Below are positions 1-64,000 of a stretch of DNA of 64,000 nucleotides, piece after piece. The DNA is from Clostridiaceae bacterium BRH_c20a. GTDB taxonomy: Bacteria; Bacillota; Peptococcia; Peptococcales; BICA1-8. Both the position numbers and the translations under genes were made by a program. Where the stretch lies: assembly GCA_000961765.1 (NCBI GenBank), contig LADT01000090.1, positions 1-64,000 of the forward strand. The letters are read 5' to 3'. The notes under the pieces are model-generated. The model was not told the DNA's origin. It ran no database searches and worked only from the letters and a program-made list of their open reading frames with translations. Numbering within the stretch: position 1 is the first letter of the stretch; every line of letters begins with the position of its first letter.

Positions 1-2
1 CG

Positions 3-1538
3 CTGGCTCTTTATTCGGTGCAAATCACACCTAACGGCAGCCTATATAATGTAGTAGTGCAGGATCAGTCTTATGACCCGGACCATCAGGGCGAAGCCGG
101 GAACGGTATCATAGCACGGGAGTGGCGGTGGAAGGAGGCTGCTGCCGCAACCTGGAACAGCAATAACCCATCGACCCTGCCCGCAGGCAAAACTTATCTC
201 TTTTCCCTAAAGGTGCAGGATCTTGACGGCCCCGATGGGGTAGGGGAATGGTCTTTGCCCAATGTCCGGACAATCAGCACCAGTTCCCTGAATATGCCGC
301 CGGTGGCCCAGTTTGCCGTAAATCCCAATCCCCTGCCCCTGGGGAAAACGCTAATATACAATGATTTGAGCTACGGCCCCAACGGTGACCCGATTGTCCA
401 GCGGAGCTGGCGGATGGCCAAGCTCCCCGGCGGCAGCTGGACGGATTACGGCGGAACACCGCCCAACAACTTCACATCCCTGGGAGTAGGAGACTACCGG
501 ATCGAGCTGAAAGTAAAGGATCAGCCGGGGGCCTGGTCGGAACCCTTCTACCAGACAGTGACGGTGATCCCGGACAACAACAAGCCGATTGCTCTATTTA
601 CGGTGAGCCCTAATCCCCTGCCCCAGGACGTATCGGTGAGTTATTCGGAAGCTTCCTGGGATCCTGACGGTGATCCCATTGTGGCCCGAGAATGGCAGTG
701 GCAGAAGAACAGCGGTTCATGGCAAAACGGCCAGCCTCTGGATTTCAACGCACTGGGTATAGGCAGTTACAATATCCGTTTACGGGTTAAGGACCAACCG
801 GCCTTGGCGCAAATGACACCTTTATGGTCTGACTGGTATCTGCAAAATTTGTCGGTTATTGTCGGAAATCGAAAGCCGGTGGACCAGTTTGCGATATCAC
901 CCAATCCGGCACTTACGGACGAAGCGGTTACTTACAGTGATACTTCTTACGACCCCGATGGGGTAGGGATTGCAGAACGGGTCTGGCAGGTGACCACAAC
1001 TAATGGTACGGTGTTGGGTGAATATCATAACCAGCTCCCGCCGCGGGTATTTGCTGGTACCGGCTGGGGAGATGGCGGTGCCGGAACCTACCGCATCGGG
1101 CTGCGGGTTCGGGATAACTCGCCTAACGGTATCTCACCGTTGTTATGGTCTGACTGGACCTGGCAGACGCTGACGGTCGTAATGCCGTTGACCGGCTCCG
1201 GTGAGATTACGCCAAATCCGGCATTAAGCGGCATGCGGGTTTATATTGCCGTGGATACCAGCGGTTATGCCGAAGAAGTAAGAGTGAAATTTCCCGGCGG
1301 CGGGTTCTTCAATGGAGATGAAATCACTCTCCTGCCTGAAAGCCCGGTAAGCAGCAAACTTAATACCTGGCGGGGCACATACCTGACGGATGCCAAAACG
1401 CCGGACGGGGCGTATGCCGTAATGGCCACGGTTATAAGGACATCAGTGGCTCCCCAGATGGTAACTGTCCCGTTAACACTGGTAATCCAGGGTGATATTT
1501 ATGACCAGATAAAAGTACGAATACGTGACAGCAGATAA
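3..1538 (+). CDS. PKD-like repeat surface/secreted protein, 3' part
   Basis: The reading frame is open from the left edge of the window (codons before the GTG at 18 are sense), so the true start lies outside. At least four related repeats of about 100 residues are visible, each with a P-V-A-Q-F-x-V-x-P-N-P opening, a central S-Y-D-P-D-G-D-P-I motif and a W-Q-W segment. This is the pattern of PKD/Ig-like extracellular beta-sandwich repeats. A distinct C-terminal domain of about 110 residues follows. No membrane anchor or sortase motif is seen at the C-terminus. The gene is clearly richer in G+C than everything from 2 to 60 kb, so I take it as chromosome flanking the island. A terminator follows at once. 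Its function is probably extracellular binding, but the ligand cannot be told. Confidence 0.75.
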   Translation: MALYSVQITPNGSLYNVVVQDQSYDPDHQGEAGNGIIAREWRWKEAAAATWNSNNPSTLPAGKTYLFSLKVQDLDGPDGVGEWSLPNVRTISTSSLNMPPVAQFAVNPNPLPLGKTLIYNDLSYGPNGDPIVQRSWRMAKLPGGSWTDYGGTPPNNFTSLGVGDYRIELKVKDQPGAWSEPFYQTVTVIPDNNKPIALFTVSPNPLPQDVSVSYSEASWDPDGDPIVAREWQWQKNSGSWQNGQPLDFNALGIGSYNIRLRVKDQPALAQMTPLWSDWYLQNLSVIVGNRKPVDQFAISPNPALTDEAVTYSDTSYDPDGVGIAERVWQVTTTNGTVLGEYHNQLPPRVFAGTGWGDGGAGTYRIGLRVRDNSPNGISPLLWSDWTWQTLTVVMPLTGSGEITPNPALSGMRVYIAVDTSGYAEEVRVKFPGGGFFNGDEITLLPESPVSSKLNTWRGTYLTDAKTPDGAYAVMATVIRTSVAPQMVTVPLTLVIQGDIYDQIKVRIRDSR

Positions 1539-1545
1539 ATGAACG

Positions 1546-1584
1546 GGTCGGTCGCCTGAGTGGTGGCTGGCCTTTTCTTTTTTT
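1546..1584 (+). terminator. Rho-independent terminator after the PKD-repeat gene
   Basis: Arms at 1546-1556 (GGTCGGTCGCC) and 1562-1572 (GGTGGCTGGCC) pair over 11 positions using several G-T wobbles. They are followed by a run of T interrupted by one C. It lies 8 bases after the stop codon. Confidence 0.7.
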
Positions 1585-2196
1585 AGAGGTAATAAATTTC
1601 CCATATTGAAGGTTTAAAACAGGGCGGTGATGAGGCGCATTCAAAACCAAGACTACAGATTGTCGATTGATTCGGGCTATATCATAGAGAAAAGAAAAAG
1701 CCCCATGCGACACAGGAAAATTCAGTCATTATCGACAGGTTCTTTAATGGATGCTAGGAAGCTTACCGGTCTTTATTCCAAAAAAGCAGACCGAAGTAAT
1801 GAAATCTGACAGAAAGCCTTTGAAGATTTACGGGACCGGGTTGCCCATGTGGTGGTAGTAGGTCTACGGTAACTCATTAGTTATTGGTTTGCGTCATCCC
1901 GATCGTGCGTTAAAGCTGGACTTGGCCGTACAATAGTATCATGAAATAGCCTGGAGGGCTTTGTAATTTTTGGCGGCGTAACATCCTAAAATTGACAAAA
2001 CAAGGCAGGAAGATGGGAAATATTGTAGAAATTTATATATGTTACTAACAAATTATGTCTGCTTAGACTTAATATAATGTGTTCACATCAACTAAATGTC
2101 ATTTTCATAAACTCAGGTTTTGTACAATATATACGGCATTTGCGCAAGTAGCAGGAGCGTTGTGTACCCACCCGTGCCGCAGATAAGGAGGATAGA
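1585..2196. other. Long non-coding stretch at the left edge of the island
   Basis: I recognise no gene here. A 60-codon open frame at 1627-1809 has a weak start context and no recognisable motif. The last 60 bases contain GCGTTGTGTACCC at about 2158-2170, which resembles a degenerate integron-type core site (GTTRRRY with one mismatch). It precedes the first AT-rich cassette-like gene and could be the left edge of the cassette array. Confidence 0.3.
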
Positions 2197-3021
2197 ATGC
2201 AGTATTACTTGGAAAGAAATGGCTTGTTAAAAGACGATTTTATAATTAATTCAAGTTTGCTTCGAGACTATTTTTATCAAACATACGAGTATTTTTTAAG
2301 AAAGGGAGCTTTCGCCGTAGCGTTCAATGGAATTTCTAAAAATGGAAAATTGATAATTAGTCCGTCGATGTCACCGAGCCCTGAAGTATATTTAGCTTAT
2401 CATTTTCGCAACAGTAAACTTTATCCAATAGAAGATCATTATAAGAGATTAAGCCGAGAAATGATTTTTGGTTTAATTGAGGTTTTACACGAGCATATTT
2501 GTTATTATGATTTAGAGTACGATGAATTTAATAAATCTGAAGCACAATTGGAGTTTCGGGAAAATATAAATATGTTTTTGAGGTTTTTTGATAAGGGTTA
2601 TTTTATTAGCGAAAAAGGTTATGTTTTAGAACTCCCAAATGATGCGCTTGTAAAATTAATACAGTCAGATTTTTCGGTTTTTATATCTGATGATATAGTT
2701 CTAAAAATTCAAACTGCCATTAAAATGTATTTTCACTTTTCTTCAAATAAGGAAGAAAAGAGAAAAGCTATAAACATATTAGTTGATATTCTTGAACCAC
2801 TAAGAGAAGATTTAAAGCGGATTTTAAATGAAGAATGGGAAATAAACAAAACTAAACATGATAAACTCATTTTTGACATTGTTAACGAATTCAATATTAG
2901 ACATTTCAAAGAAGTTAAAAATTATTCAGAAGATATTTGGTTTGAGTGGATGTTTCATTACTATTTATCGGTTATAAACACTTATTACCGATTAAAAGTA
3001 GCTTCAGATGTGATAAGATAG
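2197..3021 (+). CDS. Hypothetical protein, first cassette-like gene
   Basis: I do not recognise a family with certainty. It has 274 residues, mostly predicted helical, with no signal peptide or membrane segment. The C-terminal third (about 190-255) holds a helical stretch with the sequence E-F-N-I-R-H-F. Similar NxxIRHxx segments occur in abortive-infection and HEPN-like helical proteins, but a full RX4-6H motif is not clear. The start is supported by AAGGAGG seven bases upstream. It is very AT-rich compared with the PKD gene and is bracketed by spacers with integron-like core sites, so I read it as the cargo of the first gene cassette. Confidence 0.55.
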   Translation: MQYYLERNGLLKDDFIINSSLLRDYFYQTYEYFLRKGAFAVAFNGISKNGKLIISPSMSPSPEVYLAYHFRNSKLYPIEDHYKRLSREMIFGLIEVLHEHICYYDLEYDEFNKSEAQLEFRENINMFLRFFDKGYFISEKGYVLELPNDALVKLIQSDFSVFISDDIVLKIQTAIKMYFHFSSNKEEKRKAINILVDILEPLREDLKRILNEEWEINKTKHDKLIFDIVNEFNIRHFKEVKNYSEDIWFEWMFHYYLSVINTYYRLKVASDVIR

Positions 3022-3080
3022 CATACTAAAACTATAAAGTTCAGTATCCGTGCTCTGGCTTTTGGGTCTCGCGGTACATC

Positions 3081-3245
3081 TTCTAACAGAGTGTTAAAGC
3101 AAAGGGCGGATAAGATAAACTTTTGAGCTTGCTGCCCCACATACCCTCTGTCACAAATCTTGAAATATTTTTTGATGGACTGAATGATCAAGCTTTACGC
3201 CAGCCCTACGGGACGGATACGTCGGTAACACTCGGAACGTTAGCC
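3081..3245 (+). repeat. attC-like recombination site A
   Basis: A GC-richer spacer between two AT-rich genes. The 5' side has TTCTAAC (3081-3087), matching the inverse core consensus RYYYAAC except at its first base, and the 3' side has GTTAGCC (3239-3245), close to GTTRRRY. Just inside, GAGTGTTA (3089-3096) is exactly complementary to TAACACTC (3226-3233), and TAAAGC pairs with GCTTTA further in. This nested R''-L''/L'-R' layout is that of integron attC sites. At 165 bases it is long for an attC, and the 5' core does not match the core at the start of its own cassette. Confidence 0.5.
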
Positions 3246-3274
3246 GATATTCCTAATTAGGAGGATGGAATGAT

Positions 3275-3739
3275 ATGAGTTATGTTTTATCAAAAACTGA
3301 AAAGAAAATTCTTTTTGATTTATATGATAGCCAAATTAATAATTGCTTCGATATCAAGATCCATCCTCAGAATTATGAATTATCGGAAAAGGATTCACGG
3401 AGTAGAATGCAAGAATTAGTTTACTATATAAAAAAACTCGATAGATTAGGCTATATTGATACCCAGAATGATTTTATTTATACGGGAGGAGATAAGCATC
3501 AGAAATATGAAAACAACGCTATCCTTATTATGCAAAACAAGATACACATATCATTCAAAGGAAGGTTATTCGTTGAAGAAGCGAGAAAGACAACTAAGGA
3601 TAGAATTTCTGAATGGCTAAGAAAAATATCAAAAGCAGTATTAAAACAGATAGAAGAAAAGATCATATCACATTTAGTGAGTTTCATATTAGGAGTTGCA
3701 TTTATTTTATTTATCCAATTCATTCTGAAACAAATGTAA
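3275..3739 (+). CDS. Hypothetical membrane-tail protein, cassette gene
   Basis: 154 residues. The N-terminal two thirds are hydrophilic with alternating helix and strand, resembling a winged-helix fold (K-T-E-K-K-I-L-F-D-L-Y near the start). The C-terminus is a single hydrophobic segment at about 130-150 (H-L-V-S-F-I-L-G-V-A-F-I-L-F), so the protein is probably tail-anchored. GGAGG lies upstream of the ATG. It starts 30 bases after an attC-like core and is followed 16 bases later by a second small gene before the next site, making a two-gene cassette. The function is unknown. A small soluble protein next to a small membrane protein is common in toxin-immunity or defence cargo, but that is inference. 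Confidence 0.6.
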   Translation: MSYVLSKTEKKILFDLYDSQINNCFDIKIHPQNYELSEKDSRSRMQELVYYIKKLDRLGYIDTQNDFIYTGGDKHQKYENNAILIMQNKIHISFKGRLFVEEARKTTKDRISEWLRKISKAVLKQIEEKIISHLVSFILGVAFILFIQFILKQM

Positions 3740-3755
3740 AAGGGAGGAAAATGAA

Positions 3756-4100
3756 TTGTTACAGATTCAAGGGCTGGGAGATTTAAATAGGAAGTTAAAG
3801 AAGATACAAGATAAGATTGCAAGTACTGCCCAAGAGGTCAGCGGGGAAGTATCATTTGAAGTATTGTTTAACCAGGGTTTTATGGATAAACATTCAAAAT
3901 TTAGTACTATCGATGAGTTGTTTAATCACGGAGGTCTTAGAATTTCTTCACAACAAGAATTTGAAAATATCGAGACAGGAGTATTGGACAAATTAGTACA
4001 AGAGAACACTGAATTCTCTTCTTGGCAATCTATGTATCAGAAAGCAGCAAATGAATACATAACAAAAGAATTTAGGAAAAGGGGATTCGATGTTAAATAA
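3756..4100 (+). CDS. Small conserved-looking hypothetical, second gene of the cassette
   Basis: 114 residues, no membrane segment. It begins with a TTG codon 7 bases after AGGGAGGAAA. An ATG at 3751 is in another frame and gives no product. The sequence has the pattern of a small family I have seen in bacterial islands: an N-terminal L-x-x-L-x-x-K-L-K-K helix, then S-F-x-x-L-F-x-x-x-F-M, then S-W-x-x-M-x-x-K-A, but I cannot name it. It shares a cassette with the tail-anchored protein upstream and probably its mRNA. The stop lies 13 bases before the inverse core of site B. Confidence 0.55.
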   Translation: MLQIQGLGDLNRKLKKIQDKIASTAQEVSGEVSFEVLFNQGFMDKHSKFSTIDELFNHGGLRISSQQEFENIETGVLDKLVQENTEFSSWQSMYQKAANEYITKEFRKRGFDVK

Positions 4101-4113
4101 TTTACGGAACGTC

Positions 4114-4188
4114 GGCTAACAATTTCCGCTTCGAGCGTGGACTAGCATTTCAGCGGGGGTGACGTCCGGAATGCGGTTAACGTTAGCC
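4114..4188 (+). repeat. attC-like recombination site B (best example)
   Basis: 75 bases, typical attC length. R'' is GGCTAAC (4114-4120) and R' is GTTAGCC (4182-4188), exact complements. After a 5-base spacer comes CCGCTTC (4126-4132), and 5 bases before R' is GAATGCGG (4169-4176). These pair except for one extra A, which is the unpaired base that marks the bottom strand in real attC sites. The extended TCGGCTAAC also complements the GTTAGCCGA that opens the preceding cassette at 3239, as expected of a circular cassette. Confidence 0.7.
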
Positions 4189-4214
4189 GACATTTTCTTC
4201 TAGGGAGGATAACT

Positions 4215-5363
4215 ATGGAAATTGTTTACTATCCGTATATGTATGTCTATTCCGAGTACGTATTAAAGTCAATGCTACTTTTTTGGGATAAAGTCAAAAC
4301 AATAGTTCCTCAATCGCAGTCAGAATATGCTAATGCATATATAGAGGGGAAGATTAGAAATGAATATAATACTGCGTTGGAAAAGTATTCAACTATAATA
4401 AATTTGGCCGGGGAAAAGATACTGGATTTTGAAGTGATAAATGAAGCTGAAAAAAGAGCCGCAAGTGAAAAAATGTTTGACTTAGTATGCTATTGGAATA
4501 AAGATACTGCATTTTATAATTCTCTTAAGATAAATTCAATAGAAGATATGTTTGGTAAAGAATTCGAGTATTACTGGTTTTTGAATGAAAAAACAGACTC
4601 ATCATTAATAAAACTTTTACTAGATGAAAAACTAGTAGTTAATTGGGCTCCTGGTGAAATTGCTGGTTTTCAAGATGTTGGAAAATCATATATGAGTATA
4701 ATTGCAGAAGAAATGAAGAATAATAGAAGATTTAGGCTAACAACTGATGATGAATTTTATATAGCTTCGAAGGCTGGGGTAAATCAAATAAAAAATCAAG
4801 GTGTCATTGAAAATAATAGATATCAAACTGTTTCACTAGTTATACCGCAAATCTATCTTGATCCAGAAGTAATCAATAAATTGAGCTATCATCAAATTTT
4901 GAAGATTAGGAAAGACATACTACCGTTAACATCAAAATACTATCGTGAGCTTGAGGATTACCAAAAGACTATGAATAGTCTTATAGAAGATGGGTTTGAA
5001 GATGAAGCATTAGATTTATATTGTGAGTTTTGTGAAAGAGTTTCAATAAGTTTTTTACCCTTTTCTAAAGAAGTGAGTAGTATTCTACGTTATGCGCAAA
5101 ATCCGATTATATTGGGAGTTATTAATGGTATTGTTTTACCGAGTGTAAAAATACTTAACCCGGACCAATCAGAAATAACTAAATACTGTGATTATGCTGC
5201 CTTGGCATCAACAGTAGGGTCGTATAGTTTGAGTAATAAAAGGAAGGTTGGTTTCGAGTATTTGGAGTGTTTAAATAGAAACATCAAGATAGAATCATTT
5301 AAAGGAACTATAACTTGCTTAATTCCTAAGTCAATAAAAAGAGTTCTAAAAAACGTCGGCTAA
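4215..5363 (+). CDS. DUF6236-like hypothetical protein, cassette gene
   Basis: 382 residues, soluble. The N-terminus (E-I-V-Y-Y-P-Y, then L-F-W-D-K-V-K-T-I-V-P) and the R-F-R-L-T-T-D-D-E-F-Y-I-A region at about 170 resemble proteins labelled DUF6236, which have no known activity. This is family resemblance from memory, not a search. The start follows TAGGGAGGATAACT. The stop codon TAA lies inside the inverse core of site C: the last codons read AAC GTC GGC TAA. That is frequent in integron cassettes, where the gene fills the cassette to the edge. Cassette start GTTAGCCGAC (4182) and end GTCGGCTAAC (5355) are perfect complements. Confidence 0.6.
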   Translation: MEIVYYPYMYVYSEYVLKSMLLFWDKVKTIVPQSQSEYANAYIEGKIRNEYNTALEKYSTIINLAGEKILDFEVINEAEKRAASEKMFDLVCYWNKDTAFYNSLKINSIEDMFGKEFEYYWFLNEKTDSSLIKLLLDEKLVVNWAPGEIAGFQDVGKSYMSIIAEEMKNNRRFRLTTDDEFYIASKAGVNQIKNQGVIENNRYQTVSLVIPQIYLDPEVINKLSYHQILKIRKDILPLTSKYYRELEDYQKTMNSLIEDGFEDEALDLYCEFCERVSISFLPFSKEVSSILRYAQNPIILGVINGIVLPSVKILNPDQSEITKYCDYAALASTVGSYSLSNKRKVGFEYLECLNRNIKIESFKGTITCLIPKSIKRVLKNVG

Positions 5364-5535
5364 CAACACCTTAAGCGCAAGGGTGCGACAAGCCTGTTTC
5401 ACGGGTAGGCACACCACACCCCCGAGCCGAAGACCGGCAGGACCCGGCTTGCTCGGGGCTAAGATTTGTAAACAAAACTAAGCTCCGAACTTCGCCTTAG
5501 GGCTCGGGGACGTCGTGGAGGCTGGAACGTTAGAT
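5355..5535 (+). repeat. attC-like recombination site C
   Basis: GTCGGCTAAC (5355-5364) on the left. On the right is GTTAGAT (5529-5535), which fits the GTTRRRY core consensus exactly and is the same core as in classical aadA cassettes. Between them is a GC-rich region with inner hairpins: CCCCGAGC (5420-5427) with GCTCGGGG (5451-5458), and an ACTTCGCCTTA segment (5489-5499) that recurs in the degenerate site after the next gene. It is unusually long at about 180 bases. Confidence 0.55.
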
Positions 5536-5563
5536 GACATTTGCTTTTTAGGAGGTAAAAATA

Positions 5564-6658
5564 ATGTGTGTTGATTGGGAATTAGCTTATATAATGCCAA
5601 ATCTTAACTGCACACAGAAATTTGAAACTGAATATGTGGCAGTTGTTCCTTACGAAGATGAAAGAATCCAGAATATCAGAAAGAATAACAAGGATGCAAA
5701 CATATTATTAGACGGCTTCATTGACGATATGAAGAGAAAAATTGAGCCAGCCGTTCTTATTTTTAATAAAAGGTCTCCTGAAAAAGTTAAAACAGTTGAA
5801 GCAATTGTTTCCTTTCGAAATTTAATTGCAATGTCGGTTTTATTGATGGGTTGGAGTGCAGTACGTCCAGAGGGTACTCCTTTTAATCCGCTGTTTTCTG
5901 ATTCCTTTGATTTTTATCCAATTACCCTTGGAAAGGATCATGGATTAATTACTATTACTCCAGCAATAACCGGTTACAGAACAACAGATGCTCCCTTTAT
6001 TGGTATGCCGTCTATGAAGGTACCGAGATTTTTAAGACTTTCATATGACGTAGATGATGTATTATTTGATGCATTATTAAGGATATGGAAGAAGAGATTT
6101 TTAACACCAGGAAAAAATGATAAACATAGCAGAAGGCTTTTTCGGTCAATTGAGATGGCATATCATGCCTTATCTGTACCTTCAAAAAATGAATCAACAC
6201 ATTATGATTATGGAGTAAATATATCTTTATGGGTTAGTGCTTTCGAGATATTAGCTCACCAAAATAAATCCAATGTTGATTTAAACACAGTTCTTGGTTT
6301 ATTAGAAACTTATCCATGGACAGACCGAAAGTTAAAAGCAAAACGTTACAAGATTATTTATAGAAGAAATAAGAAAAATGTAAATCTAATTCAAAAAATG
6401 TATAAGTATTTATACGATACTCGAAATGGTTTCTTACATGGAAATGAAATTGATAAGAATGTTCTTTTTCCCGGTGGTAACAAGAAGATGCAACCATTAT
6501 TTGTTATTGCTCCAACTATTTATAGAATAGCTTTATTTTCTTATTTAAATAAGAATAAAATGGTCAAGCAACCAAAGTCTTTACATGAGTTTGAGTACTA
6601 TATTATACAAAGACGATATGAAGATTTTTTATTAAATATAATTGGTAAAGAAGAATAA
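5564..6658 (+). CDS. Hypothetical protein with HEPN-like RNase motif, last cassette gene
   Basis: 364 residues, soluble. Near residue 290 it has Y-D-T-R-N-G-F-L-H-G-N, that is R-x4-H, the RX4-6H motif of HEPN domains, many of which are RNases in defence and toxin systems. The helical region before it (F-E-I-L-A-H near 220) fits the apolar helices of that fold, with similarity to the Apea/HEPN type in general layout. The N-terminal 150 residues are not recognised. Start: GGAGGTAAAAATA before the ATG. It is the last gene opened by a good attC core (GTTAGAT at 5529). The site after it is degraded. Confidence 0.6.
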   Translation: MCVDWELAYIMPNLNCTQKFETEYVAVVPYEDERIQNIRKNNKDANILLDGFIDDMKRKIEPAVLIFNKRSPEKVKTVEAIVSFRNLIAMSVLLMGWSAVRPEGTPFNPLFSDSFDFYPITLGKDHGLITITPAITGYRTTDAPFIGMPSMKVPRFLRLSYDVDDVLFDALLRIWKKRFLTPGKNDKHSRRLFRSIEMAYHALSVPSKNESTHYDYGVNISLWVSAFEILAHQNKSNVDLNTVLGLLETYPWTDRKLKAKRYKIIYRRNKKNVNLIQKMYKYLYDTRNGFLHGNEIDKNVLFPGGNKKMQPLFVIAPTIYRIALFSYLNKNKMVKQPKSLHEFEYYIIQRRYEDFLLNIIGKEE

Positions 6659-6689
6659 GAAGCGAAGGGTAAAAATTATATAAAGTACA

Positions 6690-6735
6690 GGAAGGTTCGG
6701 ACTTCGCCTTAAGGTCCGCGGGCATCGTGAATGAA
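6690..6735 (+). repeat. Degenerate attC-like remnant (site D)
   Basis: This spacer shares ACTTCGCCTTA (6701-6711) exactly with site C (5489-5499), with related flanking bases, and has CGGAC/GTCCG arms (6698-6702, 6714-6718). No GTTRRRY or RYYYAAC cores remain, so it looks like the decayed right end of the cassette array. Confidence 0.4.
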
Positions 6736-6784
6736 TATTCTTTATCAAAAATGTGACTATTGAAGTGGTTTATGGAGGAAAAAC

Positions 6785-7933
6785 ATGGCAATTGATTTAA
6801 AGCTCCTAGCTGACAAACTCAAGAGATATCGCAAGCAATTCCAAGTGAATATACCAGAATTGTCATCTTCAACCGGTATTGAGATAGAGAGACTAATATC
6901 AATGGAAAGAGCAGAAATTGAACCAACAGGAGACGAAATACTAATATTAGCTGACTTTTATAAATGCGATTATCGTTTCTTTATCTCTAATCAAAAGTTG
7001 GCTTCTTTTGAACAAACCGAATACTTATTCCGTATGTATGGGGATGACTTAACAAAAGAAGACCGATGGTCTATACAAGAAGTGATGTTTTTTTCGGAGT
7101 GTGAAGCTTTTTTATTAAGCCACTTTGATAATTATAGGAGTCAAGATTTTTATTATGAAAAGACAGGTTCTTTTTTTAAGCAACATGCTATTGAAGCTGC
7201 AGCCAGATTAAGAGGTTTCCTTGGATATGACGATTATCAAGTGCCAATGGATATATATGAAGATTTTCGTAAAATAGGGATACATCTGTTTAGAAGGAAG
7301 CTTATAAATACGAGTATATCAGGCATTTGCATAAAGCACCCCGTAGCAGGAAAGTGTGTTTTAGTAAACTATGATGAAGATATTTACCGTCAAAGATTTA
7401 CTACAGCTCATGAAGTTGGCCATAGTTTATTAGATGATGATAATGATGTAGTAGTGTCATATAAAAGATGGGGGAAATCTGATCTCGTTGAGATCCGTGC
7501 GAATACATTCGCATCTAATTACTTGTTACCGCCTAGCTTCTTGAAAAAAATTCCTGAAGCATCAAACTGGAACGAAAAAAAAGCGATTGAATGGGCAAAT
7601 AAACTTAAAGTTAGTACAGAAGCATTAGCTTATGCATTGTTAGATGCAAGACTTATACAAGCGGAAATGGTGGAACTAATTAAGTCTGTTAGGGTTCCGC
7701 GAGAAGATAAGATAGATCCTGAACTTCCTATGAGTCTATCCGAAAAAGGTAGAGAAAGAAAGAGAATTCTTCTTGAACGTGGTTTATCAAGTAAATATGT
7801 TAATTTATGTATAGAGGCTTATCGTAGAGAAATAATTTCAGCAGCACGAATGGCAGAGATGTTATTGGTTGAAGAATTTGAATTAGCACTAATTCTTCAG
7901 CTTTATGGTGAGGAGATTAGGTATGGCGGTTGA
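6785..7933 (+). CDS. XRE-type HTH and ImmA/IrrE-like metallopeptidase
   Basis: 382 residues. Residues about 8-65 form a helix-turn-helix of the XRE type (L-A-D-K-L-K-R-Y-R ... L-S-S-S-T-G-I-E-I-E-R-L). The middle carries H-E-V-G-H at about 208-212, the zinc-binding HExxH of ImmA/IrrE-type peptidases (COG2856), and a downstream E-I-R-A-N-T-F-A segment typical of the family. Such proteins derepress mobile elements or act as antitoxin-like partners by cleaving regulators. The next gene begins inside its 3' end and encodes a PIN-like protein, so the two are probably one toxin-antitoxin or defence pair. Start supported by TGGAGGAAAAAC before the ATG. Confidence 0.8.
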   Translation: MAIDLKLLADKLKRYRKQFQVNIPELSSSTGIEIERLISMERAEIEPTGDEILILADFYKCDYRFFISNQKLASFEQTEYLFRMYGDDLTKEDRWSIQEVMFFSECEAFLLSHFDNYRSQDFYYEKTGSFFKQHAIEAAARLRGFLGYDDYQVPMDIYEDFRKIGIHLFRRKLINTSISGICIKHPVAGKCVLVNYDEDIYRQRFTTAHEVGHSLLDDDNDVVVSYKRWGKSDLVEIRANTFASNYLLPPSFLKKIPEASNWNEKKAIEWANKLKVSTEALAYALLDARLIQAEMVELIKSVRVPREDKIDPELPMSLSEKGRERKRILLERGLSSKYVNLCIEAYRREIISAARMAEMLLVEEFELALILQLYGEEIRYGG

Positions 7934-8501
7934 TATTACTCAGTTTCGTCTAAATAATATTATTGATACTTGCTCAATCTGGAATCTTTTATCCTCAAAG
8001 GTACTCTATCGGGCAACAGGTCTTGCGAGATGTAGTTTTTGTTGTACAAAATTTGTTATTTATGAATGCCTTAATAAACCTAGGAAATCAAGCAGTCCTG
8101 AAGAGGATGAGCTAATAGAGAGACTTAAAATAGAGAAAAACAAAGGTATGTTTAAAGAGTATCACCTCAGTATTGAAGACTTACAAGATGTTGATATTTT
8201 AGAGAAAAGAAAAAATTTATCAAAGGGAGAGTTATCATCTATCGCCTTTGCAAGGAGGATTTCTCAGGCATTTTTAACTGACGATCAAGGGGCAAGAATG
8301 CTTGCAAGTCAATTCATGGACCAAGATATGGTTCAAACAATACCTCAACTATTCGGCTGGTTAATGTATGAATCATATTTGAACGATTCTGATAAAGATG
8401 AAGTAATTAATGAGCATGAAAGCTTCAAAAGACCATTGAAAAAGTATTTCAATGAAATATACCTTAAAGCTCTTGAGATGAGGCTTTTAAAAAGAGAATA
8501 G
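7923..8501 (+). CDS. PIN-like nuclease domain protein, partner of the ImmA-like protein
   Basis: 192 residues from the ATG at 7923, which has GAGGAG spaced correctly and overlaps the upstream gene by 11 bases. An ATG at 7905 has no good ribosome site. Features of a PIN-like fold are visible: N-I-I-D-T-C-S-I-W-N-L-L at the start (first acidic residue), an acidic K-G-E-L-S-S-I-A-F-A helix near 110, and F-L-T-D-D-Q-G-A-R near 130. Together these suggest an RNase toxin or an effector controlled by its neighbour. Two CxxC-like cysteines near 43-46 are unusual. It is probably co-transcribed with 6785-7933. Confidence 0.65.
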   Translation: MAVDITQFRLNNIIDTCSIWNLLSSKVLYRATGLARCSFCCTKFVIYECLNKPRKSSSPEEDELIERLKIEKNKGMFKEYHLSIEDLQDVDILEKRKNLSKGELSSIAFARRISQAFLTDDQGARMLASQFMDQDMVQTIPQLFGWLMYESYLNDSDKDEVINEHESFKRPLKKYFNEIYLKALEMRLLKRE

Positions 8502-8736
8502 GCTACAATAGTAAAAGCGACACTAGGTGCAATACCTATTGAAGAAAAGAGCATAGTTTTTATTATACACGGTTGTGTTAAACAAGCATGTAGAACCCAC
8601 TTTTATTAGGTAGGCCTACTGGAAAATATTAAGAATATATATTTTTTCTCAGTGCTATCTAGTGGCTATTCATGATACTATATTTCTTGTATTATTTTGG
8701 GAGATAAATTCGCACGAATATATATATATTTCCTAT

Positions 8737-8762
8737 TAATGGAATTGTGTTTGTGCTATAAT
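8737..8762 (+). promoter_or_regulatory. Probable promoter of the BREX operon
   Basis: TATAAT (8757-8762) preceded by TGC, an extended -10 element, with TTAATG-like sequence about 17 bases upstream. It lies 55 bases before the HTH gene that opens the BREX operon. The rest of 8502-8736 is very AT-rich and shows no gene. Confidence 0.5.
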
Positions 8763-8816
8763 GGTCGTTAGGAATGTTTTAAAGACTTTAACCCCAAAAT
8801 GCAGAGGTGTCTATCA

Positions 8817-9047
8817 ATGGACGTATGTTATAACAAACTATTTAAGTTGCTGATTGATAAGGGAATGAAGAAAACTGATCTTCGGTTAACTACCGGTATT
8901 AGCCCCAACACTCTGACAAAATTATCAAATCATGATTATGTCTCCATGGAAGTGCTTGTCAAGATTTGTCGGGCGCTTCATTGTGATGTCGGAGATATCA
9001 TGGAAGTTGTTGCGAGTCCTGATAATGGGACAGACAAATCTGTATAA
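8817..9047 (+). CDS. Small XRE-family HTH regulator leading the BREX operon
   Basis: 76 residues from the ATG at 8817, which has AGAGGTG at the right distance. An in-frame ATG at 8799 lacks one. Nearly the whole protein is one Cro/C1-type helix-turn-helix (K-K-T-D-L-R-L-T-T-G-I-S-P-N-T-L-T-K-L), of the small type with C-R-A-L-H-C-D-V-G-D-I near the end. It is the first gene of the BREX operon and separated from brxA by only 32 bases, so it most likely autoregulates the operon. Confidence 0.8.
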   Translation: MDVCYNKLFKLLIDKGMKKTDLRLTTGISPNTLTKLSNHDYVSMEVLVKICRALHCDVGDIMEVVASPDNGTDKSV

Positions 9048-9079
9048 TGATATAGGGAAAGATATCGGGAGGAATTGAA

Positions 9080-9682
9080 GTGAAAAGAAAAGAATACAGC
9101 GCAGGTATGGTTAAGCTTTCCTTCTGGTTTCCCGAATTTCGTAAAGTGATTCAGCTTTTGAATTCAGGCAAATCAATGGAAGAAATTAAGGCTATGAATA
9201 TAGAAGAAAATATCTTTGCGGCTCCGACTAAGGCCAGAGCCATTCAGATATTCAATACGGTATCCAACCGCATAAAAAGTTTGGATAATAGTTTTTATAA
9301 ATTATTTGAGGAAAGTGATGTTGCGAACCAGAAGGTTATTGCTCTCATAGCAGTCATGAACGTGGACAGCCTTTTTTTCGATTTTGTATATGAAGTATAC
9401 AGGGAAAAGCTTATTATCGGAAGCAACAGATTGGCAAATAGCGATGTCCGAATCTTCTTCAAAGATAAGCAGCTACAGAGCGAAAAAGTTGCTGGTTGGA
9501 CGGACTATACATTAAAGCGTTTAGGCACTTGCTACAAGACAATGTTAATGGAGTCTGGGATTATGGATCGAGCGTCCGGTGACCATGAACTGCTTAAGCC
9601 AATTTTAGATATCACTTTAGAAAATTGTTTAAAAAATCACGGTATGGAATTGTTTGTTCATGCACTGACAGGGGTGAGATGA
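9080..9682 (+). CDS. brxA: BrxA, BREX system small protein (DUF1819)
   Basis: 200 residues, with a GTG start after GGGAGGAATTGAA. It shows the BrxA/DUF1819 pattern: Y-S-A-G-M-V-K-L-S-F-W-F-P-E-F at the N-terminus, followed by a helical NusB-like protein with an L-I-A-V-M-N-V-D-S-L-F-F-D-F region near 100. BrxA is a DNA-binding component conserved in type I BREX. It overlaps brxB at ATGA, so translation is probably coupled. Assignment rests on sequence pattern and the complete, ordered set of neighbours. Confidence 0.9.
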   Translation: MKRKEYSAGMVKLSFWFPEFRKVIQLLNSGKSMEEIKAMNIEENIFAAPTKARAIQIFNTVSNRIKSLDNSFYKLFEESDVANQKVIALIAVMNVDSLFFDFVYEVYREKLIIGSNRLANSDVRIFFKDKQLQSEKVAGWTDYTLKRLGTCYKTMLMESGIMDRASGDHELLKPILDITLENCLKNHGMELFVHALTGVR

Positions 9683-10260
9683 TGGCGAGTTTAGAGGAAC
9701 GATTGGATATCGTGGAGCGTATGATCAAATTGTCTAGCTTTCGGCAAAATAAAGGCCTCGGAAATGAAGTTGGCTATTATGTGTTTGATTACCCGGCAGA
9801 AAAGGAATTGATTGTGCGTGAACGCATTGAATATATGAAAGCAAAAAACAGAAGAGGCAACGATGGGTTTGAATTGGTTGTTTTTGATCTGTATGATATC
9901 GTGATTGACCTTCTGGAACAAGAAGGTTTCCTGGAGCAATGCTTTGGATTTGAAAAGAAACACGGGATGGAACTCATCGTTAAGGCGGTGGGAAATCTTT
10001 TGCAGATTAATGACGATGAAAGCTTAATCGTAAAGTACATTCAGGAGCACACGCCGCTGGATGCGGTTGTTTTCATTACCGGAGTAGGAAAATGCTATCC
10101 GATATTACGATCACACAAGGTACTCAATAATCTTCATCAGGCGATTGACCGTGTTCCCGTCGTGATGTTTTATCCTGGCAAGTATGACGGACAGGAATTG
10201 GTGCTATTCTCGGAGATCAAAGATGATAATTATTATAGAGCCTTCCGGTTCGTTGAATAA
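9679..10260 (+). CDS. brxB: BrxB, BREX system component (DUF1788)
   Basis: 193 residues counted from the ATG at 9679, which overlaps the brxA stop as ATGATG; an open frame continues upstream but inside brxA. Motifs typical of DUF1788 are visible: an E-E-R-L-D-I-V-E opening, Y-Y-V-F-D-Y-P-A-E near 35, V-V-F-I-T-G-V-G near 130, Y-P-I-L-R-S-H near 140, and P-V-V-M-F-Y-P-G near 160. BrxB is essential in characterised BREX systems, with unknown biochemistry. brxC follows after 14 bases. Confidence 0.92.
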   Translation: MMASLEERLDIVERMIKLSSFRQNKGLGNEVGYYVFDYPAEKELIVRERIEYMKAKNRRGNDGFELVVFDLYDIVIDLLEQEGFLEQCFGFEKKHGMELIVKAVGNLLQINDDESLIVKYIQEHTPLDAVVFITGVGKCYPILRSHKVLNNLHQAIDRVPVVMFYPGKYDGQELVLFSEIKDDNYYRAFRFVE

Positions 10261-10274
10261 AGGAGAGAGATGCT

Positions 10275-13200
10275 ATGATACTTAAGGATATGTTTGCCAA
10301 GCCAATTGACAGAGATATTAAAGGTGTAATCAAGGTTGGTCAGGGCGATGATGAAAACATACGACAGGAGCTGGAAGAATACGTAGTAACCCGTGAGATG
10401 CAAAAGCATTTTGCACAATTCTTTGCAAATTATAAAAAAGGCATTAACGGCCACACAGATAAGATGGGCGTTTGGATCTCTGGTTTTTTTGGAAGTGGTA
10501 AATCTCACTTCCTAAAAATCCTGTCTTACCTGCTTGAAAATAAAGAGGTATACGGTAAAAAGGCTATTGAGTATTTTACGGATGACAAAAAGATAGTTGA
10601 CCCGATGGTACTTGCGGATATGAAGCTGGCTGCCAGCATTGCAGCAGATACAGATGTAGTGCTGTTCAACATTGACTCCAAGAGCGAAATGACCGGCAAA
10701 CAAACTAAGGATGCCATCGTTTCTGTTTTTCTAAAAGTGTTCAACGAGATGCAGGGTTTTTGTGGCTCAATTCCTTTCATTGCTGATCTAGAGCGTACTC
10801 TTGTAGAAGTAGGTCGTTACGAAGAATTCAAGAAAGCTTTCGAAGATAACTACGGTAAATACTGGGAATCCTCCCGTCATAAGTTTGATTTCATTCAAGA
10901 CTGTATCGTAGAAGTGCTGGATAACATGGGCTTTATGAGCCAAGCAGCAGCGCGAAACTGGTGTGAGAAAGCAACCGAAACCTATCATATTAGTATTGAG
11001 AATTTTGCCAAGCTGGTGAAGGAGTACATTGATCGTAAAGGTGGCAACCATCACGTCGTGTTCTTAGTGGATGAAATCGGCCAGTACATAGGTGATGACT
11101 CAAAACTGATGCTGAATCTCCAGACCGTAACGGAGGATTTGGGCACTGCCTGTCGGGGCAAGGTTTGGGTAGTAGTCACCAGCCAGCAGGATATTGACGC
11201 AATCGCCAAGGAGATGGGACTTCGCAGTAATGACTTCTCCAAGATTCAAGGGCGTTTTGACACCCGACTTTCTTTATCTTCTGCTAACGTTGATGAAGTA
11301 ATCAAGAAAAGAATTTTAGATAAGACCACGACAGCAGAACAGACCTTAAAACTGCTATATGAACAAAAATCGACTATCATAAAGAACTTGATTGTTTTCA
11401 ATGATGGTGTAGAGAAAAAGTTATATACCGGTGACAAGGATTTTGCCGCCGTTTATCCGTTTGTACCCTACCAGTTTAATCTGTTGGCAAGTGTGCTGAC
11501 CTCCATCCGAACTCATGGTGCCTCTGGTAAGCATTTGTCCGAAGGTGAACGATCCATGATTGCACTATTCAAGGAATCGGCTATGAAATTGATGACCAAA
11601 GATACTGGTGCTTTGATTCCTTTCAACGTGTTCTATGATGCTCTGCATCAGTTCTTAGATCATAGCCACAAGGGAGTGATCATTCGTGCACAGGACAATA
11701 AGTTCATCAATCCCGACCATCAGACAGAGTGCTTTAACGTAAATGTATTAAAAACCCTGTTTATGATCAAGTACGTCAAGGAGATTACTGCCAATATTGA
11801 TAATATAACCAGTTTGATGATTGATGATATCAACACTGACCGTATCGAGCTGAAAAAGAAGGTCGAAGAAGCTCTCAAAGTGTTAGAAGCCCAAAAATTG
11901 ATACAGAAAAACGGCGATATTTATATTTTCCTGACTGATGAGGAACAGGAAATCAACCGTGAAATAGAAGAACAGAATGTAGAAATGGCAGAAGTAATTA
12001 ATAAAGTTTCTGAACGGATTTTTGATAGTATTTTCAAAGTAGAAAAATATCGCTATCCGGCTTTCAACGGACGCTATAACTATTCTTTTAATCGATTTGT
12101 GGATGATCGACCTTATAAGGCCAACCAGAACCATGATATTGGTGTGCGTATTCTTACGCCGAACTCCGATTATGGTGATGATGAAATAACCTTACGTATG
12201 ATGTCCGGGCAGAGTAAAGAAGTAATTGTAGTGCTACCAAACGACTCAGCCTTTTTAGATGAGACGCGACGTGCTTTAAAAATTGAAAAATATTTGCGTT
12301 TTAAATCGGATAAAAGAACAACAAGGTTTGAAGAAATTGAAAGTGCAAAAAGGCGTGAGATGAGTGAACGGGGCAGTAGTGCTGAAATATTTCTAATTGA
12401 ATCATTGAAAAATGCCAGTATTTATGTAAATGGCGACAAAGCTGAGATAGCATCCAAGGACGTAAATGCCAGAATCAATGAAGCTTTAGGCCGTCTGGTT
12501 TCAACTGTTTATCATAAGCTATCTTACATAGATACGGCTATGGGTGAGGCCAATATCAGGGCCTTATTCAAGACTTCTCATCAACAGGCGCTGACTCTGG
12601 ATGGTGGTCCTGAGCCAAACGTCCATGCCTTAAATGACATGCTGAATTATATTGCATCCAATTCCAATGCGCACTTGAAAACCTCCATGAAGAGCCTAAT
12701 GGATCGATTTATGAAGCCTCCATACGGTTTTGTTGAGGATGATGTGGAATGGCTGGTAGCTAAGCTTTTCAAAAATGGTGAAATCGCCTTTACTGTCAAT
12801 GGCAGCAGCGTGACTATGCTTAATAAGAGTGAAGACGAAATCGTTCGCTATATTACCAAGAAAGAATACATGGAAAAGTTACTGACAGAGCGCCGTGAAA
12901 AGGCAAACGACAACCAGAAAAAATCCGTCCGTGAAGTAATGAAGGAATTGTTCGGCGTTTCTAGTGTGAATGATGACGATGACTCAATGATGCGTTCTTT
13001 CCAGAATTACTGTGAGAATGTTCTAAATGAGCTTGAGAAGTTCGAGATTATGCAGAAAACAGCAGCCCTACCTGGCAAAAAGGTTGTAACCGATGGCAAG
13101 ACCCTTCTCCGTGTCGTTACACAGATTCAGTCTCCTATGGAATTTTTTAAGAAGATTTACGAAGACAGGGATGAGTATTTGGAGTTTGCCGAGGATTATG

Positions 13201-13907
13201 AGCCAGTAAAGACTTTCTTTTCCGGTGAACAAAAAACAATCTTTAAGAGAGCCTTGGAACTAATGGGTATCTATGATGATAGTAAAACCTTCATCGTTGA
13301 TGAACAGGTCGAGAGTGTGGTTGCTGAAATCAAAACAATACTAAGGAAGGATTCTCCGTATGCTGATATTCCGAAGTTACCTGAATTGCTAAACAACTTT
13401 AGGAATAACTATTCAAAAGTCCTTGATTCCCTAATAGGCCCTGTGTTGGCATCTATTGATGATGCTAAAAGCCGCGTCTACGAGGTACTCAATACCAAGG
13501 AGTATAAGGAACAGCTTCAAGCTCGTTTTCATAAGCTCTTTCAGGAAATCTATGAAAAGGCCAAGTCATGCAATAATGTGGCTATCTTGCAGAATATTAA
13601 GGTTGAGGCTGATGCTCTGAAAGTTCGTTTGCTTAACGAGATTGCCAAGAAGGAAGAGCAGATTGCTATTGCTAAGGCTAAAGAAGTTGCAGAGCACCCC
13701 ACCGATTACGGCCAAGCTGGTACAGATACAGTTTCGCCTCCTCAACCCAAGATCAAGAAACACAAAAACATCAGTATAAAGACAGTCAATATGGCGAACT
13801 CCTGGCAGATCGAATCGGTGCAGGACTTGGATAAATACATGGCAGTGCTGAGAACGCAAATCATCAAGGAACTGGACGAGGATACGATTATTAATATTGA
13901 ATTCTAG
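10275..13907 (+). CDS. brxC: BrxC, BREX AAA ATPase
   Basis: 1210 residues, usual length for BrxC/PglY. Walker A is G-F-F-G-S-G-K-S at 70-77, and F-L-V-D-E-I-G near 260 is the Walker B. The middle region carries the P-F-V-P-Y-Q-F motif near 395 and helical coiled segments. The C-terminal third is charged and coiled, ending just before pglX. BrxC is an ATPase required for both phage exclusion and methylation in type I BREX. Ribosome site AAGGAGAGAGATGCT precedes the ATG. Position and order (after brxB, before pglX) agree. Confidence 0.95.
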   Translation: MILKDMFAKPIDRDIKGVIKVGQGDDENIRQELEEYVVTREMQKHFAQFFANYKKGINGHTDKMGVWISGFFGSGKSHFLKILSYLLENKEVYGKKAIEYFTDDKKIVDPMVLADMKLAASIAADTDVVLFNIDSKSEMTGKQTKDAIVSVFLKVFNEMQGFCGSIPFIADLERTLVEVGRYEEFKKAFEDNYGKYWESSRHKFDFIQDCIVEVLDNMGFMSQAAARNWCEKATETYHISIENFAKLVKEYIDRKGGNHHVVFLVDEIGQYIGDDSKLMLNLQTVTEDLGTACRGKVWVVVTSQQDIDAIAKEMGLRSNDFSKIQGRFDTRLSLSSANVDEVIKKRILDKTTTAEQTLKLLYEQKSTIIKNLIVFNDGVEKKLYTGDKDFAAVYPFVPYQFNLLASVLTSIRTHGASGKHLSEGERSMIALFKESAMKLMTKDTGALIPFNVFYDALHQFLDHSHKGVIIRAQDNKFINPDHQTECFNVNVLKTLFMIKYVKEITANIDNITSLMIDDINTDRIELKKKVEEALKVLEAQKLIQKNGDIYIFLTDEEQEINREIEEQNVEMAEVINKVSERIFDSIFKVEKYRYPAFNGRYNYSFNRFVDDRPYKANQNHDIGVRILTPNSDYGDDEITLRMMSGQSKEVIVVLPNDSAFLDETRRALKIEKYLRFKSDKRTTRFEEIESAKRREMSERGSSAEIFLIESLKNASIYVNGDKAEIASKDVNARINEALGRLVSTVYHKLSYIDTAMGEANIRALFKTSHQQALTLDGGPEPNVHALNDMLNYIASNSNAHLKTSMKSLMDRFMKPPYGFVEDDVEWLVAKLFKNGEIAFTVNGSSVTMLNKSEDEIVRYITKKEYMEKLLTERREKANDNQKKSVREVMKELFGVSSVNDDDDSMMRSFQNYCENVLNELEKFEIMQKTAALPGKKVVTDGKTLLRVVTQIQSPMEFFKKIYEDRDEYLEFAEDYEPVKTFFSGEQKTIFKRALELMGIYDDSKTFIVDEQVESVVAEIKTILRKDSPYADIPKLPELLNNFRNNYSKVLDSLIGPVLASIDDAKSRVYEVLNTKEYKEQLQARFHKLFQEIYEKAKSCNNVAILQNIKVEADALKVRLLNEIAKKEEQIAIAKAKEVAEHPTDYGQAGTDTVSPPQPKIKKHKNISIKTVNMANSWQIESVQDLDKYMAVLRTQIIKELDEDTIINIEF

Positions 13908-13921
13908 AGGAGTTATCGCAA

Positions 13922-16900
13922 ATGAACAAAACAGCAATTAAGAACTTTGCGATTTGGGCAAGAAACAAGCTTATCGCAGACATCACATATAAAGCAGGTC
14001 TTCTGGGCATCATCGAAAAGGAAATCAAAAGCCCACTACCGCAGTCTACAAAGGACGTCAAGTTCTTTGATATCGGAACGAAGGAACCATACTCTATCAC
14101 TGGTGACGAGATTAAACAGCGTGAGAAGCTAGCAGAAATCATCATTAACAAGGCTAAGCAATCAGATTATGCAAATGCTTATAAATCAGTTATCGAAGAG
14201 GTTGCTTACACCTGGTTTAACCGTCTAATTGCTGTGCGTTTTATGGAGGTTAATGATTATCTGCCCTCTCGCATTCGTGTGCTTTCTTCTGAAAGTGCAA
14301 CAAAAGCAGAGCCGGATATGGTGACAACGCCATTTGATACAGACTTGGAATTTACCCCTTATGAGAAAGATCGCATCGTACAACTGACACATGATAACCA
14401 GTTGGATGAGTTGTTTCGTATGTTATTTATCAAGCAGTGTAATGCCTTTAATGCAAACCTACCGAATCTGTTTGAAAAGACCAGCGACTATACCGAACTA
14501 TTGCTAAATGTATCTTTCACAGATAAGGATGGAGTGGTATATCGATTGGTTCATGAGATACCGGAGGATGATTTCAATGTATCCAAGGAAGGTCAGATTG
14601 AGATTATCGGTTGGTTATACGAGTATTACAATACAGAACCAAAGGACGAAGCCTTTGCCCTGCTGAAAAAGAATATAAAAATTACGAAAGAGCGCATTCC
14701 GGCTGTGACCCAACTGTTCACCCCGGATTGGATTGTGCGTTATATGGTGGAAAACAGTCTCGGGCGGCTGTGGATAGAACGTGAGCGGGCATGTATGGGA
14801 GTATCAGGTGAATATCTAAACGGTAGCTATTTCGGGTGGAAATACTATCTGGAAGAAGCAGAGCAAGAATCGGAGGTTGAGGTTCAGCTTAAAAAAATTC
14901 GTGAGGAATACAAGAAGATAAAACCGGAAGACATTAAGGTGATTGACCCGTGCATGGGCAGTGGTCATATTTTGGTGTACGCTTTTGATGTTCTTATGCA
15001 GATTTACGAAAGCCAAGGGTGGAGTAAGCGGGATGCAGCCAAGAGTATTCTTGAAAATAATCTGTATGGTCTAGATATTGATAACCGTGCTTATCAGCTG
15101 GCATTTTTTGCTGTAATGATGAAAGCAAGACAGTATAACCGCCGTGTTTTGAATGGCGAAATAGACTGCCATGTTTACTCTATTCAAGAGAGCAATGGCA
15201 TTAACCGCAGACAGTTGACTTTCTTTGGTGCAGGTATGAGTGATATAGAGCGGAATATTGCTATTCTACAGATACAGGGATTGTTGGATACATTTATCGA
15301 CGCCAAGGAATATGGTTCTATCCTGAACGTAGAGAATTACAATTGGGAACTACTCTATCGCTTTGTAAGTAATGTTAATATGAACGGTCAATTGACGTTA
15401 GATACAATGGGTATTGAGGATACCAGAGAACAACTACGTACACTGGTTGAAATAGGCGCAATGATGGCGCAGAAATATGATATTGTAATTACTAATCCAC
15501 CTTATATGGGAGCAAGTGGATTTGACACTAAAATGAGTGAATATGTCAAACAAAACTATTCTGATAACAAGTCAGATTTGTTTTCTGTTTTTATAGAAAA
15601 AGGAATTAACCTTTTAAAAATCAACGGGTTAATGAGTTATATTACAATGCAGGCGTGGATGTTTTTGGCAAGTTACGATAAGTTACGCTATAAAATTGCT
15701 TGTCAACAGATCGAGTCCTTGGTGCAAATTGGCTTTAATAGTTTTCCAGAGCTTAATTCACAAGTTGCGCATGCAGTTACATTTACAGTTAGAAAAACTG
15801 GATTAAATGGCTTTATAGGAAAGTATTTTAACCTAAACACCAAGAAAACTACTGATGATAAGGATGTTGTTTTCCAATGTAGAATAGCTAAATCTCAATA
15901 TTATTTGAATTCTGCAAAATCTTTTATTGATATTCCAAACCATAATTTCGCATTTTGGCTAACAGAAAATGAAAAAGATATTATTATTAAGTCAAGATCC
16001 CTTGGAGAAATAATAGAAATTAGACAAGGGCTTGCAACAGGTGACAATAATAGATTCCTTCGGGAATGGCACGAGGTCGATTTTGCAGCTATTGGGATCG
16101 GAATGCTTAGTGGTGAAGAGTTTCTAAAATGTAGCAAAAAATATGCACCATATAATAAAAGCGGAGATTTTAGGAAGTGGTATGGAAATATTTCTTCTAT
16201 AGTCAATTGGGAAAATGATGGTTTTGAGATTAAACACTTTGTTGATGCACATGGGAAGCTACGCTCACGACCACAAAATATTCAATATTATTTTAAAAAA
16301 GGTGTAACTTGGTCACTTATTTCCACAAATACATTTGCTGCACGTTTGTCAGGAGGAGGATTTATTTTTGACGTTGGAGGATCTTCTGGATTTCCTGATG
16401 GTGAAAATGTTTGGTATATTCTTGGATTATTATGTTCAAGAGTAACTTATAGTTTTCTGAAAGCATTTAACCCAACAATTAACTTTCAAATTGGGGACAT
16501 AAAGAATATTCCAATAATCCAAGACACTGTAGAGAAAGTGGTAATTAACGATTTAGTAAAACAAAACGTCTCAATTTCTAAATCTGATTGGGATTCATTT
16601 GAAACCTCATGGGATTTCCCCAAACACCCATTGGTTCGAGATAAAAGTACAATATCAAGTGCCTTTGACCAATGGGAGGAGTTTACTAAACAACATTTCA
16701 GCAAACTAAAAGCCAACGAAGAAGAACTTAACCGTATTTTCATAGACATTTACGGCTTACAGGACGAGCTGACGCCCGAGGTCGAGGATAAGGATGTTAC
16801 CATCCGCAAGGCGGATCTAGGACGTGATATCCGCAGTTTCGTTTCCTATGCCGTAGGCTGCATGTTTGGCCGCTATTGCCTTGACGTGGATGGCCTTGTC

Positions 16901-17554
16901 TATGCCGGAGGCCAGTGGGATGCCAGCAAGTACAGTACCTTTATCCCTGACAAGGACAACATCTTGCCCATTACCGACGAGGAATACTTCAAGGATGATA
17001 TCGTTGGCCTGTTCGTAGCGTTTGTTAAAAAAGTATATGGATCTGAAACTCTGGAGCAAAACCTTGATTTTATTGCTAACGCACTTGGCAACAAGGGTAA
17101 TACCTCTCGTGAGATTATCCGTAACTACTTTGTAAAAGACTTCTTCAAGGATCATTGCAAAATTTATCAGAAACGCCCGATTTATTGGCTTTTTGACAGT
17201 GGTAGGGCGGATGGATTTAAGGCACTGGTCTATATGCACCGTTACAGTGAAAACACTATCGGCAACCTGCGTATAGATTACCTACATCGGATGCAGCGTG
17301 TCTACGACAGCGAGATCGCACGTATGCAGGAAACCATCGAAAACAGTACTAACGCTCGTGAGGTGGCTGCAGCGGAAAAACGTAAAGAAAAGCTGATAAA
17401 ACAGTTAAAAGAAACAAAAGAGTACGATGAAAAGATCGCCCACCTTGCTCTTGCTAGAATTGCTATTGATTTGGATGACGGGGTTGCGGTGAATTATGAA
17501 AAAGTACAGACTGACGCAGATGGTAAGAAACTTGAAGTGATGGCTAAGATCTAA
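13922..17554 (+). CDS. pglX: PglX, BREX adenine-specific DNA methyltransferase
   Basis: 1210 residues. Motif I D-P-C-M-G-S-G-H lies near 341-348 and the catalytic N-P-P-Y near 524-527, the signature of N6-adenine methyltransferases. Long target-recognition and C-terminal helical regions follow, as in PglX. PglX methylates a non-palindromic site to mark self DNA and is needed for exclusion. The middle segment at about 600-900 (15.7-16.7 kb) is more AT-rich than the ends. This is where the target-recognition domain sits, so it may have been exchanged by recombination. Ribosome site AGAGGAGTTATCGCAA. It is followed 25 bases later by the accessory gene. Confidence 0.95.
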   Translation: MNKTAIKNFAIWARNKLIADITYKAGLLGIIEKEIKSPLPQSTKDVKFFDIGTKEPYSITGDEIKQREKLAEIIINKAKQSDYANAYKSVIEEVAYTWFNRLIAVRFMEVNDYLPSRIRVLSSESATKAEPDMVTTPFDTDLEFTPYEKDRIVQLTHDNQLDELFRMLFIKQCNAFNANLPNLFEKTSDYTELLLNVSFTDKDGVVYRLVHEIPEDDFNVSKEGQIEIIGWLYEYYNTEPKDEAFALLKKNIKITKERIPAVTQLFTPDWIVRYMVENSLGRLWIERERACMGVSGEYLNGSYFGWKYYLEEAEQESEVEVQLKKIREEYKKIKPEDIKVIDPCMGSGHILVYAFDVLMQIYESQGWSKRDAAKSILENNLYGLDIDNRAYQLAFFAVMMKARQYNRRVLNGEIDCHVYSIQESNGINRRQLTFFGAGMSDIERNIAILQIQGLLDTFIDAKEYGSILNVENYNWELLYRFVSNVNMNGQLTLDTMGIEDTREQLRTLVEIGAMMAQKYDIVITNPPYMGASGFDTKMSEYVKQNYSDNKSDLFSVFIEKGINLLKINGLMSYITMQAWMFLASYDKLRYKIACQQIESLVQIGFNSFPELNSQVAHAVTFTVRKTGLNGFIGKYFNLNTKKTTDDKDVVFQCRIAKSQYYLNSAKSFIDIPNHNFAFWLTENEKDIIIKSRSLGEIIEIRQGLATGDNNRFLREWHEVDFAAIGIGMLSGEEFLKCSKKYAPYNKSGDFRKWYGNISSIVNWENDGFEIKHFVDAHGKLRSRPQNIQYYFKKGVTWSLISTNTFAARLSGGGFIFDVGGSSGFPDGENVWYILGLLCSRVTYSFLKAFNPTINFQIGDIKNIPIIQDTVEKVVINDLVKQNVSISKSDWDSFETSWDFPKHPLVRDKSTISSAFDQWEEFTKQHFSKLKANEEELNRIFIDIYGLQDELTPEVEDKDVTIRKADLGRDIRSFVSYAVGCMFGRYCLDVDGLVYAGGQWDASKYSTFIPDKDNILPITDEEYFKDDIVGLFVAFVKKVYGSETLEQNLDFIANALGNKGNTSREIIRNYFVKDFFKDHCKIYQKRPIYWLFDSGRADGFKALVYMHRYSENTIGNLRIDYLHRMQRVYDSEIARMQETIENSTNAREVAAAEKRKEKLIKQLKETKEYDEKIAHLALARIAIDLDDGVAVNYEKVQTDADGKKLEVMAKI

Positions 17555-17579
17555 TGTTCCATTTGGGGGATGTGATGCC

Positions 17580-19280
17580 GTGAGAACGGAATATATGGAT
17601 TACGAGCCGGTCGTGCAATATAGTGAAGTGTTTGGAGGTAAAGTTTCAGAAGAAGAATTCATTACACGTCTTTCAAAACTCGACGGCAGACAGGCTATAG
17701 CGACTATCTCAAGACTGTTAGCACTACATTATGCAACAACTGGTGGGGATCAAGGTGCAATTAAAATCAATTTTGGTTTAAGGTTCTGCCATTGTTATAA
17801 GTCTGTGGAGTCGAAAGGAGGAAATGCAACTTTATATCAGAGTCGAAAGATTCTATACTCCCCTCAGACATTACTTTTATTGACAAAATGGGTATTAATT
17901 TATTGCAAAGATACAAGGTTGTTAAGAAACATCGGCATGGATGATCTATTGGAAATTATGGATTTGTCTATGATTGTGAACGATCTTCTGCCACTAGATA
18001 CTGATATTGAAGGTCATGAAATAGAATATCTTTATGTTACGCTATATCATAATTCTCATCGTTTGTTGAAATCACAGATAGGAAGGTCATATTATATTTT
18101 TTCTAAATTGATGAGCGAAATAGCTTCAACTAAAGAATTTATTGAAGATTTTCAGAAGAATCGTGGTTACTCGATAGAGGATTATTTTGCGGTTCTCCTT
18201 AATTTGCTCACGCAGAACTACCCGTCATATGATATTACGAGCTTTTGTGGAAAAAATCTAATGTTCACAGTTAATGGATTTGATGCAAAGCAGCTTAAAG
18301 ATGTTAGTCCGCTTGTAGTGGATTATTTATCTGAAGGTTGGGCATCATTTCAGGAAAAAGCCAAACAAAATCTTAACAAACAATGGGATTTTGAAGTGTT
18401 CTTTATAAAGCCCCTTATCCGCATTCAAGATACAGTTCAAAGCATAAGTGAAATCACGCTTTCTTATCATTTTTGGGAAGGATTGTATTGGAATATTCGC
18501 TTTCTATATGACAATCGTGATATAAAGTATCTAACTGAGTTTGGGCGCCCATTCGAGCAATACATTCAATGGTTAGCACGAGAGTCTGTTGTGGCATCAA
18601 ATGGAAGATATACTTATCAAAATGAATTTTTGTATAACTCCCAAGCAGGAGAAACACTGTCATCGGATGCCTATATCAAAATAGGCCAAAGTTTGATTAT
18701 CTTTGAAGCAAAGGCCAAGAGCCCTCATTCAAAGACTCTAAAAGGATATGATCTGGAGCAGATTATGCTTGAAGTAGAGGAATTAATAGTTGATCCTGTT
18801 TATCAGGTGAATAATAGATTGAAAGAGATTTTGTCTTTAGGTGACAGATTCCGGGAGAGTCAGGAAAAAGCCTTCTTTGAAAATGTTGATAACGTAATTG
18901 TGTTAAGTGTAAGTATGGAAAAAGTCCAACCAATTGGATCACTTCTCTATGCGGCAGATAACCTTTTGAAATGTGATTCCAGCAAGAAAAGGATTACGGT
19001 TGGTCTGATTAAAGCTTATCACAATCTCAATATTGAGGATTTTGAAGCTATTTGTAACCTTATAGGACAAGGTCAGGATATTAGCGGGATATTAATTGAC
19101 TGGTTTAATGGCGAACGTCAAAAGAATCTTACAGCAATACCTTTAGCTAATTATCTTTTGAATAATGGTTATCCGTATACATGCTCAGATAAATTACAAG
19201 ATATTTTTTCAGCCACCACAGATGAATTGTACGAAAGAACCTTTGGTGAAAAACGAGGTGAAATAGCATGGCCGAACTGA
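17580..19280 (+). CDS. BREX accessory protein with PD-(D/E)XK-like motif
   Basis: 566 residues, in the operon between pglX and pglZ, a place not occupied in the six-gene core of type I BREX. I do not recognise a named family. Near 362-377 it has S-S-D-A-Y-I-K-I then L-I-I-F-E-A-K-A-K-S, a D...ExK pattern like the catalytic core of PD-(D/E)XK nucleases: a conserved D, then two strands, then hydrophobic-E-x-K. The N-terminal 300 residues are helical. GTG start after GGGGGATGTGATGCC. The last 13 bases overlap pglZ, so the two are translationally coupled, which argues for a working part of the system, perhaps an extra nuclease effector. Not proven. Confidence 0.7.
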   Translation: MRTEYMDYEPVVQYSEVFGGKVSEEEFITRLSKLDGRQAIATISRLLALHYATTGGDQGAIKINFGLRFCHCYKSVESKGGNATLYQSRKILYSPQTLLLLTKWVLIYCKDTRLLRNIGMDDLLEIMDLSMIVNDLLPLDTDIEGHEIEYLYVTLYHNSHRLLKSQIGRSYYIFSKLMSEIASTKEFIEDFQKNRGYSIEDYFAVLLNLLTQNYPSYDITSFCGKNLMFTVNGFDAKQLKDVSPLVVDYLSEGWASFQEKAKQNLNKQWDFEVFFIKPLIRIQDTVQSISEITLSYHFWEGLYWNIRFLYDNRDIKYLTEFGRPFEQYIQWLARESVVASNGRYTYQNEFLYNSQAGETLSSDAYIKIGQSLIIFEAKAKSPHSKTLKGYDLEQIMLEVEELIVDPVYQVNNRLKEILSLGDRFRESQEKAFFENVDNVIVLSVSMEKVQPIGSLLYAADNLLKCDSSKKRITVGLIKAYHNLNIEDFEAICNLIGQGQDISGILIDWFNGERQKNLTAIPLANYLLNNGYPYTCSDKLQDIFSATTDELYERTFGEKRGEIAWPN

Positions 19281-21790
19281 ACTTAAAACAAATAACAGAC
19301 AAGCTTAACACCGAGTTTTCAGGTGATACCCGTAAGCTGGTATTCTGGTACGATGACAAGGCGGAGTTTGCTGATGATATTGATACACTGAAGCTGGTCG
19401 GTGCTAAGGTTTATCGCTTGGAACCGGACAACCAGTTCTACACAAAATACTTTTTGGAGCGGCTGGATCGGGAAACCAGCTATCTAATCTATGCCCCTTT
19501 TCCAAAGCCACCGGTGCGGGACAACCATTTGGCTGATACTTTATTATACTCGAAGCAGTTCTTTGCAACCCGTGCTGAATTAATTGCTTCCGATTTACTC
19601 CTTGATGATAAAAACAAAGCTGTTATCCAAAAATACATTAAGTTCTTTGGAGCTAAAGAAAGAACACAGAAGTTCTACGATCTGGAGATCGAGAACTTTA
19701 CAAGTGAAAGCATCGAAATTGCGATTATGAGTGTGCTCTGCAAAACACGTACAGCGTCCTTTGAAGAGGTGCTACGGGTTGTTATGACCGAAGACGGCTT
19801 TGACGATAACAAGTTTTTAACCGAATTTAGGAAGTATGATTTATTAAGTGCTTTCTGGCGTATGTGTGAGGAACAGTATGGCTATACTGATGTGAAGCCT
19901 ACACTTGAAAAGTTTATGATGACCATGTTTGTTACTTATACAGACCGCTATGTGCCTGGAGAGCTGCCGAAGGCCTGGCGCAGCTTTATTTCATACAAAT
20001 CTGGTAACATCATTTCTTTTATGGATAATCTGATGAATAACATCCTCTACCGGGAGCGCTACGATGAGATTTCTAACATGATTGCATCCAGCTTGAAAGT
20101 TACTGCTGAATTTGATGGGCATTCGCCGGAATTTCTGATTGATTGTGATACTTTCGCTGTTATTGACAACATTATCCATAGTTGGCTGACAGAGCGCTTA
20201 TTGAATGAAGATACCGGTGCGAAGTTAAACGGTCTTAATATCCCATCTATATGCCAGGAACGCTGCAAGAAGCATTTTGGCTTACAGGTGCAGGGGCAGT
20301 ATAATATGCTGTCTAGTGCTTTCTACATAATTTGTGCAGCCAACTATACATGCCCCGATGATATGGAAAGCATCATCAAACAGTATGGCAGTAAGGATTT
20401 TCTAATCGATGGATATTACCGCGCTTTTTACTATGACTATGATCAGCTTGCAGATACCACGCAATACGAGAAGTTGCGGGACCTGGTTGAGAATATCTAC
20501 ACCAATGAGTATCTGGCAAAAGTGGTGCCGAAATGGAATGCAGCCTTTTCATCAGATAAAGTAATGACTGATTTGCTTTTACAGCGTAATTTTTTTAACA
20601 GCTTTATCCGCAGAAGCAGGGACAAGGTTGTTGTAATTATCTCAGATGCACTTCGATATGAGACGGGATATTCTCTGTATCAGAAGTTGCAGGATGATGT
20701 CAAGTGTACCGTAAAGCTGGATGCGATGATGAGTGTTCTGCCTTCCTATACACGACTTGGTATGGCGGCTCTGTTGCCTCATAAGATGCTGGAGATGACA
20801 GATGATTTCAAAGTTCTGGTTGATGGTATGTCATGTGACGATCTGAAACAACGGGAGACTATCTTGCAGAGCTACGTACCAAACAGCCGCTGTGTGCAAT
20901 TTGATGATATAAAGACAATGAAGCAGGCACAGCTCCGTGAGATTTTTACTGGTAAGGAAGTAGTATATATTTACCACAACCAAATTGACGCCCGTGGTGA
21001 CAAACAGAATACTGAGAATGAAGTGTTTAACGCCTGCGAAGAGGCCATTAACGAGATATATAACCTGATCAAACGTCTTTCTGGCACTGCGAATACCTAC
21101 CATTTCATCGTGACGGCAGATCATGGCTTTATTTATAAGCGTGACAAGCTGAACGAAAGTGACAAAATAGGCGGCGTAACCGGTAAAGGTGCATTTATTA
21201 ATCGGCGCTTTATTGTATCTGACAAGTCAATTCAGGATGATGGTGTTGCCAATACGTCCTTGGGATTGATACTTGGCAATGATGATGGAAAAGTAGTGTC
21301 CTATCCGGTAAGCTCCAATGTGTTTAAAGTGCCGGGTGGAGGACAGAATTATGTTCACGGTGGCTCTTCTCCACAGGAAATGATAGTTCCGGTTATTGAT
21401 ATCAAAACAGAAAAAGGGCATATGGAAACAAGACCGGCGCAGATTATGCTGGTTAGCATGGTTCAAAAAGTAACAAATCTAATTGTAACCTTAGATTTCA
21501 TCCAGTCGGAGCCGGTTAGTGATGTAGTGAAATCAACCAGCTACAAGCTATTTTTTATATCGGAAAACAATGAGAAGATTTCCAATGAGTGCATTTATGT
21601 GGCAGATAAGAAAGATACTGAGCCGCAAAAGAGAATCTTCCGTCTGCGTTTCAACTTCAAGAATAAAAAGTATGATAAGTCTAAGCAATACTACCTGGTA
21701 GCCTATGATGAAAAGAACGATTTAGAAATCCTGCGTCATTGCGTAGCAATTGATATAGCTTTTGCCAATGATTTCGGATTTAATGTATAG
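19268..21790 (+). CDS. pglZ: PglZ, BREX alkaline-phosphatase-superfamily protein
   Basis: 840 residues. The PglZ domain occupies about 440-720, with V-V-V-I-I-S-D-A-L-R-Y-E near 455 (metal-binding D and nucleophile region) and T-A-D-H-G-F-I-Y near 614 (DHG metal ligands). Helical N-terminal regions and a beta C-terminal extension complete the usual architecture. PglZ is the hallmark protein of BREX; some members show metal-dependent nuclease activity. The start ATG overlaps the accessory gene and has GAGGTG upstream. brxL follows after 11 bases. Confidence 0.95.
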   Translation: MAELNLKQITDKLNTEFSGDTRKLVFWYDDKAEFADDIDTLKLVGAKVYRLEPDNQFYTKYFLERLDRETSYLIYAPFPKPPVRDNHLADTLLYSKQFFATRAELIASDLLLDDKNKAVIQKYIKFFGAKERTQKFYDLEIENFTSESIEIAIMSVLCKTRTASFEEVLRVVMTEDGFDDNKFLTEFRKYDLLSAFWRMCEEQYGYTDVKPTLEKFMMTMFVTYTDRYVPGELPKAWRSFISYKSGNIISFMDNLMNNILYRERYDEISNMIASSLKVTAEFDGHSPEFLIDCDTFAVIDNIIHSWLTERLLNEDTGAKLNGLNIPSICQERCKKHFGLQVQGQYNMLSSAFYIICAANYTCPDDMESIIKQYGSKDFLIDGYYRAFYYDYDQLADTTQYEKLRDLVENIYTNEYLAKVVPKWNAAFSSDKVMTDLLLQRNFFNSFIRRSRDKVVVIISDALRYETGYSLYQKLQDDVKCTVKLDAMMSVLPSYTRLGMAALLPHKMLEMTDDFKVLVDGMSCDDLKQRETILQSYVPNSRCVQFDDIKTMKQAQLREIFTGKEVVYIYHNQIDARGDKQNTENEVFNACEEAINEIYNLIKRLSGTANTYHFIVTADHGFIYKRDKLNESDKIGGVTGKGAFINRRFIVSDKSIQDDGVANTSLGLILGNDDGKVVSYPVSSNVFKVPGGGQNYVHGGSSPQEMIVPVIDIKTEKGHMETRPAQIMLVSMVQKVTNLIVTLDFIQSEPVSDVVKSTSYKLFFISENNEKISNECIYVADKKDTEPQKRIFRLRFNFKNKKYDKSKQYYLVAYDEKNDLEILRHCVAIDIAFANDFGFNV

Positions 21791-21801
21791 GCGGTGATAG
21801 G

Positions 21802-23880
21802 GTGAGTGAGTTTCAACTTGAATCGGTAGGAGTATCGTTGACAAATGAATCAGATGAATTGCTGGAAAAGCTGTATGCCTATTTCGCCGGAAAGATTGTC
21901 CGTAAAGACCTGACCAAGAAAATCAAGGAGGGTGCCAACGTTCCCGTCTACGTGCTGGAATACCTTCTTGGCATGTATTGCTCATCAAGGAATGACGAAG
22001 AAATCCATGCAGGAGTTCAGAATGTAAAGCAAATTCTTGCCGAGAATTATGTGCGACCGGACGAAGCACAGAAGATTATCTCCAAGCTTCGTGAGTATGG
22101 CAGCTATACCGTGATAGACAGGATAACGGCAAAACTGAATTACAAAAGTGATATCTATGTATCTGAGTTTTCCAATCTTGGCCTAAAAAACGTGCCTATT
22201 GCAGAGCAGTACGTCTCTGACTATGAGCGTCTTCTGTGCGGTGGCATCTGGTGTATTGTACAGATGGAGTACTTCTATGATGAGGCGGATAAGAATTGTT
22301 GCCCGTTCATCATCCGAAAACTGACGCCAATTCAGATGCCGAGCCTTGACATTGATGAGGTTAAGGCAGCCAGAGCCAACTTCACAAATGAGGAGTGGAT
22401 TGACCTTATTCTGCGCAGTACGGGTATGGAGCCGTCGCAGTTTAATGACCGTGTCAAATGGCTGCATTTGGCGAGGTTGATTGCGTTGGTCGAGAATAAC
22501 TATAATCTGTGCGAATTGGGGCCCAGGGGAACCGGTAAATCACATATTTACAAGGAGATCAGCCCCAACAGTATTCTGATTTCCGGCGGGCAAACGACGG
22601 TTGCCAATCTTTTTTATAATATGTCTAACAAGACAGTCGGTTTGGTCGGCCTTTGGGATTGTGTTGCCTTTGACGAAGTAGCGGGAATCACATTTAAAGA
22701 CAAAGACGGCGTACAGATAATGAAGGATTATATGGCATCCGGTTCCTTCGCCAGAGGCAAGGAAGAAAAGAATGCATATGCTTCTATGGTGTTTGTGGGC
22801 AATATTAATCAGAGTGTAGATGTGGTTCTAAAAACGTCTCACCTGTTTGACCCGTTCCCGGATGCGATGGCAAATGATACGGCCTTCTTGGATCGTATGC
22901 ACTGCTATATTCCGGGATGGGAGATTCCAAAGTATCGTCCGGAATACTTTACCAATGATTATGGCTTTATCACGGACTATTTTTCTGAAATTATGCGTGA
23001 GCTGCGGAAAGTTTCTTATGCTGACGCTATTGATAAATACTTCAAGCTTGGCAATAACCTAAACCAACGGGATGTTATTGCAGTAAAAAAGACCGTTTCC
23101 GGTCTTGTGAAACTAATCCATCCTGATGGTAACTACACCAAGGAAAGCGTTGAAAAAATCTTGCGTTTTGCGCTGGAATTACGTCGTCGGGTCAAAGAGC
23201 AGCTAAAAAAGATTGGCGGAATGGAGTTCTATGATGTTAACTTTTCATACATAGACAGCGAATCCTTCAATGAAGAATATGTTTCTGTGCCGGAGCAGGG
23301 TGGTGGGAAGCTTATCCCAGAGGGTATAGGCAAACCCGGACATATTTATACAGTTTCGCATGGTAAGAATGGTATGATTGGCGTTTATAAGATTGAAATG
23401 CAGATGACCACTGGAACCGGTAAGTTCGAGCGAACCGGCATTGGGTCAGACCGCGAAGCGAAGGAAGCAGTTGACACGGCATATCGCTATTTGAAAGCCA
23501 ATGCTCGGAATATCAGCGGTTCTATCAGCACAACGACAAAGGATTATCTGATGCATATACAGGATTTGAACGGCATCGGCATGACCAAGTGCCTGACACT
23601 TCCCGGTGTTGTTGCGATTTGTTCTGTTGCCCTGAATAAACCTCCCATTAGCAGTGCTGTTATATTGGGCGATCTTAGCATCGGAGGTACGATTATAAAG
23701 GTAGAAGAACTTGCGAACACCTTGCAAGTGTGTTTGGACAGCGGAGCTAAAAAGATAATTGTACCGATAACGTCTGCTGTAGATATGGCTTCTGTACCCC
23801 CAGAGCTTATGGGTAAATTTAATCTTATATTTTATCAATCACCTGAAGATGCTGTATTTAAGGCATTAGGAGTGGAGTAA
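21802..23880 (+). CDS. brxL: BrxL, BREX Lon-like AAA protein
   Basis: 692 residues, with GTG start after TAGGCGGTGATAGG. Walker A is G-P-R-G-T-G-K-S near 240-247, followed by C-V-A-F-D-E-V-A-G (Walker B). The C-terminal 100 residues resemble the Lon protease domain (P-P-I-S-S-A-V-I-L-G-D-L-S-I-G-G, then A-K-K-I-I-V-P). BrxL marks type I BREX; structures of homologues show an oligomeric DNA-binding ATPase. It ends the operon: a palindrome and a separate promoter region follow. Confidence 0.94.
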   Translation: MSEFQLESVGVSLTNESDELLEKLYAYFAGKIVRKDLTKKIKEGANVPVYVLEYLLGMYCSSRNDEEIHAGVQNVKQILAENYVRPDEAQKIISKLREYGSYTVIDRITAKLNYKSDIYVSEFSNLGLKNVPIAEQYVSDYERLLCGGIWCIVQMEYFYDEADKNCCPFIIRKLTPIQMPSLDIDEVKAARANFTNEEWIDLILRSTGMEPSQFNDRVKWLHLARLIALVENNYNLCELGPRGTGKSHIYKEISPNSILISGGQTTVANLFYNMSNKTVGLVGLWDCVAFDEVAGITFKDKDGVQIMKDYMASGSFARGKEEKNAYASMVFVGNINQSVDVVLKTSHLFDPFPDAMANDTAFLDRMHCYIPGWEIPKYRPEYFTNDYGFITDYFSEIMRELRKVSYADAIDKYFKLGNNLNQRDVIAVKKTVSGLVKLIHPDGNYTKESVEKILRFALELRRRVKEQLKKIGGMEFYDVNFSYIDSESFNEEYVSVPEQGGGKLIPEGIGKPGHIYTVSHGKNGMIGVYKIEMQMTTGTGKFERTGIGSDREAKEAVDTAYRYLKANARNISGSISTTTKDYLMHIQDLNGIGMTKCLTLPGVVAICSVALNKPPISSAVILGDLSIGGTIIKVEELANTLQVCLDSGAKKIIVPITSAVDMASVPPELMGKFNLIFYQSPEDAVFKALGVE

Positions 23881-23883
23881 CTA

Positions 23884-23932
23884 TCCGTTTTATTGGACAC
23901 CCCTTATGATATGATGGTATCATAAGGGGTGT
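23884..23932 (+). promoter_or_regulatory. Perfect 15-bp palindromic operator upstream of the PLD gene
   Basis: ACACCCCTTATGATA (23897-23911) and TATCATAAGGGGTGT (23918-23932) are exact inverted repeats with a 6-base centre. No T run follows, so it is not a normal terminator. TTGGAC (23893) and TATCAT (23918) within it could be a promoter, implying repressor binding over it. Just upstream, TCCGTTTTATTG (23884-23895) also occurs exactly at 37147-37158 before the DUF4139-like gene. Confidence 0.6.
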
Positions 23933-23970
23933 AAATATATGGAATGGTATAAACAGGAAGGATAAAAAAC

Positions 23971-26043
23971 ATGAGATTATCAGATAACCAAATTGACATT
24001 TTTTCGTCCACAAAAAAAGAGTATGAAAACTATCTGCATATTGTTAAAGACGGCATCTCTGATAAGAGCAGTTATGCTGAGTTATTTGACTGTAAAAAAT
24101 TTGATACATTGTTTGCAGTAACATATGTTTCTTCTCCAGCATTTTTTTCAAAAGTAATTAAGGGCTATGACAAGGTAGAAATAGTATTGGGAATTGATAA
24201 TGCTGATGTAAATCGAGCTTTTGCTCAGGGTACTTCCGATCTGCTTACTGGCAAGGGGGCAGACTTTTTTAAAGGACTCGATGATAGTATCAAAAATAGA
24301 GTCGTAAACAACAATGTGTCAGTAAGGTATGCGGGTATTGGATCGCTTATTCATTCCAAGATATATTTATTATCAAACACTAACAGCGGTGCGAAACGTG
24401 TGATTATTGGTTCTGCAAACCTTACAGAGAGTGCTTTTAATAACGATATTAGACAATATGAGGATGTTCTTGTATTTGATGATGAAAGCTATTATGAACT
24501 TTATTTGTCACGTTATCAGGCAATATATACGGATACTGTTGACTTTATACCTGAAAAAGCCAAGGAGAAATTCAAAGTTGAAAAAGCTTTTTACATAGAC
24601 GAAGAAGAACGAGTTGAAATGATTGTAGAGCAGCTTATCGAAAAAGGCGGTAATATAGTAATTCCGGAAGAAATAACTAAAAGTTTGCAGCTAACTACAA
24701 ACACAAACGAGAAAAATAATGTGGAGTATCAGTTTACTACTAAAATTATAAATCAGATTACAAGAAAAAAAGATGCAAAACTTGTTTTAAAATCAAAAGC
24801 TGAGCTTTTTAAGGTTAAACCACTTATTAAGGAAATTATTTTTCAACAGACCAAAGCAGCAAAGGATATTACACGGTTTTCCCTTCATTATAACGAATAT
24901 GAACGTAGGATAGATTATCAAAAAGCTTATGAAGACGGCATAGTAAAATCAATTTCTTATTGTAGACAAGCAGACAATGAAGAGATTAGAAATAGTCTGC
25001 TGCTAATTGACAGATTTATAAAAGCATACAGCATTTTCACAACAAATCCAGATGAAAATAATCTCTCAAAGGTTTATGAGGTCATATTATATTCTTTTAT
25101 GTCAGTGTTTTTATTTAAAGTGCGTGAAGATTATGGATTAGATGTTGGCAAGCCTGAAAAACGTGAAGATATTCCTGTATTCTTGATAATCGGAGGCAGA
25201 GCAAAATCTGGGAAGTCCAGTCTCCTAACATTTGTCTCACGTCTTTTGGGGAATGATGGGACAAACGATTATCTGCAGTATAAGGAAGTTGATAAAGCCG
25301 GAGTAATGGAGGGTCTTTTCAACGAAAGCAATATATTTCCTATCTTGGTTGATGAAATGGCCGAAAAATTCTTTAATAGTACGGCTAAATCCAAGGGCGA
25401 GATATTTATTAAACATATTGCAAATAGCCTAGATGGGAAACATCCAGCACTTATTACTACAACAAATACTGGTAGTTTTAATGTACCAGAGCAGGTGTTA
25501 AGACGTGTTTATTATGTGCAGATAGATAAGACCTTTGATGATAGCAGAAAAGTAGAAGCGGATACATATTTTTTAGACCTAGTAGGACAAATAAATAACA
25601 CGCTATTTATGGATTTTTGTTTCAGAATGTGTGAAATAATCAGGAACGGTGAGAAAATTTATAAAGATAGCTATGATTGTCTATGGATTGCGAGAGAAAT
25701 ATTCAAGGAGTATTACAAATTATCGGATTTAAACCTGCCTGAGTATTTTCCGGTTCGTCCCTTTGATGATTATAAAATCAGAGGAAAGAACATGTGGAAG
25801 ACGCTTTTAGCTGAAAACTCCAACATTTTCAGGTATAGCCCTGACGATGACCAATTAACCGTAACACTGACAGGGGCTATGAGTGATGACGAAAAGCAAA
25901 ATTATCTCAACTACGTTGATGTAGCTTGTGTTAAAGAGGATATGGGTTTACATACTTTACTTCGCGCTTCAATATTTTTTAAGTGGTTAGGAGTGAAAAA
26001 CCCATTTATCAAAAAGAAAAAATGGTGGTTTTTTGGTAAGTAA
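23971..26043 (+). CDS. Phospholipase-D-like nuclease fused to P-loop NTPase
   Basis: 690 residues. The N-terminal ~190 residues hold one PLD motif, H-S-K-I-Y-L-L near 130 with I-I-G-S-A-N-L-T-E near 147, as in NgoFVII-type endonucleases. The second half carries G-G-R-A-K-S-G-K-S near 409-417 (Walker A) and I-L-V-D-E-M-A near 455 (Walker B), a AAA-type ATPase. A single PLD half suggests that it acts as a dimer. Ribosome site AGGAAGGATAAAAAAC. It is set apart from BREX by its own palindromic promoter and so is probably regulated separately. Helicase- and PLD-containing proteins often accompany BREX. The function is inferred: a DNA-cleaving ATPase. Confidence 0.75.
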   Translation: MRLSDNQIDIFSSTKKEYENYLHIVKDGISDKSSYAELFDCKKFDTLFAVTYVSSPAFFSKVIKGYDKVEIVLGIDNADVNRAFAQGTSDLLTGKGADFFKGLDDSIKNRVVNNNVSVRYAGIGSLIHSKIYLLSNTNSGAKRVIIGSANLTESAFNNDIRQYEDVLVFDDESYYELYLSRYQAIYTDTVDFIPEKAKEKFKVEKAFYIDEEERVEMIVEQLIEKGGNIVIPEEITKSLQLTTNTNEKNNVEYQFTTKIINQITRKKDAKLVLKSKAELFKVKPLIKEIIFQQTKAAKDITRFSLHYNEYERRIDYQKAYEDGIVKSISYCRQADNEEIRNSLLLIDRFIKAYSIFTTNPDENNLSKVYEVILYSFMSVFLFKVREDYGLDVGKPEKREDIPVFLIIGGRAKSGKSSLLTFVSRLLGNDGTNDYLQYKEVDKAGVMEGLFNESNIFPILVDEMAEKFFNSTAKSKGEIFIKHIANSLDGKHPALITTTNTGSFNVPEQVLRRVYYVQIDKTFDDSRKVEADTYFLDLVGQINNTLFMDFCFRMCEIIRNGEKIYKDSYDCLWIAREIFKEYYKLSDLNLPEYFPVRPFDDYKIRGKNMWKTLLAENSNIFRYSPDDDQLTVTLTGAMSDDEKQNYLNYVDVACVKEDMGLHTLLRASIFFKWLGVKNPFIKKKKWWFFGK

Positions 26044-26115
26044 TAAGTGGGTCGTCTCTTAACCAAATTTTAATGGTTGTCGTATGGATACAATCATTTA
26101 CCAAGGTGATGTATT

Positions 26116-26241
26116 ATGGCCAAAACTGCAAATCAAAAACTTAAGCTGTTGTACCTTATGAAAATACTGCTGGAAAAAACTGATGAAGAAAACACCATGA
26201 CCGTCAATGAGATGATTGGGGAAAGGTTCTGTCCATTTTAG
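26116..26241 (+). pseudogene. Truncated 5' copy of a WYL-type regulator
   Basis: The first 35 codons are nearly identical to those of the intact WYL regulator at 35397, including a long identical run covering L-M-K-I-L-L-E-K-T-D-E-E-N. Similarity then stops abruptly after N-E-M-I, and the frame ends 7 codons later. A ribosome site (AAGGTGAT) is still present. Near the break is CTGTCCATTTTAG, similar to CTGTCCGTTTTAT found before the DUF4139-like gene. This suggests that a deletion joined the start of a WYL gene to a downstream operator-like sequence. Confidence 0.75.
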
Positions 26242-26351
26242 TTGAGATCATCCCAGTTCTTTAGTTTTATTTGATAGGAAATTGGCAAAAAATAGAGAAA
26301 TGTCTAAATATGCTAACAATTGGTAGTTATATTGACGCGGAGGGATATTAA

Positions 26352-27626
26352 ATGGGTCTATTTGATGGAATAAAAAAAATGTTTTCTGATGTTAAACCGG
26401 AGAAAACTAACTCACCAGCATCATCTAGGGAAAACTCTTACTATCAAAGCGTTAAAAAGCCGCTATTCAATCAAGCTATAAAAGTCAAACTGGCAAGTGA
26501 AAGGGAAAATACCTGGAACAATTTTTTCTCCAGCACAAAAACAAATGAAAAGTTAGAAGGTTTCGACCGACGGACCGGGCAAAAAGTGCGGCTCCATTAT
26601 TATGGCTCTGACATGTTTGTGGCTGAACGTTCTAATTGTATAGAAATCGTTAGTAAAGCAAACTTAAAACGGATTTTCTTAAAGGATACCCCTTTTTCAG
26701 AAATGAGTGTGCAAGAGGCGAATGCCCGGGGAGCTATTTTGGAGGATAAAGAACGTATCGGTTTTATTAATTTTAATTCCCTAGAGGGGGCTATATATAA
26801 GTTCCAGTGGCAGCCATTCAGCAAAGCTTTAGCTGACGGCTACTGGCTTATTGGTACTCGGGAAACCTATAACGGGCCTGGGGAATTGTACTGTTTTTCT
26901 TTTACCGGGGAATATCAGTGGGGTATTCGCTTTACGGAAAAGATGGATACCATGTTCGGCAGGATAGAGGTGACGCCTTACCATCTCCGAGTCTCCAATG
27001 ATTCAACCGATATTCTTGTTTCCAGCATGGATCGGTTGTACCGTATAAATCCTGATGGTTCTCTTGCCATGCGGGTGGCTATTTCCGAACTAAAGGAAGC
27101 GGAACTGCAGGAGAAAGAGAGAAAACAAGGGGCCAAATACTCTTCCAAGCCCAAAACAGACCAGGAAGCTATTGAAAAGGTTGCGAATGAGATGGCCCAG
27201 AGTTTTATCAGCGGCTTTACCAGGCTGACTTTTAACTCCCCCTTTACAGGTTTTGCCCATGACCCCGGAACCGATATGGTTTTTATTCTGGAAAACGAAG
27301 GACGCTTGACGGGTTGGGATAAGAAGGGGATCTTAATTTGGAGCCTTACCTTTAAAGAGAGCGGGCGCTATCTGAAGTGGCTGGATGAAAAGCTGGTAAT
27401 ATGCTTGGAGTCTGGGCAGACTTTCTGGCTCAATCACAAAGGAGAATTTGCTTACGCCGCCAAATTGCCTAAACAAGCCAGCGCTGTTTTGCCCATACCA
27501 GACCAGGAAAAATACCTGGTCGTTTGCCAGGACAACAGGTTATATGAGTTGGACAAAACAAGCGGTGAACTGGTTGCGGGAATGGAAGGTCATCCGGGAA
27601 TGCAGTTATTTCAAATTGAGGGTTAG
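26352..27626 (+). CDS. Beta-propeller-like hypothetical protein
   Basis: 424 residues. After a charged N-terminal region comes a series of strand-rich units with W-x-x-x-F and D-x-L-x-x-I-N-P-D-G-S patterns (L-Y-R-I-N-P-D-G-S near 232; F-I-L-E-N-E-G-R-L-T-G-W-D near 312), typical of WD40/PQQ-like beta-propellers. No signal peptide, so probably cytoplasmic and a protein-binding scaffold. Start: GCGGAGGGATATTAA before the ATG. It is the first gene after the truncated WYL copy and more GC-rich than the BREX-distal genes. A second, related propeller follows, then the Mre11/Rad50-like pair. Partner role inferred. Confidence 0.6.
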   Translation: MGLFDGIKKMFSDVKPEKTNSPASSRENSYYQSVKKPLFNQAIKVKLASERENTWNNFFSSTKTNEKLEGFDRRTGQKVRLHYYGSDMFVAERSNCIEIVSKANLKRIFLKDTPFSEMSVQEANARGAILEDKERIGFINFNSLEGAIYKFQWQPFSKALADGYWLIGTRETYNGPGELYCFSFTGEYQWGIRFTEKMDTMFGRIEVTPYHLRVSNDSTDILVSSMDRLYRINPDGSLAMRVAISELKEAELQEKERKQGAKYSSKPKTDQEAIEKVANEMAQSFISGFTRLTFNSPFTGFAHDPGTDMVFILENEGRLTGWDKKGILIWSLTFKESGRYLKWLDEKLVICLESGQTFWLNHKGEFAYAAKLPKQASAVLPIPDQEKYLVVCQDNRLYELDKTSGELVAGMEGHPGMQLFQIEG

Positions 27627-27643
27627 CCCTGGGTTATCTGTGG

Positions 27644-28813
27644 TTGTCACCAGAAAGACATCTGTGGCAGATAAAAAGGGTTCAACATGTTACCAGTTCT
27701 GCCCAAGGTACAGATGATTTTAGTTTGGCGGCACCCGAAGTTAAAGCTGATAAACCTTTTAAACTAAGGTGGAAATATGAAGATACAAATGGTTATGGAA
27801 TCCGGCTTGTAGATAAACAGCATAAATATTTTATTGTCTTAAAAAGAGTTGAATCTACCACCAAAACAGGTAGATTCCAAGATATAGTCGAGATTCTTTG
27901 TTTTGATTTTAACCTGCGCTTGAAATGGAGTAAGAAGGTTAAAACATACCCTTTTAGTGTGGATTTAGCTCCCAACGGTGAAACATTGTTTATAGGTTTA
28001 GGCAAAGGGGAAGGCAGTGATGTGGCCTATGATCCGGGTTATTTATTAATGCTAAACCCTGACGGAAAAGAGATCGCTAAAGCGAAAATTCCGGCAATAG
28101 GTTTTTCCATAGACTTTATTGCTGATGACCGGGCTATTTTTATGTTTCGGAAAGAAAATGGCACTTTGCTATACGAATATACCAAAGATCAAAAAGGAGT
28201 CTGGCAGCAAGGAAAACCCGTTGAGGGGATGGGTGAAAAAGGAGAATTTGGAGCCGGGCTTTATGATATTGAATTGGCAAATTATACTCTTAAAAGGACC
28301 GATAAAAAACAATATGAGATCTCCAACGGAATTATAGTTCAAAAAATGAAATTACCGGCTGCAATTTATGAAGCCTTTGAATTAACTAGGGAGAAAATAG
28401 TTTTGCGAATCGGCAATAAAACTATTTGCTGTCTTAGACCAGATTTTCAAAAAGAATGGGAGATAAAAACAAAGTACAATATTTCTTCACTAGTTCCGGG
28501 AGAGGGCGGTATATTGCTCGTTAGCAAAGAGGAAGTTGCCTTTGCCGATCTTCAGGGGGCTATTAAATGGCGGCTTTCTGCACCCCCCAATTCCTACGAA
28601 AATCAGGCTATATGGGTTAAGGAAAAAGGCGTATTCTTATGGGCGACAGGGAATGAACATAATTATATAATCTGCAGTATTACGGAAGAAGGGAAAATAC
28701 ATCATAGCCAAGCGTTTCAGGGAGCAAGAAGATATGCAACATCTCTGGTGATTGAGGAAGAGGGAATATTTCTATTTCATTTCTCCGATTCAGTTGAATG
28801 CTATTATATCTAG
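27644..28813 (+). CDS. Second beta-propeller-like protein
   Basis: 389 residues if it starts at the TTG at 27644, which has only a weak ribosome site. The frame is closed by TGA shortly upstream, so the true start is uncertain and a fusion to the previous gene broken by a frameshift is possible. Strand-rich with repeated units such as L-R-W-K-Y-E-D, Y-L-L-M-L-N-P-D-G-K-E and I-C-C-L-R-P-D-F-Q-K-E-W, again a propeller pattern. No family name recognised. Together with 26352-27626 it may form one long propeller. Confidence 0.55.
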   Translation: MSPERHLWQIKRVQHVTSSAQGTDDFSLAAPEVKADKPFKLRWKYEDTNGYGIRLVDKQHKYFIVLKRVESTTKTGRFQDIVEILCFDFNLRLKWSKKVKTYPFSVDLAPNGETLFIGLGKGEGSDVAYDPGYLLMLNPDGKEIAKAKIPAIGFSIDFIADDRAIFMFRKENGTLLYEYTKDQKGVWQQGKPVEGMGEKGEFGAGLYDIELANYTLKRTDKKQYEISNGIIVQKMKLPAAIYEAFELTREKIVLRIGNKTICCLRPDFQKEWEIKTKYNISSLVPGEGGILLVSKEEVAFADLQGAIKWRLSAPPNSYENQAIWVKEKGVFLWATGNEHNYIICSITEEGKIHHSQAFQGARRYATSLVIEEEGIFLFHFSDSVECYYI

Positions 28814-28893
28814 CGTTCGTATATAACCAAATGGTTATGAATGAAGCCATACATTGGCTGTTTAATTAATTAGGCTGAAAGGAGGTAAGAATA

Positions 28894-30024
28894 TTGAAAC
28901 CGGTAAAAATACTGCATTGTGCAGACTTCCATTTCGATACTCCATTCCGTGAACTTTCAGGCACTATAGCCGAAAAGCGGAAGGAAGATCTAAGAGAAAC
29001 CTTCGGCAGGGTGGTAAATCTCGCAAAGCAGGAAAGAGTAAACATTATGTTATTATGCGGGGATCTTTTTGATAACCAGATGGTTAGCCGCATGACTATT
29101 GATTACCTTATCAGTAAACTACGCGAAATATCGGAAGTATGGGTATTTATTGCTCCAGGCAATCATGATCCTTACAATGAAAATTCCTATTATCAGCTGG
29201 TTCAGTGGCCGGAAAATGTCCATATTTTTAAGAATACACTGGAAAAGGTAGAGTTACAGGAGCTTAATACATGTGTATATGGCAGAGGATTTAGTAGGGC
29301 ATATCAGCAAGATTCTTTATTGAAAGGGTTCTCTGTGGATGATCCAACGAAACTTAATATTATGACTCTTCATGGAGACATTGTCCAACCTGGGCAACGC
29401 AGCGACTACAACCCCATAACTCCTGAAGAAATCAAGCAAAGCAGACTGGATTACCTAGCTTTGGGTCACCGGCATTCCTATACCAATATTGCTAGACTGG
29501 GCGACACATCATGGGCTTACAGTGGTTGTCCCGAGGGCAGGGCTTTTGACGAACTGGGAGACAAGGGGGTACTCTCTGGGGAGCTTCGCAAGAGTAGCTG
29601 TAATGTAGTATTTAAGAGTATCAGCAAAAGAAAATATTTTGAACTTAAAATAGATATAAGTGGTTGTAAGACTTATGAGGAAATAGGAGTAAGCATCCTG
29701 GAAAAAGCATCCGGACTAGAACCGGGCAAAAACCTATTTAAAGTAATATTGCAGGGGGAGATTCCAGAAGATTTTATGTTAAATACCTCGGTGATAAAAG
29801 AAAAATTAGATGATCAGTTTTATTTTCTTAAAGTTGAGGATGAGACTACAACCAGGGTTGATTCTGAATTGCTAGCAAATGATTTTACACTTAGAGGCGT
29901 CTTCGTAAAGAAAATGCTGGAACAAATTCGACAAACCCAGGATCAATCTGATCTTAGAAAAGCTGAATTGGCATTAAAATATGGCCTGCGTATACTCGAA
30001 CGGGGGGAGGCCGGGATAGAATGA
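28894..30024 (+). CDS. Mre11/SbcD-like DNA exonuclease (YhaO-like)
   Basis: 376 residues, TTG start after AAAGGAGGTAAGAATA. It has the metallophosphoesterase motifs in order: H-C-A-D-F-H-F-D-T-P (D, H), L-C-G-D-L-F-D (GD), A-P-G-N-H-D-P (GNHD), L-H-G-D-I, and L-G-H-R-H (GHxH). These are the two-metal site of Mre11/SbcD nucleases. Length and order match the YhaO type. Its stop overlaps the start of the Rad50-like gene by 4 bases (ATGA-type), so they form a nuclease-ATPase complex acting on DNA ends. Its place among propeller genes inside a defence island raises the possibility of a defence role. Confidence 0.88.
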   Translation: MKPVKILHCADFHFDTPFRELSGTIAEKRKEDLRETFGRVVNLAKQERVNIMLLCGDLFDNQMVSRMTIDYLISKLREISEVWVFIAPGNHDPYNENSYYQLVQWPENVHIFKNTLEKVELQELNTCVYGRGFSRAYQQDSLLKGFSVDDPTKLNIMTLHGDIVQPGQRSDYNPITPEEIKQSRLDYLALGHRHSYTNIARLGDTSWAYSGCPEGRAFDELGDKGVLSGELRKSSCNVVFKSISKRKYFELKIDISGCKTYEEIGVSILEKASGLEPGKNLFKVILQGEIPEDFMLNTSVIKEKLDDQFYFLKVEDETTTRVDSELLANDFTLRGVFVKKMLEQIRQTQDQSDLRKAELALKYGLRILERGEAGIE

Positions 30025-32777
30025 TTATTACCAAGCTAAGAATTAAGAATTTTGGAAAGGTAAGTGATCTTAAAGTTGAGTTCGGAGAAAAACTGAATGT
30101 TGTCTATGGTGCTAACGAAGCCGGCAAAACAACAATACTCGCTTTTATAAAGGCAATGCTCTATGGAATGACTTCGCGCAAAAGAGATATCAGAGAAAAT
30201 GACCGTCTTAGGTTTCAACCTTGGAATAGAGACTTCGGTGAAGGGGAGTTGTATTTCAGAGATGAAAAAGAACGTGAATTTTGTATTAAGCGTAAGCTAG
30301 GGAATGATCGAACTATAAATGTTTCAGATGTTCTAACTGCCCGACGGATACCTAGTTATGAAAGGACCAGCCCGGGCGAAGTTATGCTGGGTCTTGGAGA
30401 AGCGGCATTTACCAGAACTATTTACGTTCCTCAGCTTGGCTGTACTGTTTCTCCCGACAGAGATGATGAGATAATGGCCCGCCTTATGAACTTGCAGCAA
30501 ACCGGCGAGGAACAAGTATCTTTGCAAAAGGCCTTAACTAGTTTAGACAAAGAACGGAAAAAAATTACCATCCGCTCAGGCAATGGTAAGTTGGACAGTT
30601 TACGTAACTTGCTGTTTAATTTTCGCAATGAAAGGGAAAAGGTCCAGAAACTCCATGATGAGAATATTGCTGATCAGTCGGAATTAAATAATCTCCAGGG
30701 AAGAAAAGCTGATCTGCAGAAAAAAACAGCTGAACTTGAAGAGAAAAGGATCATTCTTAAAAAGCACAAACAGTACTTAGAATATGAGGAACTTAGGAAA
30801 TACCAGGAAGAATTAAATTCCCTGCAGAAAGAATTAGAACAAATTGATGAGTATTTGTTGTGTGGAGATAGCTTGGTCAACTCGCAATTTTTGCAGGAAG
30901 TACAGACTAACTTAATTGACTGGCAAAATAAAGATAAACAGGCTAAGGAACTGGAAAAGGAACTTAAGGAGAAATCTCTGGAGCTGGAAAAGATTGAAGG
31001 CGTCCTGGGGGGGTTCCCAGGTTTTGAAGGACTTGCTGCGGATAATACCGGAGGACAAGTGCTCCTTAAAGAGAAAAATAAAGAAACACTAACAGAGAAG
31101 CTATCCCTGTTCGAAAAACAACGTAAAGAAAAAGAAGAGCTGGAACGGCAGCTCGTGGTAAAAAAATCAGGTCTCGGATTGTTGACTGCCTTCTACGAAT
31201 TAACTCCAGCGGAAGAGGAGGAGATAGCGAAGAAAGAAGAATTAAAGCGAAAGCTTGAAGACGAACAGAATAAAGATGCTCAGGTCGATACCCTCAGACG
31301 TGATATTATCAGTGATAAATTAAAGAGTGCACAAATCTTTATTGTTTCCGGCCTTGTGGCTATAGTAGCCGGGATAATTAGTGGCTTGGTTTTCCATCCC
31401 GTTAGTTACGTTGTCTCCTTATTTGGAGCAATTGCAGGTTTCTATGGATTCTCCCAGGCCAAGAAACTAAGAGCTGCATTGGCTGAAATTGAGAATCGAC
31501 TTTCCACCGCTGGCCAAAGTGATACTCTCAAAAAAGAGCTGGAAAAAGTGAGTGCCGATCTATCTGCTATCTATCAGCGATATGGGGCGTCCGATAGTCA
31601 ACAGTTTGCAGCCATGAAAAGAAGGTTTGAGTTAGTAAATAACGAGATAACCATTATTGAAGCTAAAATCCGTGATCGTACAGACCAATACTCTCAGGAA
31701 GAGGAAGAAGAGCTTCGCAGACAGCTGCAGGAATGTGATGATTATTTAAAAAATATCCTTACTTTGAGTGCCTGTAACTCCTTAAATGATTTTAATGAAA
31801 AGCTTAAGAAGTTTTCCGAACATATTAACTCTAAGGAAAATATTCGTCGAGAAATTGAAAACTTAAAAAATAGAGCAGATAAGCTTTTCTCTATGATGAG
31901 AGACATTGAAAAAGCTATTTGTGAGAAGCTCTATTTGGAGTTTGTCGGTGGGGAAGCTATTGGTAAAGCGGAAACGTTAATAAAAGAGTTTGAGGTAAAG
32001 ATAAACAAGAAAAAAGAACTGACTATTCGAATTGAGACCAATAAAAAGAATTATCAAGAACGGTTAGCTGGCAGAATTTTAGCGGATATTGCTGCAGCAG
32101 CGGAAGAATACCAGGCCCTAGATGTTAACGAACAAGACATGGAAGATGAAGAGGGTCTCGAATTCAAATTGAAGGAACTAAATGAAGAGAGGCTTGATAT
32201 TGCAAAAAAAATAACTGGTCTGGAAAGCGGGATTAGTAGCAGGTTTAAAGATTTACGGGATATAGCAACGATTGAAGAAGAGCTAGAATTAGTTACCCAA
32301 CAAATTAAGCGTTATGAGGAAATACTGGATGCCCTGGATTTAACCAAAACTATGCTGACCTCATCATTTGAGGAACTACAAAACAGTTTTGGTCCAATTT
32401 TGAATAACAACGTAGGAAGTATTCTCAAAAAAATTACTCGGGGCAAATATAGTGATGTGGGAGTAGCTGAGAATTACAGTATAACTATTAAGGATGATAC
32501 TCAATGGGATAGAGAACTTGAATTCTTTAGTAATGGAACCCTGGACCAAGTTTATTTTGCCCTTAGGTTAGGTATCATCGGTTTGGCGTATGACAATGAC
32601 ATAAAGCTTCCTTTAATACTTGATGATACATTTGTCCAATACGATGATGAACGGTTGGCGTCGGTGCTCGAATATCTATCAGAATACGCTGAACAACACC
32701 AAGTATTATTGTTTACCTGTCATAAGAGGGAAGCAGAAATACTACAAGGCAAAGAATTTAATTATATTAATATTTAA
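30021..32777 (+). CDS. Rad50/SbcC-like AAA ATPase with membrane hairpin (YhaN-like)
   Basis: 918 residues. Walker A is G-A-N-E-A-G-K-T near 32-39. Long coiled-coil arms run from about 170 to 430 and 490 to 760. A pair of hydrophobic segments at about 437-485 looks like two membrane spans, as in the YhaN type. The C-terminus has the signature and Walker B region (F-F-S-N-G-T-L-D-Q-V near 840, then L-I-L-D-D-T-F near 872). Translationally coupled to the Mre11-like gene. Probably a membrane-associated DNA-end processing ATPase. Confidence 0.88.
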   Translation: MIITKLRIKNFGKVSDLKVEFGEKLNVVYGANEAGKTTILAFIKAMLYGMTSRKRDIRENDRLRFQPWNRDFGEGELYFRDEKEREFCIKRKLGNDRTINVSDVLTARRIPSYERTSPGEVMLGLGEAAFTRTIYVPQLGCTVSPDRDDEIMARLMNLQQTGEEQVSLQKALTSLDKERKKITIRSGNGKLDSLRNLLFNFRNEREKVQKLHDENIADQSELNNLQGRKADLQKKTAELEEKRIILKKHKQYLEYEELRKYQEELNSLQKELEQIDEYLLCGDSLVNSQFLQEVQTNLIDWQNKDKQAKELEKELKEKSLELEKIEGVLGGFPGFEGLAADNTGGQVLLKEKNKETLTEKLSLFEKQRKEKEELERQLVVKKSGLGLLTAFYELTPAEEEEIAKKEELKRKLEDEQNKDAQVDTLRRDIISDKLKSAQIFIVSGLVAIVAGIISGLVFHPVSYVVSLFGAIAGFYGFSQAKKLRAALAEIENRLSTAGQSDTLKKELEKVSADLSAIYQRYGASDSQQFAAMKRRFELVNNEITIIEAKIRDRTDQYSQEEEEELRRQLQECDDYLKNILTLSACNSLNDFNEKLKKFSEHINSKENIRREIENLKNRADKLFSMMRDIEKAICEKLYLEFVGGEAIGKAETLIKEFEVKINKKKELTIRIETNKKNYQERLAGRILADIAAAAEEYQALDVNEQDMEDEEGLEFKLKELNEERLDIAKKITGLESGISSRFKDLRDIATIEEELELVTQQIKRYEEILDALDLTKTMLTSSFEELQNSFGPILNNNVGSILKKITRGKYSDVGVAENYSITIKDDTQWDRELEFFSNGTLDQVYFALRLGIIGLAYDNDIKLPLILDDTFVQYDDERLASVLEYLSEYAEQHQVLLFTCHKREAEILQGKEFNYINI

Positions 32778-32818
32778 ACATAAGCTTCTTACTAACAAGT
32801 AGTGGAAGAGGGGATAAA

Positions 32819-33629
32819 GTGGGTTTTTTTAGAAATAAGAGTAGGTTTTTGGTAGATTCAGATTTTAAAGCTTTTGATGAATCTCTAGCTCAATCTGTAG
32901 ATGATCGTGTAATTGCTGCTAGGCAATACGTAGTTGATAATCGTTTTAAGGTATTACATTTTGATCATCAAAGTGGAAATGGTTTAAAGGATTATTTTCA
33001 AGGAAATAAACTATACCCTCACTGGCAGTTACAGCATTTAACAAATGTTTATTGGCCTTATCCTGCAGCAAACGGTGGGTGGGTAGACTATTTAGGGATG
33101 GGTTACGGAAAAGAAAGGTCATTGGTTTCAAGATCTCGCAAGAAGGGCTGGCGTATTTAAAGAAATAACAAACTTAGGCGAGAGAGATGCGCTGGCATTC
33201 TATTGTGTAACGCAGTTGCAGATAGGACTGAATAGTGATTATTGGTGGATTAATCTGTATATTGATAAAAAAGGTTGGATTGAACAATACAACTTAATAG
33301 AGAAGATTAAGGATTTATACTTTGAAAGTGAGTTTTATCAGCTGCTTGATAGCATTGCTGAAGAAGGTTATGAGTTTTATATATATCCATACCCTTACGA
33401 AGATTCTTTGATTTTTACTGATGGAAGAGATTTTGTTAAGACGATGCGTGAGTTCAAAAATTCAAAGAAGTCCTGCTCAATAAGTATTGAAAAGACCCAT
33501 AAACCTAACGATATTAATAATAACCATAGCATTCTAAATTACCTTAAAGGTGAGTTCGCTAAGCTTTTGCCGTTGTACAATTTTATTTCATGGCATCCTA
33601 AGAAAAACCACTATTTAATAGGTTTATAA
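32819..33629 (+). pseudogene. Hypothetical gene split by a frameshift
   Basis: A GTG start after AAGAGGGGATAAA opens a frame that ends at 33160. The next frame carries on without a gap: reading from AAA GGT CAT TGG at about 33112 gives H-W-F-Q-D-L-A-R-R-A-G-V-F-K-E-I and continues to 33629. The shift falls in the A-rich GGAAAAGAAAGG at about 33106-33117, a likely slippage or sequencing error. The joined product would be about 270 residues with no recognised domain. It follows the Rad50-like gene closely and precedes the membrane protein, so it may belong to the same block. Confidence 0.6.
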
Positions 33630-33682
33630 CTTATTTAAGTATGTAAATTGCAAGTAGAGTATTAAGAAGAGAGTGATTAACA

Positions 33683-34963
33683 TTGCTTTATGCTATTGCT
33701 GTAGTAATATTTATCTTTGGTGTAATAGGAATTCTCTTGTATAAGAATCAACAGGTTATGGATGATAAATCAGATGCTGATACAAAAATTATTCTCTATA
33801 ACGATGCTACCCCTGTTCTAGAAATTTTACCCCCTGATAATAAGTTGGTAGCTGGTTACAAAACAGAACCAATTGCAATAAATGACGTCATTCAAACTAG
33901 TCTTGGTCCGTTGCTTCAACAGGCTCCAAACATTATAAGTAATGGTAGGGATGTAATTCAGAATAAGATTATAATTATGTTTAGGCCCGAGCTGACTAAT
34001 GGAATGAAAACAGGTGAGATGGTAATTATGAAAGCAAAAGGCAGAGGCAATAGACTAATGGTTATAGATGCAATTAGCAAAAAAATTCGTGGCCACGGAA
34101 AGTTTGAAATTATTAAAAAAGTGAACCCAGCGAAAGTTGCTTTAGGAGCTTTTAACATAATGGCTGTAGTTACTGCCCAACAGTTTTTGGTTGATATAAA
34201 TCAGAATCTAGTCTTAATTTCTAAAGAAGTTAAAGATATTAAAGACTGGCTTAAGGATGAAAGATATGGGGTTATCTTAGGAAACATTAACTATATGGAA
34301 ACCATAACACAAACCTTATTAAGCCGGGGTTTAAACAACCATGAAATAACGACTTTTTTTGGACATCTTGAGGCTATAGAGCGGGAGAGTGTTCAAATAC
34401 TTTATGCAATTGAACAAGGTTGGGATAAACCATTGAAAAATGTTAACAGTCTAATGGTACCAAAAATTAAAATAGGAAACTTTGACAAGGAACTTAATAA
34501 AGAAATAAAAAATTTTGAAGACATAAGTCGTTCATACTTATTATGTTTATATGTAAGAATGGTAGCTACAAAACTACTATGTGCTTTGCCAACCGACCGT
34601 GACTTAGCATCGCGTCGTTTGGAGGATATCAATACTAGAATGAGTAATTTCGAAGCGATAGCTAATAATTTTGAAAAATGTATTTTGGATAAAATTGATT
34701 CACTCGACAAAGCAGATCCTAAACTAAACTTCAGACAAACTGTATTAGATAGATGCCAGCAACTGAGCCAACAATTTAACTATGTAAAATCACAAAAAAG
34801 AAAAATAGAGAATGACTTCAGAATAAACTGTGATAGTTGTAAGGGACAAATAAAAGAACTGTCAAATCCAATGTATCTGGAAGTAGAGTTTGATTCAGAT
34901 TTGAAGATTAAGACAATAGCAAAATTAAACATGGAAGATTCCTCGGATTTGGCTTCAAAATAA
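33683..34963 (+). CDS. Membrane-anchored hypothetical protein
   Basis: 426 residues. TTG start 8 bases after AAGAGAGTGAT. Residues 1-20 are a hydrophobic segment (A-I-A-V-V-I-F-I-F-G-V-I-G-I-L-L) followed by a positive residue, so it is an N-terminal membrane anchor with the body probably cytoplasmic. A second weakly hydrophobic stretch lies near 155-165. The rest is helical, with a D-K-I-D-S-L-D region. Two cysteines (C-D-S-C near 390) could bind metal. No family recognised. Last intact gene of the 26-35 kb block. Confidence 0.55.
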   Translation: MLYAIAVVIFIFGVIGILLYKNQQVMDDKSDADTKIILYNDATPVLEILPPDNKLVAGYKTEPIAINDVIQTSLGPLLQQAPNIISNGRDVIQNKIIIMFRPELTNGMKTGEMVIMKAKGRGNRLMVIDAISKKIRGHGKFEIIKKVNPAKVALGAFNIMAVVTAQQFLVDINQNLVLISKEVKDIKDWLKDERYGVILGNINYMETITQTLLSRGLNNHEITTFFGHLEAIERESVQILYAIEQGWDKPLKNVNSLMVPKIKIGNFDKELNKEIKNFEDISRSYLLCLYVRMVATKLLCALPTDRDLASRRLEDINTRMSNFEAIANNFEKCILDKIDSLDKADPKLNFRQTVLDRCQQLSQQFNYVKSQKRKIENDFRINCDSCKGQIKELSNPMYLEVEFDSDLKIKTIAKLNMEDSSDLASK

Positions 34964-35396
34964 TATAATAATTGCCGTATTATCCCTAAGTAAGGAGTCA
35001 TTGTCATGACTGTCGTGAAGTATTATATTGTTTAAACACTACCATGCAAACTAGGGGGATTGGCCATGACTTATACCTGACATTGAACCTAATGAAGGGG
35101 AAAGAGCTTTTTATTTAGTAGCGAGCCAATACAGAGGGCCTGGAAAGTAAACAAAAAGGGATTTAAGCTTGATAAGCATTATGGGCAAATACCCAATAAC
35201 GCTGGGGCACCCTATGAAGCCGACAGAATTCTAAAAGAATTACCGGAAAGACTGGAAGCATATAAGTCGCGGGAGTAGATTGTAATGGATTTGGAGCAGG
35301 CTATGGGTATTCCGAGATTGACTTCAAAATGGGATTAGGACAACTAAATTGTATATTAAATAAACGATATAAAATCCTTAAATTCGAGGTGCTCTT
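34964..35396 (+). other. Gene remnant and non-coding stretch before the WYL regulator
   Basis: No intact gene. At about 35168-35277 an open stretch reads D-K-H-Y-G-Q-I-P-N-N-A-G-A-P-Y-E, then A-D-R-I-L-K-E-L-P-E-R-L-E-A-Y, before a stop. It has no start codon context and looks like the C-terminal remnant of a larger mobile-element or phage-related protein. TATAAA at about 35370 could be the -10 of the WYL gene. Confidence 0.4.
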
Positions 35397-36380
35397 ATGG
35401 CAAAAGGATCTAATCAAAAGCTAAAAATCCTATACCTTATGAAAATACTGCTGGAAAAAACTGATGAAGAAAACACCATGACTGTCAATGAGATGATTGC
35501 GGAGCTTGATAAGTACGGAATAGCAGCTGAACGAAAATCCATTTATGATGATCTTGAAGCTTTGCGTCACTATGGAATTGATATAACCAGCCGGAAAACA
35601 AGAACTACCGATTACTTTGTAGGTAATCGGCTTTTTGAGTTGCCGGAATTAAAGCTGCTGGTAGATGCTGTCCAATGTTCTAAATTTATTACGCACAGGA
35701 AAAGTAACGAGCTTATAAATAAAATTGAGAGCCTTGCTAGTAAATATCAGGCAATGCTTTTACAACGTCAGGTTTATGTTGCAAACAGAGTTAAGACGGT
35801 GAACGAGAGTATTTATTACAATGTGGATAAGTTACACACAGCCATAGCAGAAAACAAACAGGTATATTTCAGATATTTTGAATACACAGTTAATAAAGAA
35901 AAAAAGTTCCGAAAAGACGGTGGAAAGTACAGGGTAAGCCCCTATGCTTTGTCGTGGGATGATGAGAACTATTATCTAATAACTTTCTCTGAAAAATATG
36001 GTGACTTTACTCATTATCGGGTGGATAAAATGACGGATATTGAGATAACTGATGAAGTAAGAGCAAAGCTGCCGGACGATGAGCATTTTAATGTTGCGGA
36101 TTATTCCAAAAAAGTCTTTAATATGTTCGGGGGAGAGGAAGAAACAGTAAGATTACAATTTGATAATTCACTTGTTAACGTGGTTATAGACCGTTTTAGT
36201 AAAGATATACCCATCGAAAAAGTTGATGAAAACAACTTTGTTATTAGAATAAAAGTAGCTATAAGCTCTGCCTTTTTTGGCTGGGTGTTTCAGTTTGGGA
36301 ATAAAGTAAAGATATTATCGCCGGAAAGTGTTGTTGAGCTATATGCAGAAACTCTAAAGCAAATTGTCAGCCAGTATTGA
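35397..36380 (+). CDS. WYL-domain transcriptional regulator
   Basis: 327 residues. N-terminal winged helix (L-K-I-L-Y-L-M-K-I-L-L-E ... M-T-V-N-E-M-I-A-E-L), then a WYL domain near 130-230 (Y-R-V-S-P-Y-A-L-S-W-D-D-E-N-Y-Y-L), and a C-terminal WCX-like extension (F-G-W-V-F-Q-F-G). WYL regulators (BrxR, CapW) often control BREX, CBASS and other defence genes, binding inverted repeats and sensing nucleic acids or nucleotides. Ribosome site GAGGTGCTCTT. DUF429 follows after 16 bases. A near-identical truncated 5' copy lies at 26116, so this gene was probably once next to the PLD gene. The palindromes at 23897 and 37157 are candidate operators. Confidence 0.85.
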   Translation: MAKGSNQKLKILYLMKILLEKTDEENTMTVNEMIAELDKYGIAAERKSIYDDLEALRHYGIDITSRKTRTTDYFVGNRLFELPELKLLVDAVQCSKFITHRKSNELINKIESLASKYQAMLLQRQVYVANRVKTVNESIYYNVDKLHTAIAENKQVYFRYFEYTVNKEKKFRKDGGKYRVSPYALSWDDENYYLITFSEKYGDFTHYRVDKMTDIEITDEVRAKLPDDEHFNVADYSKKVFNMFGGEEETVRLQFDNSLVNVVIDRFSKDIPIEKVDENNFVIRIKVAISSAFFGWVFQFGNKVKILSPESVVELYAETLKQIVSQY

Positions 36381-36395
36381 AATGGGGGACGTTTA

Positions 36396-37112
36396 ATGTT
36401 TAATTATAGCAGTGTAGGTATCGATGGTTGTAAAGGCAAGTGGGTTGCTGTTTGTATAACCGAAAAAGGTTTTGAAGTAGAAAAGTTTAAGAATATAAGC
36501 GATATTTGCAATCGCTATTCAAATGCAGATAGTATGATTATAGATATTCCGATAGGTCTTCCTGAGAGTAACAGTGATATGCGGCCGGATCTTCTTGTAA
36601 AAAAAGAGCTTGGCAAGAAAGGCTCAAGTATATTTGAAGTTCCTTGCAGGCAGGCTGTATATGCATTAGATAAGAAAGTAGCAAGGGAGCAAAACATTGC
36701 TGTTTTAGGAAAAAGCCTCTCTGAACAAACCTTGGGTATGGCTAAAGCAATAAAGCAGGTTGATGAATTCTTGCAAAGCAAACCTCAGTGGAAAAACAGG
36801 CTTCTTGAAAGCCATCCGGAATTTTGTTTTTCAAAGCTTAATAACAATCAACCAATTCTTGAGCATAAAACATCTGCAGAAGGTCAGCAAAAACGTCTTG
36901 AAATACTGAGAAATTATTATTCTAAATCAGATCAAGTTGTAGAGAAGTTTTTAGCCGATGTTCCATTCAGAAAGAAAACTGACGATGTTATAGATGCCTT
37001 ATGTTTGGCAGTGATAGGGAAAATAATTTTTGAAAAAGGGCTTAAAACTATTCCGGAAAAGCCAATGATGGATGATAAGGGAATATTGATGCAGATGGTA
37101 TATGCAGAATAA
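36396..37112 (+). CDS. DUF429-family protein
   Basis: 238 residues. N-terminal G-I-D-G-C-K-G-K-W-V-A-V (DUF429 RNase H-like opening with the first D), D-I-P-I-G-L-P-E near 50, and a C-terminal D-D-V-I-D-A-L-C-L-A-V (acidic) near 192. DUF429 proteins have an RNase H-type fold, and their function is not established. Ribosome site GGGGGACGTTTA. It shares a transcript with the WYL regulator upstream; the operator before the next gene suggests that the transcript unit ends here. Confidence 0.8.
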   Translation: MFNYSSVGIDGCKGKWVAVCITEKGFEVEKFKNISDICNRYSNADSMIIDIPIGLPESNSDMRPDLLVKKELGKKGSSIFEVPCRQAVYALDKKVAREQNIAVLGKSLSEQTLGMAKAIKQVDEFLQSKPQWKNRLLESHPEFCFSKLNNNQPILEHKTSAEGQQKRLEILRNYYSKSDQVVEKFLADVPFRKKTDDVIDALCLAVIGKIIFEKGLKTIPEKPMMDDKGILMQMVYAE

Positions 37113-37146
37113 ACGGATAAGTTGTTTTACAAATTTAAAACGACTG

Positions 37147-37178
37147 TCCGTTTTATTGTACATATTGTTTGGTACAAT
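37147..37178 (+). promoter_or_regulatory. Operator-like inverted repeat before the DUF4139-like gene
   Basis: TTGTAC and GTACAA arms (about 37157-37162 and 37173-37178) separated by 10 bases, preceded by TCCGTTTTATTG (37147-37158), which is identical to 23884-23895 upstream of the PLD gene. A likely binding site for the WYL regulator or another shared regulator. Confidence 0.5.
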
Positions 37179-37203
37179 TAGTTATAGAGGGAGGTGTTGG
37201 ATC

Positions 37204-38511
37204 ATGAAAAAAATATCTACTGCATCTGATACAAAAGACATTTCATTGACCATTTACAATGGAGGCTTTGGTGCTGTCAAGGAAACACGTGATGTAAGCC
37301 TTACAGGGGCTGAGACTGAGCTTATTTTTGCTGATGTAGCACAGCAGATTGAAATGGATTCTCTCCTGGTGGAAGGTTTGAATATCTTGGAATTCAATTA
37401 TGATTATGATTTAGTTAATAGGGATAAGCTCCTCAAAAAGTATATTGATAAGGAAGTTTATTTAAAGGACAGGAAAACCGGTGAAAAGAAGAGCTGTCGG
37501 CTTTTATCGGTTGAGGGTGCTGGAAGATGTGTATTAGAGGATAATGATACAAAGGAAATATATATCGATGCACAGGCAGAAATTGTTCTTCCTTCTCTAC
37601 CATCAGGACTAATAGTAAAGCCTGCTCTTTTATGGAAGATTGGGAAGTCGACATCTGAATATGTTAAAGTTTCCTATCTTAGCAAGGGTTTCAATTGGAA
37701 TGCAAACTATGTTGTAGAGATTTTGGGAAAAACTTTAAACATTGCTGGATGGGCAGAAATTGAAAATCAAAGTGGTGCAACATTTGAAAATGCTAAAGTA
37801 AAACTTATTGCCGGAGATGTCAATAGAATTCAAGATGATGATGGCTATGATGTGGAAGAACGTATGTATATTTGTGAGTCCTCTGCTGCGCCTCAAGCTG
37901 AGGAAAAAACTTTCTTTGATTATCACATGTATACATTAGTAAATCAAACAAACCTGAATGATAATCAGACCAAACAAATCAATATTTTAAATGGTCTAAA
38001 TATACCCTATAAAAAATATTACAAGCTCAACATGAGTGAAAAAAAGGCAAATGTAATTATTGAATTTACAAATAAGAAAGAGTGTGGCTTGGGTTGCGCC
38101 ATGCCAAAGGGGAAGATCAAGCTGTATAAAACTGATGAAGCAGACAATTCTCTTGAGTTCATTGGTGAGGATAGTATAGGGCACACCCCAAAGGATGAAG
38201 ATATTAAGCTCGCCATCGGCAATGTGTTTGACATTACCTTCGATTTTACAGAAATTGATAGGAAGAAAATAAATGGATTTGAACATTACAAATATGAGTG
38301 CATTATTAAGAACCATAAAGAAGAAGCTGCGGAAGTACATTTTGAACATTATGCCTGGGGTATATGGGAAATGGTTTCGACAACACATGAGTATTCAAAG
38401 AAATCATCGGGGCTTATTGAATTCTCTGTTAATGTACCGGCTGACAGTGAATTAAAGGTAGAATTTGAATATAAAATCGACCGGCGTACAGAGGTTATTG
38501 TTAAAAAATAA
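37204..38511 (+). CDS. DUF4139-like protein
   Basis: 435 residues from the ATG at 37204 (GGGAGGTGTTGGATC upstream). The open frame extends further 5' but through the operator. The N-terminus L-T-I-Y-N-G-G-F-G-A-V-K-E and E-F-N-Y-D-Y-D-L-V-N-R-D-K-L-L follow the DUF4139 pattern, and the middle (V-S-Y-L-S-K-G-F-N-W-N-A-N-Y near 155) is the characteristic Y-x-x-x-x-x-W-x-x-x-Y core. Such proteins are beta-rich and of unknown function; they have no signal peptide here. It is probably the first gene of an operon reaching to 41200 or further. Confidence 0.72.
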   Translation: MKKISTASDTKDISLTIYNGGFGAVKETRDVSLTGAETELIFADVAQQIEMDSLLVEGLNILEFNYDYDLVNRDKLLKKYIDKEVYLKDRKTGEKKSCRLLSVEGAGRCVLEDNDTKEIYIDAQAEIVLPSLPSGLIVKPALLWKIGKSTSEYVKVSYLSKGFNWNANYVVEILGKTLNIAGWAEIENQSGATFENAKVKLIAGDVNRIQDDDGYDVEERMYICESSAAPQAEEKTFFDYHMYTLVNQTNLNDNQTKQINILNGLNIPYKKYYKLNMSEKKANVIIEFTNKKECGLGCAMPKGKIKLYKTDEADNSLEFIGEDSIGHTPKDEDIKLAIGNVFDITFDFTEIDRKKINGFEHYKYECIIKNHKEEAAEVHFEHYAWGIWEMVSTTHEYSKKSSGLIEFSVNVPADSELKVEFEYKIDRRTEVIVKK

Positions 38512-38545
38512 TACACTCGAAATTACATTGTGAGGACTGTTTGTT

Positions 38546-39121
38546 ATGAAAAAAAGTGTATCGGAAAGATATAAAGATTTAAAATTCATTGTTATAGAGC
38601 GAAAAGAACAATTTGATAGGGTAATAAACTTCATGGAGAAAGAAACCGCTTGGCTAACAGCACCTGCAAGCACGAAATACCATCTCTGCAAAGAGGGTGG
38701 TCTTTTAGAGCACTCGGTAAATGTTGCTGAAACTATGTTGAAGATCAAGTCTGCAATTGCACCGGAAATAAGTGATGAGAGCTGCGTCATAGTAGCCTTG
38801 TTGCATGATTTAGGTAAAGTGGGTATGCCGGGGAATCCACAGTATCTTATAAATGAACCGTCCGAAAAACAAAAAAAGTACGGATATAAAACTGATTATC
38901 CATACCGTTTTAATTCTGAACTTACATATTTAAGTGTTCCGGTTAGGAGTTTATATTTGGCTCTTCAACACATCAACCTTACAGAGGAAGAAGTGCAGGC
39001 AATTGTATATCACGATGGACAATATGTGGAGGATAACCGTTCCTGCGCTACCCATGAGGAACCACTCACGCTGCTTTTGCAGTATGCCGATAGCTGGAGT
39101 GGGTTTGTGATTGAAAAATGA
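38546..39121 (+). CDS. HD-domain phosphohydrolase
   Basis: 191 residues. H near 56 (L-L-E-H-S-V-N-V-A-E), H-D near 89-90 (A-L-L-H-D-L-G-K-V-G) and a later D (Y-A-D-S-W) fit the HD phosphohydrolase motif, the fold used for nucleotide or cyclic-nucleotide hydrolysis and also in relaxase-associated TraI-like proteins. A ribosome site (TGAGGACTGTTTGTT) precedes the ATG. It sits between the DUF4139-like and GIY-YIG genes with short gaps. Substrate unknown; nucleotide signalling turnover is possible. Confidence 0.8.
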   Translation: MKKSVSERYKDLKFIVIERKEQFDRVINFMEKETAWLTAPASTKYHLCKEGGLLEHSVNVAETMLKIKSAIAPEISDESCVIVALLHDLGKVGMPGNPQYLINEPSEKQKKYGYKTDYPYRFNSELTYLSVPVRSLYLALQHINLTEEEVQAIVYHDGQYVEDNRSCATHEEPLTLLLQYADSWSGFVIEK

Positions 39122-39179
39122 TGTCTGTTAAAAAAGTAATTTACATTTGTTACATCTTGCTAATAGGGAGTTAGGTTTA

Positions 39180-39716
39180 ATGACAACTACTTCAGGTATT
39201 CTTAAATCAAATAAAAAATATTGCTTTGATCCTTTAAAGGATAATCCCAATGATCTACCAGATCAAATTGGAATATATATGATATGTGCGAAAAATAAGG
39301 ATTCTCTTGAAAAAATGATGATAGGTGCGGTATTTCCTGAAATGGATGGCCTTCCTATTATTTATATTGGGATATCAGAAAAACAGGGTTTGAAAAAAAG
39401 AGACTATCGAAATCATTTTAAAGGAACAGCAAGGAAATCTACATTTCGAAAGAGCTTAGGTTCTTTGTTTCAATGGCAAGAAGATAGAATATATGATAAT
39501 ACCGGTAAATATAAGTTTAATCCAATTTGTGAGCAAGAACTTACTAAATGGATGCATGACAATTTGCTTATCTATTATTGGCTTATTACTGACACAGACA
39601 TATTTGATTTAGAAACAAAACTCATTAATGAATTAGATCCACCAATGAATATTGCAAAGAATAAGTCGCCCGTAAATAAGGAGTTTCGAAAGCATTTATG
39701 CGAGTTGCGTAATTGA
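39180..39716 (+). CDS. GIY-YIG nuclease-like protein
   Basis: 178 residues from the ATG at 39180, which has GGGAG upstream; an earlier TTG at 39147 lacks support. Q-I-G-I-Y-M-I-C near 25 and I-I-Y-I-G-I-S near 60 are the GIY and YIG strands, followed by an R-D-Y-R-N-H-F helix with basic residues, then a conserved E near 155 (D-L-E-T-K-L-I-N-E). This supports a metal-dependent GIY-YIG endonuclease. It is followed by another predicted nuclease. Confidence 0.75.
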   Translation: MTTTSGILKSNKKYCFDPLKDNPNDLPDQIGIYMICAKNKDSLEKMMIGAVFPEMDGLPIIYIGISEKQGLKKRDYRNHFKGTARKSTFRKSLGSLFQWQEDRIYDNTGKYKFNPICEQELTKWMHDNLLIYYWLITDTDIFDLETKLINELDPPMNIAKNKSPVNKEFRKHLCELRN

Positions 39717-39747
39717 GTCCGGGATATAAAAAAATGGAGGGAGAGAA

Positions 39748-40791
39748 ATGAAGAGATATAATGGAAGCGGATTAACACCATTGTTTTATTCTGAAATATC
39801 GTCAAGTTATATGCTTTATGATATATTCAAAAATCATGAAAAGATTATAGCACGCCTGATAGAAGAAACATTTAATATATTACCCGAAAAAATAATTGTT
39901 GAAAGAGAACGTGCATATCCAAAAAAAGGTTCTATAGATATATTTGTTGAGTTTATTAATGCTGGAAAAAAGCATGCTTTACTAATAGAAGTAAAGGTGC
40001 ATGATTATCTGAGCGCAACAGATGGGCAAATTGGTACATACATTAATGCGGTTTTAGAAGATAGTGTATATGATGAGGTGTATTTCATTTATTTGACACA
40101 GTTTACCGCTGAAAATGATTTCAAGGGTATTGCAACTCCGAAAACTATAGATGAAGCCAAAAAAGGTAAAAAACTTATAAAAGAACGATTTGCACATATC
40201 TCGTGGAATCAGATGCACTCGTTTTTGAATAAACACTATGAGATGCTGACGGAGGAACAGCAGTTGATAGTTTCCCTTAATAAGCAATGGATTTTGCAGC
40301 AATGCGAATCAGACTTGGAAAGCAATAAAATTGATGTAGGAGAAAGAGGAATTGAGGATTACTTCTTTGACGCTAAAATAGATATTAGAAACAGTTTGTA
40401 CTTTGGGAACGAGATTTGTGAAAACAAGAGACAAATCTGGAGAATAGATACATCTGTATTAGAAGAAAAACAACTTGACACTGTTTTGGATATAATTAAG
40501 ATACTTGCAGGGTCCTGTGCGATAAATAGAATAAAACAATATAAAACCGAAGAATTAACCTTGCAGGGTGCTAAGGATTTTTTAATACAGATGACACAAA
40601 GTATTGAGGATTGGAAACTATTAGCTTTCTATTCAAGATTATTTCTTCTTGCTGAAAAAACAAGCTACCTAAAATTTAATGGAACAGGGGCAAGGGGTTT
40701 TTCTATTAAGCTTGAGATACAAGGGAAAGGCGAAATTAGCCTGTGTACTATTTATAGAAATAAAACAATCGATTTTTCTCTTAAAAGATAG
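39748..40791 (+). CDS. PD-(D/E)XK nuclease superfamily protein
   Basis: 347 residues. S-I-D-I-F-V-E-F near 66 and A-L-L-I-E-V-K-V near 80 form the D...E-V-K core of PD-(D/E)XK nucleases. The flanking organisation (helix before, T-D-G-Q-I-G-T-Y-I after) matches the type often labelled PD-(D/E)XK nuclease family protein in defence islands. Ribosome site GGAGGGAGAGA. It ends 7 bases before the next small gene and so is co-transcribed. Target unknown. Confidence 0.75.
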   Translation: MKRYNGSGLTPLFYSEISSSYMLYDIFKNHEKIIARLIEETFNILPEKIIVERERAYPKKGSIDIFVEFINAGKKHALLIEVKVHDYLSATDGQIGTYINAVLEDSVYDEVYFIYLTQFTAENDFKGIATPKTIDEAKKGKKLIKERFAHISWNQMHSFLNKHYEMLTEEQQLIVSLNKQWILQQCESDLESNKIDVGERGIEDYFFDAKIDIRNSLYFGNEICENKRQIWRIDTSVLEEKQLDTVLDIIKILAGSCAINRIKQYKTEELTLQGAKDFLIQMTQSIEDWKLLAFYSRLFLLAEKTSYLKFNGTGARGFSIKLEIQGKGEISLCTIYRNKTIDFSLKR

Positions 40792-40798
40792 GGGGAGT

Positions 40799-41200
40799 AT
40801 GGTGAAGGATCAACTCAGTGATTATATAAATGAAGTTTTGGGATTTTATGAGGTTCTTGGAACTGACAGAGTGTTAAACGATCATCTTCACTCACAGGGT
40901 GGATATAATGAGTGGGTATTCCCAAGATTACAAAGGGCAGCGTTAGACCAGGTAGATAATAACTGTAGGGCTACAGATTCACGTTATGCAATATGGGCTG
41001 CCGATGTAAAAGAGATTTTGTTGGACGCAGAATCTTATCTTGAGCAAAACAATGTAGAGGCATCGATAAGAAACATAAAATTGGCTATTAATGCTTTGAG
41101 CGCGTACATAGATATAAAAGCGCTCTTTGATGCAAAAAGTGGTATGAGATTTAACACTCCTGACGAAATAATAAGCAGATATGAAAAATTCAAAAAGTAA
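40799..41200 (+). CDS. Small helical hypothetical protein
   Basis: 133 residues from the ATG at 40799 (AGGGGGAGT upstream). The open frame extends into the nuclease gene but only in the wrong context. All helical, with E-A-S-I-R-N-I-K-L-A-I-N-A-L near 100. No recognised family. Probably an accessory or immunity partner of the nuclease gene just upstream. Confidence 0.6.
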   Translation: MVKDQLSDYINEVLGFYEVLGTDRVLNDHLHSQGGYNEWVFPRLQRAALDQVDNNCRATDSRYAIWAADVKEILLDAESYLEQNNVEASIRNIKLAINALSAYIDIKALFDAKSGMRFNTPDEIISRYEKFKK

Positions 41201-41276
41201 ATTAGGCAATTAAAATTACTTACTCTTACTTGAAAAATGAATGTTATAGGGAATATGAAAAAAGGAGTTGATTTAT

Positions 41277-42704
41277 TTGGCCGTCAGTTTAACGGAGTTC
41301 AAGAGAGAATACACAAAAGCTGTGTCTGAAGGATATGCGGCTATATTTGCCGGTGCAGGGTTGTCCAGAAGTTCAGGTTATGCAAATTGGAAGGAGCTAT
41401 TAAGGACTATTGCTAAAGACATCGGGTTAGATATTGATAAGGAAACAGATTTGGTCGCAGTAGCCCAATATTATAAAAATGAAAAAGGCTCAAGGCGTGA
41501 TGGAATAAATCAGAAAATAATTAACGAGTTCACTAAAAATGCTCAGCAAAACGTAAACATTGAAATTCTAACACGCTTACCGATATCGGTATATTGGACA
41601 ACTAATTATGATGAATTGATTGAAGATAACCTGAAGCTAAATAATCGAAAACCTGACATTAAAACAAATCAAGATAGTTTAGCAAACAACTTTTATGATC
41701 GGGATGCTGTTGTATATAAGATGCATGGTGATGTAAGAAATCCTTCAGAAGCGGTTATAACAAAGGATGATTATGAAACCTATAATCAAAAAAGGGCATT
41801 ATTTACCACTGCTCTTCAAGGGGATTTAATATCAAAAACTTTTCTATTCATCGGATTTAGTTTTGAAGACCCTAACCTGGAATACATCTTGAGCAGGATT
41901 AAAGTCCTTCTTGGAGAAAACACACGGACTCATTATTGTTTTCTAAAGAAAATAGTTATCGATGATTATGAGAATGATGATGAATTCAAATATGCAATGA
42001 TAAGACAAGATTTAAAAGTAAAGGATTTGAGCAGGTATGGGATCGAAGCAGTTTTATTAGATGATTACTGCCAAATAACCGATATTTTGATGGAAATAGA
42101 GAATAATTGCAGGTTAAGTAATGTTTTTATATCAGGTAGTGCTGCAGTATATGGGGATAATTGGAGTGAAAAAGCAGCCATAAGTTTTATGCACAATCTT
42201 TCAAAACGGTTAGTGGGAGAAAACTATCGCGTAATTTCTGGGTTTGGGCTTGGTGTAGGAAGCGTAGTAATCAATGGTGCTTTGGAAGAAATTATGTTAA
42301 GCAAGTATAAACATGTTGATGAACATTTGTGCTTAAGACCCTTTCCGCAGATTCAATCAGGTACTAAGTCTTTAAAGGAACTATGGGAAGAGTATAGACA
42401 GGAAATGATAGAACATTCTGGAATAGCTGTTTTCATTTTTGGTAACAAAGAAACCCAAGATGGCGTTGTTTTAGCCAATGGTATGATTAGAGAGTTTGAA
42501 ATAGCTAAAGAGAAACAGAAGTATATAATTCCTATTGGTTCAACTGGATATGCTGCCAAACAAATACTTGATGAGGTTGAAGCAGCTATAGGGGATTATC
42601 CTTATTTGCTAAACTACTTGGAAGTTTTAAAAACTGAAACTGACGAGAATAAATTGATTTCGGCTGTATTAGACATTATCTCTGATATACGGGGGGATTT
42701 ATAA
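41277..42704 (+). CDS. thsA: ThsA, Thoeris effector (SIR2-like NADase with SLOG domain)
   Basis: 475 residues from the TTG at 41277, which has AAAGGAG 9 bases upstream, almost the length of the Bacillus cereus protein. The N-terminal SIR2-like domain shows A-A-I-F-A-G-A-G-L-S near 20, W-T-T-N-Y-D near 105 and the catalytic-type K-M-H-G-D-V near 146. The C-terminal SLOG domain shows V-F-I-S-G-S-A near 283 and G-F-G-L-G-V-G-S near 322. In Thoeris the ThsB proteins make a cyclic ADP-ribose isomer after phage sensing, and it binds the SLOG domain and activates NAD cleavage, killing the infected cell. thsB follows with a 1-base overlap. Confidence 0.93.
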   Translation: MAVSLTEFKREYTKAVSEGYAAIFAGAGLSRSSGYANWKELLRTIAKDIGLDIDKETDLVAVAQYYKNEKGSRRDGINQKIINEFTKNAQQNVNIEILTRLPISVYWTTNYDELIEDNLKLNNRKPDIKTNQDSLANNFYDRDAVVYKMHGDVRNPSEAVITKDDYETYNQKRALFTTALQGDLISKTFLFIGFSFEDPNLEYILSRIKVLLGENTRTHYCFLKKIVIDDYENDDEFKYAMIRQDLKVKDLSRYGIEAVLLDDYCQITDILMEIENNCRLSNVFISGSAAVYGDNWSEKAAISFMHNLSKRLVGENYRVISGFGLGVGSVVINGALEEIMLSKYKHVDEHLCLRPFPQIQSGTKSLKELWEEYRQEMIEHSGIAVFIFGNKETQDGVVLANGMIREFEIAKEKQKYIIPIGSTGYAAKQILDEVEAAIGDYPYLLNYLEVLKTETDENKLISAVLDIISDIRGDL

Positions 42705-43186
42705 TGGCAAGAAAAGTGTTTTTTAGTTTTCATTTTGAAAGAGATTCTTGGAGAGCTGGACAGGTAAGAAATAGCGGGGTTACAAAAGAAAACTCTGGAT
42801 TCATTGATGCAGCCGCTTGGGAAGAAGTTAAGAAAAAGGGTGATAAAGCAATTAAGGATTGGATTGATGACCAATTAAAAGGGACGTCTGTTACGGTAAT
42901 CCTCATTGGCAAAGAAACGGCTGACAGAAAATATGTAAAGTATGAAATTCAAAAAAGTGAAGAGAAGGGCAATGGATTTGTTGGGATATATATTCATGAT
43001 TTGGAAAACAAGGATAAAGAAAAAGAAGCAAAAGGGACGAATCCTTTGACGATGTTTTACTATGAAAAGGATGGCAAGAAAATCTATTTGTCGGATATTT
43101 ATAAATCTTATTATTGGAAGAAAGATGACGGTTACAAGAATTTTGGGAAATGGGTAGAAAATGCTGCAAAACTGGCTGGAAGATAA
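42704..43186 (+). CDS. thsB: ThsB-type TIR protein (first)
   Basis: 160 residues. R-K-V-F-F-S-F-H-F-E-R-D at the N-terminus, a G-T-S-V-T-V-I-L-I-G-K-E-T near 62, and Y-V-K-Y-E-I near 78 (catalytic-type E) follow the TIR-like ThsB (DUF1863) pattern. The gene overlaps thsA by one base. It is the sensor that makes the signal nucleotide. The second TIR protein follows after a 45-base gap. Confidence 0.9.
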   Translation: MARKVFFSFHFERDSWRAGQVRNSGVTKENSGFIDAAAWEEVKKKGDKAIKDWIDDQLKGTSVTVILIGKETADRKYVKYEIQKSEEKGNGFVGIYIHDLENKDKEKEAKGTNPLTMFYYEKDGKKIYLSDIYKSYYWKKDDGYKNFGKWVENAAKLAGR

Positions 43187-43231
43187 TTGTTAATTTAGCT
43201 AAATATACTCAAGAGTATGAGGAGGGGGAAA

Positions 43232-43918
43232 ATGGGTCGTAAAATTTTTATATCATATAAATATTCTGATAATAACGTCTATAATATAACCGGAAGCATA
43301 TGGGGAAGCACTGTAAGAAATTATGTAGATAAAATCGAAGAAATCATAGATGATTCAGACCATATCTATAAGGCTGAATCTGAGGGAGAAGATTTATCAT
43401 ATTTAAGTGAAGAGCAAATCTGGGAGAAGTTAAAGGATAGGATTTATGATAGCACTTTAACCATCGTTCTTATTTCTCCAAATATGAAAGAATGGTTTAA
43501 AGAAGAGAAGGATCAATGGATTCCAAGAGAAGTGTCATATTCGCTTAAAGCAATTTCACGTAAAAATAAAAACGGTGATGCAGTTACGAGTTCAGAAAAT
43601 GCTATCTTAGCTGTAGTAGTACCTGATCGCAATAATTCATATTCTTATTACTTAAATTATAAGAGCTGTTGTTCAGGTGGCTGCAGAATGCTACAAAATA
43701 GCACAATATTTAAAATATTAGCTAATAACATGTTCAACATTAAGAACCCCGATAAGAAAGAGTGCGATGATAGCTCTGTAATCTATTACGGGGATAGTAG
43801 CTATATTTCTGTCGTTAAATGGGATGACTTTATTAGTAAAATGGATTCTTACATTAATAAAGCTTATGAAATTAAGGAGAATATTGACAATTACAACATC
43901 TGTAAAGAGATTAGTTGA
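43232..43918 (+). CDS. Second ThsB-like TIR protein
   Basis: 228 residues from the ATG at 43232 (GGAGGGGGAAA upstream). R-K-I-F-I-S-Y-K-Y-S-D at the start, L-T-I-V-L-I-S-P-N-M-K near 83 and P-R-E-V-S-Y-S-L near 106 (candidate catalytic E) mark a TIR-like domain of the DUF1863 group, clearly different from the first ThsB. Some Thoeris loci carry several ThsB genes with different phage specificity. Extra C-terminal region of about 80 residues with a C-C-S-G-G-C cluster. Confidence 0.85.
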   Translation: MGRKIFISYKYSDNNVYNITGSIWGSTVRNYVDKIEEIIDDSDHIYKAESEGEDLSYLSEEQIWEKLKDRIYDSTLTIVLISPNMKEWFKEEKDQWIPREVSYSLKAISRKNKNGDAVTSSENAILAVVVPDRNNSYSYYLNYKSCCSGGCRMLQNSTIFKILANNMFNIKNPDKKECDDSSVIYYGDSSYISVVKWDDFISKMDSYINKAYEIKENIDNYNICKEIS

Positions 43919-44003
43919 GTGTTTTAATGATGGAGAAATTATGGTTTTAGTTATACCGTATGTGGACCAAAATATACGAGAATTCCTATCGGGAGGTAGC
44001 AAT

Positions 44004-44690
44004 ATGGTCTCACTTGAACAACTAAAAGAACTTTGTAAGCCACCTTCTGAGGGGAAGGCATACTATCGTCCAATGTTATGTAATGGTGATTTAGACAAAG
44101 TGGAAATTTTCTTTGTTGGTACAAATCCAGCGACGCCAATTTTCCCGGAAGATATGAATTTAGATAGTTACGTTAACTTACTATTCAACTACGACGAGTT
44201 TTTGAAATACTATAAATCTTTACGCTTGGCAAATGGCAAAGATGGGATTTCTCGTACACGTATTGGCATGGGTGCATTTCTGAACTGGCTCACTAAACAA
44301 ACCTCAGCGTCAATTGTTGAAATAGAAGTTATTCCTTACCCAACAGAAAAGCTAAAGCAACTGAAAAAGGAACCCCTAACAGTCATAGAACGAGGTAAAG
44401 AGATATTTTTTGAACTGGTGATGCAGTTTCAACCTAATATGATTATTTTGCATGGTAAAACAACTGTTGAACATGTTGTTGACATATTTGAACGCAATGG
44501 GCTTTTACCAAATGGAGTAGTTGATACCGATCAGTCAATTGAGGACATGGAGTATAGCTCTCCAATAAGTACAGTTATTTATCCCGGTGGGAAGATCGGA
44601 ACAATAATGGCTTGTAGGCACTTTATGTACTACGGAATCACTGGGGATTCTTTCGGCGAATTTAGAAAGAAAGTGGTTGCGAACCTTTAA
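44004..44690 (+). CDS. Uracil-DNA-glycosylase-superfamily-like protein
   Basis: 228 residues. The ATG at 44004 has CGGGAGGTAGCAAT upstream; a longer frame begins inside the TIR gene and is rejected. F-F-V-G-T-N-P-A-T-P near 38 resembles the first motif of UDG-fold proteins, and I-I-L-H-G-K near 153 and the C-terminal C-R-H-F-M-Y-Y region could form the rest of the active site, but this is not certain. It follows the Thoeris genes by 85 bases and is likely in the same transcript. Could be a DNA-repair enzyme or a defence effector recognising modified bases. Confidence 0.55.
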   Translation: MVSLEQLKELCKPPSEGKAYYRPMLCNGDLDKVEIFFVGTNPATPIFPEDMNLDSYVNLLFNYDEFLKYYKSLRLANGKDGISRTRIGMGAFLNWLTKQTSASIVEIEVIPYPTEKLKQLKKEPLTVIERGKEIFFELVMQFQPNMIILHGKTTVEHVVDIFERNGLLPNGVVDTDQSIEDMEYSSPISTVIYPGGKIGTIMACRHFMYYGITGDSFGEFRKKVVANL

Positions 44691-44830
44691 AGACAGGAGT
44701 AATCATATTGTCTCAATAAACGGTAAATGTATATAGATACACTTACAAAATCGTATCGCCGGTTGAGGTAGAAAAATACCATGACCGGATTTTTGCTAAT
44801 ATGTGTATAGGCATTATTGCAATACAAAAT

Positions 44831-44881
44831 ATGCAAATTTGCATAAATTGCGTTGACTAATACATAACTATTTGCTAAGAT
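44831..44881 (+). promoter_or_regulatory. Palindromic operator and promoter of the XRE-dynamin gene
   Basis: ATGCAAATTTGCAT (44831-44844) is a perfect 14-base palindrome. Directly downstream is TTGACT (44853-44858), 17 bases, TAAGAT (44876-44881), a good sigma-A promoter. Since the gene that follows carries an N-terminal helix-turn-helix, autoregulation is likely. The rest of 44691-44830 holds nothing recognised. Confidence 0.65.
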
Positions 44882-44943
44882 ATGGAATGTAAATAAATTT
44901 ATGGAGTAGAAAATGATATTGAGTAGAAATGAAGGAGGAAAAA

Positions 44944-47163
44944 ATGTTTGACTTAAAGAGCTTTCGAGAAAATAATCTTAAAATGACACAGGCAGAATTT
45001 GCAAATCATATTGGGGTTCGTCAAGATTATGTTTCAAGGTTAGAGCAATCTACAGAACAAATCCCTCTTGAAGTACTGGTGAAAATAGCTAACTTTACAG
45101 GAACAACTCTTGATGAATTAATCAAATACAAACGTCCGACCCCAAAACCTTTGGAGATAGATGACACTTGGCGTAGTGCTGACTTTACTAAACGTACGAT
45201 AGTTGATTACATAAATGAGTGCGGAATACGTTATCGTAGCCAGTGGGGTGAGAATTATGATAAGTATATAAGTGAACTCAGAGATAGAGTGGAAAGGGTG
45301 ATCGCGAAGCCCAAAGTTGCAATTGTGGGTCATTCTGATGTAGGTAAAAGTAGATTGATAAATTCAATTATTGGTTCAGAGAAAATGCCTACTTCATGGA
45401 CACCAACAACTTCAATAACTGTTTATATTAAGCATATAAAAGATAGACCAAATTATATTGAGGAGGAGGCTTGGATTTTTAGAACCTCACCTGATGGTAT
45501 TGTTGGTTGGGATGAAAAAAAATTAAATAATGAAGAATATTGCAGGTCTTGGAAGTTGGCAGGAGGAAGTGCTGATATTCTGAAGGATTATGGTACTCGA
45601 CAAGGGGAAATGTATGGAACAAACGAGGCTGGTGCTGCTGTAATCTTTGTTGACAGTGAAATTTTGAAAAATTGTGATGTTATTGATTTGCCGGGCTTTG
45701 GAACTGGCGATCGTGTTGAAGATGACACAATGACTTTAAAAGCAAAGGAATTTGCTGATGTTTTGATTTACATGTCACATGCTGGACAGTTTATGCAAGG
45801 TGGAAGCATAGAATATCTGAAAGAAGCTATTAACTCATTAAATGTTATTGAAAATATAAAAGAAAATGAACTCAAGCCACTTTCAAATCTGTTCGTGATT
45901 GCATCGCATGCTCATACTGTCGATGGAGGTAATCCTAAATCACTGACCACTATACTTGATAATGGTTGTTCCAGATTGCTACAAACAATGCCTAAAGCAT
46001 TCTGGAACAATAAAAAGGAAATATCCGGGCACGATTATAACTACGATATTATTAGAAGCCGGTTTTTTACATATACAACTGATATTGAACGATTGAGAGT
46101 AGAATTCGAAAAAGAAATAAAAATTTTGGTGGAAAAGCTACCGCAAATTATCAATGAAAAAGCAAAGGATTTTGTAAGGCAGTATATCAAAGATACTGGT
46201 GTTAATATGGATAACGAAATAGCCGAATATAATAACATTATTGCCGAACGTGACAAATATGAACTTTTATTAAAGGAAATCAAAAAAAACGAACCTAAGA
46301 GAGCAAACGAAAACCAAAATCGTAGAATGGACTTGATCTCTGATATTAAAAAAATGTCGTTCTCCTCTGTAGAAAAATTTGCAGATGAATATGGTCGTGT
46401 TATATCGACGGACAAAATTGTTTCTATTATCAAAGAAAAAGGCTTTAAGAAAAAGAAAGAAGATATTCAGTCCTTGGTAAGTTTTATTAATTCAACCTTA
46501 CAACATAAAATGCAGGATATCTTAAAAGGCCACTCTGATGACTTAAAAGAAAAAATTGATAAGTACCTTGCAGACTTTGAAGGTAGCATCAAGAGTAATA
46601 ATTTTTCTGTGGATGTTGGAGATATTAAGTTTTCCTTTGATGTAACGAAGGCGTTTGCTTCCGGATTAGCAGGAGCGGTTACGTTTGGTGGATTGGCATT
46701 TTGGGCGGCTTCAATGGGAAATTTAGGTGCGTACATTCTTGTGGCCAAGGGTGTAAGTTTGCTATCTGCACTTGGTATCTCGGTTGCAGGAGGGACAGCT
46801 GGAGCGACGGCAGCTGTATCTGCAATAGGTGGTCCAATTGTGCTAGGTATCGCACTGGCTATTATTGCAGCAATTTCAGTATTTGCACTTTTGTCTGGTG
46901 GCTGGGAAAAGAGTTTGGCTAAGAAGATTGTTAAGGAGTATGATTCAAAGAATTGCTTGATGAAATACAAAGAGGGTATCGAACAGTTCTGGACAGATAC
47001 CGTAAATGCATTTAATGTAGCAGCTGATGCTCTGGATAAGGAGTGGAAGGGATATATTTGCAATCTTGAAGAAATGGTATCCTCATATAACATTGGAGAT
47101 ATCCAACATAAGATTAAAGCAGCAGAGGAATTTAAAAATTTTCTTTCAGGCATTCCGCTATAA
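44944..47163 (+). CDS. Dynamin-family GTPase with N-terminal XRE helix-turn-helix
   Basis: 739 residues from the ATG at 44944, preceded by AAGGAGG at the right spacing (an ATG at 44929 lies before that site). Residues 1-65 are an XRE-type DNA-binding domain (M-T-Q-A-E-F-A-N-H-I-G-V-R-Q-D-Y-V-S-R-L). A dynamin-like GTPase domain follows: G-H-S-D-V-G-K-S near 129-136 (G1), a T-P-T-T-S region (G2), D-L-P-G-F-G near 249-254 (G3), and I-A-S-H-A-H near 320 (in place of the usual G4). A coiled-coil stalk precedes two or three hydrophobic segments near 574-660 and a helical end. Dynamin-like proteins remodel membranes. A DNA-binding domain on one is rare, so it may sense or be controlled through DNA. 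Operator upstream suggests self-regulation. Confidence 0.8.
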   Translation: MFDLKSFRENNLKMTQAEFANHIGVRQDYVSRLEQSTEQIPLEVLVKIANFTGTTLDELIKYKRPTPKPLEIDDTWRSADFTKRTIVDYINECGIRYRSQWGENYDKYISELRDRVERVIAKPKVAIVGHSDVGKSRLINSIIGSEKMPTSWTPTTSITVYIKHIKDRPNYIEEEAWIFRTSPDGIVGWDEKKLNNEEYCRSWKLAGGSADILKDYGTRQGEMYGTNEAGAAVIFVDSEILKNCDVIDLPGFGTGDRVEDDTMTLKAKEFADVLIYMSHAGQFMQGGSIEYLKEAINSLNVIENIKENELKPLSNLFVIASHAHTVDGGNPKSLTTILDNGCSRLLQTMPKAFWNNKKEISGHDYNYDIIRSRFFTYTTDIERLRVEFEKEIKILVEKLPQIINEKAKDFVRQYIKDTGVNMDNEIAEYNNIIAERDKYELLLKEIKKNEPKRANENQNRRMDLISDIKKMSFSSVEKFADEYGRVISTDKIVSIIKEKGFKKKKEDIQSLVSFINSTLQHKMQDILKGHSDDLKEKIDKYLADFEGSIKSNNFSVDVGDIKFSFDVTKAFASGLAGAVTFGGLAFWAASMGNLGAYILVAKGVSLLSALGISVAGGTAGATAAVSAIGGPIVLGIALAIIAAISVFALLSGGWEKSLAKKIVKEYDSKNCLMKYKEGIEQFWTDTVNAFNVAADALDKEWKGYICNLEEMVSSYNIGDIQHKIKAAEEFKNFLSGIPL

Positions 47164-47223
47164 AGAATTGGTTTGAAGTGATAAATAAGTGGGATGCCTT
47201 GAATAAAGAGAGGAAGGATAATC

Positions 47224-48376
47224 ATGGAACAGTTGAAATTGTTTGAAGACCTTATCGCTTCAAATAATATTTGGGATGCACATACAGTAGGTAAAAAACC
47301 TCTACGGCAAAGACCTTGGCAATAAAGATATTTTCAGTAAGTATTTTGATTTTATATGTACAATCGCAAATTATCCAATAGAAATCAAAACGAGGAAATA
47401 CTTTATCAGTGAAGCTGAAACAGCACTTGTATTCTACTCTGAAAATGCCGAAATGAACACTGAACAATTAATGTTCATTAAAGCCTGTAGGGACAAGCTC
47501 ATGAATATCTCAAATGCAATTACTGAATTGGAGCAAGAGCTTATCTCTAAGCACAATAACAAGCTTATTGCAGACAATAACGAATTGTTGACAGAATTGG
47601 TCGATCTTAAAAGCAAGCTATTTTCTGCAAAGAAACAAGAAGATTTTGACGCTTTTCTCATTAAGGTAAACGAGAAGGAAAACACTATTTTGAAAGAGGT
47701 TCTCACTAATGAGCAAAAGGCATTATATGACACGCTAACAAAGGAATACTCCGTCATTATAAGCGATAAGATGATGGAACTTAATCTGCTAAGCAATACA
47801 GAATACAATAGAACGGCGGTAAAGGATTTTAAGTTTGTATTTGATGAAATCAGAGATAATGAAGCAAAATATAAAAATAGCCAATCTCAGCTTTTTACAC
47901 TCGTATCAAAGCGATTATTCTCATATGATCCGGCAAAATTGTTTAATGAAACGCTAATATATTACAACCATGTCTATTCGTTTATATTTAGCAAGTTGGA
48001 TTATACGGAATTTATTAATGCAGTTATAAAGCAAGAAGCAAGGAATACTTTTGAGAGATCTGGAGATATCAATTTAGAACTACCAAAAGAACTTGTTCCA
48101 TTTTACTCTCAGTATGTTCCGGTTGATGTGGAGATTGTCTTAAATGATCTGACTTCGGTTAAACTTTATCCTGCAAATAGATTAAAGTCTTTGCAAAATG
48201 AATATAACCTCGGTGATAAATATTTTGTATTTGCAACCCGGGAAAGCGACCCAATTGCAATAATGGATGGCAAGATCGTAACCTGTGCTCATGGAAGTAA
48301 GCTTCCCCAAATTGAGATAATTGCTTCAAATTTTGATGCATACATACATGAATTGCTTAATGCTATGAAGATATGA
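47224..48376 (+). pseudogene. Companion of the XRE-dynamin gene, broken by a frameshift
   Basis: The ATG at 47224 has GAGAGGAAGG upstream and reads M-E-Q-L-K-L-F-E-D-L-I-A-S to a stop at about 47325. The sequence continues in another frame from CTC TAC GGC at about 47298 (L-Y-G-K-D-L-G-N-K-D-I-F-S-K-Y-F-D) to 48376, with no stop. The shift falls in the A-run of GGTAAAAAACCTC at about 47289-47301. Joined, it would be about 384 residues, with a central coiled-coil (residues about 85-200) and no membrane segment. Unknown family. Its position right after the dynamin-like gene suggests a partner. A sequencing error would restore the gene. Confidence 0.55.
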
Positions 48377-48550
48377 ATTTCTAAGTGTTTTCTTAGAAAT
48401 GGATTGAATTTTAATAGAAACTATGTTCCTGAACTTTCATTGATAAAATCGTATTTTAATTTTCATAAACCATCAGATAGGGCTTTTAATAAAGAGGAGC
48501 TAAAAGAAATCAAATTATAAATAATATTGAAAAAAAAGGGGGTTACCAGC

Positions 48551-48760
48551 ATGCCGGCAAACAAGAGAGATAAAGCTTCGGATGTTTTTAACAGCACAAA
48601 TTATGCATTTTGTAGTAAAGTCAGCTTCTCTGAGGCATTTCCGCAGATTAAAAATATCAGAGCTGAAGTTGAAGAGGATGGGGAAGGAGTATACGGACTC
48701 AGTTGTAAGATAAAAATTTGCCAATGGACAAGTACAAATCATGATGGTTTCTCCAAATAC
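48551..48760 (+). pseudogene. Truncated hypothetical gene
   Basis: ATG at 48551 after AAAGGGGGTTACCAGC reads M-P-A-N-K-R-D-K-A-S-D-V-F-N-S and stays coding-like to about residue 65. From about 48745 the + frame runs into the antisense of a recombinase start, so the 3' end was lost when the mobile fragment joined. No family recognised. Confidence 0.45.
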
Positions 48761-48842
48761 CGCGCTCTGTCACTCCAAGATTCCTTAATGCATCCATTAT
48801 ATGCGGAATCATTTGATTGACATCCATTGCTTTTTCGTCCAT
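48745..48842 (-). pseudogene. N-terminal stub of a tyrosine-recombinase-like protein
   Basis: On the minus strand an ATG at 48842 with GGGAGTGGTATTC upstream opens M-D-E-K-A-M-D-V-N-Q-M-I-P, then I-M-D-A-L-R-N-L-G-V-T-E-R, resembling the start of a phage-type integrase core-binding domain. It then runs out of similarity. It is truncated after about 33 codons by junction to the + strand gene at 48551. Just upstream are the TTATCCCGAC repeats expected near a recombinase end. Confidence 0.4.
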
Positions 48843-48933
48843 GAATACCACTCCCTAGAAAAAAGTCAGAATTGCTATTCTGCTATTTTCATTATGGGCA
48901 TTCTTGGAACAAGGCAAGTACTTTTTCGAAAGT

Positions 48934-49099
48934 TATCCCGACTTATTCGTGTGATGATATAGATCCAATTTTTTCTGGGCGACATCGGGCATAAAATTAT
49001 CCCGACTTTATCAGCTGCATTTTTCACAAAAATACCTTATAAAAGTTTGTTGTGGATAGTACCGCCTAGATTGTCGGGATAATTGTTCGGTCGGGATAA
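48934..49099. repeat. Four TTATCCCGAC repeats at a mobile-element edge
   Basis: TTATCCCGAC occurs at 48934-48943 and 48998-49007, and its reverse complement GTCGGGATAA at 49073-49082 and 49090-49099, two in each direction within 166 bases. This arrangement is like the recombinase-binding arm and core sites at one end of a tyrosine-recombinase element. It lies just upstream of the truncated recombinase start. Confidence 0.55.
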
Positions 49100-49184
49100 C
49101 TACAACACAAGACGCCAGTCTTATGTTGAAATACAGGGTATGGTTGGTTTCAGATTTACCGGCCGAAAAAGAAAGAGCAGGAGG

Positions 49185-49403
49185 TCATCGCTCCTGCCCA
49201 CGGTGTTTTTGATTTCTGCTTCGTGCACCCATTTCTTTTTCCGTTGTGCTAAAGTCAACACCAGTGAAGTGTTCGGCATCAAGAATATACTCCTGGTTGC
49301 TATAAGCTCCACGTATCATTGCTTCGGCCTGCTGTGCATTTTCAGCTTCGATTTCGATGGTCATGCAAAGTGTTTCCTTGATTTCTACCTGATAGGTTTT
49401 CAT
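49185..49403 (-). CDS. DpnD/PcfM-family protein
   Basis: 72 residues, ribosome site GGAGGTTTTGCC upstream of the ATG at 49403. M-K-T-Y-Q-V-E-I-K-E-T-L then I-E-I-E-A-E-N-A-Q-Q-A and Y-I-L-D-A-E-H-F-T-G-V-D-F follow the DpnD/PcfM C-terminal pattern, found on conjugative elements of Firmicutes (with Dpn-type restriction or plasmid pCF10 transfer genes). Function unknown. Here it marks the remains of an integrative conjugative element. Confidence 0.75.
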   Translation of the reverse strand: MKTYQVEIKETLCMTIEIEAENAQQAEAMIRGAYSNQEYILDAEHFTGVDFSTTEKEMGARSRNQKHRGQER

Positions 49404-49433
49404 AAGGGCAAAACCTCCTTTCTTGGTTTTTCG

Positions 49434-49465
49434 GCAAAGAAAAAAGGCACTGATTTTTCAGTGCC
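49434..49465 (-). terminator. Terminator of the abiE operon (minus strand)
   Basis: GGCACTGA (49446-49453) and TCAGTGCC (49458-49465) with a 4-base loop. On the minus strand a T-rich tract follows, making a rho-independent terminator 66 bases after the AbiEii stop. It separates the abiE operon from the downstream DpnD/PcfM gene. Confidence 0.75.
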
Positions 49466-49530
49466 CAGATTTATGTTCCCCTTTGCTTCTCCCTAAAGTT
49501 TGCTATAATTACGCAATTCCTCTCCTATAC

Positions 49531-50487
49531 TCAATTTCCATCTCTCTGTCTGATTTTCCACAATGCCATTGGGTGTGATTTGATGCGACAAATAATATCA
49601 GCATCATCGAACAACAGCTCCGGCTTATACTCTTTTGCTTCAAACTGCTCCAGAAATTCCTGTTCCTGAGGTGTTAATGCCATTAATTCCGATATATACC
49701 CCTTTGCGGCTTTTTTAGCTAAATCCAAGTCAAATAAATCATGTTTGGTTAACACCGGAAGCAAATCCGTCTTGATTTTATATTTTGTAATACCATCAAT
49801 AGCCCCTGTATCAAAGCTTTTATTTATTTCCCTGGCTGATATTGCCGCGTAGAACACCACACACTTTCTGAGAAGCTGTTCTTCGCTTTCATCAAACAGC
49901 CTGAACTTAATCATATTGTAAACATCATATAAATCTCGTGCCGCAGCTCTGCTTATCAGCGCATTAATCTTGCTGCCGAAAATCTCAAGAGCATTAAGGC
50001 AATTCAAATTATATTCACTTTCGAAGTGTTCTGTAATGATTTTCATTTCTTGTACCGGGAAAATATGTGCTCTTAAAGAATAGTTGATTTCTATCTTAAT
50101 GGTATCTTTGTTGCCACCGCAATTAACATACTCATAAACCCAAGAATCAAGACTGTGGGGTGTTTTGGTTTTGGGACTGAGCCTGTATCCATTAAGGGCC
50201 ATAAATTTTGCAAGAGCTGTGTTTATCATTATTCTGTTTTGCAGCATTTCTTCTTTACTGTCATTGCCTAAATAATCAAGGTCAATATCCACGGACAATC
50301 TTGGAAGATTAAATATTGTTAAATTTATTGCAGTTCCGCCTTTTAAAGCTAATTTACCCTTCAATATCGGATCGCTGTTTATATATTCTAAGATATCCGC
50401 CAAGCGATAGACCTTTTCCAATGTATCCCGGATAAATCCAAATTTGGACGCTCTTTGAGAAATATAGTTTTTGTCATAGCTATACAA
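49531..50487 (-). CDS. AbiEii-type nucleotidyltransferase toxin
   Basis: 318 residues. G-G-T-A near 50-53 followed by S-V-D-I-D-L-D near 65-71 is the G-[GS]-x(n)-D-x-D nucleotidyltransferase core of AbiEii/AbiGii toxins. A conserved helical C-terminal half follows. Such toxins inhibit growth by nucleotide transfer to tRNA or related targets and cause phage abortive infection. The start overlaps the antitoxin stop by 8 bases. Minus-strand operon 51238 to 49531. Confidence 0.9.
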   Translation of the reverse strand: MYSYDKNYISQRASKFGFIRDTLEKVYRLADILEYINSDPILKGKLALKGGTAINLTIFNLPRLSVDIDLDYLGNDSKEEMLQNRIMINTALAKFMALNGYRLSPKTKTPHSLDSWVYEYVNCGGNKDTIKIEINYSLRAHIFPVQEMKIITEHFESEYNLNCLNALEIFGSKINALISRAAARDLYDVYNMIKFRLFDESEEQLLRKCVVFYAAISAREINKSFDTGAIDGITKYKIKTDLLPVLTKHDLFDLDLAKKAAKGYISELMALTPQEQEFLEQFEAKEYKPELLFDDADIICRIKSHPMALWKIRQRDGN

Positions 50488-51238
50488 GGGGCATACCTCC
50501 TTGCTCTACCATATGAAAAATACCATCGGGAACAACCAATTTCCATTGATTATTGTACGTAGTGCTTTCTTTCGTTAAATATCTGGTGCTTTTTCCGGTT
50601 TTACTTTTGCAGTAATCTATAAATTCACCGGAAAGATGCAGTTGATCTTTATAATGCTCCAATAGAAAGCCTGTTTTCTGATATAAAAACTGCATTTCAT
50701 AAGCAGACAAATACTTGATTAATTGATTCTCATCTAAATAAGGGATAGAAGTGATGCAATTTAAGAGTTCTTCCAGTCCCCCTATTTTTTCAAAATCCTT
50801 TATACTATCCACTATAGTTCGCTCTAACGAAGTAACCCGAATCCCCTTTGTGTTTTTTGGAGAAATTACTCCTAAATCAAATTTTGAAGGAACATACTTA
50901 TAAGTGATGCCCTCAAATTCAAAATCAGTAAACCTTTTCAAAGATGATACATATATTTCGTAAAACACCTGATTAGATATTCCCATATATTCGAAAGCAG
51001 AATGATGCGATAAATAAGCAGTTTCATTTATTGCACAGGCGATATGATACTTAGACGCTATTACCTGTTCGTCAGCAACGTTTACGCAAGTATAAAGATT
51101 GTTTCTGATTTTTTTTACAAGTCCTTTTTTAGAAAGTCTTAACACAAGAGAAGAAGCCGTTTTTTTATTGCCTACAAGATCGCATACATCATTCAAAGTA
51201 AAAGTATTCATTTTTGAAAGCTCTGCATATCCGACCAT
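50480..51238 (-). CDS. AbiEi-type antitoxin (transcriptional regulator)
   Basis: 252 residues from the ATG at 51238 (AGAGGTGATTAGC upstream); an earlier frame to 51292 has no ribosome site. The N-terminal winged helix (F-T-L-N-D-V-C-D-L-V-G-N-K-K-T-A-S) fits the AbiEi antitoxin domain, which represses the operon and blocks the toxin. The C-terminal half is the alpha/beta AbiEi_C-like part (T-S-L-E-R-T-I-V-D near 140). Cognate of the overlapping AbiEii. Confidence 0.88.
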   Translation of the reverse strand: MVGYAELSKMNTFTLNDVCDLVGNKKTASSLVLRLSKKGLVKKIRNNLYTCVNVADEQVIASKYHIACAINETAYLSHHSAFEYMGISNQVFYEIYVSSLKRFTDFEFEGITYKYVPSKFDLGVISPKNTKGIRVTSLERTIVDSIKDFEKIGGLEELLNCITSIPYLDENQLIKYLSAYEMQFLYQKTGFLLEHYKDQLHLSGEFIDYCKSKTGKSTRYLTKESTTYNNQWKLVVPDGIFHMVEQGGMPLV

Positions 51239-51437
51239 GCTAATCACCTCTTTAAATCTAGCTACGTTTTCTTTATTTTTAAAGATTATCAATCAGATTT
51301 TAAATATATTATTTCTTGAAATATATCATCTTATTCTCTATATGTAAAGATATATTTGAAAATTTTGAAGTAAAAACAGCAAATAAAACTTTCAGTTTAT
51401 TCGCGTTCCCGTGGCTGCCGTATCTTTAAGGTGATTT

Positions 51438-52040
51438 TCAGATAGTCATTATAATCCTTTCCACGTTTGGGGGGGCGTCGGAAACAGTATAAGGAGTAGG
51501 GAGGATAGCTTGAAGCGTTTTTGCTGCCAGCCGTCCAGCCGTGTCGTTGTCCAGATGTAAAGCGATTTCCTTTATTTGTGGGAAGTCTTTTAAGTATTGC
51601 ATGAGTGCGGCAGGTGGGGTGCTTTCCTCAATAATCTTTTTCGGCATATAGATTCCCGCAAGGGACAGGCAATTTTCCTGCCGCCAGTCCTTACCGGAAA
51701 GCAGTTCCAACGTACCATGGGATAATAAATCAATAGCGCTTTCAAATAAGTGCAGTTTGCGGCATTCGTTCCTGGCTGGGATAGAGAAGGAGAAGTGCTT
51801 GTCACTTCCGTTCACTTCCCCCATAAACCGTTTGCCAAAAGTTCCACGGAGAGTAGCATATTTGGGAACGCCATGCCGGTCAAAACCGATAAAGACGGCG
51901 TTGTGATAATCACGGTTTTCATATAGCTGTTTGGTACGGATACAGTAGTCTATAATCTCCCGGTGAATGCCGCGCCCCATGAGGTAGGTAATCACGTGGT
52001 CATTGTTTTCATTTTTCTCAGGTAGGAGCAGTTTTTTAGG
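51438..52040 (-). pseudogene. DUF3991/TOPRIM mobile-element protein, truncated at its N-terminus
   Basis: The minus-strand frame is open from 52040 to 51438: P-K-K-L-L-L-P-E-K-N-E-N, then V-I-T-Y-L-M-G-R-G-I. This is the DUF3991 start, followed by a TOPRIM domain (E-I-A-L-H-L-D-N-D-T-A-G-R near 145 from the GTG at 51995). Such proteins belong to primase/relaxase-linked genes of Firmicute conjugative elements. The frame runs exactly up to the TGTAAGAC end of the neighbouring transposon at 52041, so insertion of that element removed the start. The shorter frame from 51995 has no ribosome site. Confidence 0.7.
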
Positions 52041-52160
52041 TGTAAGACTTCAAATTAATATCAATATTAACTGCAGATAAATGTCAGATTATTTCTATGT
52101 CTGTTACTATTTATAGTAATTATTTGCATTTCTTAACGTCATATTTCGGATAAAACTGTT

Positions 52161-52182
52161 GACCTTCTCAGGTCTTTTTTTT
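52161..52182 (+). terminator. Short terminator inside the transposon's left region
   Basis: GACCT (52161-52165) and AGGTC (52170-52174) with TCTC loop and eight T. It may block read-through into the transposon genes. Confidence 0.5.
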
Positions 52183-52213
52183 ATTCTGTTATTAAATATA
52201 TCAGAAAGGAAAA

Positions 52214-52276
52214 GGGAAGAACCTCTACAGCCTGCAAGCCCGGTTCTTCCCTAAAGGGTTATCCGTAATCGGATAA
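52214..52276. repeat. Two hairpins before the DUF6431 gene
   Basis: GGGAAGAACC (52214-52223) is complementary to GGTTCTTCCC (52242-52251), 10 bases exactly. TTATCCG (52259-52265) and CGGATAA (52270-52276) form a second small hairpin. They sit between the element's end and its first gene and may bind transposase or shield translation. Confidence 0.5.
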
Positions 52277-52290
52277 TCCACCCATAACTT

Positions 52291-52924
52291 ATGGTAAGAT
52301 TATTTTTAAATTTATGCAAGTGTTTTCAGACAATTAAATCCAATAATGATTACCAGATATATCTCTCCTATACAGATAACGCCAGTCCTGACATTATTCC
52401 CTGTCCCTTTCCCTCTTGTGGAGCGAAGGGTAATTATCATGGCTGTGGTTGTTACACCAGAACGCTTATCTGTTATACATCTGGTCATGTAGAGAGACAC
52501 GAAATAACCGTCACTCGTACCGAATGTGCCTCCTGTGGGCATTCTCATGCCATTCTAGCACCTGTCATTATCCCTTATTCACCTTTCAGCTTTCACTTTG
52601 TCATTTCTCTTCTTTATGATTTTATTACACATAAATTTAGTACTGTTACGGCCTTGTGTTTGGAATACGATATCTGTATCTACACTATACCGCATTTATC
52701 ACCGTTTTATCGAGGACAGGAAGCTGATGCTTGGTATGATGGAGGCGGCATCCACACAAGCGCGTAAGCTTCTTGACAAGCTTGCAAACACCGATTTTTT
52801 TGGAATAGTCGATTGCCTGCTTCATGATTTTTATAGAAGCAACCATGCCTCCTTCTTGCAAGCCAGATGCAGGATACGACTAAGCCGGAATACCCTGCAC
52901 ACTACTTCCATTCCCTCCCCATAG
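52291..52924 (+). pseudogene. DUF6431-like zinc-binding protein, frameshifted
   Basis: The first frame (52291-52767) has C-P-F-P-S-C-G-A-K-G-N-Y then C-A-S-C-G-H-S-H, two CxxC-type knuckles of a zinc ribbon as in DUF6431 proteins. After about 52665 coding passes to another frame that reads I-S-V-S-T-L-Y-R-I-Y-H-R-F to 52924. Joined it would be about 210 residues. DUF6431 proteins accompany the DDE transposase and ATPase of this transposon type. One frameshift, so not functional unless corrected. Confidence 0.6.
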
Positions 52925-52981
52925 GTTGGAAATCGACTGTGTAGCAGGTGCATGCTACACTGCTGATGGAGGTGATTTACA

Positions 52982-54030
52982 ATGGATCAACATAAAAAAT
53001 TCATTGAAGAGGCATCCATACGGCTAGCATTAATACAACCGGCATATAACGAAACCTATCCGGATGCCTCAAAACGGGCTTATTTCTGTCGCGTCACAGA
53101 AAAACCTATTAAGATGCCTGATGGCAGGGAGATGAGGTATTCCCCTGGGACGTTGGCCTGCTGGGAATCGGATTACCGCAGGGGAGGGTTTGATGCACTA
53201 ATACCAAAAGTCAGGTGTGATTCAGGTAAAAGCAGACGGCTTGATGATGATGCAATAGCAGCAATCTATCGTATCAGGGAAGAGTTTCCAAAGATTAATG
53301 CAAAGGAAATCCACCTTAAGCTGATTTCCGACGGCATCATCAACCAGAAGGATGTATCCCTTTCTACCGTGCAGCGCTATGTGAAAAACCATAACCTGAA
53401 GGGTGCCGCCTGCCCCGGACTAAAAGATCGGAAGGCTTTTGAAGAGGAGTTCGCCTGCGGCATGTACCAAGGGGATTCTTTATATGGACCATATATCGTG
53501 GAAAACAGGATACGCCGTAGGACATACCTGATTATGCTGCTGGATGACAAGTCACGGATGATTGTGGGTGGCCGGTTTTTCTATAATGACAATGCCTACA
53601 ACTTCCAGAAGGTGCTTAAAGATGCCATCTCTACCTATGGTATTCCACAAAAAACGTATGTAGATAATGGTTCACCCTATAAAAACGAACAACTTTCCCT
53701 CATATGCGGTAGTCTTGGTATTGTATTAATACATACTCCTGTAAGGGATGGAGCTATAAGGGAAAAATTGAACGAAATTTCAGAACTCTCCGTAACCGGT
53801 TTCTAAATATACTTGATACCTCGGAAATCACATCACTTGAGATGCTTAATTCAAAACTCTTTGAATATATTAGGAAACATAACACGACAGTACACGGTGC
53901 TACCGGGCAGACCCCGTCGGATCGTTATCTGAGGGATATTTCCCATGCAAGAATGCCGGTAAGCTCTGATTGGCTTAACAGTTGCTTTATGAATCGTGTC
54001 AAAAGGCGTGTAAAGAATGATGCCACTATT
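52982..54030 (+). pseudogene. DDE (rve/Mu-type) transposase, frameshifted and 3'-truncated
   Basis: ATG at 52982 after GGAGGTGATTTACA. The N-terminal helix-turn-helix part contains W-E-S-D-Y-R-R-G-G-F-D-A-L. Catalytic region: Y-Q-G-D-S (first D near 160), Y-V-D-N-G-S-P-Y-K-N (second D near 225). The third residue is in another frame: after about 53750 the coding continues as K-G-K-I-E-R-N-F-R-T-L-R-N-R-F with the catalytic E. So the frame closing at 53806 is a frameshift. The + frame then runs to about 54030, where it joins ATPase sequence. Integrase-type transposase of an IS21/Tn7-like system. Confidence 0.75.
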
Positions 54031-54725
54031 ATCTTAAGAATAATCCGGGAATCGGCGTATTTACAGCCGGAGCCGGTCAGGGGAAGACATTTTCCCTACG
54101 CTGTTTCAGCAGTAAACTTAATCCTAATATCACGAAGTTCACCTATATATGTCTTTCCACCATCACTACCACTGAGTTCTACAGGCAACTGTGCAGTTGT
54201 ATAGGCATTGATGCGCAATATAAGAAATCGGTGATGTTTAAGAGCATCCAGGAGTACTTCGAGAACATGAGCCTAAACAAGAAAATCCATCACATAGTCT
54301 GTCTGGATGAAGCGCAGTATTTAAACAGTGATATCTTCAGGGATCTCAAAATGCTGACTAATTTCTCCATGGATTCGAAAAACTGCTTTTCCCTCGTGCT
54401 ACTTGGACAGCCCATGCTTAATAGCATACTGATGAGGCAGCCTCACGAAGCTCTCAGGCAGAGAATTATCATCAGTTATAATTTTGGAGGTATTCAGGAA
54501 ACAGAGGCAGTTGGATACATAAGAAACCGATTTACGCTTGTTGGGGCTTCTCCTTCCATAATGGATGATAATGCCATGCTTTCCGCTTATAGTAGTTCGG
54601 GAGGTTCTATAAGGAAGCTCAATCTTATCATCACAAAAGCACTCATTATTGGGACCCAGCACAATAAACAGACCATTGATACGGACATCATCCTTGCAGC
54701 TGTCAATGAGATTGAACTGGTATAG
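54030..54725 (+). pseudogene. AAA ATPase of the transposon, N-terminally truncated
   Basis: Reading from AAT AAT CCG GGA at about 54037 gives N-N-P-G-I-G-V-F-T-A-G-A-G-Q-G-K-T, a Walker A, then continuous coding through H-I-V-C-L-D-E-A-Q-Y (Walker B) to 54725. The shorter ATG frame at 54231 is an internal start. The ATPase N-terminus and the transposase C-terminus are both absent, so an internal deletion fused the two genes. It is of the ExeA/TniB/TnsC type that selects targets for DDE transposases. Confidence 0.7.
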
Positions 54726-54738
54726 GAGGTTAATAAAA

Positions 54739-55122
54739 ATGGGAAAACACTTTGTCAGCTCCTCGCATAAGGAGCGTTTTATAAGCATGATGATCGAGGA
54801 TGACATGTCGCCCAGTGACTCAGAACGAGCCAGCCTGTTTTATATCATTACAGGCAATGATGACCTTTATAGGAAACGCAGATTCATCTATGATCCGAGT
54901 GAGCACTGCATACGTGACTGTCTTGATGATGCTAATGTCGATTTTTCATTAGGTATGCGTTCGTTAATTAGACTCGGTTTTAACCTTTACAATGGTTGGT
55001 CAGACAGATACACAACACCGATGTCTCTGCTTGACAGTCTTGACAGCCGTAACCTATTGCTTGCGGGAAATGCTATAATGATACGATTTAATAGAAGTTT
55101 ACCAGCAGAGTTTGTAGACTAA
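54739..55122 (+). CDS. DUF6075-family small protein
   Basis: 127 residues from the ATG at 54739 (TATAGGAGGTTAATAAAA upstream). H-F-V-S-S-S-H-K-E-R-F, then S-L-F-Y-I-I-T-G-N-D-D-L-Y near 33-45 and A-L-V/S-L-I-R-L-G-F-N-L-Y-N-G-W near 85 match the DUF6075 pattern. It is a small accessory protein often found with this kind of transposon. It is the only intact gene of the element. Confidence 0.75.
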   Translation: MGKHFVSSSHKERFISMMIEDDMSPSDSERASLFYIITGNDDLYRKRRFIYDPSEHCIRDCLDDANVDFSLGMRSLIRLGFNLYNGWSDRYTTPMSLLDSLDSRNLLLAGNAIMIRFNRSLPAEFVD

Positions 55123-55318
55123 TAAATCTGCCACAGATAATGGGATCGCAAATGCGGTCTCATCCTTTTATCAGATGAAGAAAAAATCCTACAACTTTTG
55201 CAACAAAGTGCATTTTTGATAGTAATACCTTGCGTTCTAAGAATTAATTTGCAGTAAATTCAATTGAGTTGTTAGTGATAATTTGACGTTCGTTATTGCT
55301 ACAATGTGACGTCTTACA

Positions 55319-55960
55319 CTCCTGCCTGCTGAAAGCGGCGCTGATAGCCTTCGCCGATTCCTGTTTGGAACTAAAGTCCAGATGCGAATAGGTGTTTGCC
55401 GTGGTAGCAAAGGTGGAATGCCCCAGCCAATCCTGAATGGACTTTATCGGAATGCCCTGTGCTAAAAGCAGGCTATCGCAGGAATGGCACAAATCATGGA
55501 AACGGATAACCCTGAACTGATATCGCTTTAAGAGCAAGCCAAAGTGGTCAGTAATATAATTCGGCTTAAAGATTTTTCCCATCTCATCTACGCAGACGTA
55601 ATCAGAATAAGTGTTGTCGTAGCTTCTTTTCAACAGCCTGCGGTGATATTCCTGCCGGTCTTTTACTTCCTGAAGGAGTGTCCGAACCTCTGTAATCAGT
55701 GGCAGGGTACGGAAGCTGGACTTTGTTTTCAGCTTGTCCTCAGCATATAAAACTTTTTTGCCTCCGGCTTTCCCCTCCGTGACCTTGTGGTTGATGGAGA
55801 TAGTCCCCCGCTGAAAATCAATGGTGCTCCAACGAATACCCAGCACCTCGCTGCGCCTCAAGCCGTAATAGGCGGCAAGCTGAATGACCGCAGCAATGGA
55901 ATCATGCTTTGTCGCTTCAAAGAGCGCCGCCTTCGCTTCGCCGCGGTTTCTGCTGCCGTC
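55319..55960 (-). pseudogene. Tyrosine recombinase fragment (ICE integrase), mutated
   Basis: Minus strand. Visible motifs: Y-Y-G-L-R-R-S-E-V-L-G-I-R-W (first catalytic R), R-F-H-D-L-C-H-S near 120 of the ATG frame (normally H-D-L-R-H-S; the second catalytic Arg is Cys), W-L-G-H-S-T, and T-Y-S-H-L-D (catalytic Y). The coding upstream of 55861 continues as A-A-V-I-Q-L-A-A-Y without a start, so the N-terminus is missing. At 55319 the last native codon (E) meets the transposon end. The protein is therefore truncated at both ends and catalytically altered. Confidence 0.75.
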
Positions 55961-55975
55961 CTGTTTTGCAAACTA

Positions 55976-56053
55976 TTATTGTGGCAAAAACCAGGAACCG
56001 TGCAGCATGGTATCCTCCGTCAATGCATGGGTTAATCTCGCTCCTCCAGTCAT
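55976..56053 (-). other. Short minus-strand frame with a strong ribosome site
   Basis: ATG at 56053 preceded by AAAAGGAGGTGACC encodes 25 codons (M-T-G-G-A-R-L-T-H-A-L-T-E-D-T-M). Not a recognised protein. Probably a leftover start of a gene that lay between the phosphoesterase and the integrase, now cut off. Confidence 0.3.
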
Positions 56054-56073
56054 GGTCACCTCCTTTTGCGCAT

Positions 56074-56097
56074 GAAAAAACCGTCCCGAAGGGCGGT
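56074..56097 (-). terminator. Terminator after the metallophosphoesterase gene
   Basis: On the minus strand ACCGCCC, TTCG loop, GGGACGGT then six T. One C/A mismatch in the stem. It lies 14 bases beyond the stop at 56111. Confidence 0.7.
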
Positions 56098-56110
56098 GTA
56101 AATCACATTC

Positions 56111-56656
56111 TTATATGATGCTACCCTTAAATTCCTGATTGTTTTTAACTAGTTCCGCAAAGGTCGCAGGCCGGAAATGGTTGATATCCACACCGGCATT
56201 AAGAGCGTTCGGCATGTCCTTGAGTAGCTGAAAATAGGCGGCGTCAGTGTTGTTATGTATGTGTGCGTAAATGTGATAACTGCCTTTGGCAATGCCGTTC
56301 CACGTCATCATTGGATAATGGCATAGCGTGATTTTATGTGCGCCGTCGCTGGTTTCAAGCATATTGGATACGCTTACAAAGTGCTTATCCAAGTCCGCTT
56401 TTTTCATCCAATCCTTGTCGTGATTGCCTTTAATCAAATGCTTTTTGCCGTACAGTCTGCTCAAATATTCATCTGCCGACACCGCATTACGGAAAAACAA
56501 ATCGCCGAGTATATAGATGGTATCGTTCACACCCACTCTGTTATTCCACTGCGTTAGAAGATATTCGTCCATTTCCGCGACTGTGTTAAATGGTCTGTTG
56601 CAATGCTTTATAATATTAGCGTGACCAAAATGCTGGTCAGCAGTAAAATAAATCAG
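56111..56656 (-). CDS. Calcineurin-like metallophosphoesterase
   Basis: 181 residues if started at CTG 56656. The frame upstream of the ATG at 56572 reads L-I-Y-F-T-A-D-Q-H-F-G-H-A-N-I-I, the D-x-H first motif that the family must have, so the protein starts before 56572. There is no ATG, only CTG at 56656, with AGAGGTGGA 7 bases upstream. Further motifs: I-L-G-D-L-F (GD), I-K-G-N-H-D (GNHD), L-C-H-Y-P-M, Y-A-H-I-H-N (HxH). It is thus a complete phosphoesterase with a probably non-standard or mutated start. Confidence 0.8.
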   Translation of the reverse strand: MIYFTADQHFGHANIIKHCNRPFNTVAEMDEYLLTQWNNRVGVNDTIYILGDLFFRNAVSADEYLSRLYGKKHLIKGNHDKDWMKKADLDKHFVSVSNMLETSDGAHKITLCHYPMMTWNGIAKGSYHIYAHIHNNTDAAYFQLLKDMPNALNAGVDINHFRPATFAELVKNNQEFKGSII

Positions 56657-56691
56657 ATTGAATCCACCTCTCTTTCATAAAGGCATAGGGA

Positions 56692-57600
56692 TTAATATTC
56701 CGGACTTAACAGAAAATCTGTAATATGCATTGTTTTGATACCCTGATAATTCCCGCCCGCAAACTCATCCGTTCGCAAAACATATTTTGGATAATTGTCT
56801 GCGATACCGAGAAGTCTGCCGTACTCCCGCTGCTCTGTTTCCTCCCGTTCAATTTGCTGTGTGACCTGAATATATAACTTATTTTCCTGTCGGGTTGCAA
56901 CAAAATCAATCTCGGCGTTACCGATTTTGCCAATGGAGACGTCGTATCCCCGCCGAAGTAGTTCCAAATAAACGATGTTTTCTAACATAGCCGCCACGTT
57001 GTCCGGTGTATAACCAAGAATGCTGTAGCGGAAGGCTGGATCACTCAGATAGAATTTCTCCTGGGTCTTCAAAAACTCTTTGCCTTGAATATCGTAACGG
57101 GAGCAGCGATGCAGAATGAATGCGCTTTCAAGTTTAGCAAGGTAGGTATATACTGTTTCATTATCAATCGTGCGGTTTTCGCTCTTAAGATATTTTGATA
57201 TTGAAGCTGCGGAAAAAGTTCGCCTGACATTCTCAAAGGCAAACTTCACGATACGCTCCAGCTCGTCTACCTTGCGGATTTGATTGCGTTTGGCGATATC
57301 TGTGAAAATAGTGGAGTTGTAAATATCTCTTACAATAGGGTATGCCTCATCCGGGGTGTATGGCTGCAAATGAACAACAGGAAAGCCTCCTAAGCGTAGA
57401 TAGCGTGCAAATTCGCTATGCAGGTTGTGTTCCAATTCACCAATAGTATACTTTTCCAACTGAACAATAGTGTATTTTGACAGATTACCCACTGTTTCGC
57501 CGGGACCATACTCTTTTCGGAAGGTCAGATACTCCGAAAAAGAAAGCGGAAAGATGCGGAAAGTAATATATCTCCCTGTCAGATAGATAGTCCGGCTCAT
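56692..57600 (-). pseudogene. DUF4143 ATPase fragment, lacking its AAA domain
   Basis: 302 residues. It opens S-R-T-I-Y-L-T-G-R-Y-I-T-F-R-I-F-P-L-S-F, the middle part of the AAA_14/DUF4143 family. Y-L-R-L-G-G-F-P-V-V (DUF4143 start) and the C-terminal E-I-D-F-V-A-T nuclease-like E-I-D-F core follow. The Walker A and B part that normally precedes this is absent, and the sequence beyond 57600 is a serine recombinase fragment on the other strand, so the gene was cut by a rearrangement. The C-terminal D-F...Q-V-T-Q is a PD-(D/E)XK-like end. Confidence 0.75.
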
Positions 57601-57601
57601 T

Positions 57602-57898
57602 TATGATTTATATCTGAAAGGCTATGGCTGCCGGAAGATTAAATCTTACCTAGAAAAGAACGACATAAAAACGGTAACCGGAAAGTCCGAATGGAGCACA
57701 TCCACCATTGACCGGATTCTTTCCAATGAGAAGTATGTCGGAACTGTATTATCTCAGAAAAGCTATGCTAAAAATTGCATGACTCATAAACAGGTAAAAA
57801 ACAACGGCGAGTTACCTATGTACATTATTGACAATAATCACGAGGCCATTATAAGCAAGAAGGTATTTGAGGAAGTTCAGCGTAGGAAATCCTCGTAA
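57602..57898 (+). pseudogene. Large serine recombinase fragment (recombinase domain)
   Basis: A + frame with no start runs Y-D-L-Y-L-K-G-Y-G-C-R-K-I, then W-S-T-S-T-I-D-R-I-L-S-N-E-K-Y-V-G, H-E-A-I-I and V-F-E-E-V-Q-R-R-K-S to a stop at 57898. This is the recombinase domain (PF07508 type) that follows the catalytic domain in large serine recombinases of conjugative elements. Catalytic N-terminus and C-terminal zinc domain are absent. Both ends are cut, another sign that several elements have been broken here. Confidence 0.75.
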
Positions 57899-58210
57899 AG
57901 CTTGGTTTGCATTGGAAGCACAGTACGTTAAATTTAGAGTAAACGGCTGTACATCATTTTAAATATGGCGAAATTGCCGTAATTGAAGCTCTTATGTATA
58001 AACTTATGATTAAGAAAATTATTTTCCAGTGTATTTTCTATCTACATCAAATAATTACAATGTCTAAAAAAAATATTTTTTCAGACATTCTTTTTTTTAT
58101 TCGTTATAGGTGATTGTTTAGAAATAGGTTTAAAATATAGAATTATTGAATTATACGCTATTATTGAAACATCCTATAACAATGAAATCGGATATGATTC
58201 GGTTATTAAC
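57899..58210. other. AT-rich stretch before the next gene
   Basis: No independent gene or RNA is recognised. From about 58061 to 58210 the frame of the next gene stays open and reads protein-like (L-E-I-G-L-K-Y-R-I-I-E-L-Y-A-I-I-E) but lacks a start codon. Confidence 0.4.
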
Positions 58211-58885
58211 ATGAATTTCGGAACTGCCATACAGAATATATTAAATAAAAATAGATTTATTCAAATACTAAAGCCCGAGCCAATCAGCATAAGGTTATCT
58301 GACTGGCGAAATATCGCTTACCATCATACTTATGAAATTGAGGGAGAAAGCATTAAATGCAACTATGGAAAAACAGGGAATAATTTCGTTATTTCCTTAA
58401 ATGAATTACATGATTATGCGGGGAAAATAATTAAATCCTGTAATATAATAGATATTGGTCGGCATATATTTCTATTCGATAATAGCAACATATTTTCTGA
58501 GCTCAATGAAGAAAACATTACTGTCCATGACAGAGAGGCCATGAAAATAGGCCAGCTTAAAACATCTATGCTAAGTCAAGGTTTTAAACTTGTCTATTTT
58601 ATTGGTGGTAAAGAAAATGTTAAAGCTATTATATGGGATCTTAAAAGAAACAATCTATTAACCGATGACGAACAAACTCGTCGTGAAATCCACTGCATAC
58701 AGTTTTTATATAATATCTGGATTGAGTTTCCAGTTCAAAATATAAATATCATATATTGTGATAGTATGGGAAGAACGCTATACGAGTATTCTACAAAGGG
58801 AGAGATATGCCAAGAAATTGCAAATGGAATACTTGAATTTGTGAACCTGTTTGGATTCATTTCAATAAAAAAGCTGTCAAATTAG
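58211..58885 (+). CDS. Hypothetical protein, possibly 5'-truncated
   Basis: 224 residues from the ATG at 58211. There is no ribosome site before it, and the same frame is open for at least 150 bases upstream with protein-like sequence. It may therefore be the 3' part of a larger gene whose start was lost in the junction with the serine recombinase fragment. Soluble, mixed alpha/beta, no family recognised. A clear terminator follows at 58959-59005. Confidence 0.5.
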   Translation: MNFGTAIQNILNKNRFIQILKPEPISIRLSDWRNIAYHHTYEIEGESIKCNYGKTGNNFVISLNELHDYAGKIIKSCNIIDIGRHIFLFDNSNIFSELNEENITVHDREAMKIGQLKTSMLSQGFKLVYFIGGKENVKAIIWDLKRNNLLTDDEQTRREIHCIQFLYNIWIEFPVQNINIIYCDSMGRTLYEYSTKGEICQEIANGILEFVNLFGFISIKKLSN

Positions 58886-58914
58886 ATTTCATACGTTAAA
58901 AATATCAAAGGGTG

Positions 58915-58943
58915 ATATGGCATCTATATTCACCTAACTTGCC
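58915..58943 (+). repeat. 29-bp direct repeat, copy 1
   Basis: Starts ATATGGCATCTATATTCACC and ends CTTGCC; it matches 61187-61215 in 28 of 29 positions (the one difference is C versus T). The pair brackets a 2.2-kb region with the PIN pair, the RQC-minor-1 remnant and a hypothetical gene. Confidence 0.7.
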
Positions 58944-58958
58944 ATAAATATATTGCTG

Positions 58959-59005
58959 AAAGCTGTTGTATCATTGAGAAGATGATGCGGCAGCTTTTGT
59001 TTTTT
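58959..59005 (+). terminator. Terminator after the hypothetical gene at 58211
   Basis: AAAGCTG (58959-58965) with following TATCAT pairs to ATGATG...CAGCTTT (58981-58997), with some G-T pairs, then TTTTGTTTTTT. Confidence 0.65.
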
Positions 59006-59075
59006 GATATAATATGAAAAGTATATTGGGTATAATAACTAGTGTATAATATAAGATATAGGGCGAGGTATTCTA

Positions 59076-59519
59076 ATGAAAATTTATATGGATGTTTGTT
59101 GTCTTAACAGGCCATTTGACGATCAAACGCAAGACAAGATAAGAATTGAGAGTGATGCTATGCTTGCCATCTTGTCAAAATGTGTGTCAGGAGAATGGCA
59201 GTTACTATCAAGTGAAGTGCTTGATATTGAAATTGAAAATACACAAGACCAATGGAAAAAGAGTAAGGTGTATGAACTATATAAGCTGGCTGAAGATAAA
59301 ATTATATTAAATGATAAAATTGTAAAGCGAGCACTTGAATTTCAAAACTCTGGATTAAAATCGTTTGATAGTTTACATGTAGCTTCTGCTGAATATTCAA
59401 AAGCAGATATATTTTTGACTACTGATAAAAAATTGCTACATACGGTGGAACGGTTAAAATTAGATTTAAAAACGGCAAATCCTATAAATTGGTTTATGGA
59501 GGTAGATGAAAATGAATAG
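59076..59519 (+). CDS. PIN-domain toxin
   Basis: 147 residues, M-K-I-Y-M-D-V-C-C-L-N-R-P-F-D at the start (first catalytic D), an acidic K-S-F-D-S-L-H-V-A-S-A near 94-104 and I-F-L-T-T-D-K-K-L-L near 112 (last D), the PIN fold pattern of VapC-type RNases. Ribosome site GGGCGAGGTATTCTA. The stop overlaps the next gene by 8 bases; its partner is downstream, the reverse of the usual antitoxin-first order. Confidence 0.85.
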   Translation: MKIYMDVCCLNRPFDDQTQDKIRIESDAMLAILSKCVSGEWQLLSSEVLDIEIENTQDQWKKSKVYELYKLAEDKIILNDKIVKRALEFQNSGLKSFDSLHVASAEYSKADIFLTTDKKLLHTVERLKLDLKTANPINWFMEVDENE

Positions 59520-59718
59520 TATAGCAAAGGATTTAGGTACTATACGTAAGATGGGCATTGAGGCTTTAGTAGAAAAGCTTGGTCCAGTTGGTATGGCTGA
59601 ATTTATACGCCAGTTTGACTCTGGTTACGGTGATTACACCAAAGAACGCCACAAATGGCTTGATGGCATAGATATTAACACTATTGTAAAACAGGCGGAG
59701 ACAAAAAGGGGTAAATAA
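59512..59718 (+). CDS. Probable antitoxin of the PIN pair
   Basis: 68 residues from the ATG at 59512 (GGAGG 9 bases upstream; an ATG at 59506 is too close to it). Not a classical AbrB or RHH domain by eye: I-R-K-M-G-I-E-A-L-V-E-K-L-G-P, then F-I-R-Q-F-D-S-G-Y-G-D-Y-T-K-E-R. It overlaps the toxin gene, which is the reason to call it the partner. A strong terminator follows. Confidence 0.65.
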   Translation: MNSIAKDLGTIRKMGIEALVEKLGPVGMAEFIRQFDSGYGDYTKERHKWLDGIDINTIVKQAETKRGK

Positions 59719-59833
59719 TACCGTTGAATTCTTAAGAACAGCTAAGATATATGGAGTGAACTTTCCAAAAGTTAACTTCAACTTTAAACAATAACCTGCA
59801 TCTAAATTAACCAAACATTACATGTTAAAAGCT

Positions 59834-59874
59834 ACATTTTATCTCTTGTTTAAGAGGTAAAATGTTTTTTATTT
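59834..59874 (+). terminator. Strong terminator after the PIN pair
   Basis: ACATTTTA plus TCTCTT (59834-59847) pairs with AAGAGG plus TAAAATGT (59852-59865), a 14-base stem with one G-T pair, then TTTTTATTTT. Confidence 0.85.
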
Positions 59875-60019
59875 TAGGTTCTTTTCTAAAAGATTGTTGT
59901 TTTTTAAATAGATTTGGTTATGATAAAATAAATTATATTGTTATTTTTAATATAGAAAGGATTTTTGTGGTCGAGAGAATGGTTTTTGAACAAAAACTAT
60001 TTTTAGAAGTTCTATTATT

Positions 60020-60411
60020 TCAAACGCCCTGTCTATGGATATTACCAGGAGATAACCTTGCAGGAAATAACCAATCGGATTGATTGGATGATAGAGAAGG
60101 GTTTCCTTGAAATAGAATACAGGGACAGGCTTCCCCTGCTTGTCTTCTCAGAAATCGGCTGGGAGATTGAGCGGGAAACCTATGCAAAGGAACTGTTTCA
60201 AAAGCTCACCAAACTGCTGGACGGGAAGGACTTCAGCTTTGTTCAGGAGTTGAAGGACAGGAACAGGGGTATTAATAGAGAAAATAAGATTGAACGGTAA
60301 TGCGAGGTTTATACCGCTGCTGAAAGTTTGGAAGGAAATTGAGTACAAGAAAGTACAGGCTAAAATTCAGGGAGTTATAGATTATCTTATGAAGGACGGA
60401 ACTATATTTTG
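60020..60411 (+). pseudogene. RQC-minor-1-type DNA-binding protein remnant
   Basis: From about 60028 the frame reads V-Y-G-Y-Y-Q-E-I-T-L-Q-E-I-T-N-R-I-D-W, then F-S-E-I-G-W-E-I-E-R-E, a winged-helix found in RQC-minor-1 proteins. At about 60275 the coding passes to another frame (L-I-E-K-I-R-L-N-G-N-A-R-F-I-P-L-L) and continues to 60411. The N-terminal half is missing and no start remains. The frame starting at 60058 is an internal start. Confidence 0.6.
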
Positions 60412-60427
60412 AATTGAGGTAGGAGAC

Positions 60428-60844
60428 ATGAAACCTTTATGTCCGAGGCACAAGAGGCTTAAAAGAGAAGGCCGGCTTCAGGCTGCAAAGCATTGGTTGC
60501 CGAAATACGAAGGTAAGAGCATCGTAAAAGGCTATAGCAAGCATTTTGGGGTCAATAAGATTTGTGCGGTACTAGAACTCAGAATGCTGGAATATGAAAT
60601 ACCTGAAGACTATTTGGAAAAGTTAAAGGCAGATGAATTACTGCAGTGGAAGCTAAAAGAGAAAAGAAAACGTGAGAAAGAACTTAATCAGCGGGATGAT
60701 ATGTTTCAATATTCAGACGAGACGTTTTACTTTATTGATGGAAACGCTTCAAATGGTGCACAATATGGTTTAACATGGAATGAATTAGAGTGCGAGTCTG
60801 AATATTTATATGAACAAATAGATTCGGAAGAGCTGCCATTTTAA
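60428..60844 (+). CDS. Hypothetical basic protein following the RQC remnant
   Basis: 138 residues, ATG after TGAGGTAGGAGAC. K-P-L-C-P-R-H-K-R-L-K-R-E-G-R-L at the start, basic and possibly nucleic-acid-binding; W-L-P-K-Y near 25; an acidic tail ending I-D-S-E-E-L-P-F. I do not know the family name. It follows the RQC-minor-1 remnant by 16 bases, so the two were probably one operon in an ancestor. Confidence 0.6.
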   Translation: MKPLCPRHKRLKREGRLQAAKHWLPKYEGKSIVKGYSKHFGVNKICAVLELRMLEYEIPEDYLEKLKADELLQWKLKEKRKREKELNQRDDMFQYSDETFYFIDGNASNGAQYGLTWNELECESEYLYEQIDSEELPF

Positions 60845-61424
60845 TACATCCCACCCATACTATTAATACGAATAGAGGATAAGAACTTTTAGAAAAGATG
60901 CCCAATCCAATTTTCAGGTGCCGGCTGAAAATGCTGCGGAAACCTATTTCAGTTTGAATTTTTCCGTGATTAAACAAAAATAGCATAAGAGGATACCGTT
61001 TTATGTTGAGCATAATAAGAATCCCATCCATCAACGCAATCAAAGATTGCTGATGGTTCCCGGGAACCTTGTTATTTTCACAATAAGAAACTGACAAATT
61101 TCAATTTCTAGTTGAGATTATGAGCATACAGGGAATTTAAATTGTTACGCTTTAACTTCCCATTATCTGTATAGTTCTGCCTTGGAATATGGCATCTATA
61201 TTCATCTAACTTGCCAAATGTCTATAAATAATTAGAAGTTGGAGTCTTGCATTTTAATAAAGAGACCGAAGCAACTTAGACATTATTTCTTAGTTGAACA
61301 GCCTAGTTATAATTGTCGGAAAAAATCGAAAAAGGGAACAAAATAAAATGTTTTGTCGTCTAAAACTATAGAGAATAAATAAGGAAACAGAAGATAATTA
61401 AGATGATTTTTACGAGGGAGGGAA
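60845..61424. other. Non-coding stretch with the second repeat copy
   Basis: No gene recognised. A minus-strand frame at 60732-61097 overlaps the preceding gene and has no ribosome site. The 29-bp repeat copy lies at 61187-61215. Confidence 0.4.
61187..61215 (+). repeat. 29-bp direct repeat, copy 2
   Basis: Same as 58915-58943 except for one base. It stands in non-coding DNA 210 bases before the VanW gene, at the edge of the mobile region. Confidence 0.7.
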
Positions 61425-62255
61425 ATGCCGATGCTGACACGGAACACTCTAGCGAAACCGCGCCAAAGATCGACGTTGAGGTTAGCTGTTGGTAAAACAT
61501 ACTTTAGTCTCAAGCGGTATTGCTACTGGTTATTTTCAGGCACGAAGTTTGCCCGGAACAAAGGTTCGGATGGGGATGTCCCCTTTACTGTGTTTTCCCA
61601 CCAAACGCCCCTTTTAAGGAAGTTACCTAAAGTAGAGATGTGGCTCCAGCATAACAAAGTGGACAATCTAAAAACAGCGGTAAAGAAAATTGATGGTGTG
61701 GTTGTACGGCCGGGCGAGACCTTTTCTTACTGGCGACTTATCGGCAAACCTACTGCCAGAAAAGGATACAAGCCGGGAATGGTTTTAGTTAGCGGGAAGT
61801 ACACTTCCGGAACTGGAGGCGGGTTGTGCCAACTTTCTAACCTTATCTATTGGATGACTTTGCATACTCCCTTGACGGTGGTTGAGAGATGGAGGCACAG
61901 CTACGATGTATTCCCTGACGTCAACCGTACCCAACCTTTCGGCAGCGGTGCAACCTGTTCATACAACTATATAGATCTTCAGATTAGAAACGATACCCGA
62001 CAGTTGTTTTGCTTGCATGTTTTTCTTACGGACGAATTCCTAGTGGGTGAGTGGAAATCAGATAAACCAGTCCAACAAAAATACGAGGTATACGAAAAAG
62101 ATCACCTAATTACTCACGAACCCTGGGGTGGATATGTACGGCATAACAGGATCTACCGCAGGGTATTGGAAGGCGAAAAGGTGATTAGGGAGGAACCGGT
62201 GACCGAGAACCATGCCATCATGATGTATCAGCCAATGTTAGCAGAAAGCGAATAA
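61425..62255 (+). CDS. VanW-family protein
   Basis: 276 residues. Ribosome site GAGGGAGGGAA. The VanW core is present: G-V-V-V-R-P-G-E-T-F-S-Y-W near 90-102 and G-G-G-L-C-Q-L-S-N near 132-140, with the conserved R-H-S-Y-D-V-F-P-D near 158. VanW-like proteins are named from vancomycin-resistance clusters, but their enzymatic role is not known. No signal peptide seen. It is flanked by a convergent terminator on its right and mobile debris on its left, and I take it as chromosomal. Confidence 0.88.
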   Translation: MPMLTRNTLAKPRQRSTLRLAVGKTYFSLKRYCYWLFSGTKFARNKGSDGDVPFTVFSHQTPLLRKLPKVEMWLQHNKVDNLKTAVKKIDGVVVRPGETFSYWRLIGKPTARKGYKPGMVLVSGKYTSGTGGGLCQLSNLIYWMTLHTPLTVVERWRHSYDVFPDVNRTQPFGSGATCSYNYIDLQIRNDTRQLFCLHVFLTDEFLVGEWKSDKPVQQKYEVYEKDHLITHEPWGGYVRHNRIYRRVLEGEKVIREEPVTENHAIMMYQPMLAESE

Positions 62256-62294
62256 AGAAACTTGGCATCTGTCGCAGTAGCATCGTTGTACAAA

Positions 62295-62350
62295 AAACAA
62301 CACTAAAACACCGACAATTTTATTTTTTTGTCGGTGTTTTAGTGTTGTTT
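62295..62350. terminator. Bidirectional terminator, 23-bp perfect stem
   Basis: The arm at 62295-62317 is an exact complement of 62328-62350, 10-base loop. It lies between the + VanW gene and the - tupA gene, both ending here, so it serves both directions. Confidence 0.9.
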
Positions 62351-62389
62351 CAAATGGACAAAACAGACCTCGAGCTTGATGTATGGTGG

Positions 62390-63253
62390 TCACGGGTGGT
62401 AATTAACTGGTGTAAATAAATTTTTTCCGTATGTTTCTTTACCAAAATCGGCAATAATTGATTGACCTTCTCCTTCGGCAATAAAGTTTACAAAAGCCTC
62501 TGCCGCTTTGAAGCCAATATTGGGATACTTTTCGGGGCTAACTGCGATAGCACCATAAGGGTTAAAAAGTAGCTTATCACCTTCGACCACCACTTGGAAA
62601 CCAATAGTTTTATTTTTAAAGCTTAAAAATGTTGCCTCATCGATAAGGGTATATGCATTCATTTCTACTGCCATCATCAATGTATCCCCCATCCCTTGAC
62701 CTGATTCTATATACCAGGATCCAGCCGGGGTCACCTCTGCTGCTTTCCAAATACTTAATTCTTTACTATGGGTTCCAGATTTGTCTGCACGGGATATAAA
62801 CTTGCTGTTTGTCTCCGCTAACTTTTTTAATGCAGCTACAGCATCGGCCATTCCAGAAATACCTGCGGGATCACTTGCGGGCCCTACTATTAAAAACTGA
62901 TTATACATTACATCTTTACGAACTTTACCCCAGCCTTCTGCCATAAACTGATCTTCAGCTGCGGGGGAGTGTACCAGCAAGGCATCGGCATCACCCTTTT
63001 TCCCCATTTCCATTGCTTGGCCGCTGCCCACCGCGATTACTTTAACTTGAGTATTGTATTCCTTTTCAAAAGCAGGGATAAGTATATCCAATAAGCCTGA
63101 ATCCTCTGTGCTGGTGGTTGTGGCTAAAACAAGGGATTCTTCTGTAGCAGGTGCTTCTTTTAAAGGGGATGGGCCCTTTGTACATGCATTTATGCTAATA
63201 AATGACAAGACTATAAGTAATAATAAAATAACTCTTGATAGTTTATTATTCAT
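62390..63253 (-). CDS. tupA: TupA, tungstate ABC transporter substrate-binding lipoprotein
   Basis: 287 residues. ATG at 63253 with AGGAG upstream. The N-terminus is a lipoprotein signal (L-L-L-L-I-V-L-S-F-I-S-I-N-A-C, lipobox Cys at about 23). The mature protein opens L-V-L-A-T-T-T-S-T-E-D-S-G-L-L, then V-G-S-G-Q-A and D-A-L-L-V-H-S-P, the oxyanion-binding motifs of TupA. Delivers tungstate to the TupBC permease; tungsten enzymes are common in anaerobes. Co-transcribed with the ATPase upstream. Confidence 0.9.
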   Translation of the reverse strand: MNNKLSRVILLLLIVLSFISINACTKGPSPLKEAPATEESLVLATTTSTEDSGLLDILIPAFEKEYNTQVKVIAVGSGQAMEMGKKGDADALLVHSPAAEDQFMAEGWGKVRKDVMYNQFLIVGPASDPAGISGMADAVAALKKLAETNSKFISRADKSGTHSKELSIWKAAEVTPAGSWYIESGQGMGDTLMMAVEMNAYTLIDEATFLSFKNKTIGFQVVVEGDKLLFNPYGAIAVSPEKYPNIGFKAAEAFVNFIAEGEGQSIIADFGKETYGKNLFTPVNYHP

Positions 63254-63283
63254 TTTATTTACTCCTATATTTTAGTTTAAATT

Positions 63284-64000
63284 TTAATAAACCATAGTTC
63301 CGTCTAAAAAGCTTTTAGTTCTTTCATCTTGGGGATTATTGAAAAAGGCCAATGTATCATTCATTTCAACAACCTTCCCATCCAAGAGAAGCAGGGTTTC
63401 GTCAGACAGACGCTTGGCTTGAAATAAATTGTGGGTTACTATAATTACGGTCATACCATATTCTTTTTGGGAAAAACGAATAATATCTTCAATTATATTT
63501 ACACTGTAAGGGTCAAGATTTGATGTGGGCTCATCTAGGAGCAGAAGTTTTGGCCGCAGGACTAAAGCCCGCGCAATGGCTGCTCTTTGACTTTCCCCAC
63601 CAGAGAGCTTATGTGCTGCATTTTTCGCCAAATGAGGCAACCCTACAACATCAAGCATTTCCTCGGATAACCTTTTAATTTCGCTTGTAGATTTTCCTCT
63701 TAGCTTGAGGCCATAAGCAACATTCTCTAAGACAGTAGCTCTAAACATATGGGGTTTCTGAAAGACCATACACATTTGTCTGGCTATATCAAGCCTCCTA
63801 CTGGCGGTGGAGGTATTTACTTCCTGACCCAAAAATTTCAAAATACCATGGTCCGGTTTTTCCAGTAGATTTAAAAGCCTTAATAAGGTGCTTTTCCCTG
63901 CTCCATTAGGGCCCAAAACTGCGTAAACTTTATTTCTATTAATATTAAGCTTATTTATGTTTACAATAGTTCTATCTCCGTATTTTTTAACCACGCCATC
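63284..64000 (-). CDS. tupC: TupC-like ABC transporter ATPase, partial at the window edge
   Basis: The frame is open to the right edge; a GTG at 63994 gives 236 residues, but the true start is probably outside. Walker A G-P-N-G-A-G-K-S near 30-37, Q-loop F-Q-K-P, signature L-S-G-G-E near 128, Walker B L-L-L-L-D-E-P and H-loop V-T-H-N are all present. Followed after 30 bases by tupA, so it powers tungstate uptake. The permease (tupB) would lie beyond the window. Assignment to tungstate rests on the neighbour. Confidence 0.85.
   Translation of the reverse strand, partial: DGVVKKYGDRTIVNINKLNINRNKVYAVLGPNGAGKSTLLRLLNLLEKPDHGILKFLGQEVNTSTASRRLDIARQMCMVFQKPHMFRATVLENVAYGLKLRGKSTSEIKRLSEEMLDVVGLPHLAKNAAHKLSGGESQRAAIARALVLRPKLLLLDEPTSNLDPYSVNIIEDIIRFSQKEYGMTVIIVTHNLFQAKRLSDETLLLLDGKVVEMNDTLAFFNNPQDERTKSFLDGTMVY

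Follow-up and report, generated by a model that had tools for sequence, protein, structure and literature searches.

The window that we analysed is a stretch of 64,000 nucleotides from Clostridiaceae bacterium BRH_c20a, and it holds, on the plus strand at 44944-47163, a gene in which an XRE-type DNA-binding domain is fused to a dynamin-type GTPase. The product is 739 amino acids long from the ATG at 44944 and 744 from the ATG at 44929. The latter start, adopted in the original prediction, is probably wrong: an AAGGAGG Shine-Dalgarno sequence, read from the plus strand at 44932-44938, lies just 5' of ATG 44944, and the corresponding MFDLK begins the homologues L002 and L036, making ATG 44944 the likely start.

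The architecture that had been predicted, an XRE helix-turn-helix (HTH) directly before a dynamin-like GTPase with hydrophobic segments, was borne out. Within one open frame, HTH_3 (residues 9-64; 44953-45120, plus strand) scored 41.5 bits against a Pfam cut-off of 23 (E 1.4e-10) and Dynamin_N (residues 130-301; 45316-45831, plus strand) 40 bits against 27 (E 5.3e-10), a curated cut-off that other homologues exceed too. The XRE part, whose recognition helix reads VRQDYVSRLEQ, has a profile resembling HipB and controller proteins. In the GTPase, the G1 P-loop (GHSDVGKS), G2 (PTT) and G3 (DLPG) are intact. The guanine-specificity motif G4 (T/RKxD) is replaced by SHAH, a degeneracy that makes the preference for GTP uncertain; the same position reads TRSD in L006 and SQAD in L005. 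Two hydrophobic stretches, at about residues 599-617 and 624-660, may form the hairpin of a membrane paddle (46723-46908, plus strand) between predicted stalk helices. In the predicted structure, a poor model with a mean pLDDT of 47, stalk helices of pLDDT 70-88 flank these segments, and the best Foldseek neighbour of this model, 5OXF, is correspondingly weak (E 2.6e-3). The bacterial dynamin-like proteins Cj-DLP1/2 (5OXF), BDLP (2J68) and DynA are the best, if weak, profile and fold neighbours, and have in common with the window protein Dynamin_N and, as far as predicted, a helical stalk and a hydrophobic paddle-like hairpin. Unlike them, it adds an N-terminal XRE domain, a candidate operator and SHAH at G4, along with nuclease and immunity genes in the complete operons.

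Compared with its closest homologue (L001), the window dynamin is intact and under purifying selection (dN/dS 0.10). The HTH taken alone gives a similarly low value (0.11), which argues that both halves have been kept.

Judged from its gene content, the window amounts to a large defence island. A complete Thoeris system (41268-43918), made up of ThsA (SIR2 and STALD) and two different ThsB TIR proteins, immediately precedes the dynamin. An AbiEii/AbiEi pair lies downstream (49531-51292, minus strand), and BREX genes (BrxC, a PglX-like methylase and PglZ) with a WYL regulator lie further upstream (10275-21790 and 35397-36380). Similar company is found elsewhere: in L001 the dynamin directly follows the CBASS genes for a CD-NTase and a 4TM effector, and in L029 a WYL regulator precedes it.

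Several further features of this neighbourhood were recorded. Two adjacent ORFs of exactly 1210 amino acids each in the BREX region are unrelated to each other. A gene at 43824-44690 overlaps the end of the second ThsB and has no Pfam match; part of its tail survives (78.6% DNA) beside CBASS at L001 2033-2172. We considered this gene as a common UDG-like partner and rejected it, as it does not match the UDG-like gene of Clostridium tyrobutyricum. A PD-(D/E)XK_4 protein is encoded at 39748-40791, and a look-alike by eye sits at L030:523-1749, ahead of G037's distant XRE-dynamin.

Spread of the fusion and its candidate operator

At least 10 distinct homologues share this domain order, so the fusion is no artefact, and the wide co-occurrence of HTH and GTPase in other genomes is the opposite of what would have refuted the original prediction. 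The homologues range from a Clostridiales MAG (L001; 94% identity), C. tyrobutyricum (L002; 67%, apparently frameshifted near the C-terminus) and a Carboxydocella plasmid (L004; 61%) through L029 (G048) and L036 (G077), at 55% each, and L011/L030 (G037; 33%) to plasmids of Lactococcus, Lactiplantibacillus and Acinetobacter (24-28%) and P2-like Vibrio phages (23%). The host range thus covers Clostridia, other anaerobic Bacillota, these plasmids and these phages. The distribution is patchy: among 398 genomes sampled from the phylum, four have an XRE-dynamin. Scanning viral contigs with dynamin profiles returned one phage contig and otherwise weak HTH-only matches. The Vibrio phage copy is flanked by an ogr/gpB-like gene and a portal gene, which we read as a plausible position for phage cargo.

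Some copies have features of their own. Of the two closely related XRE-dynamins that the Lactococcus plasmid L005 carries in opposite orientation (1191-3377 and 6820-8847), the second differs in its hydrophobic region. The Acinetobacter plasmid dynamin has an annotated DUF3944 protein as its neighbour (L006:1030-1764), and L002:2483-3205, near the dynamin of C. tyrobutyricum, resembles it by eye.

Upstream of the window gene we read a predicted plus-strand promoter at 44853-44881 (TTGACT at 44853-44858, a 17-bp spacer and TAAGAT at 44876-44881). Seven nucleotides before its -35 box lies an operator-like palindrome, TATGCAAATTTGCATA, of the form TATGC-N6-GCATA. The palindrome described in the original prediction is real and perfect, and its length needs correcting from 14 to 16 bp (44830-44845). 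The window holds seven perfect palindromes of at least 14 bp, so this one alone is unremarkable, and we rejected as weak any judgement of its significance from the window only; what stands out is its conserved position in homologues. All five homologues with an RQDxxSRLE helix (the window, L001, L002, L004 and L036) carry TATGC-N6-GCATA 7-8 nt before a TTGA -35 box; of these, L001 is not independent of the window (91% DNA identity), and L002, L004 and L036 are. Among the six homologues with other recognition helices, five lack the site (L029, L030, L005, L007 and L009), and the sixth, L006, has a 17-bp variant. Strict shuffling gave such a site at a frequency of 0.0001-0.002 per locus. The pattern occurs once in the window; the rest of the genome has a few matches to a loose form of it, and the AT-centred perfect site is found only at the dynamin's promoter. 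Across viral sequences the exact 16-mer gave 28 scattered matches.

Dyads of other kinds accompany other copies: the Lactococcus L005 promoter has a different one (17+17) after its -10 box, dyads similar to TTAGACA-N4-TGTCTAA repeat at the Vibrio phage copy, and the L036 site lies within a 40-bp dyad with perfect arms of 19 bp.

This match of helix to site is, in our view, the strongest indication that the HTH of the fusion would bind DNA. Because the site tracks the RQDxxSRLE helix at the gene's own promoter, the HTH is very probably an autoregulator, and the predicted "own operator" thus gains comparative backing. XRE repressors of defence operons, such as CapH and controller proteins, likewise combine an HTH_3 fold with a palindrome at their own promoter; here, by contrast, dynamin and DNA-binding domain form a single protein. 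The location upstream of the -35 box is compatible with repression and activation alike. Nor is a TATGC-N6-GCATA switch universal, since L029 has a complete operon yet lacks the site.

Downstream genes in relatives and their decay in the window

The original prediction did not record the operon behind the dynamin, its nuclease and immunity genes, or its decay in the window. In L001, L029 and L036 the dynamin (A) is followed by three genes, B, C and D, in the same order. Gene B encodes about 278 amino acids with no known domain. Gene C encodes 389-398 amino acids, with a Tox-GHH domain that meets the Pfam cut-off and carries all the motifs listed for this family in a survey of polymorphic toxins (WxxE, W, GHH, NIxF and EH; PMC3482391), followed by hydrophobic, TM-like segments. 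The nuclease domain is internal (residues 87-154), and we recognised no secretion domain. Gene D of L036 is a SUKH-1 protein (PF09346; 30.4 bits against a cut-off of 25.4), and D of L001 and of the window match below that cut-off over the same span. The same survey describes the pairing of Tox-GHH with Imm-SUKH. C is likely a membrane-anchored Tox-GHH nuclease and D its SUKH immunity protein, as judged from these signatures.

Among the 398 genomes, B was confined to the dynamin carriers G000, G048 and G077, and C to G048 and G077. An extra weak B match in G334 was set aside as a coiled-coil false positive with no adjoining dynamin or toxin. Viral contigs scanned with B and C yielded no relatives, and no B, C or D gene was seen with the Lactococcus and Acinetobacter plasmid dynamins. 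L011 (1483-4419) instead encodes an HTH-dynamin with a C-terminal region like Mokosh MkoB, a PLD; we saw no Mokosh helicase domain in L011, and, as distinct from Mokosh, the PLD is fused to the HTH-dynamin. These arrangements are best read as effectors that may be exchanged between lineages, a Tox-GHH nuclease in some and a fused Mokosh-type PLD in another.

In the window the operon has decayed. Positions 44743-48001 align to L001 2397-5656, and 47993-48635 to L001 6900-7537, which places a 1.24-kb deletion junction at 47993-48001, with TTGGAT repeats at both ends; gene C is lost and B is fused to D. The B remnant (47225-47998, plus strand) has an apparent frameshift at about 47287-47300, lacks its last codons and gives a profile match split over two frames. 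The remnant of D (47999-48376, plus strand) retains the sub-threshold match to SUKH-1 (SMI1/KNR4-like) noted above; its structure prediction was unusable (pLDDT 42). Three other genomes have the intact B-C-D order, which marks the form seen in the window as derived, and because B, C and D are separate in those relatives we rejected the fused B-D ORF as a natural long gene. On the best reading the window copy is disarmed, having lost the nuclease and an intact B and keeping no more than the dynamin part and what is left of an immunity domain.

Possible roles of the module

We infer a role in phage defence from these comparisons. The reading that we prefer, as just about the probable one, makes the window gene the sensor and regulator of a mobile anti-phage module that is built on a dynamin, regulates itself and has a nuclease effector in its complete operons. 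It draws on the fusion's conservation in distant genomes, plasmids and phages, on the helix-matched operator and on equal purifying selection on HTH and GTPase. It draws equally on the A-B-C-D order of three genomes, on the restriction of B and C to dynamin carriers and on the Tox-GHH and SUKH signatures. Defence islands here and beside L001 and L029, the L011 PLD fusion, the gene's probable place as cargo in Vibrio phages and the precedent of DynA, a dynamin that shields Bacillus subtilis against phage (PMC8844932), point the same way. We counted against it the window's want of a putative effector, the missing site in L029, the plasmid copies from Lactococcus and Acinetobacter without B-C-D, the ambiguous operator position, the degenerate G4 and the poor structure model.

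The main rival is a DynA-like stand-alone role, in which the protein would be a self-sufficient, autoregulated membrane-repair dynamin, the HTH would set dose only, and B-C-D would be a separate travelling toxin-immunity cassette. The plasmid copies without B-C-D fit it, as does the disarmed window copy, whose dynamin is still under purifying selection despite the loss of B and C, and an autoregulatory operator is compatible with it. That B and C occur only with XRE-dynamins, their order unchanged across three divergent genomes, and that an effector-like PLD is fused to L011 speak against it, and we consider it a serious but rather unlikely alternative.

The dynamin might instead aid export of the Tox-GHH protein, much as LeoA reportedly enhances the release of toxin (PMC4159319), with D protecting the producer from an interbacterial toxin. 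Tox-GHH and SUKH domains typify polymorphic toxins. Exported polymorphic toxins, however, have a C-terminal toxin domain, whereas the nuclease of C lies mid-protein with TM-like segments behind it and no recognised secretion domain. The coupling to a dynamin, and the loss of the nuclease from the window, also set this pair apart from known Tox-GHH/SUKH pairs. The likeness to Eleos (LeoA-LeoBC) extends to weak PADLOC matches to the stalk and GTPase (LeoBC 40 bits and LeoA 33 bits; LeoBC 50 bits for L001) and to a common defence-island setting; unlike Eleos, the window has a single dynamin with no LeoA-LeoBC gene pair, a fused HTH and other partner genes. We hold toxin release to be improbable.

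The DNA-entry sensor first proposed, in which the HTH would bind incoming phage DNA and tether it to the membrane, accords with the domain anatomy and the phage-borne homologue, but a specific, helix-correlated operator at the gene's own promoter is the mark of an autoregulator, and the HTH looks ordinary, with a single AT-centred site genome-wide; we think this model very unlikely. Fainter still is the case for an addiction or plasmid-maintenance module of the type II toxin-antitoxin manner with XRE as the antitoxin half: the HipB/controller-like profile and carriage on plasmids and phages invite it, and against it stand the missing cognate small toxin, the effectors that vary by lineage and the role that D probably already fills as immunity to C.

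Under the preferred anti-phage reading, the fused XRE would bind TATGC-N6-GCATA beside the promoter and set expression of its own operon, the step we hold most firmly. The dynamin half, by analogy with its family, would assemble on membranes through its paddle in a nucleotide-driven manner and sense or repair membrane damaged by infection. Recruitment to the membrane may vacate the operator and, in complete operons, may unleash a membrane-anchored Tox-GHH nuclease otherwise checked by the SUKH protein. As a whole, such a transcription factor-dynamin switch, sitting on its operator in healthy cells and moving upon infection to the damaged membrane, so inducing the operon and freeing the nuclease from its SUKH inhibitor, with a fused Mokosh-type PLD as effector in other lineages, is a tentative proposal, conceivable and on balance doubtful.

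We found no description of an HTH-dynamin or of a dynamin/Tox-GHH/SUKH operon in the literature searched, a partial coverage that makes this weak negative evidence. Together, the fusion, its operator and the nuclease and antidote neighbours suggest a little-known form of virus defence that controls its own expression and that in the window has lost its toxin. Bacterial dynamins are linked to phage resistance. The match between recognition helix and operator predicts which homologue binds which site, and a dynamin that has its own DNA-binding domain, a conserved operator and, in its operon, a nuclease with its immunity gene would tie membrane state, transcription and an effector together in a compact system amenable to experiment.
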